A stretch of DNA of 64,000 nucleotides from Marinomonas sp. SBI8L (lineage in GTDB: Bacteria; Pseudomonadota; Gammaproteobacteria; Pseudomonadales; Marinomonadaceae): the NCBI RefSeq assembly GCF_001624705.1, contig NZ_JSEO01000011.1, forward strand, positions 124,001 through 188,000. The letters are read 5' to 3'. Positions 1-64,000 of the stretch are shown here, one piece after another. The position numbers and the translations under genes are program-made. Within the stretch, counting starts at the first letter, position 1; every line of letters begins with the position of its first letter. Under the pieces are notes generated by a model. It did no database searches. It was not told where the DNA came from and was given only the letters and a program-made list of their open reading frames with translations.

Positions 1-57
1 TTCCATTATTTGGTTTTAAGTGATGTCAGGCGTCTTTTAATGGCATCAAATAATGAT

Positions 58-70
58 AAAAATAAGAGGT
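58..70 (+). promoter_or_regulatory. Candidate Crc/Hfq (CA) motif beside the Shine-Dalgarno sequence of the first permease gene
   Basis: AAAAATAA at 58-65 fits the AANAANAA catabolite-activity motif bound by Hfq/Crc in pseudomonads and runs straight into the Shine-Dalgarno sequence AAGAGGT. The same octamer sits upstream of the binding-protein gene at 11142. A Crc homologue is encoded at 20793-21569. The match is to a short, A-rich motif in an AT-rich genome, so chance is a real alternative. Confidence 0.35.
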
Positions 71-79
71 GATTTCTTC

Positions 80-955
80 ATGCAGAAGCTCCACAGCAGA
101 CAGCAGCAATGGATGCCTGTGCTATTTTTAGCACCTGCACTCATAATGTTTGTGGTTTATGTGATCTTGCCCATCTGTCAAAGCGTATTATTAAGCTTTT
201 ATGAATGGGACGGTTTGGGTGATAAGACCTTTGTAGGTTTGGATAACTATTTTGAACTGTTTGAAGATGAACAGTTTTGGCTAGCTTTGAAAAACAACAT
301 CTATTGGATGGTGTTTTACATGTTAGCGCCGCCTTTGGGTTTGGCTGTTGCCTTATTCTTGAATCAAAAAGTCTTAGGCATTCGATTAGTTAAATCCCTC
401 TTTTTCTTCCCTTTTGTTATCTCTCAAGTTGTTGTTGGTCTTGTGTTCGCTTGGTTCTACGACCCAAGTTACGGCTTGTTTAACATTGCTCTTACCAGTT
501 TAGGCTTTGAGCCTATTGCTGTGTTATCCGATGAGAATTGGGTGACCTTTGGCATTATCGCAGCAGGTCTTTGGCCACAAATCGCTTACTGCATGATTCT
601 TTATCTCACAGGCTTAAATAACCTAAGTCCAGACCAATTAGAAGCAGCTCGTCTTGATGGGGCGCACGGTTGGAAAATGCTTTGGCATGTGATCTTGCCA
701 CAATTGAAGCCAGCGACTTTTATCGCAATCGTTGTCACTGTCATTGGTGCTTTGCGTAGTTTCGACTTGGTGGCAACCATGACGGCAGGTGGACCTTTTG
801 GTTCATCAAATGTCCTTGCCTATTTCATGTATGAGCAGTCTATTTTCAATTATCGCGTCGGTTACGGTGCTGCTATTGCAACTGTCTTGTTCCTAATTAT
901 GGATGTTTATATTGCCTACTTCCTATGGCGCATGCTGAAGAGTGAGAAAGCCTAA
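80..955 (+). CDS. Sugar ABC transporter permease, MalF/UgpA type
   Basis: Inner-membrane subunit of a binding-protein-dependent sugar importer. About six hydrophobic segments are visible, and the cytoplasmic EAA loop that contacts the ATPase reads EAARLDGAHGWKMLWHVILP. I start at ATG 80 because AAGAGGT lies nine bases upstream; an in-frame ATG at 53 would add nine residues and has no such site. The stop overlaps the start of the second permease. It opens a galactoside operon. No ATPase subunit for this importer is in the window, so it is either upstream or shared, as with MsmK/UgpC-type ATPases. Galactoside substrate is inferred from the neighbouring glycosidases. Confidence 0.9.
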   Translation: MQKLHSRQQQWMPVLFLAPALIMFVVYVILPICQSVLLSFYEWDGLGDKTFVGLDNYFELFEDEQFWLALKNNIYWMVFYMLAPPLGLAVALFLNQKVLGIRLVKSLFFFPFVISQVVVGLVFAWFYDPSYGLFNIALTSLGFEPIAVLSDENWVTFGIIAAGLWPQIAYCMILYLTGLNNLSPDQLEAARLDGAHGWKMLWHVILPQLKPATFIAIVVTVIGALRSFDLVATMTAGGPFGSSNVLAYFMYEQSIFNYRVGYGAAIATVLFLIMDVYIAYFLWRMLKSEKA

Positions 956-1806
956 TGTTTCCAACTCCAATAGAAAAATTATCAAAATCGGTCAATATCA
1001 GTTATCGCGCTGCGATCTGGATTGCCCTTATTCTGTGGCTATTGCCTTTAATTGCGGTAATGATGACATCAGCTCGCTCTGTTGCTGATATTAATATGGG
1101 TAACTACTGGGGAATTCCCGAGCAGTGGATGATACTTGAGAACTACACTCAAGTTTTCACCTCGACGCCAATGGCGCGTTACCTTTTGAACTCCATCATG
1201 ATTACTGTGCCTGCTGTTATCGGTGCTGTTGCTATCTCTACTTTGGCAGGTTATGCCTTAGCTAAGTTTAAGTTTCGCGGTAATGTCCTTTTGTTTGCGA
1301 CCTTTATTGGTGGCAACTTTGTACCCTTTCAAATTCTGATGATTCCTGTACGTGACCTGACTATCTCTATGGGTCTATACGATACAGCGACAGGTTTGAT
1401 TTTGTTCCATGTGGCCTTCCAAGCCGGTTTTTGTACCCTCTTTATGCGTAACTTTATTGTTGGTTTACCTGATGAACTGATAGAGGCAGCGCGTGTTGAA
1501 GGGGTAAGTGAATGGAAGATCTTCTGGCATGTGGTTTTACCGCTAGTACGACCTGCGATTGCAGCCTTGTCTGTTCTGATCTTTACCTTTATTTGGAATG
1601 ATTATTTCTGGGCATTAGTGCTAGTACAAAGTGATGAAGTACGACCAGTGACTGCCGGCATTAGTGCCTTGATGGGACAATGGTTAGCTTCTTGGCAGCT
1701 GATTTCTGCAGGGTCAATTGTTGCGGCATTACCGCCTGTTATTCTTTTCTTCGCCATGCAAAAACACTTTATCGCAGGCCTGACACTCGGCGCGACTAAG
1801 GGTTAA
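955..1806 (+). CDS. Sugar ABC transporter permease, MalG/UgpE type
   Basis: Second inner-membrane subunit of the importer, pairing with the preceding MalF-like protein. It is 283 residues with about six membrane segments and an EAA loop EAARVEGVSEWKIFWHVVLP near residue 180. Its ATG overlaps the preceding stop codon (TAATG), so the two permeases are probably translationally coupled and made in equal amounts. The alpha-galactosidase gene follows four bases after the stop. Confidence 0.9.
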   Translation: MFPTPIEKLSKSVNISYRAAIWIALILWLLPLIAVMMTSARSVADINMGNYWGIPEQWMILENYTQVFTSTPMARYLLNSIMITVPAVIGAVAISTLAGYALAKFKFRGNVLLFATFIGGNFVPFQILMIPVRDLTISMGLYDTATGLILFHVAFQAGFCTLFMRNFIVGLPDELIEAARVEGVSEWKIFWHVVLPLVRPAIAALSVLIFTFIWNDYFWALVLVQSDEVRPVTAGISALMGQWLASWQLISAGSIVAALPPVILFFAMQKHFIAGLTLGATKG

Positions 1807-1810
1807 TGCT

Positions 1811-3943
1811 ATGACAAATACACAAACGAACTTGCAATCTGATTTTCTTCGACAAGATGTGGCAGGTAAAACCCTAGTCATTTATTGTCCTCAAGAAGGT
1901 GCGCCCGAACTTGTTTATTTTGCCACAAGTTTGCCGCTAGAGACTGATCTTGCTGCGCTAAGATTGAGCCAGCAAACCAGTATTCCACAGGCTATGTTGG
2001 ATGAACCTGCTCCTTTGTCTTTACTGCCAGAAGCGGGTAAGGGTTGGCAAGGTTCTCCTGCTATGGAGGTTGCCGCGAACGACAGGCCAACTTGGGCACC
2101 ACGTTGGTCTTTAGGTAAGGTATTAAGCCGTGATGCGGGTTATCAAGTTTTCTTATCTGACAATATTGCTCAATTAAGTGTCTGCCTAAGTTTAGGCTTA
2201 ACTCAAGAAGGTATGTTCAAGCAAAGCCTGAGAGTGACTAATTTAGGTGAAGGGGAGCTAGATGTTCAGCGTCTGGCTTTGACCATGCCTGTTCCTGCTC
2301 ACTTTACCAAACGTATGAGCTTTTATGGGCGCTGGTGTCAGGAGTTTCAGCAACAGATTTCTCCATGGTTTGATACCTGGGTACAGGAAAACCGTGCTGG
2401 GCGTAATTCTCACGCAAACTTTCCTTCGCTGATTGTTGGAGATGAGTTTTTCTCTGAGCTTTCAGGGGATGTCTATGGCTTACATCTAGCCATAAGTGGT
2501 AATCACAGATTAAAAGCGGATTACACCTTGGAAGGCCATCGATATGTGCAGGCAGAAGCGCTCTATTTAGCGGGTGAAATTAAGCTTAAAAAAGGTGAGT
2601 CAATCTCGACGCCAGACCTTTTAGTTAGTAACAGTGACGCTGGCTTAAATCCAATGAGTCAGGCGTTTCACCAACATGCCCGTAGTATTCTAAAGCTTGA
2701 AAAGCCAAGGCCTGTTCACCTAAATACTTGGGAAGCTTTTTACTTTGACCATGATATGACGCAGCTAAAAGCGTTGGCTGATGCGGCGGCTGAGGTCGGA
2801 GTCGAGCGCTATATTCTAGACGATGGTTGGTTTAAAGGTCGTAATGGCGAAAGAGCTGCTCTAGGTGATTGGTATGTAGATGAAGCGAAATACCCACAAG
2901 GGTTAACGCCGCTTATTGACCATGTGAACAAGCTAGGGATGGAGTTTGGTCTTTGGTTTGAGCCAGAAATGCTGAACCCAGATTCAGACCTATATCGAGC
3001 ACACCCTGATTGGGCCCTGCAATTAAGTGACTATGCTAATGTCATGGGCCGCTATCAAATGGTTCTGGATCTCGCTAATCCTGAGGCTTACCAATATATT
3101 CGCGAAAGACTTTTCAGCTTACTAGGCGATCACAATATTGCTTATGTGAAGTGGGATATGAACCGTGATTATAGCCAAGCGGGAACAGACCTTGCGCCTA
3201 AAGCCCATGCTCAAGTGCAGGCCTTATATCGTTTATTTGGCGAGCTTAATGAGGCTTTTCCACAGGTTGAGTTTGAATCTTGCTCCTCAGGTGGTGCTCG
3301 GGTTGATTTTGGTATCTTGGATTACTGTAAGCGTTTTTGGGCATCAGATTGTAATGATGCGTTAGAAAGGCAATCTATCCAGCGTGGTTTCAGTTATTTC
3401 TTCCCACCGGAAGTGATGGGGTCTCATATTGGCCCTGATAAGAGCCACACAACCAGTCGTATTCATGATGTTAATTTTAGAGCAGGCACCGCCATGCTTG
3501 GGCATCTAGGTATCGAATGGAATCTGTTAGAAGCCAACCCAGAGCAAAAGGCGAATATTACCAGTTGGATAAACCATTATAAGTCGAATCGTGACTTGCT
3601 TCATAAGGGCAACAATTGGCGCTTACCAAGTGCTGATGGCTGTGCTCAAGCGAACTGGGCAGTGAATGATGCGGCGACTCAAGGTGTGCTGGTTTATTGC
3701 CAAATGACCATGCCAAAACAGGCGCAACCTTTACCGCTGAAGTTGCCTAATTTAGTTCCTACCCAAAATTATAGGGTCAAGGTGCTAGAGCATAGTCCTA
3801 TTCCTAATCATTTAATGAAAGCTATGCCTGCTTGGTGGGGGCAAGACCTCATTCTCAATGGTGCCAGCTTAACCAAGCTAGGCCTGCAATTACCCATTTT
3901 AGACCCAGAATCTCTGCTGTTGCTGGCAATAGAAGCATGCTGA
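1811..3943 (+). CDS. Alpha-galactosidase, glycoside hydrolase family 36
   Basis: A 710-residue GH36 enzyme that releases alpha-linked galactose from melibiose- or raffinose-like sugars or from galactosyl-glycerols. The catalytic TIM barrel is clear: the nucleophile is D449 in KWDMNRD and the acid/base is D513 in WASDCNDALERQ. An N-terminal beta domain and a small C-terminal beta domain flank it, the usual GH36 layout and length. No signal peptide is visible, so it acts in the cytoplasm on imported galactosides. It follows the permeases almost without a gap and precedes the genes for galactose oxidation. The exact substrate cannot be read from sequence. Confidence 0.9.
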   Translation: MTNTQTNLQSDFLRQDVAGKTLVIYCPQEGAPELVYFATSLPLETDLAALRLSQQTSIPQAMLDEPAPLSLLPEAGKGWQGSPAMEVAANDRPTWAPRWSLGKVLSRDAGYQVFLSDNIAQLSVCLSLGLTQEGMFKQSLRVTNLGEGELDVQRLALTMPVPAHFTKRMSFYGRWCQEFQQQISPWFDTWVQENRAGRNSHANFPSLIVGDEFFSELSGDVYGLHLAISGNHRLKADYTLEGHRYVQAEALYLAGEIKLKKGESISTPDLLVSNSDAGLNPMSQAFHQHARSILKLEKPRPVHLNTWEAFYFDHDMTQLKALADAAAEVGVERYILDDGWFKGRNGERAALGDWYVDEAKYPQGLTPLIDHVNKLGMEFGLWFEPEMLNPDSDLYRAHPDWALQLSDYANVMGRYQMVLDLANPEAYQYIRERLFSLLGDHNIAYVKWDMNRDYSQAGTDLAPKAHAQVQALYRLFGELNEAFPQVEFESCSSGGARVDFGILDYCKRFWASDCNDALERQSIQRGFSYFFPPEVMGSHIGPDKSHTTSRIHDVNFRAGTAMLGHLGIEWNLLEANPEQKANITSWINHYKSNRDLLHKGNNWRLPSADGCAQANWAVNDAATQGVLVYCQMTMPKQAQPLPLKLPNLVPTQNYRVKVLEHSPIPNHLMKAMPAWWGQDLILNGASLTKLGLQLPILDPESLLLLAIEAC

Positions 3944-3978
3944 GTACGCTGTTTTAAGTATTCACGAGGAAAGATCAA

Positions 3979-5766
3979 ATGACTGATAACAAGAAGCCAT
4001 CCACACCAGAAGAATTAAATCTGGTTAACCTTGATGATGAGAAACCTAGCGCAGGTAAACCATTAAGAAGTCAGCAATGGTATGGCAAGTTAGATAAAGA
4101 TGGCTTTATTCACCGTAGTTGGATGAAGAACCAAGGTTTGCCTGATCATAGCTTTGATGGCAGGCCGATTATTGGTATCTGTAATTCTTGGAGTGAGCTC
4201 ACTCCTTGTAATGCTCATTTGCGTGAGCTGGCTGAATATGTGAAGCGTGGTGTATGGGAAGCCGGTGGTGTGCCACTTGAGTTCCCTGTGATGTCTTTGG
4301 GCGAAACCCAAATGAAACCAACCGCTATGTTATTCCGTAACTTGATGAGCATGGATGTGGAAGAGTCTATGCGTGCTTACGGCATCGATGGCGTGGTGTT
4401 ATTAGGAGGTTGTGACAAGACAACGCCTGCGCAACTGATGGGTGCCTGCTCGGTTGATTTACCTACTATCATAGTGTCTTCTGGCCCTATGCTAAATGGT
4501 AAGTATCGTGGCCAAGATATTGGCTCTGGTACCGATGTTTGGAAATTCAGTGAAGCAGTGCGTGGTGGACATATGAGCCTTGACGAGTTCATGCGTGCTG
4601 AGTCTGGTATGTCTCGTTCTCGCGGTACTTGTATGACGATGGGGACAGCCTCAACTATGTCTTGCTTGGTTGAAGCCTTGGGCATGTCTTTACCAGAAAA
4701 CGGTACCTTGCCTGCAGTGGATGCAAGACGCCAAGCGCTTTCTCACCTTACCGGTCGACGTATTGTTGAAATGGTAAAAGAAGATCTAAAACCGTCTGAT
4801 ATTCTAACCAAGCCTGCGTTTGAAAATGCGATCCGAGCCAATGCTGCTGTGGGTGGTTCAACCAATGCTGTGATGCATTTATTGGCCATTGCTGGCCGTG
4901 TTGGTGTGGACTTAAGCCTAGATGATTGGGACAGAATTGGGGCTGAAATTCCTTGTCTTGTTGACCTAATGCCATCGGGTAAATATCTCATGGAAGACTT
5001 CCATTATGCTGGTGGCTTCCCTGCTTTGATTGAACGAATGCGTCACCTCTTTGATATGGATACTAAGACTGTCACAGGTGTTAGCTTAGGCGAATCTATG
5101 CAAGGAGCTGAGTGCTTCAATGACGATGTGATTAGAACCTTAGATAACCCATTGAGAGAAAAAGCAGGTATTGCTGTGTTACGCGGTAACCTGTCACCGC
5201 TAGGTGCCATCATTAAACCAAGTGCTGCTACGCCTGCTTTGTTACAGCACAAGGGTAAAGCTGTGGTGTTTGAAAACATTGAAGACTATAAAGCCCGCAT
5301 TGATGACCCTGAGTTAGACATAGATGCGAACTCAATCATGGTACTCAAAGGCTGCGGTCCTAAGGGTTATCCCGGTATGCCTGAAGTGGGCAACATGGCA
5401 CTACCAAGCAAGCTATTAGAGCAAGGTATTACCGATATGGTGCGTATCAGTGATGCCCGTATGAGTGGCACAGCATTTGGTACCGTGGTGTTACATGTTG
5501 CACCAGAATCGACTATTGGCGGCCCTTTAGCCTTAGTTGAGAATGGTGACGAGATCTCCTTAGATGTGGCGGGTCGCAGTCTACATTTGCATATCTCAGA
5601 TGAAGAAATGCAAGCCCGTAAAGCCAAATGGCAGCCGGAAGAAAGTGAATATCATAGGGGTTACGCCAAGCTTTATATCGACCATGTCCTACAGGCTGAT
5701 CAAGGGGCTGACCTTGACTTCCTAGTAGGTAAAAGTGGTTCTGTTGTCAAAAGGGAGTCTCATTAA
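3979..5766 (+). CDS. IlvD/EDD-family sugar-acid dehydratase, probably galactonate dehydratase
   Basis: A 595-residue iron-sulphur dehydratase of the IlvD/EDD family. Cysteines C77 (TPCNAH), C145 (GGCDKTTP) and C218 (RGTCMTMGTAST) keep the 68- and 73-residue spacing I recall for the [2Fe-2S] ligands of pentonate dehydratases, and K147 corresponds to their active-site lysine. DARMSGTAFG carries the conserved active-site serine. Context (galactoside hydrolases, lactonase, KDGal kinase and aldolase) points to D-galactonate to 2-keto-3-deoxygalactonate, a step usually attributed to the enolase-superfamily DgoD. L-arabonate, D-xylonate or D-fuconate dehydratase are alternatives. It is preceded by GAGGAAAG and its stop overlaps the SDR start. 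Confidence 0.82.
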   Translation: MTDNKKPSTPEELNLVNLDDEKPSAGKPLRSQQWYGKLDKDGFIHRSWMKNQGLPDHSFDGRPIIGICNSWSELTPCNAHLRELAEYVKRGVWEAGGVPLEFPVMSLGETQMKPTAMLFRNLMSMDVEESMRAYGIDGVVLLGGCDKTTPAQLMGACSVDLPTIIVSSGPMLNGKYRGQDIGSGTDVWKFSEAVRGGHMSLDEFMRAESGMSRSRGTCMTMGTASTMSCLVEALGMSLPENGTLPAVDARRQALSHLTGRRIVEMVKEDLKPSDILTKPAFENAIRANAAVGGSTNAVMHLLAIAGRVGVDLSLDDWDRIGAEIPCLVDLMPSGKYLMEDFHYAGGFPALIERMRHLFDMDTKTVTGVSLGESMQGAECFNDDVIRTLDNPLREKAGIAVLRGNLSPLGAIIKPSAATPALLQHKGKAVVFENIEDYKARIDDPELDIDANSIMVLKGCGPKGYPGMPEVGNMALPSKLLEQGITDMVRISDARMSGTAFGTVVLHVAPESTIGGPLALVENGDEISLDVAGRSLHLHISDEEMQARKAKWQPEESEYHRGYAKLYIDHVLQADQGADLDFLVGKSGSVVKRESH

Positions 5767-6545
5767 TGTCCCAAGCTCAAATAGAAAATTCAACCCATTA
5801 CCCTAGTTTGGATGGACGCCATGTCCTAGTGACTGGTGGTGCATCGGGAATAGGGGAAGCCTTGGTTATTGCTTTGGCAAAACAAGGCTGTGCTGTGAGC
5901 TTCTTTGATATTGATGAAGAGGCCGGTAACAAGCTCGCCCAAAGCCTTAACTCTCAATCTCTAAAGGCGCATTTTGAGCTGGTGGATCTCACTGATATTG
6001 AGATGCTAAAAAGCAAAATACAAGCAAGACTTGATGACTGGGGAGCGATTCGTGCCTTGGTTAACAATGCCGCGAATGATCATAGACATACTTTAGCAGA
6101 GTTAAGCTCAGATGAGTTTGATCAATGTATGGCAGTTAATTTGAAACACCACTTTTTTGCGGCACAGAAAGTGGCACCACTTATGGCTGAAGCCGGTGGT
6201 GGCAGCATTATTAATATGAGTTCTAACTCTTGGATGTTAGGCCTAAGTGGTTACCCAGGTTATGTCACAGCAAAAGCAGGCATAAGTGGTTTAACCAAGG
6301 GGTTAGCGCGAGAGCTCGGACCAACTAAGGTACGAGTCAATACCGTACTACCTGGTTGGGTCATGACAGAGAAACAAAAAGCCCTTTGGCTGACGCCAGA
6401 GGCAGAAGTTGAGTTAATGCAGCAACAAGCATTACAGGAAAAGATTCAGCCAGAAGATGTGGCGGATCTTGTGCTCTTTTTGGCTGCCGATGATAGCCGC
6501 ATGATTACTGGGCAAAGTCTGGTGGTAGATGGTGGCCGTTTATGA
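5766..6545 (+). CDS. Short-chain dehydrogenase/reductase, probable galactose 1-dehydrogenase
   Basis: A 259-residue classical SDR. The nucleotide-binding motif TGGASGIG is near residue 24, NNAAND marks the central strand, and the catalytic motif is YVTAK with a preceding serine in INMSSNS. The C-terminal VVDGG signature is present. In this operon the likely reaction is NAD(P)-dependent oxidation of D-galactose to galactonolactone, the first step of the oxidative De Ley-Doudoroff route; L-arabinose or fucose dehydrogenase are possible. It overlaps the genes on both sides (TAATG at its start, ATGA at its end), consistent with coupled translation. Confidence 0.78.
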   Translation: MSQAQIENSTHYPSLDGRHVLVTGGASGIGEALVIALAKQGCAVSFFDIDEEAGNKLAQSLNSQSLKAHFELVDLTDIEMLKSKIQARLDDWGAIRALVNNAANDHRHTLAELSSDEFDQCMAVNLKHHFFAAQKVAPLMAEAGGGSIINMSSNSWMLGLSGYPGYVTAKAGISGLTKGLARELGPTKVRVNTVLPGWVMTEKQKALWLTPEAEVELMQQQALQEKIQPEDVADLVLFLAADDSRMITGQSLVVDGGRL

Positions 6546-7561
6546 ATACAGGGTCTCAGGAGTCAGCACGCGTGCAGAACTATCTCTGTATTGCTGTTGA
6601 TTGGGGAACGTCAAATCTGCGTGCTTACTTGCTTGATCAAGAGGGTAATTCACTTGATCAAAGGGAGAGTAATAAAGGCATTTTAAATGTTGTACCTGGC
6701 CAGTTTGAAACCGTGCTGACTAATTTGGTCGGCGATTGGCTACGCCAAGGCTTGCCTATATTGATGGCAGGCATGGTGGGCAGTCGCACTGGTTGGCAAG
6801 AAGTTGAATATGAAACTTGCCCGCTTAGCCTAGATACCTTGGGTGAAAAACTGCACTGGTTAGAGACGGATCTAGATTGCCCTGTGGCCATTGTACCTGG
6901 CTTACAAGGACGTGGTATCAGTGGCAGCAACGACATAATGCGTGGTGAAGAAACCCAGTTATTAGGTGTGCTTGATTGGTTACAAAGCCAGCAATCTGAT
7001 GAAGATGTTTTGTGCTGCATGCCGGGTACTCACTGTAAGTGGGTGCGTATTGAGAAAGGGCAAATCAAACAATTTTCTACCACTTTCTCTGGTGAACTAT
7101 TTGCCAATATCAATCGTGATTCCAGCTTGGTCAGAGGTTTACCTAGCTTAGAAACCTTAGATGTTGAGGCCTTTAAATTAGGTTTAGTTACCAGTCAGCA
7201 AGAGGGTGGGTTGTTACATCATCTCTTTAGTGTGCGCAGTAATTACATCAGTAATGAGCTTAGCCCTGATCAAGTGCGAGATTACTTGTCTGGTGTCGTC
7301 ATAGGCCATGATGTGATGGACATGTTAAAGGCTATTTCGGTACAAGCTTCTAACACTGAAAAGGCTGAAAAAGTACACCTTATTGGTAGTCGAGCTCTGT
7401 GTGACAGATATGCTATCGCCTTGGAATCTTTGGGGATGGAACATCTTTTTATTGAGGCGGGAGAAGCCAGTATTCGCGGTCTCAAACGTTTAGCAGAGCA
7501 AAACCAAGGCTGCTTTCAAACTTTTAATCAAGAACGGAATTTAGGGGAGTGTAATCAATGA
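6542..7561 (+). CDS. dgoK: 2-dehydro-3-deoxygalactonokinase
   Basis: A 339-residue member of the DgoK sugar kinase family. The N-terminal phosphate-binding segment is IAVDWGTSNLRAYL, followed by the family regions around residues 72-80 (LMAGMVGSR) and 160 (MPGTHCKWV). It phosphorylates 2-keto-3-deoxygalactonate at O6 with ATP to give KDPGal, the substrate of the next gene product. Overlapping ATGA junctions join it to the dehydrogenase before it and to the aldolase after it, as expected for a tightly coupled pathway. Confidence 0.9.
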   Translation: MNTGSQESARVQNYLCIAVDWGTSNLRAYLLDQEGNSLDQRESNKGILNVVPGQFETVLTNLVGDWLRQGLPILMAGMVGSRTGWQEVEYETCPLSLDTLGEKLHWLETDLDCPVAIVPGLQGRGISGSNDIMRGEETQLLGVLDWLQSQQSDEDVLCCMPGTHCKWVRIEKGQIKQFSTTFSGELFANINRDSSLVRGLPSLETLDVEAFKLGLVTSQQEGGLLHHLFSVRSNYISNELSPDQVRDYLSGVVIGHDVMDMLKAISVQASNTEKAEKVHLIGSRALCDRYAIALESLGMEHLFIEAGEASIRGLKRLAEQNQGCFQTFNQERNLGECNQ

Positions 7562-8199
7562 AAGACTTTTCAACATTAATGGCCCAATTGCCTATGGTTG
7601 CTATTCTGAGGGGAATTAAACCGGAAGAGGTATTGGATCATGCTGAAGCTTTGATTGACGCAGGCTTTAGTATTTTGGAAGTGCCTCTTAACTCTCCTGA
7701 GCCTTTTAAAAGTATTGAAATGCTACAGCAAAAATATGGTGATAAAGCTTTAATTGGCGCTGGTACTGTAATGCGTAAAGATCAAGTTGAAAAGCTTGTC
7801 GAAATAGGGGCTGGATTGATGGTTTGTCCACATACGGATGTGGAGCTGATTCGAGCTGCAAAAGCCGCGGGATTATATGCTTTCCCAGGTTTTTTTACCG
7901 CTAGCGAAGCCTTTGCTGCAATGGAAGCAGGAGCGGATGCGATCAAGCTTTTCCCTGCTGAGGCTATGACATCACCGAAAGTCATTTCTGCTTTATGTGC
8001 GGTTGTCCCAAAAAGTGTTCGAATTTGCCCTGTAGGTGGTGTAACACCTGACAATATGAACGCTTATATTGATGCGGGCGCTCAGGGGTTTGGCTTAGGG
8101 TCTGCCTTGTATAAGGCAGGTCAAAGCGTGGCGACGACATCTGAAAATGCCAAGGCATTTGTTGCTGGTTGGCAGGCTATTTCAGAGGCAGCACGCTAA
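7558..8199 (+). CDS. dgoA: 2-dehydro-3-deoxy-6-phosphogalactonate aldolase
   Basis: A 213-residue KDPG/KDPGal aldolase. The short TIM barrel has the conserved early segment PMVAILRGIKPEE, GAGTV near residue 68 and the Schiff-base lysine in the motif IKLFPAE near residue 130; CPVGGV closes the phosphate site. It cleaves KDPGal to pyruvate and D-glyceraldehyde 3-phosphate in the cytoplasm. Specificity for KDPGal over KDPG rests on the adjacent dgoK, not on residues I can judge. It overlaps dgoK by four bases and the lactonase gene by one. Confidence 0.88.
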   Translation: MKDFSTLMAQLPMVAILRGIKPEEVLDHAEALIDAGFSILEVPLNSPEPFKSIEMLQQKYGDKALIGAGTVMRKDQVEKLVEIGAGLMVCPHTDVELIRAAKAAGLYAFPGFFTASEAFAAMEAGADAIKLFPAEAMTSPKVISALCAVVPKSVRICPVGGVTPDNMNAYIDAGAQGFGLGSALYKAGQSVATTSENAKAFVAGWQAISEAAR

Positions 8200-9080
8200 T
8201 GTTATCCATGACCTCTGTGAGTATTAAGCAGCACCAATTGGCCGAAGGGCCATTTTGGTGTCAGCGCAGCCAAGCTCTATATTGGGTGGACATTCCAGGA
8301 CAAGAAGTCTGGTGTTGGCATCAGTCCAGTGGATTAAGAAAAAGTTGGCGCTTCGATCAAAAAGTCTCAGCGGTATTCACCACTCAAAGTTACCGCTTAT
8401 TACTTTGTCTAGCAGACGGTGTTGCTTATTTTGATCCTGAAACAGAAGCCTTAGAGTATCTGTGCAAGCTTGATGAAGATAGGCCTAATAATCGTCTTAA
8501 TGATGCTAAGTGTGATCAGGATGGTGTGCTTTATGTTGGCTCTATGGATGATGATGAAACACTAAAAACGGGCCGTCTTTGGCAAGTTGATCAAACGGGT
8601 CAAAAGACCTGTTTATTAGATGATATTGGCATCTCCAATACGCTTGCTTGGGACTACTCTCGCGAACGTTTCTATTTTGCTGACTCAATGAAAGGGGAAA
8701 TACATGCTTTCCCTTGGCCTAACTTTCGAGATGTAAGAAGTGATACTGCTTTTGTCAAAACACCAGAGGGCTTTGGCCCGGATGGCTCTTGTTTAGATGC
8801 TGATGGCAATCTGTGGAATGCCATGTGGGGCGCAGGAAAAGTAGTGTGCTATACCCCAGAAGGGGTGACAAAGCATGTTATTGATCTGCCTTTTAAGTGT
8901 CCAACAAGCTGTGCCTTTGGCGGAGAGAAGGGTGATATTTTATTTGTCACTTCAGCCAGTGTAGGCGAGGCAAACCCTGCGGATAAGCCTTTTGCAGGAC
9001 AAGTCATCGCCATTAATTTATTTAAAACCTTAGGCATAAACGTAAGTGGCGCGCCGGGCCAAGCGTTTGCTGGAGCATAA
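8199..9080 (+). CDS. SMP-30/gluconolactonase family lactonase, probable galactonolactonase
   Basis: A six-bladed beta-propeller lactonase of the SMP-30/LRE family, about 293 residues. Metal-site motifs are visible: EGPFW near the N terminus, NNRLNDAKCD, ISNTLAWDYSRERFYFADS and PDGSCLDADGNLW. It should hydrolyse galactono-lactone from the SDR step to galactonate. I start at ATG 8199, which overlaps the aldolase stop and has AGAGG ten bases upstream; ATG 8208 is possible. The reading frame also opens at 8169 but that start lies inside the aldolase gene. Confidence 0.85.
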   Translation: MLSMTSVSIKQHQLAEGPFWCQRSQALYWVDIPGQEVWCWHQSSGLRKSWRFDQKVSAVFTTQSYRLLLCLADGVAYFDPETEALEYLCKLDEDRPNNRLNDAKCDQDGVLYVGSMDDDETLKTGRLWQVDQTGQKTCLLDDIGISNTLAWDYSRERFYFADSMKGEIHAFPWPNFRDVRSDTAFVKTPEGFGPDGSCLDADGNLWNAMWGAGKVVCYTPEGVTKHVIDLPFKCPTSCAFGGEKGDILFVTSASVGEANPADKPFAGQVIAINLFKTLGINVSGAPGQAFAGA

Positions 9081-9083
9081 AGT

Positions 9084-11054
9084 ATGAAATTAGGTGTTTG
9101 TTATTACCCTGAGCATTGGCCTAAGTCTCGTTGGCAGACTGATGTTAAAGCCATGGTTGAGATAGGCATTGAGTATGTGCGTATTGGTGAGTTTAGCTGG
9201 AGTCGCCTTGAAGGTGTTGAGGGTGAATATACCTGGGATTGGTTAGATGAAGCTCTGGAGGTCTTAGGGAATGCTGGACTTAAAGTGATTTTAGGGACAC
9301 CAACAGCTACACCGCCTAAGTGGCTGGTGGATAAGCATCCTAGTATGCTCGCTTGTGATGAAGCTGGCCAGCCAAGAGGTTTTGGTTCTCGTCGTCATTA
9401 TAGCTTTGCGAGCCTTGATTATCGCCAAGAGTGTCGTCGAATTGTGACGGATATGGCTAAGCGTTACGGTGCTCATGATGCGATTGTCGCTTGGCAAACA
9501 GATAATGAATACGGTTGTCACGATACTATTTTAAGTTATGCCGATGTGGATCTTGCTGCCTTTAAAGTTTGGTTAGCAGAAAAATATTCAAATATTGAGG
9601 CCCTCAATCAGGCTTGGGGTAATGTTTTCTGGAGCATGGAATATGCAAGCTTTGACGAAATTGAGCTGCCTAATCTGACGGTTACAGAGGCTAATCCTGC
9701 CCATAGACTCGATTTCCATCGCTGTTGTTCTGACCAAGTGGTTGCCTATAACAAGTTACAAGCAGATATCTTGCGTGAGTATTCACCAGGGCGAGATCTG
9801 GTACATAACTATATGGGTTTCTTTACCGCTTTTGACCATCACAAGGTTGGGCAAGATCTAGATGTAGCAAGTTGGGATACTTATCCTCTTGGCTTTCTGG
9901 ATCAAGAAGCAATTTACCAAGACGAAGAAAAACAAACGTATTTACGTACAGGTCATCCTGACTTTGGTGCTTTCCATCACGATTTATATCGTGGCTGTGG
10001 TAAAGGGCGCCTTTGGATTATGGAACAACAGCCGGGGCCGGTTAACTGGGCTCCCCATAACCCAACCCCTGCAGATGGCGCGGTAAGACTTTGGACTTGG
10101 GAAGCCTTTTCCCATGGGGCTGAATTAGTCTCTTATTTCCGCTGGCGACAAGCCCCATTTGCCCAAGAACAAATGCATTCTGGTTTATTAAGGCCTGATG
10201 CTTCCAAAGCAGAAGCGGCTTTTGAGGCTCAGCAAGTTTCCGATGAAATTAATCATTTAAGCCAGCAATTGGGTCTAGATAAGGATGAACTAGAAGCTTT
10301 GCCAAGTGCCGGTAGTGTCGCTTTGATGTTTGATTACGATGCCTGCTGGGCCTTGGATATTCAGCCTCAGTCTCAGGCATATCGTTATTTGTTCTGGTGT
10401 TACCGTGTTTATGAAGCGTTAAGAGAGCTTGGTTTAAGTATCGATATTATCTCGCCTAAGAGTGATTTAAGTGCTTATAAAATGTTGGTATTACCAGCGC
10501 AGGTCGTGATTGATGACATGCTGCAAAAGGCGCTTGATAAATTTGAAGGTGTTTTATTAGTTGGACCGCGCTCTGGCAGTAAAACGTCTGATTATCAAAT
10601 TCCAGATGAACTGGCGCCTGGCAAACTACAAACATTAATGCCGCTTCAAGTTGAGCGAGTTGATGCCTTACCTGAGCATACCCAGCCCTCTGTAAATGGT
10701 GCTTGGGGACAAGGTCAGCTTAAACATTGGCGTGAGCAAATAAATACTGAGTTAGCTGTTCATTTAGAAGATGAACAAGGTCAGCCTGTTCTTGTGGGTG
10801 AGGATAAGCGTTTTTATCTAGGTGCTTGTTTGGACAAGGCCTTGTTAAAAAGCTGTTTTGAAAAGCTTGCGGGACAGGCGGAATTACCTGTCTATTATTT
10901 ACCTAAAGGTGTGCGAGTGCGCCATCGCGGTAAGCTGATATTTGTCTTTAATTACGGGCAAAGCGCGGCGAATTATGTGCCATTAGGGGCAACTTGCTTG
11001 ATTGGACAAGCTCAGGTTGCGCCGGCGGGTGTCAGTATCTGGTTGAAATCGTAA
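9084..11054 (+). CDS. Beta-galactosidase, glycoside hydrolase family 42
   Basis: A 656-residue GH42 beta-galactosidase. The N terminus GVCYYPEHWP is typical. The acid/base glutamate is E142 in TDNEYGC and the nucleophile is E314 in IMEQQPGPVNW. The TIM barrel is followed by the trimerisation domain and a small beta domain, giving normal length. No signal peptide is seen, so it cleaves imported beta-galactosides in the cytoplasm. Together with the GH36 enzyme the operon can free galactose from both anomeric linkages. It is the last gene of the first transcription block; a new promoter follows it. Confidence 0.9.
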   Translation: MKLGVCYYPEHWPKSRWQTDVKAMVEIGIEYVRIGEFSWSRLEGVEGEYTWDWLDEALEVLGNAGLKVILGTPTATPPKWLVDKHPSMLACDEAGQPRGFGSRRHYSFASLDYRQECRRIVTDMAKRYGAHDAIVAWQTDNEYGCHDTILSYADVDLAAFKVWLAEKYSNIEALNQAWGNVFWSMEYASFDEIELPNLTVTEANPAHRLDFHRCCSDQVVAYNKLQADILREYSPGRDLVHNYMGFFTAFDHHKVGQDLDVASWDTYPLGFLDQEAIYQDEEKQTYLRTGHPDFGAFHHDLYRGCGKGRLWIMEQQPGPVNWAPHNPTPADGAVRLWTWEAFSHGAELVSYFRWRQAPFAQEQMHSGLLRPDASKAEAAFEAQQVSDEINHLSQQLGLDKDELEALPSAGSVALMFDYDACWALDIQPQSQAYRYLFWCYRVYEALRELGLSIDIISPKSDLSAYKMLVLPAQVVIDDMLQKALDKFEGVLLVGPRSGSKTSDYQIPDELAPGKLQTLMPLQVERVDALPEHTQPSVNGAWGQGQLKHWREQINTELAVHLEDEQGQPVLVGEDKRFYLGACLDKALLKSCFEKLAGQAELPVYYLPKGVRVRHRGKLIFVFNYGQSAANYVPLGATCLIGQAQVAPAGVSIWLKS

Positions 11055-11073
11055 AAATGTACAAAAAATAAAC

Positions 11074-11135
11074 TGAAACTTGGTTTCATTTATTGACGAA
11101 AGTGAAAATTTACTTAATACTGAAACTGTGTTCCG
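11074..11135 (+). promoter_or_regulatory. Promoter of the sugar-binding protein gene with two operator-like dyads
   Basis: TTGACG (11093-11098), a 16-base spacer and TAATAC (11115-11120) form a sigma-70-like promoter. Just upstream of the -35 lies a perfect dyad, TGAAAC-TTG-GTTTCA (11074-11088). A second, imperfect copy, TGAAAC-TGT-GTTCCG (11121-11135), begins at the base after the -10 and covers the likely transcription start. Two copies bracketing a promoter fit a repressor that responds to the imported sugar. No regulator gene for it is in the window. Confidence 0.6.
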
Positions 11136-11141
11136 TTTTAT

Positions 11142-11149
11142 AAAAATAA
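11142..11149 (+). promoter_or_regulatory. Candidate Crc/Hfq (CA) motif in the binding-protein leader
   Basis: AAAAATAA fits AANAANAA and lies in the predicted 5' leader, a few bases before the Shine-Dalgarno sequence GAGGA (11154-11158). It is identical to the element at 58-65 before the first permease gene. Crc-type control would block translation when preferred carbon sources are present. The call rests on motif identity and position only. Confidence 0.35.
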
Positions 11150-11168
11150 AAGTGAGGATCTACTCAAC

Positions 11169-12398
11169 ATGAAAACCATTAAGTCTTTAATTGCTGGTAC
11201 AGCTATGGCTGCAGCAGCTTGGTCGGTACAAGCGGGTACGCTTGTCATTAACTCAGACCAGGCCGATCCAGCGCCGAAAAAAGCTTTTGCTGAAATCGTT
11301 GAAAAATTTACCGCTGAAAATCCGGATGTCGAAATTAAGTACAACTTATACGACAAAGAAGGTTATAAAACGGCAATACGAAACTGGTTAGCAACGTCTC
11401 CACCAGATTTGGTTTTCTGGTATGCGGGTAACCGTATGAAGACCTTTGTTGAACGTGGCATGTTTGAAGATGTGAGTGATATTTGGGATAGCGAAGATCT
11501 TCACTCAAGCATGAGCACAGCAGAAGCTGCCATGACAATTGATGATAAACAATGGGGTATTCCATACACTTATTACCAATGGGGCGTTTACTATCGTAAA
11601 GATATCTTTGAAGCTCGTGGCCTAAGTGAGCCAAAAACGTGGGATGAGTTTTTAGCTGTCTCTGCGGCATTGAAAGCAGATAAAATTGCTCCGATTGCGA
11701 TCGGTACAAAATACCTTTGGACAGCGGCGGGTTGGTTCGATTATCTGAACTTACGTACTAATGGTCTGCAATTTCATATTGATCTAATGGATGGCAAAAT
11801 CCCTTACACAGACGAACGTGTACGTAAAACTTTCGAGAACTGGAAGCAATTGGTTGAACCTGGTTATTTCTTAGAAAACCATGCTTCATACTCTTGGCAA
11901 GAAGCACAGCCATTTATGTATAACGGTGATGCTGCTATGTACTTAATTGGTAATTTCATTACGCCTAACTTCCCGAAAGAGTTGGATGGCAAAATGGGAT
12001 TCTTCCAATTCCCACAAATTGATCCAAGTATTCCTATGGCAGAAGATGCGCCTATGGATACAGTGCATATTCCTAGCAAGGCTAAGAACAAAGAAGACGC
12101 TCGTAAGTTCTTGAAATTTATGGCGCGAGCTGACAACCAAACTTTGGTTAATGCTGCCTTGTTACAAATACCGCCACATAAGGATGCGCAAGCTGTTGAT
12201 AACTACTTCCTTAATAAAGGTGTGAATATGTTATCAAATGCGGCGGGTACTGCTCAGTTCTACGACCGAGATACTGCTCCGAGTATGGCGAAGGAAGGTA
12301 TGAAAGGTTTCCAAGAGTTTATGGTTAAACCAGAGCGTTTGGATGCGATTTTGAAGCGTCTTGAGAAAGTGCGTAAGCGTACTTTTAAAGTGAAATAA
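11169..12398 (+). CDS. Periplasmic sugar-binding protein of the ABC importer (family 1)
   Basis: A 409-residue extracellular solute-binding protein of the maltose/multiple-sugar type. The signal peptide is residues 1 to about 22 (cut near SVQA-GT). The mature part shows EIVEKFTAENPDVEI near the start and the Trp/Tyr-rich sugar cleft (WGIPYTYYQWGVYYRKD). It captures galactosides in the periplasm for the permeases at 80-1806. Unusually the gene is at the far end of the cluster with its own promoter, which allows the high level of binding protein such systems need. GAGGA precedes ATG 11169 by ten bases and a terminator follows the stop. Confidence 0.9.
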   Translation: MKTIKSLIAGTAMAAAAWSVQAGTLVINSDQADPAPKKAFAEIVEKFTAENPDVEIKYNLYDKEGYKTAIRNWLATSPPDLVFWYAGNRMKTFVERGMFEDVSDIWDSEDLHSSMSTAEAAMTIDDKQWGIPYTYYQWGVYYRKDIFEARGLSEPKTWDEFLAVSAALKADKIAPIAIGTKYLWTAAGWFDYLNLRTNGLQFHIDLMDGKIPYTDERVRKTFENWKQLVEPGYFLENHASYSWQEAQPFMYNGDAAMYLIGNFITPNFPKELDGKMGFFQFPQIDPSIPMAEDAPMDTVHIPSKAKNKEDARKFLKFMARADNQTLVNAALLQIPPHKDAQAVDNYFLNKGVNMLSNAAGTAQFYDRDTAPSMAKEGMKGFQEFMVKPERLDAILKRLEKVRKRTFKVK

Positions 12399-12418
12399 GC
12401 TTTCATTTGTGATGCAAA

Positions 12419-12449
12419 AGCAGTGCTCTATTAGAGTGCTGCTTTTTGT
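12419..12449 (+). terminator. Rho-independent terminator after the binding-protein gene
   Basis: AGCAGTGCTCT (12419-12429) pairs with AGAGTGCTGCT (12433-12443) through eleven positions, two of them G-U wobbles, around a three-base loop, followed by TTTTTG. It separates the galactoside cluster from the next operon. Confidence 0.75.
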
Positions 12450-12669
12450 CGTTTTAGGGCAGTATAAAATGCTCTCACCTTATTAGCTGCTCTGTTTAAT
12501 TGAATATTTAGCAATAAGCTTTTTATTAGGTTGAAGCCTAATTGATTGGAAATTAGCTTGAAAGTGCGCAAAGAACTTACTAAGTCACCTTAAATGTTAC
12601 AAAATAAGCATAGTTAGATCAGGCTTTTTGATAAATACTTAGAACCTGAATCAATGTAAGGTAATTGTT

Positions 12670-14142
12670 ATGAAAGAGCGTGTTTTATTTACAGTCTCTC
12701 TTATTCTATCAAGTATGTTTTGCTCTTTTCATAGCATGGCAGCAAGCTTGGTGTTTACTTCTAATTTACCTGACATATTGATTGCCCCAGAAAAACCAAA
12801 CCTGAGTCGATTGGCAGGCTTTGTCAGCGAGTTAAGACAAGGTAATGATGGAAAAGTGCTTTTTATCCATGGTGGGGATAGCTTGTTTCCTAATGCCTTA
12901 TCTAACTATGATTCTGGCGCGCATATGATTGATGTACTTAATCATATGCAAGTAAATCTATTTGCCGTAAATCAAAGAGAGTTTGCTAACGGAATAGATC
13001 AACTGACATTAAGGTCCAGTGAAGCTAGCTTCCCTATGGTGTTATCAAACTTACTTGATAAGCGCACCAATGAACCAGTAGAAGGGACTTTTTCTCATTA
13101 TTTATTAGATACTGGTGATGTTCGTTTTGGATTTATAACAATATTAGATACCTCTATTAATTTGACGTATTTACAGGGAGAGGTGTCAGTATTAAATGTT
13201 GTTGACTCAATTCAGCAGCTAGATAAAACATTAAGAGAAGAAGGGGCTGATAAAGTCATTTTAATTACCGAAAATGATGTAATTAAAAAACTTGATGACA
13301 GTGCTTATGAGCCGCTTGATTTAGTTTTGGTAGCGAAAGAGGGTGATGACTATATTGATACTCGCTCAACGCCAATAAAAGTATTTAGTGGCGGCCATGA
13401 TGGTGATCTCGCTGTGATTGATTTTAAGGATAAACATGCTCATGCAAGTGGACGCATTGCCAGCTATCGAGATAATCAAGAAAGTCAGTCGGTTGATCAA
13501 ACCGTGCAAAGGTATATAGATAGGCTGAATATTATTTTAGAATATGAATTAGGTGTTCTTGCTTCGCCACTTAATTCTTTACGTGAAAATATTCGTACAA
13601 AAGAAGCTGCAATAGGTAATTTGTTTGCTGACAGCATGCGAGATTATGCAAAAACCGAATTAGCTGTCATTAATAGCGGTAGTATTCGAGGCTATAGAGA
13701 GTATCCAGTTGGGCAAATATTAAAGCGTTCTCATATTAATCGCGAACTTCCTTTTGGTGATCATATTCACACCATTGAAGTGAGTACCGATGAGATTCAC
13801 GCCATGATGGAAAACTCCTTAAGTAAGGTGGATGTTTTATCAGGGCGTTTCCTTCAGATTTCTGGCTTTAATGTAAGCTATGACTTATCGCGTCAGCCTT
13901 TTGATCGGGTATTAGAAATTAATGTTGCAGGAAAACCACTCGAAGAGCGTCATTACACGCTATCTTTATCCGGCTACTTATTAAAGGGTGGAGATGAATA
14001 TGGGATGTTTAAAGATAAATCTGAGTCCTATACTTTAAAAGAGACTCGCCTGTTATGGACGATAGTGTCGGATTATATTGAGCGTCAGGAAAATGTGAAT
14101 GTAGCGCTTGATGGCCGTTTAGAAGATTTAACACCTGAATAA
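12670..14142 (+). CDS. Periplasmic 5'-nucleotidase-like protein with degenerate metal site
   Basis: A 490-residue exported protein with the two-domain fold of UshA-type 5'-nucleotidases. The signal peptide is about residues 1-24. The C-terminal nucleotide-binding domain is well kept: IGNLFADSMRDY, INSGSIRG, LPFGD, GRFLQISGFNVSYD and GGDEYGMF. The N-terminal metallophosphatase domain keeps only HGGDS. The usual TNDxH motif is TSNLPD, GNHEFD is VNQREFANG, and the later ATHxG and GGH histidines are replaced. It is probably a binding or sensory protein rather than an enzyme. The diguanylate cyclase gene starts 19 bases downstream, suggesting that it passes a nucleotide signal to that sensor. Confidence 0.75.
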   Translation: MKERVLFTVSLILSSMFCSFHSMAASLVFTSNLPDILIAPEKPNLSRLAGFVSELRQGNDGKVLFIHGGDSLFPNALSNYDSGAHMIDVLNHMQVNLFAVNQREFANGIDQLTLRSSEASFPMVLSNLLDKRTNEPVEGTFSHYLLDTGDVRFGFITILDTSINLTYLQGEVSVLNVVDSIQQLDKTLREEGADKVILITENDVIKKLDDSAYEPLDLVLVAKEGDDYIDTRSTPIKVFSGGHDGDLAVIDFKDKHAHASGRIASYRDNQESQSVDQTVQRYIDRLNIILEYELGVLASPLNSLRENIRTKEAAIGNLFADSMRDYAKTELAVINSGSIRGYREYPVGQILKRSHINRELPFGDHIHTIEVSTDEIHAMMENSLSKVDVLSGRFLQISGFNVSYDLSRQPFDRVLEINVAGKPLEERHYTLSLSGYLLKGGDEYGMFKDKSESYTLKETRLLWTIVSDYIERQENVNVALDGRLEDLTPE

Positions 14143-14161
14143 GGTTAGCTCAGGAGTTCTA

Positions 14162-16132
14162 ATGAAGTTTGAATCATTACCAAAACATTTTTTCCATTCT
14201 TTGAAATTCAAAATGTTAGTTGGTTTTGTGCTCATGTTTGCTTGCATTGGTATGATGAATTGGATTTCTATGGATAGGCTACAAACCTTTGAAAATACCA
14301 TAGTCCATAATACACAAGAGCAGCTGCCAATTATGGAAGCGGCTTCGATAATACAAATACAAGTTGCTTCCTTGTCTGGCTTGATGACTCAAATGGCTGA
14401 GTCAGACTCTCAGGCTGAGTTACGTATTGTGTCGGCTGAAATTAATCATCTGCTGAAAGGGCTCGCACAGCAGTTAGAACGTCTTAGCGATAGTAAGTCT
14501 ACAGAACACCTTTTAGCAATTTTAATGAAGCTAACGAAGAGTTTAGAGACGACGTCTCATATTCAAAATCAACATATTATTAAAAGCCAACAGGTGGCAA
14601 AAAACATTAAGTTTATTTTATCCAATTCACTGGATAGCATGGAGTATGGCAGTTTATTACATCGTCAAATTTGGATTCCTATTTCCAAAGAAATTTCGCT
14701 TTTATCTTCAAGTACAAAACTATTTGAAATTTCTGCCGCTGAAAAAAAGATAAAAAGAATTATTGCAAAGCACAAAGCCTCTAAACATTTATTGGAAGCA
14801 GATGATCAGGCGTTATTGCAGCAAATAATGGGCGATGTCGGTCTGTTTTATCAACTTAAAGTTAGGGAAGAGAAGCGCAAGGAATTGTCTAGCATTACCA
14901 CTCAAAATCAAATTTTATTGGATGGTATGACAGAGGACAGTTTACGCCTATTTGACCAGAAAAGTCAGGAAGTACAAACCAAAGCAAGTGAATTGATATC
15001 AACCATAGAGCAGACTCGATTTAACTACTTTGTGATTATTGTTTTTGGCTTAATTCTCTTTGTTTTATCTTTGCTTTATCTAAAAGAGATCTTGTTCTCA
15101 CGTCTGATTATGCTGAGTAATTTGATTCGCTCGGGCAACTTAAATAAGTATGACCTACAAAATTTCGATCTGAAAAACGAAATTGGCGATATTGCATTTC
15201 AATTGAGTAATTATCTCACCACAATTGATAGTCAACGTAATCAGTTAAAGCAGGCAAGTGAGCAACTTGCTAATGTTATTAAATTTTCAAAGTTACGGAT
15301 TGCGATTGTGCAAGATGAGCAAATTGTTTATCACAATCAGTCATTCCCTCGATTATTTGATCGCACTGAAATGCGCAATGTGGGTGAGCTTCCTGCCGAA
15401 ATTTCCAAAGCCATTACTCGCAATGGACTGATTAGGCATACAAGTTCCATTATTTTAAAGAGTTTTTACAGTGAGTCTTGGCAGAGGTGGTTTGATGTTT
15501 CCTCCGTGACCATACTGTGGGAAGGCAAGGAATCTAGCCTGATTAGTCTTGTCGATGTAACCGATAGAGAAAACGCTGCGAAAGAGTTTAAGGAAACTAT
15601 TTCGTTAGTGGAAAAAGAGTCGCAAAAAGATGCTTTAACAGGTTTATATAATCGTAAAATTTATGCTTCTACTTTGGATTTATTGGAGCAGCAATCGGCA
15701 GATGAATCCTTTGCCATGCTAGTGTGCGATATTGATAACTTTAAAGCTTATAACGATAGCTATGGGCACCAAAGTGGTGATGATGCACTGAGAGCTGTGG
15801 CTCAAACTATTGCAAGCTTCTGCCAGCATAAGGATGTGGCTTTGCGCTATGGCGGTGAAGAGTTCCTATTAGTGCTGTTTGATCGCTCTCCTGAGGGTGC
15901 CAGTGATATAGCCCAGCGAATTATTAATCAGGTACACGATTTAAATATTATCCATAAAACATCTGAGTTTCAGCGAGTAACGGTTAGTATAGGGGTTGCG
16001 ATTAAAGATGAGCCAACAGTGACTCACCCAAGAGCCTGTTTTGAATTAGCCGATCAAAGGTTATATATAGCGAAACGTAGTGGCCGTAATCAATTAATCG
16101 ACCAAAGTACCTCATTGGAATTAGAAGGTTAG
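14162..16132 (+). CDS. Membrane diguanylate cyclase with large periplasmic domain
   Basis: A 656-residue inner-membrane GGDEF protein. Membrane segments at about 18-36 and 287-308 enclose a helical periplasmic domain of about 245 residues that I do not recognise. A linker and a weak PAS-like region follow, then a GGDEF domain with the active-site motif GGEEF at 564-568. The product-inhibition RxxD site reads QHKD, so feedback inhibition is probably lost. It should make cyclic di-GMP from GTP in response to a periplasmic cue. CAGGAG precedes ATG 14162. The preceding gene encodes a periplasmic nucleotidase-like protein, an attractive ligand-binding partner; the CofD-like gene follows five bases after the stop. 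Confidence 0.85.
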   Translation: MKFESLPKHFFHSLKFKMLVGFVLMFACIGMMNWISMDRLQTFENTIVHNTQEQLPIMEAASIIQIQVASLSGLMTQMAESDSQAELRIVSAEINHLLKGLAQQLERLSDSKSTEHLLAILMKLTKSLETTSHIQNQHIIKSQQVAKNIKFILSNSLDSMEYGSLLHRQIWIPISKEISLLSSSTKLFEISAAEKKIKRIIAKHKASKHLLEADDQALLQQIMGDVGLFYQLKVREEKRKELSSITTQNQILLDGMTEDSLRLFDQKSQEVQTKASELISTIEQTRFNYFVIIVFGLILFVLSLLYLKEILFSRLIMLSNLIRSGNLNKYDLQNFDLKNEIGDIAFQLSNYLTTIDSQRNQLKQASEQLANVIKFSKLRIAIVQDEQIVYHNQSFPRLFDRTEMRNVGELPAEISKAITRNGLIRHTSSIILKSFYSESWQRWFDVSSVTILWEGKESSLISLVDVTDRENAAKEFKETISLVEKESQKDALTGLYNRKIYASTLDLLEQQSADESFAMLVCDIDNFKAYNDSYGHQSGDDALRAVAQTIASFCQHKDVALRYGGEEFLLVLFDRSPEGASDIAQRIINQVHDLNIIHKTSEFQRVTVSIGVAIKDEPTVTHPRACFELADQRLYIAKRSGRNQLIDQSTSLELEG

Positions 16133-16137
16133 TCTTT

Positions 16138-17307
16138 ATGCCAAGTATTTGGCGAAAATTGCAAATTCCTGATCCTATTCGTATCGGTAGGTCTCAAAAA
16201 ATGCCTGAATTGGGGCCGCGTATTTTATTTTTTAGTGGCGGCTCTGCATTAAATAAAATCAGCCGTTCTCTCAAAAACTATACCCATAACTCTATTCATT
16301 TGGTTACCCCGTTTGATTCTGGTGGTAGTTCAGCCAAATTGCGTGATGAATTTAATATGCCTGCTGTGGGCGATATACGTAGCCGCCTGATGGCTCTAGC
16401 CGATGAAACCGTATTAGGTCAGCCTGATGTTTATGACTTGTTTCATTATCGTTTGAATCCAGATCAGGACAATCAGACCTTAAGGCAAGAGCTACAAAGG
16501 TTGGAGTCTGGTGAACACCCTTTTATGACTAAAATTACGTCACCTTTAAAAGAGCTTATTCAGACTCAACTCTCAATTACGAATGCAAGTATCAGTCAGG
16601 ACTTTGATTTAAGAGGTGCCAGTATTGGGAATCTCATCATTGCAGGTGGATATTTAAATAATGAGCAAAAAATAGATCCTATTATTTTTCTTTTCTCACG
16701 CTTAGTGAAAGTGCTAGGAGAAGTGAAGACGATTACGGATACCTCGCACCATATGGTGACCCTGTTAGAAAATGGTGAATCCTTGGTGGGTCAACATAGG
16801 ATGACAGGTAAAGAATGTGGTGCCATCTCTTCTGCGGTAAAAGAAATCTATCTAACGCAAAATCTAATAAGTTCTAAACCTGCTGTGGTTAAGTTAGGCC
16901 ATGATAGGCATAAAATGATTCAAGACGCCGATTTAATTTGTTATCCGCCTGGTAGTTTTTATAGCAGTGTTTTAATTAACTTGGTGCCAGAAGGCGTTGC
17001 TGAGGCTATTTTGGCAAACCCTAATCCTAAAATTTATATTCCTAATTTAGGAAATGATCCTGAACAATATGGTTTAACCTTGTTACAACAGGTAGAAACT
17101 ATAATTCGGTTTGTTCATAAAGGGGAAAATGAACAGGGTTCATTAGGTGCATTAGACTTTTTATTAATCGATGAAAAGCTTTCTTATACCGGGCTAAATG
17201 AAATAGAAGCTTTAGGCGTAACAATAATAAGAGCGGATATTGCGGATGAAAAAGCGCATAAATATCATGAAAATAAGTTATCAGAAGCGTTAATCTCGAT
17301 ACTCTGA
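16138..17307 (+). CDS. CofD/YvcK-superfamily protein
   Basis: A 389-residue cytoplasmic protein of the CofD (2-phospho-L-lactate transferase)/YvcK superfamily. Visible family features are ILFFSGGSALNKIS near residue 30, TPFDSGGSSAKLRDEF, a middle GNLIIAGGYL and the C-terminal PGSFYSSVLINLVPEGVAEAI. It most resembles the CofD-related proteins catalogued with so-called GAK gene clusters, but the ATP-grasp and HPr-kinase-like partners of that system are not in this window. True F420 synthesis is unlikely with no other F420 gene nearby. Substrate and role are unknown. It is the last gene of the three-gene cassette, five bases after the cyclase stop. Confidence 0.7.
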   Translation: MPSIWRKLQIPDPIRIGRSQKMPELGPRILFFSGGSALNKISRSLKNYTHNSIHLVTPFDSGGSSAKLRDEFNMPAVGDIRSRLMALADETVLGQPDVYDLFHYRLNPDQDNQTLRQELQRLESGEHPFMTKITSPLKELIQTQLSITNASISQDFDLRGASIGNLIIAGGYLNNEQKIDPIIFLFSRLVKVLGEVKTITDTSHHMVTLLENGESLVGQHRMTGKECGAISSAVKEIYLTQNLISSKPAVVKLGHDRHKMIQDADLICYPPGSFYSSVLINLVPEGVAEAILANPNPKIYIPNLGNDPEQYGLTLLQQVETIIRFVHKGENEQGSLGALDFLLIDEKLSYTGLNEIEALGVTIIRADIADEKAHKYHENKLSEALISIL

Positions 17308-17624
17308 GTTTTTTTGATATTTTATTGTAAATAATTGGCCTTATTGGACGGTTTTGACTAGTTTTTGAACAGGAAATAAGCATAATAGCGGCCATTAAGG
17401 ATGACACCGTTCGCTAAGCAAATTATTAATTTATCCTTACCTGCTTGATGATGGTTACAAATGATAACCAAGTGTACTTTCCATTACTGTTTATTGCCGC
17501 TAGTAACCGTTAAAGTTTAATTTAAATTCTAATAAACGTGCAAAATAAGCATATCAATATATAGTTTAAATATTCATAAGTTAATGGTTTAAGTCTAATA
17601 GTTTTATACCTAAAGTGAGATTTC
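17308..17624 (+). other. 317-base intergenic region upstream of the REC-CheC gene
   Basis: AT-rich, with no open frame I would support. A short dyad, TGGTTA (17452-17457) and TAACCA (17465-17470) around CAAATGA, is the only clear symmetry and could be an operator. No convincing terminator follows the CofD-like gene, apart from a TTTTTTT run just after its stop. The start codon at 17625 has a weak Shine-Dalgarno sequence (AAGTGAG). Confidence 0.4.
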
Positions 17625-18635
17625 ATGAGTGCCAAAGTTCTTATCTGTGATGATTCCAGTGTAGCAAGAAAACAGCTTTCAAAGTTGTTGCCGGCAGATT
17701 GGACGGTCACAATTTTGTTTGCTGAACATGGTGAGCAAGCATTAGAGATTCTGGAAAGTGAAGACATAAGTTTAATGTTTTTAGACTTAAATATGCCTGT
17801 GCTTGATGGTTATCAAACCCTAGAAAGAATGCAACAAGCTCAAATGGCGACCAAGGTAATCGTCGTGTCTGGTGATGTTCAAGCACAAGCGCTTGAAAGA
17901 GTTAAGTCATTGGGGGCAATTGATTTCCTTAAAAAGCCTGCCACGAAAGACATAATACGTGCGGCGCTTGAACAGCATGGCTTTATGGGTGATGAGTCAA
18001 ATGATGATTCCCATTTAACCATGGAGGATGAGGGCATAGAGTTCTCATTAAATGACTGCCTGCAAGAAGTTTCGAACGTTGCTATGGGCCGTGCCGCTAG
18101 TGTGCTTGCCGATATGTTAGGTGTGTTTGTGAAACTGCCTGTGCCTAATGTGAATATGCTGGAAGTGAGCGAATTGCAAATGGCATTAGGCTATAACGGT
18201 GAAAGCAATCGTTATTCAGCGGTTTCTCAAGGCTTTGTGGCGACAGGCATTGCGCTTGAAGCACTATTGGTATTTTCTGATTCAAGCTTTCCTGATATGG
18301 CAAAATTATTGGGTTACCAAGAGAAGCTTAATAAGAATTCAGAAGTAGAGTTATTGATGGATGTGTCTTCGGCTTTGGTTGGGCCTTTCATTTTAGCTTT
18401 AGCCCGCCAGCTAAATATTGATTTTAGCGACAGCCACCCTGTTGTATTAGGGCAACATGTTAAGAATGATCATCTTATCAATGCGAAGAAAGCCGCGTGG
18501 AAACAAACCCTAGCAGTAGAAATTACCTATGAGGTTGAAAATTATCAAGTGAGCTGTGATTTGATTTTATTGTTTACAGAAGACTCAGTGGCCACACTTG
18601 AGAATCTACTCTCTTACTTATCGGAGGACGAATAA
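17625..18635 (+). CDS. Response regulator fused to a CheC-like phosphatase domain
   Basis: A 336-residue cytoplasmic protein. The N-terminal receiver domain has the acidic pair D9-D10, phospho-acceptor D54 in FLDLNMPVLDG, a conserved serine in VVSGD and lysine in DFLKKPA. The second half resembles CheC/CheX: residues D144, E148, N151 and P174 fit the D-x3-E-x2-N-x22-P phosphatase motif exactly, whereas the second motif near MDVSSALVGP is degenerate. It may dephosphorylate a receiver, its own or that of a partner. It overlaps the next gene by one base, so the two products are likely to work together. A flagellar or chemotaxis role is not shown by the neighbourhood. Confidence 0.8.
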   Translation: MSAKVLICDDSSVARKQLSKLLPADWTVTILFAEHGEQALEILESEDISLMFLDLNMPVLDGYQTLERMQQAQMATKVIVVSGDVQAQALERVKSLGAIDFLKKPATKDIIRAALEQHGFMGDESNDDSHLTMEDEGIEFSLNDCLQEVSNVAMGRAASVLADMLGVFVKLPVPNVNMLEVSELQMALGYNGESNRYSAVSQGFVATGIALEALLVFSDSSFPDMAKLLGYQEKLNKNSEVELLMDVSSALVGPFILALARQLNIDFSDSHPVVLGQHVKNDHLINAKKAAWKQTLAVEITYEVENYQVSCDLILLFTEDSVATLENLLSYLSEDE

Positions 18636-19594
18636 TGTCGAGTGCAGTAGATGAAATGTTAGAACTACATTGGCTGTTTGATATGATTCAAACAATCGAT
18701 GTGGGGTTAGTTGTACTGAATACAGACTTTGAGGTTGAATTGTGGAATGGTTTTATGGAAAACCATTCAGGCATTACATCTTCTAGTGCTAAAGGTAAGC
18801 CGCTTTTTTCTATGTTTGAAAATATTCCGGCAGAATGGCTAAAGAACAAGCTGAATAACGTTAAGTCATTAAAGACACCGTTTTATATCTCTTGGGAACA
18901 GATGCCACACCTATTCCCATTTACCTCTTATCGCCCGATTACTAGTTTGGCTGATAAGATGTACCAGAATGTGACTTTGAGACCGATTTCCCATGTTGAT
19001 GGCTCAATTAAACACTTATGCATGGTTATTTATGATGTCTCTGACATCGCTACTAGTAAGGTTTCTCTTTCCAGTGTGAATGTGAAATTGGACTATGTTA
19101 AGCGCAATGACATGGTGACCGGTCTTAAAAACAGAACCAGCCTTGAGCATGTACTCGCTACCAATTTTACTGCTTTTCAAGAAGATACCAGCACTAATCA
19201 TTCTCTTATCCTGATGGAAGTTGATAATTTAAGACAATTCCATCTAGAGCATGGTTACACAGTCGGAGATGAAGTCTTTGAAAAAGTGGCTGAATTATTA
19301 GGTGAATCAGTCCGTCCTGGAGACTTTGTTAGTCGTTTTACCAGTGGTATGTTTGCAATTCTGTTAACCAATGTGACTCAGGTGAAAGCCGAACAATATA
19401 GCCAAGGTTTAGCAAAACGCGTAGCCTCCACTAAGTTTGCTACCTCAAAAGGGGATATTAAATTAACCATGAGTTTTGGTGTTGCTCAAACTCGTGAAAC
19501 GGATTCCTCTTCAGAAGACTGGTTAGGTCGTGCTGATCAAGCATTATTTGCCGCACAAACTAAGGGTGGGAATTGCTCCGAAGGTGCGGTATAA
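18635..19594 (+). CDS. PAS protein with degenerate GGDEF domain
   Basis: A 319-residue cytoplasmic protein. An N-terminal PAS domain (about 12-140; VGLVVLNTDFEVELWN) is followed by a GGDEF fold beginning near KRNDMVTGLKNRTSLEHVL. The catalytic signature is lost: the GGDEF position reads TSGMF in VSRFTSGMFAIL, so diguanylate cyclase activity is not expected. It may serve as a nucleotide- or protein-binding effector. Start ATG 18635 overlaps the stop of the REC-CheC gene (TAATG) with GGAGG upstream, and a strong terminator follows, so the two genes form a closed unit. Confidence 0.8.
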   Translation: MSSAVDEMLELHWLFDMIQTIDVGLVVLNTDFEVELWNGFMENHSGITSSSAKGKPLFSMFENIPAEWLKNKLNNVKSLKTPFYISWEQMPHLFPFTSYRPITSLADKMYQNVTLRPISHVDGSIKHLCMVIYDVSDIATSKVSLSSVNVKLDYVKRNDMVTGLKNRTSLEHVLATNFTAFQEDTSTNHSLILMEVDNLRQFHLEHGYTVGDEVFEKVAELLGESVRPGDFVSRFTSGMFAILLTNVTQVKAEQYSQGLAKRVASTKFATSKGDIKLTMSFGVAQTRETDSSSEDWLGRADQALFAAQTKGGNCSEGAV

Positions 19595-19613
19595 AATACA
19601 AAAAATGATCACT

Positions 19614-19645
19614 AAAAAAGCCCTGATTATTTCAGGGCTTTTTTT
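19614..19645 (+). terminator. Rho-independent terminator
   Basis: GCCCTGA (19620-19626) and TCAGGGC (19632-19638) form a perfect stem with flanking A and T runs; TTTTTTT follows. It ends the REC-CheC/PAS-GGDEF unit. Confidence 0.9.
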
Positions 19646-19707
19646 ATGCAAGCGTTACCCTTATATTTTGTATTTTAAGGCCCTGTTTACCTATTGGGTG
19701 TGACAGT

Positions 19708-19727
19708 TTGATATGAACCTATATCAA
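19708..19727. promoter_or_regulatory. Dyad upstream of yeaD
   Basis: TTGATAT (19708-19714) and ATATCAA (19721-19727) form a perfect seven-base inverted repeat around GAACCT, about 100 bases before the mutarotase gene. It could be an operator. The spacing rules out a normal FNR site. Confidence 0.35.
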
Positions 19728-19824
19728 GACTAGTGAATTAAACCTAAGTAAACCTCAAATGGTCTTATATTAATTTAGTGAGCTTATCGCTAATATGCTG
19801 CTTCGGCTAATTGAGGAGAGTTAA

Positions 19825-20730
19825 ATGGACAAGCAATTGATGGAAGACCTAGAAATGGTAGGGGGAGTGTTAACCCCGACGAGTCTTCGCGGTTGTGATG
19901 AAATTTTAATAGAACAGCCAGGCTTTAGTGCTCGTATTGCACTTTGGGGTGGTCACTTGGTTAGCTTTATACCAGAAGGTGAAGAAGACCTATTGTTCCA
20001 ATCCAGCCAAGAAACTCGTGATTCACGTTTTTCTAGAATCCATATGGGCGTGCCCATTTGTTGGCCTTGGTTTGGGGCACATGAGACGAATAAAGATTTG
20101 CCTGCCCATGGGCTTGCTCGATACTTTCGTTGGCAGCTGGCGGAAGCTGGGCACTTTAAAAATGGTGATGTTAAAATTCAGTTAAAGCTAGCGTCAGAGC
20201 AACATCCTCTGATTGAAGATATGTGGGCAGATGCATTTGAGCTAAGGCTAGTATTTCGATTAGGTGATGGCTTCGAAGTTAACTTCTCTGCTGCCAATCT
20301 ATCCGATAATGATGTGAAAATTTCTGAAGCACTACACACTTACTTTAATGTGGGTAATAGTGAACAGGCCGAAGTGAAAGGTTTAGAAACCTGTCAGTAT
20401 CAAGACAAGTTTGAAGGGATTTCATCGGTTCAGTCTGGCTCTATTCAACCTTGCACCGAGTTAGATCGAGTCTATCTAGATACGCCAGATACCAGTATTT
20501 TAGTTGATCCTGTTTTTGGTCGTACTCTTACCATAAGCCAAGAGGGCGCAGCGAGTACTGTGGTGTGGAACCCAGGCGCGGAAAGAGCAAAAGAACGTGT
20601 TGATTTACAGGATGATGAATACTTAAACTTTGTGTGTGTTGAAAGCGCTAATGCACTGTCCAATGCCTATACCTTAACACCAGGATCGATTCATCAGCTT
20701 AAGCTAAAAGTAAAATGGGAAAAGCACTAA
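19825..20730 (+). CDS. yeaD: D-hexose-6-phosphate mutarotase, YeaD type
   Basis: A 301-residue galactose-mutarotase-like protein of the YeaD/glucose-6-phosphate 1-epimerase subfamily. Typical segments are ALWGGHLVSFIP, GVPICWPWFG, HGLARYFRW and SEALHTYFNV, and the late VVWNPGAE. It speeds alpha-beta interconversion of hexose 6-phosphates in the cytoplasm. GAGGAGAG precedes ATG 19825. It is a single-gene unit between two terminators. A link to the galactoside operon 7 kb away is possible but not shown. Confidence 0.85.
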   Translation: MDKQLMEDLEMVGGVLTPTSLRGCDEILIEQPGFSARIALWGGHLVSFIPEGEEDLLFQSSQETRDSRFSRIHMGVPICWPWFGAHETNKDLPAHGLARYFRWQLAEAGHFKNGDVKIQLKLASEQHPLIEDMWADAFELRLVFRLGDGFEVNFSAANLSDNDVKISEALHTYFNVGNSEQAEVKGLETCQYQDKFEGISSVQSGSIQPCTELDRVYLDTPDTSILVDPVFGRTLTISQEGAASTVVWNPGAERAKERVDLQDDEYLNFVCVESANALSNAYTLTPGSIHQLKLKVKWEKH

Positions 20731-20760
20731 CTTTATTCAGGACGGGACAATATTAAGACC

Positions 20761-20791
20761 AAAAAAAGGGCATATTAAATGCCCTTTTTTT
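20761..20791. terminator. Bidirectional terminator between yeaD and crc
   Basis: GGGCAT (20768-20773) and ATGCCC (20779-20784) with a five-base loop, flanked by seven As on the left and seven Ts on the right, can end transcription from both convergent genes. Confidence 0.9.
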
Positions 20792-20792
20792 A

Positions 20793-21569
20793 TTAATCGA
20801 TATCGTATTCCATGATAAGTGGTGCATGGTCTGCAAAGCGCTGGTCTTTGTATACGCTACCTGAGCGTATTACTTGTTTTAAGCCCGGCGTAGTAATTTG
20901 GTAATCCAAACGACCACCTTCATCTAATTTCCAAGCACGCTCATAATCTGGCCACCAAGTATACTGCTTGTCTTGCTTGTTGATCTGACGATAAGCATCT
21001 ATGTACTCATGCTCATTAAAAATTTCGTTGATCCACTGACGCTCTTCAGGCAAGAAACCTGAGTTGCGCTGATTCACAAACCAGCTGCTGACATCAATAG
21101 GAGAGCGGGCAACATTTGCTGTTCCACAGAAGATAAACTCTCTGCGCTTACGGCGAGTTTTAATTAGGTGATTCTTAAAACCTTCCATAAAAGCGTATTT
21201 GTGATCTTGTAACTCTTGTTCGTGATTAGAGCCATGAGGAGCCAAGAAAGAGGCGATACTCACTTTGTCAAAGTCTGCCTGAATGAATCGGCCTTCGAAG
21301 TTGCATTCACTAAAGCCTATGCCTGTCATGATGGCTTTTGGCATCTTCTTACAATAAATCGCTACGCCTGCAGTGTCAGGGTCATTTAATGAGTCAAAAA
21401 AATACGTGTTATACCCTGCTGGAAAAAAGACGTTATCGTTTAAGCTGGCTTCTTCTGCCTGAATATCTTGTAGACACACTACATCTGCGTCTTGTTTTAC
21501 CATCCAATCAAAAAAGCCGCGGTCTGCTGCTTGTCTGATACCGTTTACATTAAGGCTTATGACCTTCAT
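20793..21569 (-). CDS. crc: Catabolite repression control protein Crc
   Basis: A 258-residue protein of the exonuclease III fold. It matches the pseudomonad Crc pattern rather than an active nuclease: the catalytic glutamate of LQE is D35 (VCLQDIQAE), and the GDxN loop is C148-G149-T150-A151-N152, so the metal-binding aspartate is lost. The DHAPLI motif remains. Crc acts with Hfq to block translation of mRNAs carrying A-rich CA motifs during growth on preferred carbon sources. Divergent placement beside pyrE is the classic Pseudomonas arrangement and supports the assignment. Annotation pipelines may call it exodeoxyribonuclease III. Confidence 0.88.
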
Positions 21570-21687
21570 TTCTGGTCCCTACAATTCAATGCCATGTGTT
21601 ATATTAGCGCCTATCTTAATTGAGGCTTTGTTCGCGAGCCTTCTAGAAGCACGCTTTTCGTTTATTAATGCAATTTTGGAGCCAGGT

Positions 21688-22335
21688 ATGAAACCTTACC
21701 AAAAAGAATTTATCGAATTCGCCATTTCTCAGGGAGTACTGAAATTTGGTGAATTTACCCTTAAATCTGGTCGAGTTAGTCCATATTTTTTTAATGCAGG
21801 ACTGTTTAACTCAGGTCAAGCGCTTGCCAAACTAGGTCGCTTTTACGCTGCCGCTTTGGTTGAAGCGAATGTCCCTTACGATGTTTTGTTCGGGCCTGCC
21901 TATAAGGGTATTCCTTTGGCAACAACTACAGCTGTTGCCCTTTATGATCATCATAATGTAGACACCCCTTATGTTTTCAACCGCAAAGAGAAAAAAGCAC
22001 ACGGTGAAGGTGGTAGTCTTGTTGGTGCGGAACTTAAAGGCCGCATCATGATTATTGATGATGTTATTACTGCAGGCACTGCCATTCGTGAAGTGATGGC
22101 CATCATCTCTGAAGCAAATGCATCACCAGCGGGTGTGCTGATCGCTCTAGATCGACAGGAACGTGGACAAGGTGAGTTGTCTGCCATTCAAGAAGTCGAG
22201 CGCGACTTTGCTATGCCTGTTATCAGTATCGTCTCTCTTAATGACATTATGACTTATTTAGCGGAACAAGATTCTGAGGCTTTCTCTCAGCACCTTGAAG
22301 CGGTAAAAGCATATCGTGATCAATATGGTATCTAA
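21688..22335 (+). CDS. pyrE: Orotate phosphoribosyltransferase
   Basis: A 215-residue PyrE. The PRPP-binding motif is [15 protein letters not shown] and the N terminus [21 protein letters not shown] is typical. It converts orotate and PRPP to OMP in pyrimidine synthesis. I start at ATG 21688, with GGAG eight to ten bases before it; the frame is open back to 21559 but that extension has no family counterpart and overlaps the crc start. It is divergent from crc with about 118 bases of shared upstream region. Confidence 0.95.
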
Positions 22336-22364
22336 TAAGCCATAATAAGCATCTAATGCCTATA

Positions 22365-22388
22365 AGGACGTAGTTTTCTCTACGTCCT
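22365..22388. terminator. Probable terminator between pyrE and slmA
   Basis: AGGACGTAG (22365-22373) and CTACGTCCT (22380-22388) form a perfect nine-base stem with a six-base loop between convergent genes. The following sequence (ATTGTATTTT) is only moderately T-rich, so efficiency is uncertain. Confidence 0.6.
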
Positions 22389-22410
22389 ATTGTATTTTAA
22401 TTCTCTGTTA

Positions 22411-23004
22411 TTAACAGCTAACTATTAGGTTTTGAGACAATAATTTCCATTGCTCAGGCCAATGTGCACTCGCTTTGTTTTTAAACTCGCTACGTACATA
22501 CTGACGAATCTTTCCTTCTGCTGTAGCAACCAATAAATTGGCACTGGCAGCAACGCTAATGCTAGTGCGTAAACCTTGTTTAAGCTCAGCTTCACGTAGA
22601 ATCTGTTTAATCTGTGTCTCAATACGTTCAAATAACTGGCTAATCCGCTTGCGTAAGCGCTCTGTTTCGCCTGCAAGGGCATCACCGGTTAATAATCGGC
22701 ACATACCTGGATTTTGATCTGCAAAGCCTAAAGTTAATTGTAAAATCAATTGCACCTTAGTTTGTACATCGTCTTCTTCCTGAATAATACGATTAATCCG
22801 CGAAAATAAGCTGTCTTCAATAAACTCAATCAAGCCTTCGAACATTTTTGCTTTACTTGGAAAGTGTCTATACAAAGCAGCTTCTGAAACGCCGACTTGC
22901 TTTGCTAATGCTGCTGTAGTGATCCGTGCACCTGGGCTGCTTTCAAGCATTTGAGCCAATGCTTGAAGTATCTGGGTGCGACGGTCAATCTTCTTATTAC
23001 TCAT
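22411..23004 (-). CDS. slmA: Nucleoid occlusion factor SlmA
   Basis: A 197-residue TetR-fold DNA-binding protein. The helix-turn-helix is in [24 protein letters not shown], and the downstream part ([21 protein letters not shown]) is diagnostic of SlmA. It binds chromosomal sites and blocks FtsZ assembly over the nucleoid. I choose ATG 23004 (MSNKKIDRR), which gives the usual length. Its position between argB and pyrE next to dut and coaBC matches the enteric coaBC-dut-slmA-pyrE order. Confidence 0.93.
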
Positions 23005-23072
23005 AATGTTTTCCAATATCAAAATAGTGCTTTAGGCGAGCTGTCCCTTGCACAAACCTAATATCTAATAGC

Positions 23073-24032
<960 letters not shown>

Positions 24033-24223
24033 TCATATAATTATTATGTTTTTAAAGAATGCTATAAAGATATCAGTAAGGCTAAGTGCTAGATTTTGGG
24101 GCTAAGCACGTAAGCGAATACTTAGAGAATAATAACGTGATATTTATCTATAAACTACCGAAACTTTGGCTTAAGCGCGTTTGCTTTTGTATCTAGAGGT
24201 TAAGAAATTGCGGGGAAGTAAGA

Positions 24224-24258
24224 AGCGATCAAAATGAAATCTTGGTTTTTTGATCGCT
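24224..24258. terminator. Hairpin downstream of dut, likely terminator
   Basis: AGCGATCAAAA (24224-24234) and TTTTGATCGCT (24248-24258) form a perfect eleven-base stem with a 13-base loop, just downstream of dut on the minus strand. On that strand the stem is followed by TCTTACTT, so it is at best a moderate terminator. It lies in the 295-base dut-argB gap, which otherwise holds no gene I can support. Confidence 0.55.
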
Positions 24259-24273
24259 ATGTGTAACTAATTG

Positions 24274-24732
24274 TTATTTGGTACCAGTTGAACCAAAGCC
24301 ACCTGTACCACGATCACTGCTTTCAAATTCAGTCACAATATCGAACTCAGCCTGTACAACAGGTAATAAAACCAGCTGAGCAATACGCTCGCCAGCTTCT
24401 ATTGTGAATTCAGTTTGACCACGGTTCCAGCAAGATACCATTAGCTCACCTTGGTAATCTGAGTCGATTAAACCGACTAGGTTACCTAGAACGATACCAT
24501 GTTTATGACCCAAGCCTGAACGAGGCAAGATAGTCGCTGCAAGGCCTGGATCTTGAATATAAATAGATAGGCCAGTTGGAATCAGTGTTGTTTCACCTGG
24601 CTTTAGGTTAATTGCTTCATCTAGGCAAGCTCGTAAGTCTAGGCCTGCAGACCCTTCTGTTGCATAACTAGGAAGAGGGATGTCAGTGCCAATTTTGTCG
24701 TTAACAATTTTTAGTTGAATCGCTTGTTTCAT
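24274..24732 (-). CDS. dut: Deoxyuridine 5'-triphosphate nucleotidohydrolase
   Basis: A 152-residue trimeric dUTPase with the five conserved motifs: [40 protein letters not shown] and [10 protein letters not shown]. It hydrolyses dUTP to dUMP and pyrophosphate, limiting uracil in DNA and feeding dTMP synthesis. It is 31 bases downstream of coaBC on the same strand, so probably cotranscribed with it. Confidence 0.95.
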
Positions 24733-24763
24733 GATCTTTATGTCTATGCCTAAATGAATTGGG

Positions 24764-25978
24764 TTAATGTGCTTGGTACTGGCTCTGAATGAGAGTAACT
24801 AAATATTTTGCTAGTTCAGTTTTAGCTGCTTGTTCTGGTGTCCAAGTTTGATCTTTACCGACCACAGTGACCTGATTTTGATCTTGGTTAAACCCTATAT
24901 CTGCACGAGAAACATCGTTGGCAATAATAAGGTCTAAACCTTTGCGAGTGAGTTTATCTTTCGCATAAGCCAGCAGGTTTTGGGTTTCAGCAGCAAACCC
25001 CACAACAAACTTAGCTTGTTGTTCAGATACCATGGTGGCAATGATATCAGGATTTTTTACTAAGGTGAGTTGCATTTCATCTGAGCCTGCCTGCTTTTTC
25101 ATTTTTTGCGAGGCAACTTCTTTTAATCTGAAGTCGGCAACGGCAGCAGCACCGATGAAAACATCTGGCTGATTATTAGCGGCAATCTCTCGACACTTAT
25201 CAAGCATGTCTAACGCTGATTTTACCGGATGAAGCTCAACCTCTGGAGACGCTTTAACAGCGACAGGCCCACTCACCAAAGAGACTTTTGCGCCAAGAGA
25301 TTGGGCAACATTTGCTAAAGCATAGCCCATCTTGCCTGAGCTGTGATTGCTGATGAAACGCACTGGATCTATGGCTTCCATCGTTGGTCCTGCGGTAATT
25401 AACCAATGTTGGCCGGATAAAGGTAAGTCTTCTATTTGGCTCTGTTCAAGGGCTTTGAAAATGGCTGCTGCTTCACTCATACGGCCATAACCCACATCGC
25501 CACAGGCTTGATCACCAGATTCAGGGCCAATAAGTTTTACGCCTCTTAGGAGTAAGCGTTTTATATTGTCTTGCGTGGCTGGATTTGACCACATGGCTTG
25601 GTTCATGGCGGGAGCAAGCCAAATGTCAGCTGTGGTGGCAAGGCAAAGGGTGCTTAGCAGGTCATTTGCCATACCTTGTGTTTGGCGAGCAATGAAGTCT
25701 GCTGAGGCTGGGGCAATAATAATAAGGTCAGCCCATTTAGCAAGTTCAATGTGGCCCATGCCAGCTTCGGCGTCCACATCTAATAAACTGGTGCGAACGG
25801 GTAAACCAGAAACCGCCTGTAATGTCATAGGAGTAACAAAGGCCTTGGCGCCTTCAGTGAGTACTACTTGCACATCTGCACCTGCTTTTTTTAGCAATCT
25901 GACTAATTCAATGCTTTTGTAGGCTGCAATACCGCCAGTAATACCCAATAATATCTTTTTGTTCGCAAGTGCAGACAT
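24764..25978 (-). CDS. coaBC: Bifunctional CoaBC (phosphopantothenoylcysteine synthetase/decarboxylase)
   Basis: A 404-residue two-domain enzyme of coenzyme A synthesis. The N-terminal flavin decarboxylase domain shows [14 protein letters not shown] and the catalytic-loop region PAMNQAMW; the C-terminal ligase domain shows [26 protein letters not shown] start at ATG 25978 ([10 protein letters not shown]). The frame is open to 26098, but that would overlap radC and add 40 unlike residues. It is divergent from radC and heads the coaBC-dut series. Confidence 0.94.
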
Positions 25979-26087
25979 AAAACTATGCTTCTCAATTCGT
26001 TTGTAGACTATAAGTGAGTAGTTGAGACCAAGGAAGTTGGCATAGGTTCTCAAATTAGCAAGATTAACATGGATCAAGGAGGACTTC

Positions 26088-26762
26088 ATGGGTATCAAAC
26101 AATGGCCTGAGGCGCAAAGACCGAGGGAGAAGTTGATAAAACAAGGAGCGCAGGCTTTATCTGATGCTGAGCTTTTGGCGATCTTTTTGCGTACAGGTAC
26201 GCAAGGAATTGATGCAGTTGAGCTAGCGCGTCGAGTGATAATGCATTTTGGCAGTTTGCAGGCTTTAATTTCAGCCTCTAAATCAGAGTTTTGTGCCTGC
26301 TTAGGGTTGGGCGAAGCAACGTTTTCGCAACTTCAAGCGGTAGTTGAGATGAGTAAACGCTATCTTCATGAGACGTTAGAAAAAGATGACGTCTTTACCT
26401 GTGTTGATAGTGTGCAGCTTTTTTTAAAAGCCAAGTTAAGATTGGCAAGCCGAGAGATTTTTGCGGTTATGTTTCTAGACAGCCAGCATAGGTTAATTCA
26501 TTACCAAGAGCTTTTTTATGGCACCATAGATGCGGCGGCAGTTTATCCAAGGGAAGTGGTAAAAATGGCGCTGGCATATAACGCTGCAGCCTGCATTCTT
26601 GCCCATAACCACCCATCTGGCGTCTCTGAGCCCAGCCAAGCAGACATTTATATCACGCAAAAACTGCAACAAGCCCTTTCGCTTATGGATATTAACCTGC
26701 TCGATCATTTTGTGATTGGGGATGGAAAGCCTATTTCTTTGGCTGAAAGAGGTCATGTGTGA
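26088..26762 (+). CDS. radC: RadC-family MPN/JAMM protein
   Basis: A 224-residue RadC. An N-terminal helix-hairpin-helix-like region ([28 protein letters not shown]) precedes the JAMM metal-binding domain with [14 protein letters not shown]. Despite its name, a repair role for RadC is not established. ATG 26088 has an excellent AAGGAGG site six bases upstream. The coaBC-radC divergent pair and the rpmB gene downstream are a conserved gammaproteobacterial neighbourhood. Confidence 0.93.
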
Positions 26763-26804
26763 CGGAAATTTTGTGCTTTAGTTGATCATTTTTTAACAAA
26801 TTAA

Positions 26805-26899
26805 TTGCGAAGCACCAAGGGTTATGGGAGAATTCGCGCCGCTATTCCTCGGTACGGGATATTTTTGACTTATTTCAAGTCATGCTCCGCCTGAGGGAG
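26805..26899 (+). promoter_or_regulatory. Promoter and structured leader of rpmB-rpmG
   Basis: TTGCGA (26805-26810), 17 bases, then GAGAAT (26828-26833) followed by a GC-rich discriminator (TCGCGCC) resemble stringently controlled ribosomal promoters. The leader contains a perfect stem TGACTT (26866-26871)/AAGTCA (26877-26882) and then CTCC (26885-26888)/GGAG (26896-26899). These could be targets for feedback control; this is inferred from symmetry only. Confidence 0.45.
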
Positions 26900-26947
26900 T
26901 GAAGCACACTTCCAACAATTCTGGATAGCAATATAAGGTATTATATT

Positions 26948-27184
26948 ATGTCTCGCGTATGTCAAGTTACAGGGAAACGCCCAGTTACGGGTAACAACGT
27001 TTCTCACTCAAAGCGTCGCACTAAGCGTCGTTTTTTGCCAAACCTTCACTGGCACCGTTTTTGGGTAGAAGGCGAAAATCGCTTTGTACGCCTACGTGTG
27101 TCTTCTAAAGGTATACGTATTATCGATAAAAAAGGCATCGAAGCAGTTCTTGCTGACCTTCGTGCTAACGGCGAAAAAGTATAA
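26948..27184 (+). CDS. rpmB: 50S ribosomal protein L28
   Basis: A 78-residue L28. The N terminus [21 protein letters not shown] is the family signature, and the basic middle part ([16 protein letters not shown]) binds 23S rRNA. It lies eleven bases before rpmG in the conserved rpmB-rpmG-mutM order. Confidence 0.97.
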
Positions 27185-27195
27185 GGAGCTGAACC

Positions 27196-27366
27196 ATGGC
27201 ATCTAAAGGCGCTCGCGATCTAATTCGCATGGTATCATCTGCTGGTACTGGCCATTTTTACACTACGGATAAAAACAAGCGAAATACTCCTGATAAATTG
27301 GAGTTTAAAAAATTCGATCCTGTTGTTCGTAAGCATGTAATGTACAAAGAAGCGAAAATTAAATAA
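27196..27366 (+). CDS. rpmG: 50S ribosomal protein L33
   Basis: A 56-residue L33. The translation runs [20 protein letters not shown], then [20 protein letters not shown] and [16 protein letters not shown]. It lacks the two CxxC pairs of zinc-binding L33 forms, so it is the zinc-independent type usual in enterics. AAGGAGC precedes ATG 27196. A strong terminator follows. Confidence 0.96.
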
Positions 27367-27383
27367 TTTTCAATTCTTTATAC

Positions 27384-27413
27384 AAAAAAGACCGGCTTAG
27401 GCCGGTTTTTTTT
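27384..27413 (+). terminator. Rho-independent terminator after rpmG
   Basis: ACCGGC (27391-27396) and GCCGGT (27401-27406) with loop TTAG, preceded by an A run and followed by TTTTTTT. It separates the ribosomal genes from mutM. Confidence 0.92.
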
Positions 27414-27474
27414 GTATAGGTAACAGCCCCTATAATTTGGGCTACCTAGATAAACTGTCAAAATAACCTTCACC

Positions 27475-28290
27475 ATGCCTGAATTACCAGAAGTCGAAAC
27501 CACTAAATGTGGTATCCAGCCCCATCTACAAGACCAACATATCCTTGATGTCGAAATACGTCAGGCGCAACTTCGTTGGCCGATCACGCCAGAGCTTGTT
27601 GATCAAGTAGCGGGTGAAAAAGTGACTTCCCTCTCGCGTCGAGGTAAGTACATAGGCATTCATACGGCGAAAGGCACTATTATTATCCACTTGGGAATGT
27701 CAGGTAGCTTGTATTTAGTGCCGGCAGAGACTCCCCCTTTATTTCATGATCATGTGGATTTTAAACTCAGTTCAGGCCAATGGTTAAGGTATACAGATCC
27801 AAGACGTTTTGGCGCCATTCTCTGGACACAAGAGGATTGGCTTGAACACAGTTTAATAAGAAGTCTTGGACCTGAACCTCTATCAGATGCTTTTACTGGA
27901 TCTTATTTGGCTGCCCGAGCTAAAGGAAAAACTCAAGCAGTGAAAACCTTTATTATGGACAGTAAACAAGTGGTTGGTGTGGGAAATATCTACGCCAACG
28001 AAGCCTTGTTTATGGCTGGAATTAAACCAAATAGAAGGGCCGGACAAGTCAGTGCAAAACGCTTGGCTGTCTTGGTAGATTGCATCAAGCTAGTGTTAGC
28101 TAGGGCAATTGAACAAGGAGGTACAACGTTGAAGGACTTTGTAGGTGGTGATGGAAAACCTGGCTATTTTAAACAATCACTGAATGTTTATGGGCGAGCA
28201 GGTTTGCCTTGCGTTAAGTGCGAGACAGACTTGCTTGAAATCCGACTGGGACAGCGAAGCACGGTTTACTGTAAAGAATGTCAGCGATGA
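27475..28290 (+). CDS. mutM: Formamidopyrimidine-DNA glycosylase
   Basis: A 271-residue Fpg. The mature N terminus PELPEVET supplies catalytic proline and glutamate; LSRRGKYIGI holds the conserved beta-region lysine. KQSLNVYGRAGLPC leads to the C-terminal zinc finger, C-x2-C-x16-C-x2-C. It removes 8-oxoguanine and ring-opened purines from DNA. ATG 27475 is fixed by the MPELPEVET signature. It follows the rpmBG terminator and may have its own promoter. Confidence 0.96.
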   Translation: MPELPEVETTKCGIQPHLQDQHILDVEIRQAQLRWPITPELVDQVAGEKVTSLSRRGKYIGIHTAKGTIIIHLGMSGSLYLVPAETPPLFHDHVDFKLSSGQWLRYTDPRRFGAILWTQEDWLEHSLIRSLGPEPLSDAFTGSYLAARAKGKTQAVKTFIMDSKQVVGVGNIYANEALFMAGIKPNRRAGQVSAKRLAVLVDCIKLVLARAIEQGGTTLKDFVGGDGKPGYFKQSLNVYGRAGLPCVKCETDLLEIRLGQRSTVYCKECQR

Positions 28291-28365
28291 TTATTTTGTA
28301 AACAGTTGAAAAAAAGTTTTACCAATTGGAAAAATTTTTGATATGCTGATTCACGTTGGAACCTG

Positions 28366-28516
28366 AACTGGTCTCAAATTACACGATTATGTAGTAAAAA
28401 AACACAAATCGACTAAGTTTAATGGGTTTTTCCCTGCTTTAATGTCACTTTGGATTGCGATAATGGTGTAATAAGTTTATTTTTGACCAGTTAGGCAGCA
28501 TCTTTTTAAAATGCTG
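28366..28516 (+). promoter_or_regulatory. Symmetric elements in the leader of the nucleoside-binding protein gene
   Basis: AACTGGTC (28366-28373) is the exact reverse complement of GACCAGTT (28485-28492), 111 bases apart, within a 261-base region with no gene. Close to the start codon CAGCAT (28496-28501) and ATGCTG (28511-28516) form a small hairpin. They may be operator halves or RNA pairing; no known riboswitch is recognised. Confidence 0.35.
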
Positions 28517-28551
28517 TTACAAACATACTAATAACTACAAGAGGAATTCTA

Positions 28552-29544
28552 ATGAAAGGTGTCTTTCTTGCATCCGCTACGGCGCTAGCAATTGCAGCTT
28601 CGGCTCAAGCTGCAGATATCAAACCTGCTGTTGTATACGACCAAGCGGGTAAATTTGATAAATCCTTCAACGAAGGTGTTTACAACGGTATTACTAAATT
28701 CACTCAGGATTCTGGTGTACAGGTTCGTGAATTTGAACCGAAAAACGAAGCTCAGGTTGAACAGGGTCTTCGTCGTTTGGCGAAACGTGGACACTCTCCA
28801 ATCGTTGCTGTGGGTTTCTCTATGGCATCTGCTCTTGAAAAAGTTGCTAAAGACTTCCCTGACACTAAATTTACCATCATCGACATGGTTGTTGGCTTGC
28901 CTAACGTTCAATCTATCGTCTTTAAAGAGCACGAAGGTTCGTTCCTAGTAGGTTCATTAGCTGCTATGGCATCTAAAACTGACAAAGTTGGTTTTGTTGG
29001 TGGTATGGATATTCCTCTTATCCGTCGTTTTGCTTGTGGTTACGAGCAAGGCGTTAAATACGTTTCTTCTAACGCAGACGTATTCCAAAACATGACTGGT
29101 TCTACTCCTTCTGCTTTCAATGACCCAACTAAGGGTTCTGAATTGGCTAAGAGTCAATTCTCTAAAGGTGCAGACGTAGTATTCGCAGCCGCTGGTGGTA
29201 CTGGTATCGGTGTTTACCAAGCAGCGAAAGACGATGGCAAATTCGCTATCGGTGTTGACTCAAACCAAAACCACATTCAACCAGGCACAATGCTAACTTC
29301 TATGGTTAAGCGTGTTGACCTTGCGGCTTACAATGCTTACACAGCAGCGAAAGACGGTTCTTGGGCACCTGGCGTGACTGTTCTAGGTCTTGCTGAAGGT
29401 GGTGTTGATTGGGCGCTTGATAACAACAACGCAGCGCTTGTATCAGACGAGATGAAAGCAAAAATTTCAGCTATCCGTGCTGATATCGTAAATGGAACTA
29501 TCTCAGTTCACGATTACATGTCCAACAACTCTTGCGACATCTAA
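28552..29544 (+). CDS. BMP-family nucleoside-binding periplasmic protein
   Basis: A 330-residue basic-membrane-protein/PnrA-type binding protein. The signal peptide ends near AQA-ADIK at residue 20, with no lipobox cysteine, so it is probably soluble in the periplasm. Family motifs are DKSFNEGVYNGI near the N terminus, DMVVGLPNVQSIVFKEHEGSFLVG and VGVDSNQNHI-like GVDSNQNHIQPG. Members bind purine nucleosides, which fits the purine nucleoside phosphorylase and deo genes downstream. AAGAGGAAT precedes ATG 28552. A strong terminator separates it from the ATPase gene. Confidence 0.9.
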   Translation: MKGVFLASATALAIAASAQAADIKPAVVYDQAGKFDKSFNEGVYNGITKFTQDSGVQVREFEPKNEAQVEQGLRRLAKRGHSPIVAVGFSMASALEKVAKDFPDTKFTIIDMVVGLPNVQSIVFKEHEGSFLVGSLAAMASKTDKVGFVGGMDIPLIRRFACGYEQGVKYVSSNADVFQNMTGSTPSAFNDPTKGSELAKSQFSKGADVVFAAAGGTGIGVYQAAKDDGKFAIGVDSNQNHIQPGTMLTSMVKRVDLAAYNAYTAAKDGSWAPGVTVLGLAEGGVDWALDNNNAALVSDEMKAKISAIRADIVNGTISVHDYMSNNSCDI

Positions 29545-29555
29545 TCTAATAAGAA

Positions 29556-29591
29556 ACAGTCGTCTGTCATAAGCAGACGGCTGTTTTTTTT
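29556..29591 (+). terminator. Terminator inside the nucleoside importer cluster
   Basis: ACAGTCGTCTG (29556-29566) pairs with CAGACGGCTGT (29574-29584) over eleven positions with one wobble, then seven Ts. Its place between binding-protein and ATPase genes suggests that the binding protein is made in excess, with partial read-through or a separate promoter for the rest. Confidence 0.92.
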
Positions 29592-29848
29592 GCTTAGAAT
29601 AAATTTCTGAAACTAATGTGTTTACAAGAAACTTTTGTTGCAGATAGCACATTAGACGCTAATGCTTAGCCCTTATATAAAGATTAAGTTCTTTTTAAGT
29701 CAGATTATCAGCCTGTATAAAGTTAGGTGTTAGTTCATCAATAAATAAATGCAGCAAACTAAGGTGGCTAGATCCTTGTTCTGAGTGTATTTTGAACAAT
29801 GTTAAACATGGCTATCTATAATTAACCGCAGATAAATCACAAATTCTT
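29592..29848 (+). promoter_or_regulatory. Rest of the 304-base gap: promoter region before the nucleoside ABC ATPase gene
   Basis: The gap 29545-29848 holds the terminator above and then no gene. A perfect -10 TATAAT (29817-29822) lies 26 bases before the start codon. The best -35, TTGAAC (29792-29797), is 19 bases away, a long spacer that may need an activator. Between them lies the odd palindrome ATGTT-A-AACAT. The Shine-Dalgarno sequence for ATG 29849 is weak. Confidence 0.5.
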
Positions 29849-31408
29849 ATGAATAATACTACAAGCCCATACGCGATCGAATTGCGCGATATTAGTAAGC
29901 GCTTTGGAGCAGTCCAAGCCAATAAAGACATTTGTCTTCAAGTCCCTGCTGGCACGGTTCACGGCATTATTGGTGAAAACGGCGCAGGGAAGTCCACTTT
30001 AATGAGCATCATTTATGGCTTCTACGAAGCAGACTCTGGTGATATTGAAGTGGGGGGTGAGCTTGTTAATATCCGCACCTCTGAAGATGCTATTCGTTTC
30101 GGCATTGGTATGGTTCACCAGCACTTTATGTTGGTTGAAAACTTTACAGTGCTAGAAAATGTTGTTCTAGGTGCCGAAGGTGGTGCCATGCTTAAAGGCG
30201 GTTTAGACGCTGCCCGTAAAGAGTTGAAGCGACTAGAACAAGAATACAATCTAGATGTTGATGTGGATGCGGTTGTTGAAGATTTACCCGTTGGTTTACA
30301 GCAACGAGTTGAAATCTTAAAAGCACTTTATCGTGGTGCGAAAATCCTAATTTTGGATGAACCGACAGGGGTATTAACCCCACAAGAAGCAGATCACCTG
30401 TTTAGAATTCTACAATCCCTGAAAGAGCAGGGTGTGACAGTCATGATTATCACTCACAAACTACGTGAAATCATGGCATCAACAGACAATGTCTCAGTTA
30501 TGCGTCAAGGCCAAATGGTTGCTCACAGGGTAACGGCTGAAACGGATAAAGAAGAGCTTGCAGAGCTTATGGTGGGTAAGAAAGTCCGCCTGGTGGTGGA
30601 TAAAGAAGAGGCTAAGCCAACAAACGTAGCCCTTTCTGCTAAAAACTTAAGCTGGTTTGATGAGCAAGGTGTTAAGCGCCTTAAAGATGTCAGCTTAGAA
30701 TTAAAAGCAGGTGAAATTGTGGGTATTGCTGGTGTATCTGGTAATGGCCAAAGTGAATTGCTAAATGCTTTGTCAGGTATTACTCCTTTATCTGGCGGCG
30801 AGATTCATTTCAATGGTGAAGTGATTACTGCCAAGAATAAGAAAAATGCATCGCAAATGCGTGACCTAAAAATGGCCCATGTGCCAGAAGATCGCCATAA
30901 GATGGGCCTAGTTACTGGCTTTGAAGCTTATGAAGCGGCTATCTTGGGTTACCACAACTCTGAAGCATACAACGGTAAAATCCTATTAGACCGTAAAGCT
31001 ATGTTAGATGAGTGTAATGAGCGTATGCAAAAGTGGGATGTTCGTCCTGCGGATCCTTTCTTGAAAACGGCTAACTTTTCTGGTGGTAACCAGCAAAAGA
31101 TTGTTATTGCCCGTGAAGTAGAGCAAAACCCAGATGTGTTATTGATTGGCCAGCCAACACGTGGTGTGGATATTGGTGCGATCGAAAACATCCATGAAGA
31201 AATTGTTAAATTGAGAGACTCAGGTAAGGCGATCTTACTGGTCTCTGTAGAACTGGATGAAATTATGGCCTTAAGTGACCGAATTATCGTCATGTTTGAT
31301 GGCGCGGTTGTTGGCGAAATTGATGCTAAAGACGCGGATGAGCGCACGCTTGGCTTGATGATGGCGAACGCCTTGAACGAAGAAGAAAAAGCAGGAGGCC
31401 AAGCATGA
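29849..31408 (+). CDS. Nucleoside ABC transporter ATP-binding protein (two ABC domains)
   Basis: A 519-residue double ATPase of the sugar/nucleoside (RbsA, NupA/YufO) type. Domain one has Walker A GENGAGKST and Walker B ILILDEPT, with a divergent signature (PVGLQQRVEIL). Domain two has a degenerate Walker A (GVSGNGQSE) but an intact signature SGGNQQKIVIAREV. One competent and one degenerate nucleotide site is normal for this group. It energises nucleoside import at the inner membrane. It overlaps the first permease gene by four bases (ATGA). Confidence 0.93.
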   Translation: MNNTTSPYAIELRDISKRFGAVQANKDICLQVPAGTVHGIIGENGAGKSTLMSIIYGFYEADSGDIEVGGELVNIRTSEDAIRFGIGMVHQHFMLVENFTVLENVVLGAEGGAMLKGGLDAARKELKRLEQEYNLDVDVDAVVEDLPVGLQQRVEILKALYRGAKILILDEPTGVLTPQEADHLFRILQSLKEQGVTVMIITHKLREIMASTDNVSVMRQGQMVAHRVTAETDKEELAELMVGKKVRLVVDKEEAKPTNVALSAKNLSWFDEQGVKRLKDVSLELKAGEIVGIAGVSGNGQSELLNALSGITPLSGGEIHFNGEVITAKNKKNASQMRDLKMAHVPEDRHKMGLVTGFEAYEAAILGYHNSEAYNGKILLDRKAMLDECNERMQKWDVRPADPFLKTANFSGGNQQKIVIAREVEQNPDVLLIGQPTRGVDIGAIENIHEEIVKLRDSGKAILLVSVELDEIMALSDRIIVMFDGAVVGEIDAKDADERTLGLMMANALNEEEKAGGQA

Positions 31409-32502
31409 GTCAGCCGAAAGTTCCGGTTTGGGTGAATCTTGCCCTTATTCCGTTTATTAATATTATGTTGGCCTTTTTGGTGTCAGCCTTGGTTATTTTA
31501 GCCATAGGTGAAAACCCAATCGAAGCAGCAGGTTACCTAGTGTACGGTGCCTTTGGTTATGAAGAAGGCATTGGCTATACCCTGTATTATGCCACTAACC
31601 TTATCTTCACTGGTTTAGCCGTATCCATTGCTTTTAAAGCCGGTATTTTCAACATTGGTGGTGAAGGACAGGCTTATATAGGTGGTTTAGGTGTGGGACT
31701 GGCATGTCTCGCATTCGACCAGACTATGCCATTCTACGTGATTGTTCCGCTAGCCATTATTGGTGGTGCTGCGTTTGGTGCTGCTTGGGCGTATATCCCT
31801 GCGTATTTAAGTGCGCGTCGTGGTAGTCACGTGGTAATTACCACTATCATGTTTAACTTTATTGCGTCTTCTTTGATGGTTTATCTGATGGTGAACTGGC
31901 TTAAACAGGAAGGTCGTATGTCTCCTAACAGCCGTACTTTCGAAGAATCTGCTTGGCTGCCATACATGCATGAAATGCTAGCAGCCATTGGTATTAACAT
32001 TGAGCAATCACCGCTTAATGCCTCTTTCCTTTGGGCGCTAATTTGCTGTGTTCTGATTTGGGGCTTGATATGGCATACACGCTGGGGTTACCAGTTACGT
32101 ACCGTAGGTACTAACGCAACTGCTGCTATCTATGCGGGTATTGATAATGGCAAGGTGACTATTTGGGTTATGTTGATTTCGGGTGCTTTGGCTGGTTTTG
32201 TTGGCCTGAACGAAATCATGGGTGTTCAGCACAGTCTATTGCTTAACTTTACCGCGGGTTTTGGTTTTGCTGGTATTGCTGTGTCTTTGATGGGTCGTAA
32301 TCACCCAGTCGGAATTATCCTTGCCGCGATATTATTTGGTGCGCTTTATCAAGGTGGTTCAGAGTTAGCGTTTGAAATTCCAAGCATCACACCAGAAATC
32401 GTAGTTGTGATCCAAGGTCTAGTTATCCTGTTCTCTGGTGCACTAGAACATATGTGTAAAGATCGTGTTGAAGCTTTCTTCACCCGTACTTCAGCAGCTT
32501 AG
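31405..32502 (+). CDS. Nucleoside ABC transporter permease (first subunit)
   Basis: A 365-residue membrane protein of the branched-chain/ribose-type permease family (YufP/NupB-like). About ten hydrophobic segments are visible, with NIGGEGQAYIGG near residue 85 and AGFGFAGIAVSLMGRNHP near residue 290 as family landmarks. It forms the channel with the next gene product. The start overlaps the ATPase gene stop, indicating coupled translation. Confidence 0.92.
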   Translation: MSQPKVPVWVNLALIPFINIMLAFLVSALVILAIGENPIEAAGYLVYGAFGYEEGIGYTLYYATNLIFTGLAVSIAFKAGIFNIGGEGQAYIGGLGVGLACLAFDQTMPFYVIVPLAIIGGAAFGAAWAYIPAYLSARRGSHVVITTIMFNFIASSLMVYLMVNWLKQEGRMSPNSRTFEESAWLPYMHEMLAAIGINIEQSPLNASFLWALICCVLIWGLIWHTRWGYQLRTVGTNATAAIYAGIDNGKVTIWVMLISGALAGFVGLNEIMGVQHSLLLNFTAGFGFAGIAVSLMGRNHPVGIILAAILFGALYQGGSELAFEIPSITPEIVVVIQGLVILFSGALEHMCKDRVEAFFTRTSAA

Positions 32503-32512
32503 GAGATAGCAG

Positions 32513-33481
32513 ATGTTTGAAACACTTATTCTTATTCTAGATGCGACATTACGTGTATCTACACCTCTTATCCTTGCTGCTTTAGCAGGTTTATTTGCCG
32601 AACGCTCTGGTATCGTTGATATTGGTCTGGAAGGTAAAATCCTTGGTGCTGCGTTTGCGGCAGCGGCAGCGGCGGCTGTATTTGGTTCTGCTTGGATAGG
32701 TTTACTTTTTGCCATTATCGCGTCGGTTGCCCTAGCGTTAATTCATGGTTTTGCTTGTATTACCCACCGTGGTGATCACATTGTTAGTGGTGTCGCGATT
32801 AATACAATCGTCGCTGGACTCACAGTTACCTTAGGCCTTGATTGGTTCAGTCAAGGTGGTCAAACACCGGCTTTGACAGGTGATGCACGATTTACCTCTA
32901 TTACTTTCCCATTTGCTGATGCATTGGCAGATGTGCCTGTAATAGGTCTGATCTATTCAGAGCTATTAAGCGGCCACAACATCTTGGTTTATCTAGCCTT
33001 CGCGATTGTGCCTCTAGCGGTTTGGATTATTTACAAAACGCGCTTTGGCTTACGACTACGTGCTGTTGGTGAGAACCCTCATGCGGTGGATACGGCGGGT
33101 ATCAGTGTTGCCTTTATACGTTATCGTGCCATGATCATTTGCGGTATCTTATGTGGTCTAGCCGGTGCTTATCTATCGACTGCTCATAATGCAGGCTTCT
33201 TGAAAGATATGAGTGCTGGTAAAGGCTATATCGCTTTGGCGGCTTTGATCTTTGGTAAGTGGCGTCCTGTTCCTGTGATGTTTGCTTGTCTGTTATTTGG
33301 TTTCCTAGATGCTGTTGCGGTACGTATGCAAGGTGTTCAAGTACCAGGTATCGGTGAAGTACCAGTACAGGCTATCGAAGTATTACCTTATGTACTGACG
33401 GTATTATTACTTGCTGGTTTTATCGGTAAGGCGGTTGCGCCAAAAGCTGTCGGCCGACCTTATGTGAAAGAGCGAGGCTAG
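32513..33481 (+). CDS. Nucleoside ABC transporter permease (second subunit)
   Basis: A 322-residue membrane protein, YufQ/NupC-like partner of the preceding permease. The landmark IVDIGLEGKILGAAFAAAAA is near the N terminus, and GKGYIALAALIFGKWRP near residue 240. An alanine-rich run (about residues 44-56) sits in a membrane helix. AGGAGAT precedes ATG 32513. The cytidine deaminase gene begins one base after its stop. Confidence 0.92.
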   Translation: MFETLILILDATLRVSTPLILAALAGLFAERSGIVDIGLEGKILGAAFAAAAAAAVFGSAWIGLLFAIIASVALALIHGFACITHRGDHIVSGVAINTIVAGLTVTLGLDWFSQGGQTPALTGDARFTSITFPFADALADVPVIGLIYSELLSGHNILVYLAFAIVPLAVWIIYKTRFGLRLRAVGENPHAVDTAGISVAFIRYRAMIICGILCGLAGAYLSTAHNAGFLKDMSAGKGYIALAALIFGKWRPVPVMFACLLFGFLDAVAVRMQGVQVPGIGEVPVQAIEVLPYVLTVLLLAGFIGKAVAPKAVGRPYVKERG

Positions 33482-33482
33482 T

Positions 33483-33890
33483 ATGTCATCTCTTGATGTG
33501 AAAAAAGCAGTAGAGCTAGCGAATAAAGCAATGAGTAAGGCCTATGTGCCTTACTCAGAGTTTAAAGTGGGTGCAGTCATCGAGACACTAAATGGCAAAG
33601 TTTATTCTGGCTGTAATGTTGAAAATGCCGCTTATCCTGAAGGCACATGTGCTGAGGCTGGTGCGATTTCAGCTATGGTACTTGATGGTGAACAGAAAAT
33701 AGACAATATTTATGTATTGGGTAATGGTGAACAGCTGGTCACACCTTGTGGTGGCTGTCGTCAAAAAATCAGAGAGTTCTCAACTCCTGATACTCAAATA
33801 CATATTTGCGGGCCAGAAGGCGTACGCAAAACCCTATCAATGGAAGAGCTTCTTCCCTTCTCATTTGGGCCTGAAAATTTGAAAAAATAA
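33483..33890 (+). CDS. cdd: Cytidine deaminase
   Basis: A 135-residue tetrameric-type cytidine deaminase. The zinc site is C in SGCNVENAAYPEGTCAEAGAI with catalytic glutamate, and the second pair PCGGCRQ. It converts cytidine and deoxycytidine to uridine and deoxyuridine. It follows the importer without a gap, so imported pyrimidine nucleosides are deaminated first. No uridine or thymidine phosphorylase gene is in the window. Confidence 0.95.
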   Translation: MSSLDVKKAVELANKAMSKAYVPYSEFKVGAVIETLNGKVYSGCNVENAAYPEGTCAEAGAISAMVLDGEQKIDNIYVLGNGEQLVTPCGGCRQKIREFSTPDTQIHICGPEGVRKTLSMEELLPFSFGPENLKK

Positions 33891-33999
33891 CAGGTCCGAT
33901 ATTGGCGCTTTCCAAGCAGGAGAGCGCTAATCAAAATCGCCAAGGAACCGCGTACTTATCACAGGAGTGGCTTACTTTAATTAAAAAGGAAAGACGTGT

Positions 34000-34809
34000 A
34001 TGAAGGCTTATCAATTAAGTGCAGATTATTTGCAAAAGAAAATCGGTGACCGCAAACCAGAGGTTGCTATCATTCTCGGAAGTGGATTGGGCTCATTAGC
34101 TGAAGTAATCCAAGATCCTATCTATATCCCTTACGGTGAAATCCCAGGCTTCCCTAAATCGAGTGTTCATGGTCATAAAGGTCGTTTAGTCATTGGTCGT
34201 CTTGGCAATAAAGAAGTTGCCTGTATGCAGGGTCGTTTCCATGTGTATGAAGGTATTGCTCCTGAAACACTGCAAATCCCGATTCGTACTTTAAAGCTGA
34301 TTGGTTGTGACACCCTATTGTTAACTAATGCCGCTGGTAGCTTGAACGAAGATATGGGGCCAGGCAGTCTGATGTTGATCGAAGATCACATTAATTTCTC
34401 TGGTGTTAATCCGTTAGTAGGTGAAAATGACGACAGCATTGGACCTAGATTCCAAGACATGACTCGCGCCTATGATCCTGAGCTAAGTGATGGCATTAAT
34501 GAGGTGGCAAAAGGGCTTAACATTAACCTGTTTAAAGGGGTTTATGTGTGGGCATTAGGACCAAGCTTTGAAACGCCTGCAGAAATTCGTATGTTCCGTA
34601 CTTTAGGTGCTGATGCGGTAGGTATGAGTACGGTGCCAGAAACTATCGTAGCGCGTCATTGTGGCATGAAGGTTGCGGCAATTTCATCTATCACCAACCT
34701 AGGTGCTGGCATGTCAGGTAACTCATTAAGCCATGAAGAAACCTTAGATGAAGGCCAAAAAGCGGCTGCAGAATTGAGTAAGTTGGTTATCGCTTGGTTG
34801 GAGAGTTAA
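34000..34809 (+). CDS. punA: Purine nucleoside phosphorylase, trimeric type
   Basis: A 269-residue PNP of the trimeric (PNP-I, PunA/XapA-like) class, not the hexameric DeoD. Phosphate-site motifs GSGLGSLAEVI and HGHKGRLVIG, the central LTNAAGSLNEDMGPG, and the purine site SITNLGAGMSG are present. It splits inosine and guanosine and their deoxy forms to base and (deoxy)ribose 1-phosphate. Spacing to cdd is 109 bases with a small GC-rich hairpin; AAAGGAAAG precedes ATG 34000. It overlaps nothing but stands four bases before deoC. Confidence 0.92.
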   Translation: MKAYQLSADYLQKKIGDRKPEVAIILGSGLGSLAEVIQDPIYIPYGEIPGFPKSSVHGHKGRLVIGRLGNKEVACMQGRFHVYEGIAPETLQIPIRTLKLIGCDTLLLTNAAGSLNEDMGPGSLMLIEDHINFSGVNPLVGENDDSIGPRFQDMTRAYDPELSDGINEVAKGLNINLFKGVYVWALGPSFETPAEIRMFRTLGADAVGMSTVPETIVARHCGMKVAAISSITNLGAGMSGNSLSHEETLDEGQKAAAELSKLVIAWLES

Positions 34810-34812
34810 GTC

Positions 34813-35613
34813 ATGTCTGATCAAGTAAAATCTGTTACTGAAATGACGGATGCCGAACTCGCAAAACTGGCTCTTGGTCTATTAGATTTAACCAGTTTGA
34901 ATGATGATGACACAGAAGCCAAAATTTCGGCCCTGTGTGAGCAAGCGCAAATTGAGTCTGTTGGCAAAGTCGCGGCTTTATGTATTTATCCAAGATTCAT
35001 TCCTTGGGCAAAACAAGAGTTGGCTCGTCTTAATATCATAGATGTGAAGATAGCCACTGTCAGTAATTTTCCACAGGGACGGGATAACTTAGCGGCGGCT
35101 GTTGCTGAGACAAAAGCCTGTCTTGCTTATGGTGCAGACGAAGTCGATGTGGTTTTTCCTTACCGCGCTTTACTGGATGGCAATGAGTCTATTGGTTATA
35201 AGCTTGTGAAGGCTTGTAAGGCTGCCTGCGGTGAAAAATCACTTAAGGTCATCATAGAGTCAGGTGAATTAAAAACACCTGAGCTGATCGCTAAGGCGAG
35301 TCAGATTTCAATTGCTGCAGGCGCTGATTTCATCAAAACCTCAACCGGTAAAGTGCCAGTTAATGCGACACTAGAGGCGGCTGATATTATGCTAACGCAA
35401 ATCATTGATAGCCAAAAAGCGATTGGTTTCAAACCTGCTGGTGGCGTTAAAACCCTTGCAGACGTCAGAGAATACCTGACTTTGCTAGAATCTAAGCTAG
35501 GTAAAGAGGCGTTAACTGCGACCACCTTCCGTTTTGGGACTAGCTCACTTTTAAAAGCCTTATTAGAGGCAATGGGTGAAGCAAGCGACGGAATCACAAC
35601 AGGAGCATACTAG
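34813..35613 (+). CDS. deoC: Deoxyribose-phosphate aldolase
   Basis: A 266-residue class I aldolase. The Schiff-base lysine is in FIKTSTGK, and KPAGGVKT carries the second active-site lysine; ALCIYPRF and VSNFPQG are family segments. It splits deoxyribose 5-phosphate to glyceraldehyde 3-phosphate and acetaldehyde. It sits between PNP and deoB in a salvage operon. Confidence 0.95.
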
Positions 35614-35614
35614 T

Positions 35615-36853
35615 ATGAGCCGAGCAATCATTTTAATGATGGATTCTTTTGGAGTGGGTGCGGCACATGATGCGGCAGACTTTGGTGATGTGGGTTCTGA
35701 TACCTTTGGTCATATCGCAAAAGCCTGTGCAGAAGGCCAAGCAGAAGTAGGTCGAACTGGGCCCCTAAAGCTACCTAACTTAGAGAAAAAAGGCCTAGGA
35801 CATCTTGCTAAAGCCAGTACCGGAAACTATCCACAAGGCTTTGATTATCGAGGTCCTGTGGATGCTTTGCATGGTTATGCACAAGAGCTAAGTAGTGGTA
35901 AAGACACCCCAAGTGGCCATTGGGAGCTTGCGGGTGTACCTGTATTATTTGATTGGGATTACTTTCCTAATACGCCAAAATGCTTTCCTGCTGACTTTAT
36001 GGCAGAGCTATCAAAACGCGGCAAGCTAGAAGGTGTTTTAGGTGAATGCCACGCTTCTGGTACCGAAATCATTGCCCGTTTAGGTGACGAGCATATGCTT
36101 ACGGATTTCCCTATCATCTATTCATCTGCTGACAGCGTGTTGCAAATAGCAGCGCACGAAGAAAGCTTTGGATTAGAGCGCTTATTGACCTTGTGTCAGA
36201 TCGCTCGTGATCTTCTGGACGAAATGAAGATGAACATAGGCCGTGTTATCGCTAGACCTTTTATCGGGTCGAATGCAGATGACTTTGCTCGTACGGGAAA
36301 TCGTCGTGACCTTGCGGTTGAGCCGCCAGCGAAAACAGTTTTGAACTATCTTGCTGAAGCAGGTGGTCAGGTGATTAGTATTGGTAAAATTGCCGACATT
36401 TATGCTCACTCAGGTATTACTCATAAGGTGAAAGCAACGGGATTGATGAAGCTAGTCGATGCGACGATTGAAAGCATTAATACCGCGCCTGATAATAGCC
36501 TTATCTTCCCTAACTTTGTCGACTTTGATTCTTCATACGGACACAGACGTGATGTGTCGGGTTATGCCGCTGCATTAGAAGCCTTTGATGCCCGTTTGCC
36601 TGAAATCGAAGCGGCGCTTAAGCCGGGTGATAGAGTATTTATCAGTGCCGACCATGGTTGTGACCCGACTTGGCCCGGTACGGATCATACCCGTGAGCAT
36701 GTGCCTGTGATTTGCTTTGGCCCTGGCATTGAAGCCGGAGCTGATGCTGAGGCAACGAGCATAGGCACACGTAAGAGCTTTGCTGATATTGGTCAGAGCA
36801 TTGCCTCTCATTTAGGATTAGCCAAGCTAGGTTATGGCGAAAGCTTTTTATAG
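35615..36853 (+). CDS. deoB: Phosphopentomutase
   Basis: A 412-residue metal-dependent phosphopentomutase of the alkaline phosphatase superfamily. [13 protein letters not shown] near the start, [12 protein letters not shown] with the phospho-accepting threonine, and [21 protein letters not shown] give the metal sites. It interconverts (deoxy)ribose 1- and 5-phosphates, linking PNP to DeoC. I start at ATG 35615, right after the deoC stop with AGGAG nine bases upstream; the frame opens at 35576 inside deoC. Confidence 0.95.
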
Positions 36854-36879
36854 CTAGTTAATCTCTATTATGAATAAAC

Positions 36880-36905
36880 AAAAACGTCCTTAGGGGCGTT
36901 TTTAT
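36880..36905 (+). terminator. Terminator after deoB
   Basis: AAAACGTCC (36881-36889) pairs with GGGCGTTTT through a nine-position stem with one wobble and a TTAG loop, followed by T-rich sequence. It ends the nucleoside salvage operon. Confidence 0.75.
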
Positions 36906-36943
36906 TTATGTGCCACAATCGATCTAATTAAAAGAAGGGAAAT

Positions 36944-37948
36944 ATGTCAAAACCACTTAACTGGGGCATTCTAGGTACCAGCTTTATTTCAGCCGTGATG
37001 GCGGACGCGATTTTAGCAGAAGCGAATACGCACTTATATGCTGTTGCAGGCCGCTCTCTCGCACCTTTAAAGGACTTCACCGATAAGTATGACTTCGATA
37101 AGGTCTATCAAGATTACGATGCGTTAATCGCAGATCCAGAAGTGGATGTAATCTACATTGCTTTGCCAAATCACTTACACCATGAATATGTGATTAAAGC
37201 GGCGCAAGCAGGTAAGGCTATCTTGTGTGAAAAGTCCTTGTCTGTGGATATGGCGAAAACCCAAGCGGCATTAGATGCTGTGGCTGAACATAAAGTCTTT
37301 TTCTTGGAAGGCTTGATGTACTTAACTCACCCCTTTGCCCAAAAAATCAGCCAACTGCTGCAAACTAAAGCGATTGGTGAGATTAAGGCGATACGCGGTA
37401 ACTACTGTGCGGCTATTAGTGAATTTGTGAATCCAGAGAGTAAAGGGACCCTTTACAACTTAGGTTGTTACCCACTTTCTCTTATGCATTTGGTTATGCA
37501 ACAAGCCTTTGGCGATGATGTTTTCTCTGACTATCAGATTCAGGCGTTTGGACGTCGTGGTAAAGACGGCAATATCTGTGATACCAGTGCTAACTTCCTA
37601 TTTAACAATGGTGCACAAGTGCAACTGCATACAGCAGAAGACTTTGGTATGCACTCAAGCTTCAGCATTCTAGGTAGCGAAGGTTATCTAGAGCTGAAAT
37701 CAAACCCTTGGTTACCCCAAGCAAGTGGTAACAAAATCTACTTCGCCAAATATGATGGGGAAGGGAATGAAACCGAGTTCGAGCATATTGAAGTGGATGC
37801 GCCCGGTAATGGTTTTGTCTCTCAAGTGACTCAGATTCGTGAAGCGCTTGAGCAAGGCAAATTAGAGCTCGAACGTCCAGCTGCTCGCCCTCAAGATTCT
37901 TTTACCATGATGCAGCTATTAACGGATTGGGAAGCCGCTGCCTCTTAG
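36944..37948 (+). CDS. Gfo/Idh/MocA-family oxidoreductase
   Basis: A 334-residue NAD(P)-dependent oxidoreductase. The Rossmann start is WGILGTSFISAVMADAI, with the family motif EKSLS (EKP in most members) near residue 98 and a C-terminal alpha/beta substrate domain including LEGLMYLTHP. Substrates in this family are sugars, inositols or bile pigments; the context gives no clue. AGAAGGGAA precedes ATG 36944. It is a single gene between two terminators. Confidence 0.85.
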   Translation: MSKPLNWGILGTSFISAVMADAILAEANTHLYAVAGRSLAPLKDFTDKYDFDKVYQDYDALIADPEVDVIYIALPNHLHHEYVIKAAQAGKAILCEKSLSVDMAKTQAALDAVAEHKVFFLEGLMYLTHPFAQKISQLLQTKAIGEIKAIRGNYCAAISEFVNPESKGTLYNLGCYPLSLMHLVMQQAFGDDVFSDYQIQAFGRRGKDGNICDTSANFLFNNGAQVQLHTAEDFGMHSSFSILGSEGYLELKSNPWLPQASGNKIYFAKYDGEGNETEFEHIEVDAPGNGFVSQVTQIREALEQGKLELERPAARPQDSFTMMQLLTDWEAAAS

Positions 37949-37973
37949 AAATCTTAGGTTTGCGTGAAATGGA

Positions 37974-37997
37974 AGGTCGCTCAGGCGGCCTTTTTTT
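37974..37997 (+). terminator. Rho-independent terminator
   Basis: AGGTCGC (37974-37980), loop TCAG, GCGGCCT, then seven Ts. The stem has one wobble pair. Confidence 0.9.
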
Positions 37998-38061
37998 ATA
38001 CCTAGTACCAAGGATTCTTATAAGAGATGTGGTATAGGTGAGAATAAAAATTGGAAATCTA

Positions 38062-38089
38062 TTGTACTAGTACATGAATACGGTATTAT
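38062..38089 (+). promoter_or_regulatory. trpR promoter with Trp-operator-like palindrome
   Basis: TTGTAC (38062-38067), 16 bases, TATTAT (38084-38089) form a promoter. The perfect twelve-base palindrome TGTACTAGTACA (38063-38074), centred on CTAG, overlaps the -35. Trp repressor operators are built on the same CTAG-centred GTACTAGT half-sites. It would give autoregulated control of trpR-trpE-trpG by tryptophan. Confidence 0.6.
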
Positions 38090-38136
38090 GTGCGCATATT
38101 AGATAAATGGCGTTTAGCTATTAGGTGGAGAAAACA

Positions 38137-38388
38137 GTGCAAGATCTAATCACCTACTTAAGAAGTGCAAGCTCAGATGAAGAGATGCAGAACAAGCTGA
38201 CAGGGCTTCTGACCCCAAGCGAAGTGCTCGAAATGAGCAAACGTTTGCAAATATTTGCCATGCTCAAAGAAGGTGTGCCGCAACGAGAAATTGCCAAACA
38301 ACTGGGTGTCGGTATAGCGACCGTGACGCGAGGTTCGAGAGCCTTAAAAGAATTAGAACAAGCCTCATCCGATAAAGATGAGCAATAA
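38137..38388 (+). CDS. trpR: Trp repressor family protein
   Basis: An 83-residue TrpR-fold DNA-binding protein. LTPSEVLEMSKRLQIFAMLKEG matches the core helices and QREIAKQLGVGIATVTRGSRAL the helix-turn-helix, including the GIATxTRGS recognition segment of TrpR. It should repress with bound tryptophan. I prefer GTG 38137 (six bases after AGGTGGAG); GTG 38125 is inside that ribosome site. It is fused by overlap to trpE, and the operator-like palindrome lies about 70 bases upstream, so the target is probably its own operon. Confidence 0.85.
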   Translation: MQDLITYLRSASSDEEMQNKLTGLLTPSEVLEMSKRLQIFAMLKEGVPQREIAKQLGVGIATVTRGSRALKELEQASSDKDEQ

Positions 38389-39799
38389 GATGGATATAAA
38401 CATGAGTGTAAAACCAGAAGCCATTAAGTTGCCGAGAAAGCCTCACTATGTGAATGTCACGGCAGATTGTGATTTTTTTGATTTGTTTAAAAAAGTCGAA
38501 AAGCGTTTTGATACCTGCTTTATGCTGGAATCTTTGGGTGAAGATAGCTTTATCTCACGTCATTCCATCATAGGTTTTGACCCGGAAAAAATCCTTTGGG
38601 CCCAAGGTAATACGCTGACAATTGAAGAAAGAGATGGCTCTTCGCAAAGCTACCAGAGCGATAATCCTTACTATTTACTGCGTGAAATCGTGCCGCAAAA
38701 TATTTTATCGCGTAAATACTCAGGCGGCTTAACTGGCTATGTTGGTTATGATGCCATGAACTATTTTGAGCCAAGCTTGAGTCTTAATGTCAGTGATATG
38801 TTTGAAGCCTTTAAATTCGGCCTTTATACAGATGGTTTGATTCTCGACAAGATGACAGGCGAAGTTTTTTACTTCTACTATCAAGACAGCCGCATGGACC
38901 TGATTGAAAGTATGTTGGCCGAGCCAACCCCTGAAAATGGTCCATTAGTAGTGACCTCAACCGGCGAATCTATGTCAAAAGCCGATCACGCTAAGGCAGT
39001 GGCTAAGGTCAAGCAAGACATTATTGACGGTAAAATCTTCCAGACAGAAGTGGGCTTTAAAAAGTGGTTCACCCTAGAAGGCGATAACATCAATATCTAT
39101 GAAAAACTGCGTGAAGTGAATCCATCACCTCAGATGTACTATCTAAAATTCAATGAGCAAAAAGTGATTGGTGCTAGCCCTGAACTACTTTTCCGTTTAC
39201 GCCAAGGAGAGATGGAAACCTTCCCACTTGCGGGTACGGCTAAGCGTGGTGCTGATGAAACAGAAGATAGAGCCTTGGCCCGTGCCTTATTGAATGATCC
39301 AAAAGAAATTGCCGAGCATAATATGATAGTCGACCTACACCGTAATGATATTGGCCGTGTGGCGCAATTTGGAACGGTAAAAGTACGTAGCTTGATGGAC
39401 ATTAAACGCTTTAGTCATGTGCAGCATATTTCTAGCGAAATCGTGGGCATCATGGCAGAAACAGAAGACATGTTCTCAGGTCTTGCGAGTAACTTCCCAG
39501 CAGGTACGTTAACAGGTGCCCCTAAAATTGAAGCCATGAAGATTATTGATGATCTTGAAGGTGAAGGTCGTGGCCCTTATGGTGGTGCAGTCGGTCATTT
39601 CTCCTTTAACGGTGATTGTACCTTTGCCATTCCAATTCGTACTGTGTTTGCTAATGGCGAAAAAGCCTATGTGCAAACCTGTGGTGGTAATGTGTTTGAT
39701 TCCAACGCCGAAGATGAATACGAAGAAATCCAACGTAAGTTCGCCGGAACCAAGCGCGTACTTGATCAATTTGCCCCAGCTGATAAAAAAGGAGCCTGA
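38378..39799 (+). CDS. trpE: Anthranilate synthase component I
   Basis: A 473-residue chorismate-binding enzyme. N-terminal MLES near residue 49 corresponds to the LLES tryptophan-binding element, so feedback inhibition is likely. The catalytic half has GASPELLFRLRQG, LAGTAKRGADETED, EHNMIVDLHRNDIGRV, FPAGTLTGAPK and GPYGGAVGHF. With TrpG it makes anthranilate from chorismate. The start is uncertain: ATG 38378 overlaps trpR by eleven bases; ATG 38390 and 38402 are also possible and none has a strong ribosome site, so coupling to trpR is likely. Confidence 0.93.
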   Translation: MSNKMDINMSVKPEAIKLPRKPHYVNVTADCDFFDLFKKVEKRFDTCFMLESLGEDSFISRHSIIGFDPEKILWAQGNTLTIEERDGSSQSYQSDNPYYLLREIVPQNILSRKYSGGLTGYVGYDAMNYFEPSLSLNVSDMFEAFKFGLYTDGLILDKMTGEVFYFYYQDSRMDLIESMLAEPTPENGPLVVTSTGESMSKADHAKAVAKVKQDIIDGKIFQTEVGFKKWFTLEGDNINIYEKLREVNPSPQMYYLKFNEQKVIGASPELLFRLRQGEMETFPLAGTAKRGADETEDRALARALLNDPKEIAEHNMIVDLHRNDIGRVAQFGTVKVRSLMDIKRFSHVQHISSEIVGIMAETEDMFSGLASNFPAGTLTGAPKIEAMKIIDDLEGEGRGPYGGAVGHFSFNGDCTFAIPIRTVFANGEKAYVQTCGGNVFDSNAEDEYEEIQRKFAGTKRVLDQFAPADKKGA

Positions 39800-39801
39800 G
39801 T

Positions 39802-40464
39802 ATGAAGGTTTATATTATTGATAACTATGACTCTTTTACTTACAACCTTTATCAGTTTATTGGTGAGATTCTGACTAGCGAGAAAATGCGTGGCAACATT
39901 CAAGACTTTAGCGTCGTGGTGAAGCGTAATGACGAGGTTAGCATTGAAGAGCTAAAAGCCCTGTCACCTGATCGTATTATTATCTCACCTGGCCCTGGCT
40001 CTCCTGATGATGAAGCCTACTTTGGTGTGTGCGCAGACATTATTCGTGACCTAGGTAAAACCATCCCTATGATGGGCGTGTGCTTAGGCATGCAAGGTAT
40101 GGTGCATGTGTTTGGCGGTAAGGTGGTGAAAGCCCCTTTACCTATGCACGGTAAAACTAGCCCGATAGCACATAATGGCGAAGGTATTTTTAAAGACATT
40201 CCTGATCAGCTAGAAATCATGCGTTACCACTCGCTGGTGGCAGAAAACGAGAGTTTCCCTGAAGCCTTAGAAGTCACGTCTAGTGTGGGTGAATTGGCTG
40301 AAGCCGACTTTACTAACTTAGCTGTGATTCGTGCAGGTGGTGATTTTGAAATTATGGGTGTGCGCCACAAAGAGTATCCAATCCAAGGCATTCAGTTCCA
40401 TCCAGAATCCTTTGCGACAGAAGGTGGTAAAGATCTTATCAGGAATTTCTTGTTTCAGGTGTGA
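39802..40464 (+). CDS. trpG: Anthranilate synthase component II (glutamine amidotransferase)
   Basis: A 220-residue class I glutamine amidotransferase that supplies ammonia to TrpE. The oxyanion loop is SPGPGSPDD, the nucleophile cysteine is in GVCLGMQG near residue 94 and the histidine-glutamate pair is in FHPESF. GGAGCC precedes ATG 39802, two bases after the trpE stop. The terminator that follows closes the operon. Confidence 0.94.
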   Translation: MKVYIIDNYDSFTYNLYQFIGEILTSEKMRGNIQDFSVVVKRNDEVSIEELKALSPDRIIISPGPGSPDDEAYFGVCADIIRDLGKTIPMMGVCLGMQGMVHVFGGKVVKAPLPMHGKTSPIAHNGEGIFKDIPDQLEIMRYHSLVAENESFPEALEVTSSVGELAEADFTNLAVIRAGGDFEIMGVRHKEYPIQGIQFHPESFATEGGKDLIRNFLFQV

Positions 40465-40488
40465 CCTGCATTAAACCGCAACTTTTCT

Positions 40489-40523
40489 AAAAAGCCTCGA
40501 AGAGACATCTTCGGGGCTTTTTT
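40489..40523 (+). terminator. Rho-independent terminator after trpG
   Basis: A fourteen-position stem, AAAGCCTCGAAGA against TCTTCGGGGCTTT, with loop GACA and one wobble, followed by TTTTTT. Confidence 0.93.
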
Positions 40524-40661
40524 CATGCTTAGATAAATTTGCTTCGCTTTGAAGTCAGCATTCTCTTTTTCATCTGCTATTCTTTTACTGAACAGAGTTC
40601 ACAAGCGGGCTTGTTAGCCTTGGGTATTCACGGAGCGTCTATTAGGTAACTATCTAACCTT

Positions 40662-43600
40662 ATGCGTGATTATGTTCGTCGGTTACTGCTTTCACCACGT
40701 AGAATTTTCTTCGTTTTATTATTCGTTGGCATGGTGACGTCTTTCTTTGTACTAAAACAAGTGGAGGCGCTGGCATATGAAGGTCACAAGGCATCTGCTC
40801 TGGCATTAGGGCAGAATCATGCTGCGCTGATAAATACCACCATAGCTAATAATATGTCGGCAAATTATGCTTTGGCTGCCATGGTTAAAGAAACAAATGG
40901 GGATCTGAGTTTTTTTGATTCTTATGCAAAAAGCCTGCATCAAATTTACCCAGTGGTTTCCCACTTTACCTTATCCCCGAATGGCATTATCACGCTAGTT
41001 TATCCCATGGCGGGTAATGAGGCCTCTGTTGGCTTAAATCAATTGAAATTTAAGCAACAACAGGAAGAAGCCAATAAGGCGCGCACTTCTCGCAAGTTAA
41101 CCTTGGCTGGGCCTGTGAAAATGGTACAAGGGGGCGTCGCTATTATCGGCCGCTGGCCTGTTCTTTTGCCTAATGCCCAAGGAGAAAATGAGTTTTGGGG
41201 CTTTACCAATGTAGCTGTGACTTTAGATGCTTTGCTTAACAAGGCCAATTTTCAGAAGTTAAGCCAGCAAGGTTATGAATATCGGCTGGTCAAACGTCTG
41301 GCTCAGCAAGAGGTGCTGATCACAGACTCTTCTTCTGTGGACTTTAATGATTCGGTCAATATAGATATCAAGGTGCCTAATGACATCTGGCAGCTGCAGT
41401 TGGTGCCTGTGTCTGGTTGGTCCTCTTGGTCTAGGTTAAAAGGCGAGATACTGCTGACAGCCTTGATTAGCCTGTTAATTGCGGGGCTTGTTGGTTTGCT
41501 AAGGCATATTTATATTTCCAAGCAAGGCTTAGAAGAGGTAGTTAAGCAGCGTACTCAAGATATGACTCATGCCAATAAGCGCTTGTTGGGGTTACTTGAA
41601 GCCATTCCGGACCTCTTACTTGAGATAGATGATAAGGGCGAGGTTTTGCATTGCCACTTTCCCAACAAACTATTAGCCAGTCAATTTGGCCCTGACATTG
41701 TTGGCCGTAATTTGATGGAGCTGTTCCCTTTAGAGGCGGTCAGTGTTTATAAAAACTCGTTTGAAGAAGCGCAAGCTAAAGGGTATTCAGAGGGTAATAG
41801 CTTTTGCCTTGAGTTAGGGGAGAGTGAGTACTGGTTTGAATTATCCGTGTCTTTTACGGAAAGGGTCGAAGAAAATCGCCCTTGCTTTGTGGCGTTAGCG
41901 AGAGATGTGAGCCGTCGTAAAAAATCAGAGAACGAGCTCAGAATTGCCGCAACAGCTTTTAATACCCAAGACGGTATTTTAATTACAGATTTGCAGCATA
42001 AGATAGTGAGAGTGAATAAGGCGTTTCAGCGTATAACTGGCTATCAAGAAACAGAAGTCATCCACGAAGACATACGTATTTTAAGGTCTGGCCGTCATGA
42101 TGATGCTTTCTTTCGTAAAATTTATAACCATTTAGAAGAGTTTGGTTATTGGGAAGGGGAGGTTTGGAACCGTAAAAAGTGTGGTGAAATTGCGCCAGAA
42201 CTGACGACTATCTCGATTGTGTATAGTGATGAAAACCTGCCTCTCTATTATGTCTTTATTATCAAGGACATCAGTTTAACCAAGCAAAATGAGCAGATGA
42301 TTAATCAGTTAAGTTTTTATGATTCTTTGACCTGCTTACCAAACCGAAAAATGATCTCTGAAAAGGTTGAGCAACTTATTCATCAAGCTCAATTTGTAAC
42401 CGAAGAAGTCAGTGTTGAAGGACATTATGCCCCTTTAATTCGTCATGCCTTGCTCTTTATTGATCTGGACCACTTTAAAAATATTAATGACAGTAGAGGT
42501 CACTCTGTAGGTGACAAGCTATTGCAGCAGGTGGCATTAAGGCTGGTGGATGTGGTGAGAAAGACGGATATGGTGGCACGCTTTGGCGGTGATGAATTTA
42601 TCATATTGCTTGAAGGGGTCGATATCAGTTTTGACCCAGGCAGAGCGCTTTATCGAGCTAAGCGTGTATCGGCTAATCTCAATGATGCTATTTCTAGAAC
42701 CTTTGAGATTGATGGAGACCACTTTTATATTTCCAGCAGTATTGGCATTACCGAAATTGATGACTCAATCAATGAGGTTTTTGATGCCTTTAAACATGCG
42801 GAACTGGCTATGTATGAGGCAAAATCAACAGGCCGTAATCGTTACTGTTTTTACTCTCCGCAAATGCAAGAAAAGATACTGCAAAGGGTCAACTTAGAAG
42901 CGGCAATGCGAGAAGCGCTGGATAGACAAGAGTTCCTCTTGCATTACCAACCTCAGTTTGATCGTTCTGGCAGTATGAGAGGCGTTGAAGCTTTGATACG
43001 TTGGATGCACCCAGAGGATGGTGTTATTTCTCCCGCTCAGTTTATTCCATTAGCAGAAGAGTCAAAGTTAATTATTCCCATCGGAGAGTGGGTAGTAAGA
43101 GAAGCCTGCCAAACCTTGGCCTTATGGCAGGAAGATCCAGCATTAAAACAGGTCAAAATGTCAGTCAATGTGAGTGCTTTACAGTTCTCTCAGGATAACT
43201 TTGTTGAGCTGGTGGAGCAGATACTAGAAGAGACAGGGGCTCAGGCAAGACTTTTGCAGTTTGAATTAACAGAGAGCATGTTAATCAATGACAAGATGAA
43301 TATTTTAGAAAAGATGCACGCCTTAAAAAAACTGGGTGTGCTTCTCTCCCTTGATGACTTTGGAACAGGTTATTCGTCTTTGTCTTATTTACAACAGTTA
43401 CCTTTTGATCAACTGAAAATAGACCAATCATTTGTTAAAAATTTATCAGGACATGGTGATCACCACCCTCTTGCTTTGACAATTACCACAATGGGGCATA
43501 GTTTGGGACTTGAGGTGATTGCAGAAGGGATAGAAAGCAATGATCATCTGCTTATGTTGCAACGCTTTGGCTGTGACTTATTTCAAGGCTATTTTATGGG

Positions 43601-43667
43601 GTACCCCATGATAGTGAAAGAAATTGTGCGTATTGCACATGAGCAAGCGAATTCGCCAAAAATGTGA
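40662..43667 (+). CDS. CHASE-PAS-PAS-GGDEF-EAL cyclic di-GMP enzyme
   Basis: A 1001-residue membrane protein. Membrane segments at about 14-30 and 265-283 enclose a periplasmic CHASE-like sensor (FTLSPNGIITLVYP, ARTSRKLTLAGPV). Two PAS domains follow (about 303-420 and 428-550). The GGDEF domain has intact GGDEF at 642-646 and an inhibition site RKTD at 633-636. The EAL domain has E776-A-L, ELTES, DDFGTGYSS and KIDQSFV. Both synthesis and hydrolysis of cyclic di-GMP are possible; net activity cannot be read. Ligands of CHASE domains vary. It is followed by a weak terminator and a second GGDEF gene. Confidence 0.9.
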   Translation: MRDYVRRLLLSPRRIFFVLLFVGMVTSFFVLKQVEALAYEGHKASALALGQNHAALINTTIANNMSANYALAAMVKETNGDLSFFDSYAKSLHQIYPVVSHFTLSPNGIITLVYPMAGNEASVGLNQLKFKQQQEEANKARTSRKLTLAGPVKMVQGGVAIIGRWPVLLPNAQGENEFWGFTNVAVTLDALLNKANFQKLSQQGYEYRLVKRLAQQEVLITDSSSVDFNDSVNIDIKVPNDIWQLQLVPVSGWSSWSRLKGEILLTALISLLIAGLVGLLRHIYISKQGLEEVVKQRTQDMTHANKRLLGLLEAIPDLLLEIDDKGEVLHCHFPNKLLASQFGPDIVGRNLMELFPLEAVSVYKNSFEEAQAKGYSEGNSFCLELGESEYWFELSVSFTERVEENRPCFVALARDVSRRKKSENELRIAATAFNTQDGILITDLQHKIVRVNKAFQRITGYQETEVIHEDIRILRSGRHDDAFFRKIYNHLEEFGYWEGEVWNRKKCGEIAPELTTISIVYSDENLPLYYVFIIKDISLTKQNEQMINQLSFYDSLTCLPNRKMISEKVEQLIHQAQFVTEEVSVEGHYAPLIRHALLFIDLDHFKNINDSRGHSVGDKLLQQVALRLVDVVRKTDMVARFGGDEFIILLEGVDISFDPGRALYRAKRVSANLNDAISRTFEIDGDHFYISSSIGITEIDDSINEVFDAFKHAELAMYEAKSTGRNRYCFYSPQMQEKILQRVNLEAAMREALDRQEFLLHYQPQFDRSGSMRGVEALIRWMHPEDGVISPAQFIPLAEESKLIIPIGEWVVREACQTLALWQEDPALKQVKMSVNVSALQFSQDNFVELVEQILEETGAQARLLQFELTESMLINDKMNILEKMHALKKLGVLLSLDDFGTGYSSLSYLQQLPFDQLKIDQSFVKNLSGHGDHHPLALTITTMGHSLGLEVIAEGIESNDHLLMLQRFGCDLFQGYFMGYPMIVKEIVRIAHEQANSPKM

Positions 43668-43675
43668 GACGAAAT

Positions 43676-43704
43676 AAATAGGTGGATTGATATCACCTAT
43701 TTTA
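43676..43704 (+). terminator. Hairpin after the CHASE-GGDEF-EAL gene, possible terminator
   Basis: AAATAGGTG (43676-43684) and CACCTATTT (43694-43702) form a perfect nine-base stem with a nine-base loop. The T tract is short, so termination may be partial. Confidence 0.5.
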
Positions 43705-43731
43705 ATGACATATATTAGAAACTTGATACTG

Positions 43732-43753
43732 TTTAAACGGCGAGTCGTTTAAA
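43732..43753 (+). promoter_or_regulatory. Perfect dyad just upstream of the GAF-GGDEF gene
   Basis: TTTAAACG (43732-43739) and CGTTTAAA (43746-43753) flank GCGAGT, ending 18 bases before ATG 43772 and next to the Shine-Dalgarno sequence GAGGAAGG. It could be an operator or an mRNA hairpin that limits ribosome entry. Confidence 0.45.
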
Positions 43754-43771
43754 GCAGCAGCGAGGAAGGTA

Positions 43772-44788
43772 ATGGAACATAGCTTTTTACTAGATGCCTA
43801 CAGACGTTGTGCCGAAGTGCTCTCAGATATCGCGCTTGGTGCATCTCAGTGTCAAATATTCGAAACCTTACAGTCCATTATTGAGGACCTAGATGAGGAA
43901 CGTTTTGCCAGTATTCTCAGATTGGACCCTCATGATAATACCTTGCATTTAACGGTTGGGAATAAACTGCCTGACTTTTATAACGATGCGATTGAAGGTT
44001 TAAAAATTGGGCCCAAAGTAGGGAGCTGTGGCGCAGCCGTTTTTTGTAATAAGCCCGTGATAGTTGACGATGTCACCACTCATGAAAACTGGGTAGTGTT
44101 TCGGGATCTGGTAAAGAAAGCCAATCTAGGTTCCTGTTGGTCCGTGCCTATCGTGCTTTCTAAAGGAGAAATGTACGGCTCCTTCGCGATTTATAGTTCC
44201 AGTAAGGCCACGCCAAGAGAAGAAGAATTGGAAATCCTGACTCTAGCCGCTCATATCTCTGGTGTGGTGATAGAAAAACAAAGGTCTGAAAACCAACTGA
44301 CTTTTAATGCCACCCATGACCCGCTTACACGTTTAACAAACCGAAGCTTGTTTGATAATTTGGCGAGCCAAGCGCTCAAACAATCTAAACGAAAGCGCGA
44401 GCCAATTTGTATTCTGTTTATTGATATTAATAATTTTAAATATGTGAATGATCATTATGGTCATGACATGGGAGATAGGTTGTTATGCCTATTAGCCGAA
44501 GTACTTAGCCAAGAGTTAAGAGAAGCGGATATTGCCAGTAGACGTGGTGGTGATGAGTTTATCTTGGCACTAGTGGGGACAGGCGAAGACGGCGCTAAAG
44601 TACTGATTGACAGGGTAACTCGGCACTTTGCCGAGTCGCAAAAAGCATTGTTTAGTGATTATCAGGTGACCATGGCAATTGGTATTGCTGAGTCTAAAAA
44701 AGGTAATTATCAACCTATTTCTGAAATGATAAAACATGCCGATATTGATATGTACCGCAACAAACGCTCATTTAAAAAGAGCAACTAA
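43772..44788 (+). CDS. GAF-GGDEF diguanylate cyclase
   Basis: A 338-residue cytoplasmic protein. The N-terminal GAF domain (about 15-170; GSCGAAVFCNKPVIVDDV, SCWSVPIVLSKGEMYGSFAIY) senses a small ligand or redox state. The GGDEF domain is intact at 259-263 (RRGGDEF) with an inhibition site READ at 250-253, so it should be an active, product-inhibited cyclase. No membrane segment is visible. GAGGAAGG precedes ATG 43772. Confidence 0.9.
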   Translation: MEHSFLLDAYRRCAEVLSDIALGASQCQIFETLQSIIEDLDEERFASILRLDPHDNTLHLTVGNKLPDFYNDAIEGLKIGPKVGSCGAAVFCNKPVIVDDVTTHENWVVFRDLVKKANLGSCWSVPIVLSKGEMYGSFAIYSSSKATPREEELEILTLAAHISGVVIEKQRSENQLTFNATHDPLTRLTNRSLFDNLASQALKQSKRKREPICILFIDINNFKYVNDHYGHDMGDRLLCLLAEVLSQELREADIASRRGGDEFILALVGTGEDGAKVLIDRVTRHFAESQKALFSDYQVTMAIGIAESKKGNYQPISEMIKHADIDMYRNKRSFKKSN

Positions 44789-44812
44789 AGGTTTTTTGCC
44801 AGATTAAAATGC

Positions 44813-44845
44813 GTTAAGTCTGGCTTAAGGTTCGCTCCTTATACT
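44813..44845 (+). promoter_or_regulatory. PmrA/QseB-type direct repeat and -10 before the DUF2271 gene
   Basis: GTTAAG (44813-44818), five bases, CTTAAG (44824-44829) match the direct-repeat YTTAAK-N5-YTTAAK pattern bound by PmrA/QseB-family response regulators. A -10, TATACT (44840-44845), lies ten bases further on, with no good -35, as for an activator-dependent promoter. No such regulator gene is in the window. Confidence 0.5.
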
Positions 44846-44875
44846 CCTTCTTAATCTAAAGAAGGAGTGATACTC

Positions 44876-45340
44876 ATGAAACCCATTCAAAGTTTAATCG
44901 TTTTCCTTGCCGTATTTGGGCTATCTAGTTCTGCCTTTGCAAAGTCAGTTGATATGCAGCTCACCATGAAAGGGTATAACGGAGATGGCGCCTATGTGGC
45001 GGTTTATCTAATGGATGCTAATGGTCGTCTGGTTCAAACCCTTGCAGTAGAAGGCCGTAAGAAAAAGTATCAGAAGCATTTGCGAGATTGGAAGCGTGCC
45101 AACCGCTCGTTAAAGTTCGATGGTAAAACAGGTGCAAGTTTGCACAAAAATCGTAGCAGAAACTTCTTTGTCACTATCGATGATAAATACATAGACTCAA
45201 ATTACTTTATCCATATCGATACCTCGGTCGAAGATAAACGAGATGTGCCCTCTGATGTTGTTGTGCCTTTAACTCAGCAAGGCATTGGCCAAGCCGTATC
45301 AGGTAAGGGGTATGTCAAATCGTTTGTTTATCGCTTTTAA
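44876..45340 (+). CDS. DUF2271 periplasmic protein
   Basis: A 154-residue exported protein. Residues 1 to about 22 are a signal peptide ending at AFA-KSV. The rest resembles the DUF2271 family of small periplasmic proteins, with VAVYLMDANGRLVQTLAVEGRKKKYQKHL, typical of these, and a C-terminal YVKSFVYRF. Function is unknown, though such genes commonly sit with PepSY-membrane and flavin proteins linked to metal or redox stress. I start at ATG 44876 behind AAGGAG. It is 84 bases upstream of the PepSY reductase. Confidence 0.75.
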   Translation: MKPIQSLIVFLAVFGLSSSAFAKSVDMQLTMKGYNGDGAYVAVYLMDANGRLVQTLAVEGRKKKYQKHLRDWKRANRSLKFDGKTGASLHKNRSRNFFVTIDDKYIDSNYFIHIDTSVEDKRDVPSDVVVPLTQQGIGQAVSGKGYVKSFVYRF

Positions 45341-45424
45341 CCTTTATTAATCCTTTAGCGTCTTTTAACCCAGTTCTATAGTCAGTCTGTTTCCCCCTTT
45401 TCAGGCTGACTACTAGGAGGACTT

Positions 45425-47719
45425 ATGTCTCGCTTAATTCATACTTGGCTCGCGATTCCTGCCACCTTCTTTATTATTCTGATTGCCTTATCTGGCAGTA
45501 TTTTATCTTTAGAGACCCTAAACGAAGCCGCGACAGCACCTAAGTTAAATCTTGGTCAGACTTCATTAGCGACACTTGCGGATAAAGTAAAACAAGATTA
45601 TCCAGGTGCAGAGCAACTAACTCGAACACAAAACGGGCTCTTTTTAGTCTCCTTCTCAAATGATCAGAGCTATGGTGAAGACCAAATTGATCCTGTGACA
45701 GGTTTAAAAGTGCAAGCACATCAAAGGTCTGATCTTTATAACTGGATGAAAAACTTCCATCGTTCCATGCAAATGGGTGATATAGGTAGAATGCTGGTGG
45801 CATTTGTTGCCTTTGCTTTACTTGCGTTGAGCATTAGTGGACTTTTCTTAATGATTCGACGCCTTGGGGGCATCAAACACTTCTTTAAATTAGCCAAAGG
45901 CAGTACAAGTCAAAAGCTTCATATTGAATTAAGTCGTTTTGCCTTGGTAGGCACCTTGATCTTAACGCTTACTGCTCTCTACTTAAGCGCAACCACTTTC
46001 TCTTTGTTGCCAGAGGCAACCCCAGCAGAACCAGATTACCCTGAGGCTGTTTTTGTTGAGCAAACTTCTTTAGAGTACTCAAAAAATGCTCAAACTTTAT
46101 CTATTGAGAATTTACCTGCACTTAAAGAAGTAGATGCAAGTGAACTGGTTAGTCTTGGGTTTCCTTATGCTGATGACCCTAGCTCTGTTTACACCTTAGA
46201 GACTCAGTTCGGTCTTGGTTATATTCACCCTGAAACGGGTCTTTGGCTAGAGTTTCAACCCCATTCAAGTTTCTATCAGGTTAGTCAATTTATTAGTGCG
46301 CTTCATACTGGTGAAGGCATGGGGCTTTGGACACTTTTCTTAGGTCTGACGAGTCTGACACTGCCTATTATTGGTATCACTGGCATCATCATTTGGGTAC
46401 GTAAACGTATTAATTCGAAGGCGTTTGGGCAGACAGATAGCTTAAGTTTGCAAAACTATGTAGAAGCACAAGAGGCAAACATTGTCATCTTGGCGGGTAG
46501 TGAAGGTCTGAGTACTTGGCGTTTTGCGCAGGAGTTTTCACAGGCGTTAATCACAGCGGGTAACAAGGTACACCTCAATAAAATGAATCAGGTGGAAGAG
46601 CAATATGCCAAGGCAACGCATGTCTTTTTCATGACCTCTACCTATGGTGAAGGTCAAGCGCCTTCAAGTGCTTCACTTTTCTTGGAAAAAGCCAAAAATC
46701 TTAGCTTATCAGAAGATTGTCAGGTCAATGTCCTAGGCTTTGGTGATAGCCAATTTAAGCACTTTATTGGTTTTGCGAAGCAGGTTGAAGCCTTAGTTGC
46801 CAAGAAGGGCTTTAAGCAAATGTTGCCTTTAACCGCGATTGATAAGTTTTGCCAAACGAGCTTGGATACTTGGATAGAAAACGTCTCTACCTGCCTTAAT
46901 CAAAGTCTATGTTTGAAATTAGATAAGGAAAAAGTCAGTCCATTTCAGATGAAACTTGTTGAGCAAAGCCACTATGGTGATGAAGTAAATGCCCCTGTTA
47001 GGATTCTGCGTTTTAAAGCGGGAGCCCAAGCTGAAAGCGTATTAAATCCAGCAATTGATGAGGCTTTTGCCTTAACCCCTGACATGCCGTGGCCAAAGTT
47101 TGAAGTGGGTGATTTAGTGGGTATCATGCCACCGGGTTCTGACTTTGTTCGCTATTACTCCTTAGCCAGCTGTGATCAAGATGGCATGCTAGAAATCTGT
47201 GTACGTAAACAGCTTGAAGGGGAATGTTCTGGTTTCTTACATGGCCTAAAAGAAGGGGATTCGATACAAGCCTTTATCCAAAAGAAAGCCTCTTTTAGAC
47301 CTGCTCAAGATGCAAGCTCAGTCATCATGATAGGGGCAGGTACCGGAATGGCACCGTTACAGGGTTTTATCAAACAAAACGAGAAACAAGTGCCTTATTA
47401 CCTTTACTGGGGTGGTAGATTGCAAAACTCGGACTTTATCTATGAGGATAATTTGAGCCAAGCCTTAGCCACATCAAGATTAAAACAGCTTCGACTCGCC
47501 TTTTCGCGATCTGCTAAACCTCAATATGTGCAAAACCTATTAACGGATGATGCCAAGGATATTTCTAAACGCATTCTAGAAGGCGCTCAAATTATGGTTT
47601 GTGGTAGCAAGGTGATGGCTGATGGAGTAAGAGCATCACTGGATAATATTCTGAAACAAGAGCAGCTAACGGTTTCTGAATTAGAGCAAGCAGGGCGTTA
47701 TGTTCAGGATGTGTATTAA
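45425..47719 (+). CDS. PepSY membrane protein fused to flavodoxin and NADPH reductase domains
   Basis: A 764-residue inner-membrane flavoprotein. The N-terminal PepSY-associated region has about four membrane segments (near 10-28, 118-140, 175-193, 296-320). A flavodoxin-like domain (about 345-490; ILAGSEGLSTWRFA, FFMTSTYGEGQAPSS) and a ferredoxin-NADP reductase-like part (RYYSLASC for FAD, IGAGTGMAPLQGFI for NADPH) follow. It should move electrons from NADPH through FAD and FMN across or to the membrane; ferric-siderophore or haem-type reduction is a plausible but unproven use. TAGGAGGAC precedes ATG 45425. It pairs with the DUF2271 gene. Confidence 0.85.
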   Translation: MSRLIHTWLAIPATFFIILIALSGSILSLETLNEAATAPKLNLGQTSLATLADKVKQDYPGAEQLTRTQNGLFLVSFSNDQSYGEDQIDPVTGLKVQAHQRSDLYNWMKNFHRSMQMGDIGRMLVAFVAFALLALSISGLFLMIRRLGGIKHFFKLAKGSTSQKLHIELSRFALVGTLILTLTALYLSATTFSLLPEATPAEPDYPEAVFVEQTSLEYSKNAQTLSIENLPALKEVDASELVSLGFPYADDPSSVYTLETQFGLGYIHPETGLWLEFQPHSSFYQVSQFISALHTGEGMGLWTLFLGLTSLTLPIIGITGIIIWVRKRINSKAFGQTDSLSLQNYVEAQEANIVILAGSEGLSTWRFAQEFSQALITAGNKVHLNKMNQVEEQYAKATHVFFMTSTYGEGQAPSSASLFLEKAKNLSLSEDCQVNVLGFGDSQFKHFIGFAKQVEALVAKKGFKQMLPLTAIDKFCQTSLDTWIENVSTCLNQSLCLKLDKEKVSPFQMKLVEQSHYGDEVNAPVRILRFKAGAQAESVLNPAIDEAFALTPDMPWPKFEVGDLVGIMPPGSDFVRYYSLASCDQDGMLEICVRKQLEGECSGFLHGLKEGDSIQAFIQKKASFRPAQDASSVIMIGAGTGMAPLQGFIKQNEKQVPYYLYWGGRLQNSDFIYEDNLSQALATSRLKQLRLAFSRSAKPQYVQNLLTDDAKDISKRILEGAQIMVCGSKVMADGVRASLDNILKQEQLTVSELEQAGRYVQDVY

Positions 47720-47762
47720 TAAAGGCCCTAAATTCAGATATTAAGTGCGACACTGCAATATA

Positions 47763-47796
47763 AGAAGCCCTGACGGTTGATCCAGTCGGGGCTTCT
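47763..47796. terminator. Hairpin between convergent reductase and trpA genes
   Basis: AGAAGCCCTGAC (47763-47774) pairs with GTCGGGGCTTCT (47785-47796) over twelve positions with one wobble. There is no long T tract on either side, yet its position between convergent genes supports a terminator role. Confidence 0.65.
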
Positions 47797-47819
47797 TATA
47801 TGAGGCGTTAAAGAAAAGG

Positions 47820-48611
47820 TTAAGCTAGCTGAGGGAAAAGATTCGCAACCATTGCTTTACCTGTGGCAATGCCACCTTGGTTGTGTGCGTCGAGCAAAGC
47901 TGAACCCACAATGGCAATATCTGCTAGACCTGTTAGTTCTGCTACCTGTTGTGGTGACCTGATGCCAAAACCAACGGCTAATGGAACATCCGTATGCTGG
48001 CGTATTTCAGCTAAATAGGCGGCTAAATCAAATTCAGTTTGCAAACTGGATTTCTGCCCCGTCACCCCAGAACGACTCACACAATACAGCATGCCAGTGG
48101 CTTGAGTCGCGATCTGCTTGATGCGCTCTGTTGGCATATTCGGTGTGATTAACCAGATGGCGTCCAGGTTATGTTCGACACAGGCATCTTGGTACTCAGC
48201 CGCGTGTTCAATGGGTAAATCTGGCAGAATTAGCCCAGTTAAACCCTGTTCAGCCGCCTCTTTTACGAGCTTTGTAATACCAAAGCGATAAACCGGATTG
48301 AGGTAGCTCATTAACAAAATTTTAGAGTTTGGATAGTCCCGTCCTAAACGCCCAAGATCGGTTAAACATTGCTGTATTTTAGGTTCGGATTCTAATGCCT
48401 TATGACAGGCTTGAACTATGCTTGGCCCATCTGCCACTGGGTCCGAGAAAGGGAACTGAACCTCTAAAGTCTCGACGCCCATTTCAAGTAAAGCTTGCAT
48501 CCATTCAAGACTGGCTTCTATGCTAGGGTAACCATAAATAACGTGCGTCATGGCCAAAGGTTGGCTTGTTAATGGTTGCTTGGCATTAATAAAATTAGCT
48601 AACTGGCTCAT
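47820..48611 (-). CDS. trpA: Tryptophan synthase alpha chain, divergent form
   Basis: A 263-residue TIM-barrel TrpA. Catalytic E50 and D61 are retained, but the usual ELGIPFSDP motif reads EVQFPFSDP, and the N-terminal region is FINAKQPLT rather than the common form. Phosphate-site segments such as SRSGVTG and VGFGIRSPQQV are present. It cleaves indole-3-glycerol phosphate to indole. It overlaps trpB by four bases. The other trp genes (trpC, trpD, trpF) are not in the window, and trpEG lies 8 kb away on the other strand. Confidence 0.9.
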   Translation of the reverse strand: MSQLANFINAKQPLTSQPLAMTHVIYGYPSIEASLEWMQALLEMGVETLEVQFPFSDPVADGPSIVQACHKALESEPKIQQCLTDLGRLGRDYPNSKILLMSYLNPVYRFGITKLVKEAAEQGLTGLILPDLPIEHAAEYQDACVEHNLDAIWLITPNMPTERIKQIATQATGMLYCVSRSGVTGQKSSLQTEFDLAAYLAEIRQHTDVPLAVGFGIRSPQQVAELTGLADIAIVGSALLDAHNQGGIATGKAMVANLFPQLA

Positions 48612-49891
48612 GCATGTGTCTCCTGGGATAGGCTCTCAGATAGATCCTGAACGGTATCTTGTTCATGATAGTTTTTAAGATACTCCTCTAAGAAAGGTGC
48701 AAACTCTTTATCATCAAAGGCTTTGGCGACGTTGAAAATATCCTTATCACCACGGCCAGATAAATTAATGACTATGTGCTGATCAGGTCGCATGTCTGCT
48801 GCTTCTTTAAAGGCAACCGCGAGAGCGTGTGATGACTCCAGTGCTGGGATAATGCCTTCTTTTTGCAAGAGTAATGAGCAGGCGGCCAAAACCTCTTCGT
48901 CATTGGCATAGCTCATACGGACTCTTTGTGTTTCTGCCAAATGAGCAACAATTGGCGACACCCCAACATAGTCTAATCCCGCTGCGATTGAGTGAGTTTC
49001 CTGTAGCTGACCTTGGTCATCCTGTAGAAAAACACTAGCAAAACCTTGGGCAATGCCTGCTTGGCCTAGGTTGTGAGATAGACGAATTGAGTGATCACCC
49101 ATATCCATACCACGACCCGCCGCCTCTACACCGACCATTTCCACTTCCTTATCTTCTAAGAAAGGCGTAAATAAGCCTAATGCGTTAGAGCCACCGCCTA
49201 CACAAGCATAAAGTCGATCAGGTAGTTGATCGAATTGAGCTAATGATTGGCGCTGTACTTCTTGGCCTATAACCGACTGAAAATAGGTCACCATTTCAGG
49301 GAAAGGTGCGCAGCCACATGCCGTTCCAATTAAGTAATGGCTATCTTCATAGCTTGAAGACCAGTCTCGCAACGCCTCATCTAAAGCATCTCTTAAGGTT
49401 TGCGAGCCTGTTTTTACAGGCACGACTGTGGCACCTAACTGTCGCATCCAAAAGACATTCGGGTATTGGCGTGCCACGTCTTTAGCACCCATGTAGATGG
49501 TGCACTCTAGCCCTAATCGAGAAGCGACCAAGGCCGTAGCGATACCATGCTGGCCTGCACCTGTTTCTGCAATGACACGTTTTTTACCCATGCGTTTAAC
49601 CAATAAACCTTGGCCAATTACATTATTCATCTTGTGAGCACCTGAGTGATTTAGGTCTTCACGTTTTAGGTAAACCTGGGCGCCACCTAGATGCTGAGTG
49701 AGATTCTCACAATGAGTCAAAGGCGTTGGACGACCAGAATACTGCTGCCATTGCTTATGCAGTTCTGCCACAAAGCTAGGATCATTCTTCGCTTCTTCAA
49801 AGGTGGTAAGAATCTGTTGCTGGCTGCTGTACAAAATCTCTGGAATATAGCTGCCGCCATATTGTCCATAAAAGCCGTTTTCGCTTTTCAT
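48608..49891 (-). CDS. trpB: Tryptophan synthase beta chain, divergent form
   Basis: A 427-residue PLP enzyme that condenses indole with serine. The PLP lysine is K87 in HSGAHKMNN and the catalytic glutamate is E109 in ETGAGQHG, at the same positions as in E. coli. The region normally reading GTAAGPHPYP is GTACGCAPFP (189-198), an unusual change in a strongly conserved loop. The C terminus is slightly extended. It is divergent from a TetR regulator across 226 bases with strong dyads, not from a LysR-type TrpI as in pseudomonads. Confidence 0.92.
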   Translation of the reverse strand: MKSENGFYGQYGGSYIPEILYSSQQQILTTFEEAKNDPSFVAELHKQWQQYSGRPTPLTHCENLTQHLGGAQVYLKREDLNHSGAHKMNNVIGQGLLVKRMGKKRVIAETGAGQHGIATALVASRLGLECTIYMGAKDVARQYPNVFWMRQLGATVVPVKTGSQTLRDALDEALRDWSSSYEDSHYLIGTACGCAPFPEMVTYFQSVIGQEVQRQSLAQFDQLPDRLYACVGGGSNALGLFTPFLEDKEVEMVGVEAAGRGMDMGDHSIRLSHNLGQAGIAQGFASVFLQDDQGQLQETHSIAAGLDYVGVSPIVAHLAETQRVRMSYANDEEVLAACSLLLQKEGIIPALESSHALAVAFKEAADMRPDQHIVINLSGRGDKDIFNVAKAFDDKEFAPFLEEYLKNYHEQDTVQDLSESLSQETHA

Positions 49892-49927
49892 TGTGTGACC
49901 TCAAAGTGAGTGATTAATTTAACGTCC

Positions 49928-49958
49928 AGTTAATTAATTAACTATACCGTTTAGTTAA
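49928..49958. promoter_or_regulatory. Overlapping dyads between trpB and the TetR gene
   Basis: A perfect sixteen-base palindrome AGTTAATTAATTAACT (49928-49943) shares its right part with a second dyad, TTAACTA (49938-49944) and TAGTTAA (49952-49958) around TACCGTT. They lie 37-68 bases from the trpB start and are good candidates for TetR-family binding, possibly controlling trpBA as well as the regulator. Confidence 0.55.
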
Positions 49959-50117
49959 TTTAATGTGATAATCAAGTTTGGTCAAGCCCTGTCTTGATAA
50001 AAATTTTGAATGCGTGCTTAACGGGTTGATTTAGCTTGATTAGTTTGTCTGCCTAGATAGGCAATCGTTTTTTGTGAATAGTTCTTGTGAATAGTTTTTT
50101 GAGAAAAGGAAAGTGTT

Positions 50118-50687
50118 ATGGCCCGTGGTCGCCCTTCAAAGAAGTCGCATATTATTGAAACCGCTCTGACACTGTTTAGCCGAGTGGGTTATCAAGGCAC
50201 CAGTATTGATCAGGTGGTTGTGGCGGCAGAAGTCTCTAAACCGACGGTTTACAGTAATTTTTCCAGTAAGCAGATTCTCTGGCATCAGGCTTTATTACGC
50301 ATCTTAGAAAATGCTGAGACTGACCTTGCTGATGTCAATGATAAGGCTCAGTCGCCTTTGCAACAGTGGTTAAGAGTTTGGGATGTTTGGCTTGCTGATA
50401 AAAACCGTCTGGCGGTATACCGCATTATGTTGGGGGAGAGTCATAAGATGGAGGAGGCCAGTGTTGGCTTGTTCAAACAATTGGAGGCCTTATTTGATAA
50501 GGCGTTAGATACTGTGCTGGCTGGATTCGATAAGCCCCTTAGCCCAGCGCAAATCTATGTATTGAAAGCGACCAGTAAAGAGGCCTTGTTAATGCCTAAC
50601 CTATACGAGGGTCAGGCACTAACACAAGGTGCTAATTTGTCGGCTGAGCTGACGGCGCTTCTGGACTCTCTTTTGTCTCAAGATTAG
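50118..50687 (+). CDS. TetR/AcrR-family transcriptional regulator
   Basis: A 189-residue regulator. The N-terminal helix-turn-helix is in GTSIDQVVVAAEVSKPTVYSNFSSK (residues about 28-52); the rest is the ligand-binding helical domain with a C-terminal TetR_C-like segment. Likely targets are the dyads upstream and the convergent MFS exporter gene whose end it overlaps by 56 bases. The ligand is unknown. GAAAAGGAAAG precedes ATG 50118. Confidence 0.88.
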   Translation: MARGRPSKKSHIIETALTLFSRVGYQGTSIDQVVVAAEVSKPTVYSNFSSKQILWHQALLRILENAETDLADVNDKAQSPLQQWLRVWDVWLADKNRLAVYRIMLGESHKMEEASVGLFKQLEALFDKALDTVLAGFDKPLSPAQIYVLKATSKEALLMPNLYEGQALTQGANLSAELTALLDSLLSQD

Positions 50688-51894
50688 CGATTTCGAACTC
50701 TCTGACTTCGCGTACGCAATAAACCCAGACAGTCGGAATAATGACGGTCAAAGCGCAAAGTATGAGAACGATTTGAAAGCCTAATGATTCATATAAGAAG
50801 CCGGCGACCACGATACCCAGAGGCGCAAGGCCAATGGAACCAATATGGTCATAGGCGCTGACACGAGAAAGCATATGGCTGGGAATCGCTTGGTGTAAGG
50901 TCGTTGTCCATAGAATCGAAAACATCTCCCAGCCGATTCCCCCTAGAAACGCAGCCAGCATAATCCAATGTAATGGCAGTGGCATAATTAAAGCTAAGCT
51001 AATGAAACTAAAGCTAAAAGAGGTCAAGGTAGCGACTTTCAGAGGGTGAGTAAAACGCATATAAAATGACGCAATACCACCAACAATAGTACCGGCACCA
51101 ATGGCCGCTGCAATAAGCCCCCAATCGGCTGCGCCTCCCATTTGATCCCTTGCAACAGCTGGGCCGATCAAACCATAGACAGCTTCAACGGATGCCACAA
51201 TAAAACAGAATTGCACCACAATCACCCATAGCCATTTTCGGCTAATAAACTCTTTCCAGCCAAGTTTGAGCTCTTGAATAATGGACTCACCCTGACTTTT
51301 GATTTGCTTGCTTGGGCGTAGACTAATCACGAGAAAAGTAGCTAGGGCAAAGGTGCCTGCATCAATTAATAAGGTCATGCCAGCACCAAATGTTGCGACT
51401 AAAATCCCTCCGGCGGCGGCGCCTAAGATCATAGCGCTGCTACGTGCTATGCCAACAATAGCATTAGTGCCTTGTAAGTCCTTTTTCTTCACCAACTGTG
51501 GAATTAACCCCATGGCAGCTGGGGCATGCAGGCCAAAAGCAATACCATTGATGAGCATTAAAATGGTGAGGTTGACGATATTAGCCAACTCAAAAATAAA
51601 CAAGCAGGCAATGATCAATTGAGCCAGCATGGCAATAATGTCGGCGACCACTATCATGGCTTTGCGCGATGTGCGATCAGCTATCGCAGCACCAAGAAGC
51701 ATGATGATAATCGAACCTGTAATAGGTGCTGCAATGACAATGGCTGAGTCTTTGGTTGAACCTGTTAGTTCAAGCACACCAAACGCCATGGCGATAGGCG
51801 CCATAGCCGTACCAAAAAATGAGATGAAATAGGCAATGCTTATCTTGGTAACATTGCCTTGTTTTAATAATGAAAAGATCTGTTGCTTATCCAT
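50632..51894 (-). CDS. MFS exporter, EntS/MFS_3-like
   Basis: A 420-residue membrane protein with about twelve membrane segments. The loop motif GAAIADRTSRKAMIV after the second helix is a variant of the MFS motif. Overall look is the EntS/MFS_3 efflux group that exports siderophores or drugs. Its last 56 bases overlap the end of the TetR gene on the opposite strand, so transcripts are antisense there. A regulatory link to that TetR is possible. The ribosome site for ATG 51894 is weak. Confidence 0.85.
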   Translation of the reverse strand: MDKQQIFSLLKQGNVTKISIAYFISFFGTAMAPIAMAFGVLELTGSTKDSAIVIAAPITGSIIIMLLGAAIADRTSRKAMIVVADIIAMLAQLIIACLFIFELANIVNLTILMLINGIAFGLHAPAAMGLIPQLVKKKDLQGTNAIVGIARSSAMILGAAAGGILVATFGAGMTLLIDAGTFALATFLVISLRPSKQIKSQGESIIQELKLGWKEFISRKWLWVIVVQFCFIVASVEAVYGLIGPAVARDQMGGAADWGLIAAAIGAGTIVGGIASFYMRFTHPLKVATLTSFSFSFISLALIMPLPLHWIMLAAFLGGIGWEMFSILWTTTLHQAIPSHMLSRVSAYDHIGSIGLAPLGIVVAGFLYESLGFQIVLILCALTVIIPTVWVYCVREVREFEIANLETKESPEAPSAQPTN

Positions 51895-52051
51895 GCAAGG
51901 TATCCAGCTTCCCTCCGAAATAGGATGTCATGTTAGTGCAGAGAAAGAGCAATAGCCAGTTCTCTCTGAGGGTTAATTTTGCTTAGCTAGTGGTTAAGTC
52001 CTAGGGCTGCTAAGATGTTTTTCTTTCAAGATTGAATGGGCAGGATGCAGA

Positions 52052-53542
52052 ATGGTTGAAATGGCAACACAATTTAAGCAAGGGTGTTTCAAGGCTGCTT
52101 TCATCTTTCTAACCTGTTTAATTAGCATGGCTGCCCAGTCTCAAACCCTATTAAACAATGCCCCTAAAGGCGCGCTTGTCATTACTCAGTCTGATTGGCA
52201 TTCGCAAAACACCCAGTACCTTGCTAATCCTGCAAGCTTGATGAAGATATTCACTGCAACCTTGGCTACAGAGGTTTTAGGCAAAAACTACCGTTTTAAA
52301 ACCGAACTTGCTTATGATGAGAAAACCCTCAACCAAGGCCGATTAACAGGACCTTTAACGCTTACGCTCACAGGTGATCCGAGTTTCACACACAAAGATC
52401 TACATGCCCTGCTGATGACACTTGCTAAAGCGGGAGTGAAAAAGCTGGATAAGGTCGAAATTGATGCGAGTCGTTATCAAGGTCATGCTTGGAGTTTAGG
52501 GCAAGTGTGGAATGATCATGGTATTTGTTTTGCCGCACCAACGAGTGCCGCCATGATCAATAGAAACTGTGTTTTTGGTAATTTGAAGGCAACAAAGACT
52601 GGGCAGTTAGCTCACTTTTACCTGACCCCCAACTCACCTTTGACTGTCGAAAACCAAGTGGTGACCCTCGCCACCAATCAAGCCGAAAGCTGCCAGGTAC
52701 TGCTTAAGGTATTAGGCGCTAATCACTATCGATTGACTGGCTGTATTGATGAAAAACGGAAAACCTTACCTTTAGGTTTTTCAGCTAATGAGGCGAATGC
52801 CTTTTTTAAGCATATTCTCATGCAAGAGCTGGCCTTATTGGGGTTCGGTTCTGAGATAGAGGTTAGCTTTATTGATCAAGCACCTTCTTGGCTCGCAAAC
52901 AATGATAAGAGTGTTAAGCGCATCACGCATCATTCTGCGCCATTAACTAAGTTGGTGGCGCGGATGCTGCAAAGGTCAGATAACTTGGTTGCAGATGCGT
53001 TATTTAAGGCGTCCGGTCATCAATATGTTTTAAGTGAAAACGCAGGTGCTGCCAGCTTTAAAATGCTTGATGCCTATCAAAAAGGAAGCTTGGCGCTTAT
53101 GTCTTTATTAGATAAAAATCAGATAGATAGCCAAGGTTTGGTGGTACGAGATGGGTCCGGTTTATCTCGTGAAAACTTGCTGTATGCAACTAGCGTGTAT
53201 CAGGTTTTGGAGCTTTGGTTATCTCATCCTAAGTTCGCTTGGTTAGTTGAGGTACTGCCTATCGCAGCACAATCCGGCACGTTAAAAAACAGAGAAAGCT
53301 TAAAACATGACATGTTAAAAGGACGTGTTTTAGCCAAATCTGGCTCTATGCAAGGGGTGGTGAATTTGGCTGGTTTTGTGCAAGTAACAGATGAAACTAA
53401 AGGCCCTAAATTAAGACCTTTTGTTTTTATGGTGAATCAGTTCTCTAAGTCTAAAGCGGTTAAGCCTGCCAAATTTAGTGTCGAGGAGTTAGCTCTGTTT
53501 AAATTTGAGACAGGCTTTTTAACTCAGGGCTTTGGACCGTAA
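52052..53542 (+). CDS. dacB: D-alanyl-D-alanine carboxypeptidase/endopeptidase, PBP4 type
   Basis: A 496-residue serine peptidase S13 (PBP4). Signal peptide about residues 1-30. SxxK is S62-L-M-K65 in NPASLMKIF, SxN is SDN in MLQRSDNLVADALFK, and the KTG box is KSG in LAKSGSMQGV. Insert domains lie between the first and second motifs as usual. It trims or cleaves peptidoglycan cross-links in the periplasm. AGGAT precedes ATG 52052; in-frame ATG 52061 is an alternative. It converges with the following MFS gene. Confidence 0.92.
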   Translation: MVEMATQFKQGCFKAAFIFLTCLISMAAQSQTLLNNAPKGALVITQSDWHSQNTQYLANPASLMKIFTATLATEVLGKNYRFKTELAYDEKTLNQGRLTGPLTLTLTGDPSFTHKDLHALLMTLAKAGVKKLDKVEIDASRYQGHAWSLGQVWNDHGICFAAPTSAAMINRNCVFGNLKATKTGQLAHFYLTPNSPLTVENQVVTLATNQAESCQVLLKVLGANHYRLTGCIDEKRKTLPLGFSANEANAFFKHILMQELALLGFGSEIEVSFIDQAPSWLANNDKSVKRITHHSAPLTKLVARMLQRSDNLVADALFKASGHQYVLSENAGAASFKMLDAYQKGSLALMSLLDKNQIDSQGLVVRDGSGLSRENLLYATSVYQVLELWLSHPKFAWLVEVLPIAAQSGTLKNRESLKHDMLKGRVLAKSGSMQGVVNLAGFVQVTDETKGPKLRPFVFMVNQFSKSKAVKPAKFSVEELALFKFETGFLTQGFGP

Positions 53543-53555
53543 CAAACCTATTTGT

Positions 53556-54734
53556 TTAGGCAAGTGCATTTTGTTGCTTGCTTTTATTAGTACTGAAAAA
53601 TACACAGGCCATCGCTATGATCACAGCTGGTATCATCAGCATGTTTAGCATCTCCCAACCTAGGGCACTTTGCCAATAACCTGCCAACATGCTGGCGATT
53701 GCTGCAAAGGCAAATACCAAGAAGTCATTTAAACCTTGAACCTTAGCCTTGTCACTTGGTTGGTAGGTTTTGCTTAGCAAGTTGGTGGCACCAATAAAGG
53801 TAAAGTTCCAACCGACACCTAACATCACTAGGGCAAAGAAGAAGTGCCAATAGGTGATGCCGAACTGGTTGAGTATCAAGGCCGCTAACAAGAACAAGCA
53901 ACCTGCTTGAATCACCTTGGTAGTACCAAAACGGGCAATCAGTTTACCGGTAAAGAGAGAAGGGACGAACATGCCTAACACATGCCATTGGATAACACTG
54001 GCGGTGCTACCAAAATCAAAGCCACAACCCTGCATAGCAAGAGGTGTAGCTGTCATCACTAAGACCATGACCCCATAACCGATAACACCTGCAACCACGG
54101 CAGCGATTAAATCTGGCTGGCTTAAAAGCTCTATATAAGATCTTGGTGTGCCAGATTGCTCTTCTAAGGTGGGCTTTTTCAACGGCAATAAAGCGACCAA
54201 GATAGTGGTGCTGATATAAAGGATAATTAAGGCTGCAAAAGCGCCAATGTATTGGGTGTCAGGTACTAAAAACTCCGCCCAAACAGCAAGGTTCGGGCCT
54301 AAAAAGGCAGCGAGAATACCCCCTGCCATGATCAGACTGATGGCTTGCGGGGCTTTGCCTTCAGGGCAGTTATCTATTGCTGCAAAACGATACTGCTGCC
54401 CCACACCTATGGCCACCCCAAGCAAAAAGGTTGAGCTTGAGAAAAGCGCGAAATGATTGATGGAAAGTGAGTAGTAAGCGAGGAATGCACCAGCAACGCC
54501 AATTAGGTTACCGATTAAAAATACACGCTTACGGCCAAGATGACGCATCAGTAAAGCAGCAGGTAAGGTAACTCCCATTAAGCCAAGGAATTGAAGGGCA
54601 ATGGGTAAGGTGGCCAAACCAAGATTCGGACTGAGTTTATGGCCAATCAGAGCAGTCACTGAGACCAATAAAATGTTTCCCGTAATTAATAGGGCCTGAC
54701 CTAAGGCTAACCCCCAAACACTGATCCCCAACAT
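53556..54734 (-). CDS. MFS transporter
   Basis: A 392-residue membrane protein of about twelve segments. MRHLGRKRVFLIGNLIGVAG carries the family loop motif after helix two, and GVGQQYRFAAIDNCPEGKAPQAISLIMAGGILAA the central loop of the first half. I cannot assign a substrate. It starts at ATG 54734 behind GGATGGG and is convergent with dacB; only 13 bases separate the stops, with no clear terminator. Confidence 0.83.
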   Translation of the reverse strand: MLGISVWGLALGQALLITGNILLVSVTALIGHKLSPNLGLATLPIALQFLGLMGVTLPAALLMRHLGRKRVFLIGNLIGVAGAFLAYYSLSINHFALFSSSTFLLGVAIGVGQQYRFAAIDNCPEGKAPQAISLIMAGGILAAFLGPNLAVWAEFLVPDTQYIGAFAALIILYISTTILVALLPLKKPTLEEQSGTPRSYIELLSQPDLIAAVVAGVIGYGVMVLVMTATPLAMQGCGFDFGSTASVIQWHVLGMFVPSLFTGKLIARFGTTKVIQAGCLFLLAALILNQFGITYWHFFFALVMLGVGWNFTFIGATNLLSKTYQPSDKAKVQGLNDFLVFAFAAIASMLAGYWQSALGWEMLNMLMIPAVIIAMACVFFSTNKSKQQNALA

Positions 54735-55033
54735 ACACCCATCCTTTTATGTGACTTTTACATAAGCTTATTACTATGAGTTATCATCATAATGCAAAAG
54801 CTCTCTTGTTAGGGAAAAGTTTCGATGAAAAAAATGCAATTAAACCAGCGCCAGATTCAGTTTGATGAGACGATTTAACCCTGCTTGCTACATCATTTTT
54901 ATTTTACTTCCTATTATTTAGAGGATATCTCTTATTCGGTGTTTTCTTTACCCTGATAGCGCTTCGTTATCCCGGCTGAATGAGGTAAGTTAGGAGTAAG
55001 ATTAACTTTAAGTCTTTGTTATGAGGTATGTAT
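54735..55033. other. 299-base region between the MFS gene and yejB
   Basis: It is the divergent promoter region of both neighbours. A seventeen-codon open frame (54825-54878, MKKMQLNQRQIQFDETI) starts with a plausible ribosome site but resembles nothing I know. No strong dyad is seen apart from ATGA/TCAT-rich sequence near 54776-54790. Confidence 0.35.
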
Positions 55034-56056
55034 TTGCAGGCTTATTTCTTTCGTCGTTTGTTGCTCATCATTCCGACTTTTATTGGGGTGACACTTTTGG
55101 TCTTCGCCATGACTCGTTTTGTGCCTGGTGGCCCAGTGGAGCGTATGATTGCGCAAATGCAGCAGCAAACCCAAGATGGTGGCCGCGCTGTTAATTCTCA
55201 AATTTCTCAAACCCTGTCACAAGATCAAATCGATGAACTGAATGCTTTTTATGGATTAGATAAGCCTGTTATAGAGGCGTATTGGGACTGGCTAAATCGC
55301 TTAGTCCGATTAGATCTTGGCGAATCCAGTCGCTATTATGAACCCGTGTGGGACATGATAGTCGAACGTCTCCCCGTCTCTTTATTTTATGGTTTCTGGA
55401 CCTTTATTATCAGTTACCTCGTCTCCATTCCCTTGGGAGTATTAAAAGCCCTGAAACATGGTGGCAAGATGGATAATGTCAGCTCTGTGATGATATTCAC
55501 AGGCTATGCTTTACCCAACTATGTTGTCGCTGTCCTCTTGATAAGTGTTTTCTCTTTTCAGCTTGAGTGGCTGCCTATGGGCGGTTTTGTCGGGGATGAT
55601 TTTGATTATTTAGATTTCTGGGGCAAGGTTTGGAATATTACTCAACATGCTGTTTTGCCAATGATTTGTTATGTCATAGGGGATTTCGCCATTCTTACCA
55701 TGACAATGAAAAACAGCCTGTTAGAAAATCTAGCGGCGGATTATGTGAAAACAGCCATGGCAAAAGGCTTGTCATTTAAACAGGCGATAACACGACATGC
55801 CTTTCGTAACAGTGTCATCCCGATCGCGAGTCATTTAGGCAATGTGGTGTCTGTGTTTGTGGCGGGATCTTTTTTGATTGAGGTGGTATTCGATATTGAT
55901 GGCATTGGCTTGCTAGGTTATGACGCTCTGATGGAAAGAGACTACCCAGTGGTAATGGGGATCTTAGCTGTGTCTTCTATCTTGTTAATGTTAGGGAACA
56001 TCTTGTCAGACCTGTGTGTGGCTTTGGTTGACCCTAGAGTGAAGTTTGGAGCCTAA
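55034..56056 (+). CDS. yejB: Peptide ABC transporter permease, YejB type
   Basis: A 340-residue inner-membrane permease for oligopeptides, of the DppB/YejB group. The N terminus AYFFRRLLLIIPTFIGVTLLVF is typical. I prefer the TTG at 55034: GAGG is seven bases upstream and the resulting start MQAYFFRR matches the E. coli YejB start in length. ATG 55028 lies only one base after GAGG. The EAA region LAADYVKTAMAKGLSFKQAITRHAFRN is near residue 235. E. coli YejABEF also imports microcin C. Confidence 0.88.
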   Translation: MQAYFFRRLLLIIPTFIGVTLLVFAMTRFVPGGPVERMIAQMQQQTQDGGRAVNSQISQTLSQDQIDELNAFYGLDKPVIEAYWDWLNRLVRLDLGESSRYYEPVWDMIVERLPVSLFYGFWTFIISYLVSIPLGVLKALKHGGKMDNVSSVMIFTGYALPNYVVAVLLISVFSFQLEWLPMGGFVGDDFDYLDFWGKVWNITQHAVLPMICYVIGDFAILTMTMKNSLLENLAADYVKTAMAKGLSFKQAITRHAFRNSVIPIASHLGNVVSVFVAGSFLIEVVFDIDGIGLLGYDALMERDYPVVMGILAVSSILLMLGNILSDLCVALVDPRVKFGA

Positions 56057-56057
56057 G

Positions 56058-57104
56058 GTGTTTAGTATTAATCCGTTCACTCAAAAAAAGCTAACGCGCT
56101 TTCGTCAGATAAAGCGTAGTTACTATTCTTTTATTCTTCTCTCCTTGTTGATTCTGCTGTCTTGTATTGCAGAAGTCTTTGTTAACAGCAAAGCCCTCAT
56201 GGTGAGCTATCAAGGCCAATGGTATTTCCCCACCTACACAGGAGTGAATGTTGGGGAAGACTTTGGATTAGATTACGCCTATGAGGTGGATTATCGAGTG
56301 TTAGCACAAACGTTTTCCGAGGAAGATCAAGGGAATTGGGTGCTTATGCCGCCTGTGCCTTGGAATGCGTTCGAGCAAGACTTTGATGGTGTTAATTACC
56401 CACCTAACCCTCCATCTTGGCAAGACAGTCATTATCTCGGTACCGATGTATTAGGGCGAGATGTGGTGGCACGTTTGGTATATGGTTTTCGTATCGCCAT
56501 TTGGTTTGCCCTATTAACCCTTACCCTGTGTTATAGCATAGGCGTGGTGATTGGCTGTTTAATGGGGTACATGGGTGGCAAGTTTGACCTCTTGATGCAG
56601 CGAGGCATAGAAATTTGGTCCATGGTGCCTTTCTTGTATGTCATTATGATTCTTGTCTCAATTATCCAACCCAGTTTCTTTCTCTTTGTTTTAATTAATG
56701 TAATGTTTGGTTGGATGGGCATTACTTGGTACATGCGTACGCTAACCTATAAGGAAAAAGCACGAGAATATGTGCAAGCTGCAAGAGCCCAAGGTGCAGG
56801 TTTGTGGCGTATTATTTTGAAACACATTTTACCCAATACCATGGTGATGATAGTGACTTTAGCCCCCTTTGGTGTGGTGGCTAATATTAGTGCTTTAACC
56901 GCATTGGATTATTTAGGCTTAGGTTTGATGCCTCCAACCCCTAGTTGGGGAGACTTACTGCAGCAGGGGAAATCTAATATGGATGCCTATTGGATAGGCG
57001 CCTCTGTGGTCAGTGCCATTGTCTTGGTATTAACCATGGTGACCTTTATCGGAGAAGGGGTGAGAGAAGCCTTTGATCCTAAAAAATATACTCGTTATCG
57101 TTAA
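56058..57104 (+). CDS. yejE: Peptide ABC transporter permease, YejE type
   Basis: A 348-residue partner permease. Features diagnostic of YejE are FVNSKALMVSYQGQWYFPTYTG in the first periplasmic loop and HYLGTDVLGRDVVARLVYGFR near residue 130. I start at GTG 56058, directly after the yejB stop and six bases from GGAG; a TTG at 56046 would overlap yejB. The EAA region is EYVQAARAQGAGLWRIILKHILPN. Confidence 0.88.
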   Translation: MFSINPFTQKKLTRFRQIKRSYYSFILLSLLILLSCIAEVFVNSKALMVSYQGQWYFPTYTGVNVGEDFGLDYAYEVDYRVLAQTFSEEDQGNWVLMPPVPWNAFEQDFDGVNYPPNPPSWQDSHYLGTDVLGRDVVARLVYGFRIAIWFALLTLTLCYSIGVVIGCLMGYMGGKFDLLMQRGIEIWSMVPFLYVIMILVSIIQPSFFLFVLINVMFGWMGITWYMRTLTYKEKAREYVQAARAQGAGLWRIILKHILPNTMVMIVTLAPFGVVANISALTALDYLGLGLMPPTPSWGDLLQQGKSNMDAYWIGASVVSAIVLVLTMVTFIGEGVREAFDPKKYTRYR

Positions 57105-57126
57105 TTTCTTGCTTAGGAATAAAGGT

Positions 57127-58944
57127 ATGAAAACAATGACTTTTTTGCGAGCTAGTCTGAAAACAGGCTTAGGTGCTTTGCTTTTATCTAGCTTGGCTCA
57201 GGCGGCGGCTTTACCCACTAACCTTAATTGGACATCCGGCCCAGATGCACCGCTTTTCGCAGATAAGAATGCGAAACAAGGTGGTGTGTATAACTTGCGC
57301 TTAAGCACCTTTCCGCTGACTTTTCGTACTATAGGGCCTGACTCAAACGGATCCTTTCGACCTTTCTTATTAGATGGCCAACCTGGCCTGTTACAGATGC
57401 ACCCAAATACCCGCGAGTATTTGCCGTCATTGGCCACAGAATGGGCCTTTGATGATGACCAAAAGACGGTGTATTTCAAACTAGATAAAACTGCCCGCTG
57501 GTCGGACGGCGCTGACATTAGCACGGCTGATTTTGAGTTCTTATTTGAGTATATGCGCAGTGATAACGCCAAAGCGCCTTGGTATAAGGACTATTATACT
57601 AATAGCATCACAGGGATCACGGTTTATGACGAGGATACCTTTGCACTTCATTCGGCTGATAGGTTACCTCAAGATGATTTATTAGCACGTTTAGGGGCAA
57701 CACCTAGACCCAAGCACTTTTATCCAAATGGGCTACCTAAAGACTTTGTTAAGCGCTTTAACTGGAAAGCTGAGCCTGTAACTGGGCCTTATGTTTTAGG
57801 TAAGGTGAAAAAGGGCAAGTCTATTGAGTTTGTGAAGGTGAAAGATTGGTGGGGATATAACAACCCTTACTATCAAAACCGTTATAACGTAGACAGAGTG
57901 AGATTAAAGATCATTCGTGACCAAGATGTGGCTATGAAGCATTTTGAAAAAGGCAGTATTGATGCTTTTTCAATGATACTACCTGGGGTGTGGCATAACC
58001 AAGGTAAGGGGCCACTTTATGATAAGGGTTTTATTGAAAAGTCTTGGTTGTTTAATGATACACCTCAAGGTGCTACCGGTGTCTGGTTAAATCTTGAAAA
58101 CCCGTTAATGCAAGATGCTAATGTGCGTAAAGGTATCGCTTACTCTATTAATGTGGATAAGATGATAGAGACAGCCTTGTTTGGGGATTATGTTCATTTG
58201 CAAAGTTTTGGATCAGGGAAAGGTATTTATGATCACCCTAATATGAAGGCTAAGCCATTCGACCCTAAACTTGCCGCCGAATACTTTTCTAAAGCAGGTT
58301 ATGACACCTTAGGTCGTGATGGTATTCGAGTAAATGCCCAAGGAGAACCGCTAGTATTAGTGATGAACTACTCTTGGAAGGCTCATTCTGCAAGAACGGC
58401 TGTGTTAAGAGAAGAAGCGAAAAAGGCGGGGTTAGACTTACAACTAAACTTGGTTGAAGGAGCAACTGGTTTTAAAGCGGCTCTTGAGAAAAAACATCAA
58501 GCAGTGTTTCAAGGTATGGGGTCAGGGATGAAACCTGCGTATTGGCAGTATTTTCATTCTGCTAATGCCAAACCACAGACCAATAACTTTACCAATTACC
58601 AAGATCCAGAAATGGATAAGCTGATCGACGCCTACGATAGCGAATTTAATGTTGAGAAAAAGGCTGAGTTATCTCATCAGATTCAAGAAAAAATCATGGC
58701 GTGTGATTGTTTTATTCCTACCTACTCAGTGCCTTACACCCGTCTAGCTCATTGGCGTTATGTGCGTTTGCCTGACACTTTAGGGGTTGGGTTAAGTACG
58801 GCCTTAGCGGATGAATCTGGTTTTGAATATGGTTTGTTTTGGCTGGATGACGGCATGAAAAAAGAGACGCTTAAAGCGAAAAAATCAGGGCAGAGCTTTC
58901 CAGCGGTTAACCGAGTTGAAAAACACGGGGCGGAATCCCTTTAA
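57127..58944 (+). CDS. yejA: Peptide-binding periplasmic protein, YejA type
   Basis: A 605-residue family 5 solute-binding protein. Signal peptide about residues 1-25 (LLLSSLAQAAA). The early segment ADKNAKQGGVYNLRLSTFPLTFRTIGPDSNG is typical of YejA, as is KTVYFKLDKTARWSDGADISTADFEF. It delivers peptides to YejB/YejE. I start at ATG 57127; the frame opens at 57073 inside yejE. The stop overlaps the first ATPase gene by one base. Confidence 0.9.
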   Translation: MKTMTFLRASLKTGLGALLLSSLAQAAALPTNLNWTSGPDAPLFADKNAKQGGVYNLRLSTFPLTFRTIGPDSNGSFRPFLLDGQPGLLQMHPNTREYLPSLATEWAFDDDQKTVYFKLDKTARWSDGADISTADFEFLFEYMRSDNAKAPWYKDYYTNSITGITVYDEDTFALHSADRLPQDDLLARLGATPRPKHFYPNGLPKDFVKRFNWKAEPVTGPYVLGKVKKGKSIEFVKVKDWWGYNNPYYQNRYNVDRVRLKIIRDQDVAMKHFEKGSIDAFSMILPGVWHNQGKGPLYDKGFIEKSWLFNDTPQGATGVWLNLENPLMQDANVRKGIAYSINVDKMIETALFGDYVHLQSFGSGKGIYDHPNMKAKPFDPKLAAEYFSKAGYDTLGRDGIRVNAQGEPLVLVMNYSWKAHSARTAVLREEAKKAGLDLQLNLVEGATGFKAALEKKHQAVFQGMGSGMKPAYWQYFHSANAKPQTNNFTNYQDPEMDKLIDAYDSEFNVEKKAELSHQIQEKIMACDCFIPTYSVPYTRLAHWRYVRLPDTLGVGLSTALADESGFEYGLFWLDDGMKKETLKAKKSGQSFPAVNRVEKHGAESL

Positions 58945-60002
58945 TGAGCCATAGCCATGAGCACGCGTCATTAGATACAAAAAGGATGGAAGCAGAGCAT
59001 ATCCTTAGGGTAGAGAAACTGGCTGTCAGCTTTGAAACGGACTCTGGCCCCATCACTGTATTAGACGATGTGAGCTTTAGCGTAAAAAAAGGCCAAACAT
59101 TAGGTCTAGTAGGCGAATCCGGTTGTGGCAAAAGTGTCACGGCTGCCAGCATTATGGGGCTCTTACCACAACCCTATGGCAATGTGATTGGTGGCGATAT
59201 CTTATATCAAGGAAGCTCAATTACAGCACTCAGTTTGCCAGAGCGTTATGCTTTGCGTGGGAATCGTATTTCTATGATTTTCCAAGAGCCCATGACAGCC
59301 TTGAATCCTGTGCATACGATTGGCAGACAGCTAAGTGAAGTGTATGAGCTTCACAAACCTGAGTTAAGTAAAAAGGCGCGTAAAGTAGCCGCCATTGCCA
59401 TGCTCGATAAGGTGGGTATTGCTGAACCTGAGATACGTTTTGATCTTTATCCTCATCAACTATCTGGCGGTATGAGACAAAGGGTGATGATAGCAATGGC
59501 TTTGGCCTGTGAACCCGATATCCTGATTGCTGATGAGCCAACAACCGCACTGGATGTCACCATACAAGCGCAAATTCTTGAGCTCATGCGTGATTTACAA
59601 GCTGAAACGGGTATGGCGATTATCTTTATCACCCATGATCTTGGCGTGGTTGCTGAAATGTGTGATCAAGTTGTCGTTATGTATGCGGGCAACGTGGTGG
59701 AGCACACAGATGTCTTTACCTTGTTTGAATCCCCAAGCCACCCCTATACCCAAGGATTAATGCTGTCTATGCCTAGGCTCGATACCTTGAGTAAAACTCA
59801 ATTAAAAGCCATACCAGGCAATGTGCCTAGCTTGTCACACATGCCAAAGGGATGTCGTTTTAGTAATAGATGTGAATTTAGTACTGAGCAATGTGAGGCT
59901 TCAAAGCCAGAGTTAGAGGCTTATGACAAGGCTGACTCAGACTCACATTCAGAGACTCATTTAGTGCGTTGTTTTCATTTAGAGGATGTGAATAATGCCT
60001 AA
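58944..60002 (+). CDS. Peptide ABC transporter ATP-binding protein, DppD-like
   Basis: A 352-residue ATPase. Walker A is [11 protein letters not shown], the signature [15 protein letters not shown] and Walker B ILIADEPT. The oligopeptide C-terminal region with [15 protein letters not shown] follows. It corresponds to the first half of E. coli YejF, which is a single fused protein. It overlaps yejA by one base and the next ATPase gene by eight. Confidence 0.9.
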
Positions 60003-60972
60003 AACCTTATTAGAGGTTCGTCATCTCAGTCAGCACATTAAATTGTCGGATTCTTGGTTCTCAAAAGCCAGTTATCTATATGCGGTAGATGATGTCTCTT
60101 TCAGTTTAAAAGCGGGTGAAACCCTTGGGCTGGTGGGCGAATCTGGTTGTGGTAAAAGTACGCTAGCCCGTAGTCTTCTGAAATTGATGGAACCAAGTGC
60201 TGGCCAAATCATATTCCAAGGGCAGGATATAACCCACTACACGTCGAAGCAAATGGTCTCATTACGTAAAGAAATGCAGATCATCTTCCAAGATCCTATG
60301 GATAGTTTAAATGGACGCCATACTGTGGGGAATATTTTACAAGAGCCTTTTGAAATTCACCAAATGGGTGATACTAAACAAAGGCGGCAATGGGCCGAAG
60401 AGCTTCTGCTTAAAGTAGGATTGCCTATTGAGGCTATGGAGAAATATCCCCATGAATTCTCAGGGGGGCAAAAACAAAGAATAGGCATCGCCAGAGCCAT
60501 AGCGTTAAAACCTAAATTGATTGTCTGTGATGAAGCGGTATCTGCTTTGGATATGTCGGTACAAGCTCAGATCATGAATTTGTTATTAAGCTTGCAGCAA
60601 GAGATGCAATTGGCCCTTATTTTTATTGCCCATGATTTATCTGTGGTAAAGCATATTTCAGATAGAGTCGCGGTAATGTACCTAGGTAAAATCGTTGAGT
60701 TAACGAGTGCGCAACGCCTTTATGAAGCGCCCTTGCACCCTTACAGTCAGGCGCTTATTTCTGCTATTCCTGTTGCAGACCCCAGAAAACGTAAAGCACG
60801 ACAAGTGCTACAAGGGGACGTACCTTCTGCCATTAACAGACCCCAAGGTTGCCACTTTTCTAGTCGTTGCCCTAAGGTCATGGATAGATGCAAAGAGCAG
60901 GCGCCACAACTTAAGGCATTAGCAAACGAAGCGCATTTAATTGCCTGCCACTTAGTGGAGGAGCTTGACTAG
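59995..60972 (+). CDS. Peptide ABC transporter ATP-binding protein, DppF-like
   Basis: A 325-residue ATPase completing the importer. Walker [12 protein letters not shown], signature FSGGQKQRIGIARAI and Walker B LIVCDEAVSALD are intact, and the C terminus has CHFSSRCPKVMDRC. It is the counterpart of the second half of YejF. Its ATG lies eight bases inside the preceding gene, so the split halves are translated in step. It is the last gene of the Yej operon. Confidence 0.9.
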   Translation: MPKTLLEVRHLSQHIKLSDSWFSKASYLYAVDDVSFSLKAGETLGLVGESGCGKSTLARSLLKLMEPSAGQIIFQGQDITHYTSKQMVSLRKEMQIIFQDPMDSLNGRHTVGNILQEPFEIHQMGDTKQRRQWAEELLLKVGLPIEAMEKYPHEFSGGQKQRIGIARAIALKPKLIVCDEAVSALDMSVQAQIMNLLLSLQQEMQLALIFIAHDLSVVKHISDRVAVMYLGKIVELTSAQRLYEAPLHPYSQALISAIPVADPRKRKARQVLQGDVPSAINRPQGCHFSSRCPKVMDRCKEQAPQLKALANEAHLIACHLVEELD

Positions 60973-61082
60973 GTTTCCTAGGTAAATCTTGGTTAAAAAC
61001 AATTCGAGTGGAGCAAGCCTGTCGTAAAAGGAGTCTTTACAACAGGCAATATGTTGATTTGCTTGTTTTATTAAGAGGGGAG

Positions 61083-61904
61083 TTAGGCTGATCTTCTAAT
61101 ATCAGAATGGTCTGCGCTGGCTTCTATTTCGCTTAATGATTGTTTGAATTCAGCTAAGAAGGAGTTAGGAAGAGGCTTGATACCATCTTTGGATAGTGTC
61201 GCCAGTTTATGAGGTTGGTGAGTGAAGATAATGTCTTTTTGATATTCTTTTGAGGTGAAACCCTTTTTGATATTGCGGTTGTGCTTATTAAGGATTTCTT
61301 TATATATGGTTGATTCAATTTCTTCTAATTCACTGGCGCTAATCATGATTCTTGATAAGCCTAAGCTGACGGGCGCATCTGAGTTAATTAGCTGCTTCTT
61401 CAAGGATTCTTCGATCCTTTTGTTCAAAGCTGAATCTGGGTGGAAGTTGTAAAAGCTTTGGCCTTTGAAGATGAACCTATTGCCTTCTTGGAGGTTGATA
61501 ATGCCAAGAATTTCTAAGCTTCTTAAATAAGGGTAAACACTTAACTCATCTAAACCATATTCTTCGAGAAGTTGATCAAAATTATCTGACTTAAATCTTA
61601 GTTCACGATAGAAGTCATATAACTCTGGGTAGCGAATAAAAATCTCATCCTGGGTTTTGCTAAATAAGGTGAGTTTTGAATTCTCTAGCTCAAAAGCTAA
61701 ATCATGCACTTCTTCTAAGCTGGTTTTTGCCGCTTGGCAATAGGTGAGTAGCCTTTCAAGTGCAATGTTAGGGTTATGTAAATGGCGCTTTAAGGTTGAT
61801 AGTGGTGTATCTAGTTCTTTTGCTAGATTTGGGTAGGTTAAGCCGTTGCGCTTAATCTGAGTCCTTAGTGCCAATAATATGTATTCTGGATTTGCTGGTC
61901 GCAT
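61083..61904 (-). CDS. HTH (XRE-like) transcriptional regulator with unknown C-terminal domain
   Basis: A 273-residue protein. An N-terminal helix-turn-helix (LTYPNLAKELDTPLSTLKRHLHN, residues about 20-42) resembles XRE-type domains. The rest, about 200 residues rich in charged helices (YRELRFKSDNFDQLLEEYG, LRSLEILGIINLQEGNRFIF), is of a type seen in marine gammaproteobacteria whose ligand I do not know. I start at ATG 61904 with AGGAAGGA upstream; the frame runs on to 61961 without support. It is single, facing the end of the Yej operon. Confidence 0.75.
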   Translation of the reverse strand: MRPANPEYILLALRTQIKRNGLTYPNLAKELDTPLSTLKRHLHNPNIALERLLTYCQAAKTSLEEVHDLAFELENSKLTLFSKTQDEIFIRYPELYDFYRELRFKSDNFDQLLEEYGLDELSVYPYLRSLEILGIINLQEGNRFIFKGQSFYNFHPDSALNKRIEESLKKQLINSDAPVSLGLSRIMISASELEEIESTIYKEILNKHNRNIKKGFTSKEYQKDIIFTHQPHKLATLSKDGIKPLPNSFLAEFKQSLSEIEASADHSDIRRSA

Positions 61905-62269
61905 GATTCCTTCCTGTTTTTCGGTTTTACCTAGCTTAATATGTATGTATTTAAAAATCATTTACACAATATTTCAAATTCAAGCAGAATTAGCTTTTTT
62001 CCAAGCATCTCAGTTTACACACAATTTGGGACAAACTGCGACTATTTATTAGTAATAATGATATTCGTACTGTTTATGAAGAAAATTTTAAAAAATTGAT
62101 CAAGTTATTTCTATGCTTGGAGTGGCTGTGGTAATGAGAGGGGTAAAAGTATTTTTTATGGGCGGACAGTCAGCCTGTATGGATCTTAAAGCAATGGCTG
62201 CCTCAAAAATTATAGTGAAGCGTATTCATAAATTAGTGTCTTCTTTGCTATGTGAATGTAACAGAGCAT
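61905..62269. other. 365-base intergenic region upstream of the HTH regulator
   Basis: Two similar sequences, TTTACACAATATTT (61961-61974) and TTTACACACAATTT (62014-62027), lie 53 bases apart upstream of the regulator and may be its operators. The remainder is AT-rich. An open frame of 59 codons on the plus strand (62113-62292) has no recognisable family and runs into the neighbouring gene. A plus-strand terminator-like hairpin closes the region. Confidence 0.4.
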
Positions 62270-62305
62270 CTAACAGCATAAAGCCGCATTAGATGCTTGT
62301 TTTTT
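62265..62305 (+). terminator. Plus-strand terminator-like hairpin inside the end of the EAL-CBS-GGDEF gene
   Basis: AGCATCTAA (62265-62273) and TTAGATGCT (62289-62297) form a perfect nine-base stem with a 15-base loop. TGTTTTTTG follows on the plus strand only. On the minus strand no T tract follows, so it is poorly placed to end the resident gene and would rather end a plus-strand transcript from the intergenic region. Confidence 0.4.
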
Positions 62306-64000
62306 GTTCATATCAAATAATAGGCAGGTGTTTCCACCTTTTTTTTTCGCCGCTTTTTTGGCTTGGGCGGCAATTTCTGCGACCTGTAAATGATTCTGAC
62401 ACTGGTTTGGTAATAGGTGAACGACACCTATGGCGAGACTGAGCAAACTATGGAAGCGCATTTCCCCGTTACGGTCTAAGGCGTTCACTCCTCCGGCTTT
62501 TAACTGTGCATCGCTATAGTGCTGCTGAATGCCAAGGGAAAAATCGGCTAAAACTTTCTCACATCTTGCTTGCCAACTGAGGTCTGAAAAAATGACCACA
62601 AAGTCATCGCCGCCAATGTGCGAGATAAAGTGCTGGGCTTGATTTACATGTTTTTCAATTAACTTGCCTACTAGCTTTATGACTTCATCCCCTGCGGCAT
62701 AACCGCATACATCATTAAAAGGTTTGAAGTGATTTAAATCGAAGTAGGCTATGAAAAAATTTTGACCTGTTTGCATCCTCTCATCAATCTCACGGTTCAA
62801 GGGAACATTACCCGGTAATAAAGTGAGTGGATTAGAGTAAGTGGCGTTTTGTATTTTTAATTCTGTGATCTGCTTTAGTAGGTCTTTTAAGCTCCCCATG
62901 CCTATGTATTGGCCTTGTTGCGTAATAATGATTTCATTATTCAAGCTGGTGGCATCTTGATTGGTTAGCTGTAACGACACGGTTGATAAGCTGATATGGC
63001 TTTCTACAATGAGGGCGTCTTGAGTCAGCATTTGGCTCACATCTGTGTGTTCGTATAGCGCCCTGCCGTATGGTGTGGAAAATAACTCATGCAGCTGGCT
63101 ACGGCGAATCACGCCAATAGGCTTGCTGTCTTTAAGGATAGGAATCGCCATAATCTCAGGTGATTGACTAAAAAGTTGGCTTGCTGTTTTTAATTCGTCT
63201 CCTGCTTTGAGTGTCGGCACTTTCTTAGAGAGAGACATAACACTGTCGCGCACATGTTTTTGAAAACGGCGACGGCTTAAGGTGACGTTTAAAATATCAC
63301 TTTCTGTTTCCACTGGGTTAGGTGTTGGGCGGCCCAGTACATAGCCTTGGCCTTTTTTAACGCCAAGTTTAATAAGCTGATTAAGCTCTTCAGGGGTTTC
63401 TATCCCTTCGGCAATGATGTCGCAATTCAAACGATTGCCTATGGCAACCATGGCGCGAACAAATTCTTTTTTGACAGGGTCTTGATCGACATTCTGAATA
63501 AAATGTTTATCAATTTTGACTATCTCAGGTTGAATTTCTGACCAAAGCTGCAGGCCGGAATAACCCACTCCCAAGTCATCTATCGCGACTTTAAAGCCCA
63601 TTTGGCGATAATGTTCTATGGTGGTATGGGAAAGGCCATCGTGTTCGAATTTATGTTGCTCAGAGAGCTCCATGACTATGTTATGTTGGGCTATGTTTAA
63701 GCGTTCTAAAATGGCAAGCGTCATGCCTTTTTGATGTTCAGGCGAACTCAATAAAGAAGCACTTACATTTAAGAAGAGTTTACCTGGTAGGGCAAGTTCG
63801 GCAAATCTGACAATGGCCTTCTCGCGACATAGTAGTTCCAACTGATGTAATTTATTGTTTTCTTCTGCTAGTTGGAAAAGCGTTAAAGGAGAGTGCAAAT
63901 CAGACTCTTTAGGGCCTCTAGACAAGGCTTCGTGGCCATATAGTTCACCTGAATTTAGGTCATAAATAGGCTGAAAGTAAGCTGTTATTGATTCGTCAGC
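62270..64000 (-). CDS. EAL-CBS-GGDEF protein, cut by the window end
   Basis: A partial protein of at least 576 residues; the coding frame runs off the right edge, and its first visible residues (ADESITAYFQPIYDL) are the start of an EAL domain. The EAL part has GHEALSRGP, FLNVSA, ELSEQ, IDDLGVGYSG, KIDKHFIQ and DIIAEGIET, so hydrolysis of cyclic di-GMP is likely. Two CBS motifs follow (IMAIPILKDSKPIGVIRR and the later IITQQGQYIGMG), which may bind adenine nucleotides. A C-terminal GGDEF domain has GGDDF, a variant of uncertain activity. No membrane segment is seen in this part. Confidence 0.88.
   Translation of the reverse strand, partial: ADESITAYFQPIYDLNSGELYGHEALSRGPKESDLHSPLTLFQLAEENNKLHQLELLCREKAIVRFAELALPGKLFLNVSASLLSSPEHQKGMTLAILERLNIAQHNIVMELSEQHKFEHDGLSHTTIEHYRQMGFKVAIDDLGVGYSGLQLWSEIQPEIVKIDKHFIQNVDQDPVKKEFVRAMVAIGNRLNCDIIAEGIETPEELNQLIKLGVKKGQGYVLGRPTPNPVETESDILNVTLSRRRFQKHVRDSVMSLSKKVPTLKAGDELKTASQLFSQSPEIMAIPILKDSKPIGVIRRSQLHELFSTPYGRALYEHTDVSQMLTQDALIVESHISLSTVSLQLTNQDATSLNNEIIITQQGQYIGMGSLKDLLKQITELKIQNATYSNPLTLLPGNVPLNREIDERMQTGQNFFIAYFDLNHFKPFNDVCGYAAGDEVIKLVGKLIEKHVNQAQHFISHIGGDDFVVIFSDLSWQARCEKVLADFSLGIQQHYSDAQLKAGGVNALDRNGEMRFHSLLSLAIGVVHLLPNQCQNHLQVAEIAAQAKKAAKKKGGNTCLLFDMNKKQASNAALCC

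Follow-up and report, generated by a model that had tools for sequence, protein, structure and literature searches.

A catalytically dead 5'-nucleotidase homologue and a diguanylate cyclase form a conserved gene pair and a putative two-gene receptor in Marinomonas

In Marinomonas sp. SBI8L, the gene of a catalytically dead 5'-nucleotidase homologue (protein 1) is followed directly by that of a membrane-bound diguanylate cyclase, and judged by gene content across the genus it is this pair, not the trio formed with the adjoining CofD-like gene, that is the conserved unit. The pair probably encodes a receptor in which the secreted nucleotidase homologue binds a nucleotide- or nucleoside-like ligand and thereby gates the cyclase encoded downstream. 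The features concerned are listed in Table 1, with positions given in the window, that is, the whole stretch of 64,000 nucleotides analysed. The three open reading frames lie on the same strand with spacings of 19 and 5 bases, just as the initial annotation had it.

Table 1. Features at the pair locus and its flanks, in window coordinates.
Feature	Position	Strand	Remarks
Terminator-like hairpin, 14-pair stem	12416..12446	+	directly 3' of the sugar-binding-protein gene; consensus scan
Pseudo-5'-nucleotidase ORF, 490 aa (protein 1)	12670..14142	+	UshA/CD73 homologue
TSNLPD, residues 30-35	12757..12774	+	replaces the metal-binding TND-x-H motif
VNQREF, residues 100-105	12967..12984	+	replaces xGNHEF
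Retained pocket stretch	13594..13995	+	R309, N335, R340, F362, Y436, D442
Inner-membrane diguanylate cyclase ORF, 656 aa	14162..16132	+	TM, periplasmic domain, TM, cytoplasmic linker, GGEEF domain
Periplasmic sensor domain, about residues 39-288	14276..15025	+	
GGEEF active-site motif	15851..15865	+	QHKD in the RxxD place upstream
TIGR04357 CofD-like protein ORF, 389 aa	16138..17307	+	conserved neighbour, outside the proposed receptor pair
Response regulator	17625..18635	+	C-terminal match to CheX/CheC-like, weak
PAS-GGDEF protein	18635..19594	+	degenerate motif SGMF in own genome

The dead nucleotidase was detected in 26 of the 49 genomes of the genus, with one match each (E 1e-60), and in G403, a genome from another family of the same class. 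In all 27 the cyclase gene lies directly downstream on the same strand, with gaps ranging from -26 to 27 bases, and no genome of the genus carries two pairs. The co-occurrence and order that the initial annotation had expected of three genes thus held for the pair (27/27) and failed for the trio, found in 14 of the 49 genus genomes; 12 have the pair away from CofD and 23 have CofD without the pair. The last seven pairs (G426-G429, G431, G434 and G435) came to light once the pattern was already known, and every one fitted it. A scan of named genomes for protein 1 gave a single locus, in Marinomonas sp. MED121, which is the same as G433 and was counted once. The pair occupies several different gene neighbourhoods. 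Of the 12 pairs that do not adjoin CofD, 10 (L126-L129, L131, L132, L191, L193, L194 and L197) have a convergent MFS transporter gene (MFS_1) directly after the cyclase. The L130 pair adjoins the LysR-type gene of the MFS-type neighbourhood, the L125 pair is located elsewhere, and the MFS gene was seen neither at the CofD-locus pairs nor at the pair in G403.

Nineteen of 369 genomes of the class passed the protein 1 profile at E 1e-25. The only one outside the genus to come near the family was G403, whose sequence is itself part of the profile (4e-170, the next being 8e-63). By BLAST, the G403 protein scored 192 bits against protein 1 of the window. Nine of the 18 other places in the class were looked at; a nucleotidase reading frame was marked in seven and none in two. 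These seven weaker homologues all keep GNHE and none has a directly adjacent cyclase, one of them (L158) being followed two reading frames further on by a GGDEF-EAL gene. Nor is a cyclase adjacent to either of the two catalytic paralogues in the SBI8L genome, and none of 12 candidate stretches on viral contigs was a relative.

Protein 1 matches the Pfam family PF02872 (5_nucleotid_C) at residues 305-449 with 97.9 bits (cut-off 23.6) and no other Pfam family up to E 0.1. It is homologous to UshA/CD73 5'-nucleotidases over both domains, including the pocket, with Pfam detecting the C-terminal domain only, but the catalytic and metal residues of these enzymes are lost. Its PDB matches are 5'-nucleotidase-type proteins, and it falls below the curated UshA score (NF007109, 85.5 bits, cut-off 600). 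The residues were compared in an alignment of 27 relatives and six catalytic homologues. Four of these six were already known to carry the motifs, and conservation among them is therefore not independent evidence. The 27 members do not include the weaker class matches L157, L162 and L163, nor L133, a paralogue in G023 which keeps GNHE and lacks the first-motif His.

The loss of TND-x-H, GNHE and the later histidines, first noted in the window, proved to be real and common to the relatives compared. In the window the metal-binding Asn has become Gln102 and the catalytic His Arg103. Among the 27 members the catalytic His of GNHE is invariably Arg, the Asn ligand position is Gln, Arg or Lys, the first-motif His is replaced by Pro or Ser, and the later His of T-H-x-G is gone. 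The first-motif Asp survives in a single member, and the GGH position, in a region that aligns poorly, is His in one. By its sequence, protein 1 is a catalytically dead UshA/CD73-type homologue with a C-terminal pocket that is largely kept. An N-terminal hydrophobic segment exceeds a simple threshold in 15 of 20 nucleotidases, that of the window included, and we infer that protein 1 is secreted to the periplasm.

The retention of the nucleotide pocket, likewise proposed initially, was borne out for the most part across the family. The residues R309, R340 and D442 are present in 27/27 members and N335 in 21/27, and the stacking positions of F362 and Y436 are Phe or Tyr in 26 and 27 of the 27, respectively. 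In the alignment the six pocket residues correspond to what we take to be R354, N390, R395, F417, F500 and D506 of CD73. The kept residues could serve another ligand. Thus, protein 1 might still control the cyclase as one half of a receptor pair that responds to a protein, a polymer or a cell-wall fragment, or to no small molecule at all. Hardly any metal ligands are left, N335 is replaced in six of the members and F362 gives way to Tyr or His in 11, and specificity may for these reasons have drifted. The invariance of both arginines and the aspartate and the strictly aromatic Y436 position argue against such a change of ligand, which we regard as unlikely.

The second protein contains a GGDEF domain (PF00990, 144 bits) and has no EAL match. 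The GGEEF motif and the QHKD found instead of the RxxD inhibition site agree with the initial description, as does the periplasmic domain, given there as 245 residues and here as about 250 bounded by two hydrophobic segments. Judged by the motif, the cyclase of the window is predicted to be active; of the 27 paired cyclases, 24 have GGEEF and three GGEEL. RxxD is missing in 26 of them, the exception being the cyclase of G403, with RDTD. In L191, L193 and L197, two more short genes for diguanylate cyclases, with R-x-T-D at the inhibition site, are located beside the pair.

The sensor domain of the window has no Pfam match, and in five of 11 relatives weak matches to 4HB_MCP_1 (best 4e-5) were seen beside scattered matches found in single members. 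A sensor profile searched against solved structures gave nothing meaningful (best E 0.19, to designed helical proteins and a tRNA ligase) and found no TorS chain by sequence; plasmids held no match to the domain. In the 369 class genomes the profile matched seven, the SBI8L genome included. BLAST showed a nucleotidase homologue nearby in only one of the other six, G403; two of these six contigs are short. Sensor domains from the CofD locus are related to those from other loci, the latter represented by a profile of six genus members and G403 (hhalign probability 97.1, E 5e-11, 220 columns).

Phylogenetic trees were made for the nucleotidases of 20 pairs with five catalytic outgroups, and for the cyclases (20 rows). 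The 11 CofD-locus pairs included form a group in both trees, and so do G403 and all but one of the eight other-locus pairs. The exception, L125, is a solitary long branch placed differently in the two trees; L089, like L125, received a long-branch flag. The largely matching trees, together with the constant position of the cyclase directly downstream, support a genetic tie between protein 1 and the cyclase. Co-evolution beyond shared history was assessed in the 14 trio genomes with 999 permutations. Protein 1 and the sensor domain gave a partial r of 0.11, with 131/999 permutations as high and with sensor distances near saturation, and protein 1 and the GGDEF domain gave 0.49 (0/999). Since the comparisons of protein 1 with CofD (0.55) and of the sensor with CofD (0.89) were also at 0/999, the test does not single out the pair.

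Adjacency alone is no proof of contact and may reflect co-expression only. Protein 1 and the cyclase would then be operon partners that do separate work, protein 1 acting for example as a nucleotide-binding helper in uptake, as could be suggested by the negative co-evolution test against the sensor domain and by the transporter gene flanking most of the genus pairs away from CofD. This gene is, however, convergent to the pair and confined to that one type of neighbourhood, and an invariable pairing with a cyclase across different neighbourhoods and two families speaks for a functional connection. We therefore hold partnership without contact to be distinctly improbable.

The third protein belongs to the CofD family (PF01933) and scores 510 bits against TIGR04357, the 'GAK system CofD-like protein' (cut-off 340). 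The F420 CofD model gave no match, and TIGR04357 and TIGR01826 were the only NCBIfam hits at E up to 0.1. The initial annotation was right that no GAK partners are nearby, and needs the correction that the CofD-like protein is itself of the GAK-system family by score. Its partner families, the TIGR04356 ATP-grasp protein, the TIGR04355 HprK-related kinase and the TIGR04354 amphi-Trp protein, have no match in the whole SBI8L genome. Nothing on the GAK system with CofD was found in the open-licence PMC literature. CofD is present in 49/49 genus genomes, 48 of them over the cut-off, and in eight of the 369 class genomes at E 1e-60, SBI8L included. In one genus genome (G011, locus L065) it is broken into pieces, with the response regulator and GGDEF genes remaining. 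The three GAK partner families lie on the CofD contig within about 10 kb in G319, G415, G273 and G420. Seven genus genomes were checked: SBI8L and G001 have no partner over the cut-off, and in the other five the partners lie either on a different contig or at a distance of more than 0.9 Mb from CofD. TIGR04357 CofD is thus genus-wide even though GAK kinases were not found in some genomes, SBI8L among them. In genomes without these kinases it would appear to have a stand-alone role.

The CofD tree (39 rows, with a long-branch warning) places the 14 trio rows together with L060 and L064, which have no pair, on one side of a supported branch (95/94). The simplest history is a single arrival of the pair at the CofD locus followed by two losses in which CofD was kept. 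Where the pair lies elsewhere, as in 12 genomes, the position of CofD is unchanged.

CofD had been put forward initially as a cytoplasmic effector of the pair, which would make a three-part unit. Adjacency in 14 of the 49 genus genomes, the gap of five bases in the window and the grouping of the trio rows in the CofD tree might be taken in favour of this. The distribution argues otherwise: CofD is universal in the genus and the pair is not (26/49), 12 pairs lie away from CofD and 23 genomes have CofD alone, L060 and L064 kept CofD without the pair inside the trio block, and G403 has the pair without any TIGR04357 match. As a third component CofD was rejected on these grounds, the three-part unit being highly improbable, and gene content suggests that CofD is probably a positional neighbour with a separate role. 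There is equally little to recommend protein 1 as a hydrolase with an altered, metal-poor chemistry, for which one could cite a bridging Asp70 position occupied by Asp in 16, Glu in 10 and Gly in one of the 27 members and several former-site residues whose replacements are conserved across the 11 CofD-locus members, given that nearly all ligands and the catalytic His are lost throughout and that the same genome encodes a catalytic UshA (726 bits, cut-off 600) and NadN (487 bits, cut-off 436), so that there is no enzymatic need for the dead copy.

The genes after CofD are more constant companions. Of the 37 loci compared, 36 have a response-regulator gene after CofD, and all 37 have a PAS or PAS-GGDEF gene there. 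If CofD has a signalling partner, these two are, on gene order, the better candidates. The PAS-GGDEF gene is full length in 24 of the 37 loci and in 13 cut to about 155 residues, with the GGDEF domain missing; 21 of the 24 full-length copies have GGEEF, and the degenerate motif of the window is shared with MED121. In one lineage a large hybrid kinase gene was observed upstream of the pair or, in genomes lacking it, of CofD (L048, L058-L060, L063, L064, L192, L195 and L196); two copies scanned had the order MASE1-CHASE-histidine kinase-receiver.

Upstream of the pair, the terminator scan of the region returned five sites against 3.0 expected by shuffles, the one in Table 1 having the longest stem of the five. 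This hairpin probably separates the pair from the sugar genes upstream and, since it lies right after the gene preceding the pair, transcription of the pair probably starts from a promoter of its own. The number of promoter-like matches across the region was not above chance (14 found, 16.9 expected). Compared with MED121 (L032) in 500-base bins over window positions 4500-22000, the upstream sugar genes have 81-94% DNA identity, the trio 71-77% with one bin without a match, and the stretch downstream of the trio 71-88%. The G+C content drops to about 0.38 across 12-18 kb of the window.

The proposed receptor may be depicted as follows. The genes compared show a lost catalytic site, a retained pocket, an intact cyclase motif and invariable pairing in several neighbourhoods and two families; contact between the two proteins, the ligand and the direction of control are what we infer from them. 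The ligand, a nucleotide, a nucleoside or a related compound, would sit between the C-terminal pocket, made up of two stacking aromatics, two arginines and one aspartate, and the remodelled former active site, of which the invariant Arg in the position of the catalytic His would be a part. The two domains of UshA-type proteins swing when a ligand binds, and a ligand-dependent form of protein 1 would therefore dock on, or leave, the cyclase. Docking on its periplasmic domain, or leaving it, would change the synthesis of c-di-GMP.

The closest functional parallel appears to be NspS-MbaA of Vibrio cholerae, in which NspS carrying norspermidine is believed to associate with MbaA, promoting the synthesis of c-di-GMP (PMC8967002). 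The proposed receptor would likewise combine a ligand-binding protein in the periplasm with a membrane-bound maker of c-di-GMP, and its partner and cyclase genes are adjacent in every case. NspS is described as a periplasmic binding protein, and MbaA also has an EAL domain (PMC8967002); the partner here is a dead 5'-nucleotidase and not a solute-binding protein, and the cyclase here has no EAL match. The logic would be the same with a different partner protein. TorT-TorS and LuxP-LuxQ similarly couple a periplasmic protein to a membrane sensor, all helical in TorS, but the outputs are histidine kinases and the partner proteins differ (PMC8534201). Control of c-di-GMP by purines has a precedent, as the cyclase VC2224 of V. 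cholerae (dCache_1PU) is described as sensing purines directly (PMC11245519). There too an extracytoplasmic purine signal acts on a GGDEF cyclase, but it is the dCache domain of the cyclase itself that binds the purine, and no partner protein takes part (PMC11245519).

Judged by sequence, the pair is outside the catalytic 5'-nucleotidases and outside the receptors that use solute-binding proteins. No published description of a nucleotidase-cyclase pair was found in searches of the open-licence PMC literature; what they gave on extracellular nucleotides and c-di-GMP concerned an enterococcal nucleotidase, not such a pair. We tentatively suggest, at somewhat less than even confidence, a new receptor class in which a dead nucleotidase reads phosphate with a fixed Arg and domain closure gates the cyclase through its periplasmic domain. 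The absence of the usual product-inhibition site belongs to this class within the genus, the out-of-family support for the pair being one genome, G403, whose cyclase has RxxD.

Few diguanylate cyclases have a known input. The conserved pair points to a concrete one, namely nucleotides or nucleosides in the periplasm, and supplies named residues for it. It also suggests recruitment of an enzyme fold as the partner of a cyclase, the known case found, NspS-MbaA, using a binding protein. Dissolved nucleotides are likely both a nutrient and a signal of lysis in the sea. If the proposed receptor is true, dissolved marine nucleotides would be linked to biofilm decisions, and the bacteria could react to the nucleotides around the cell.
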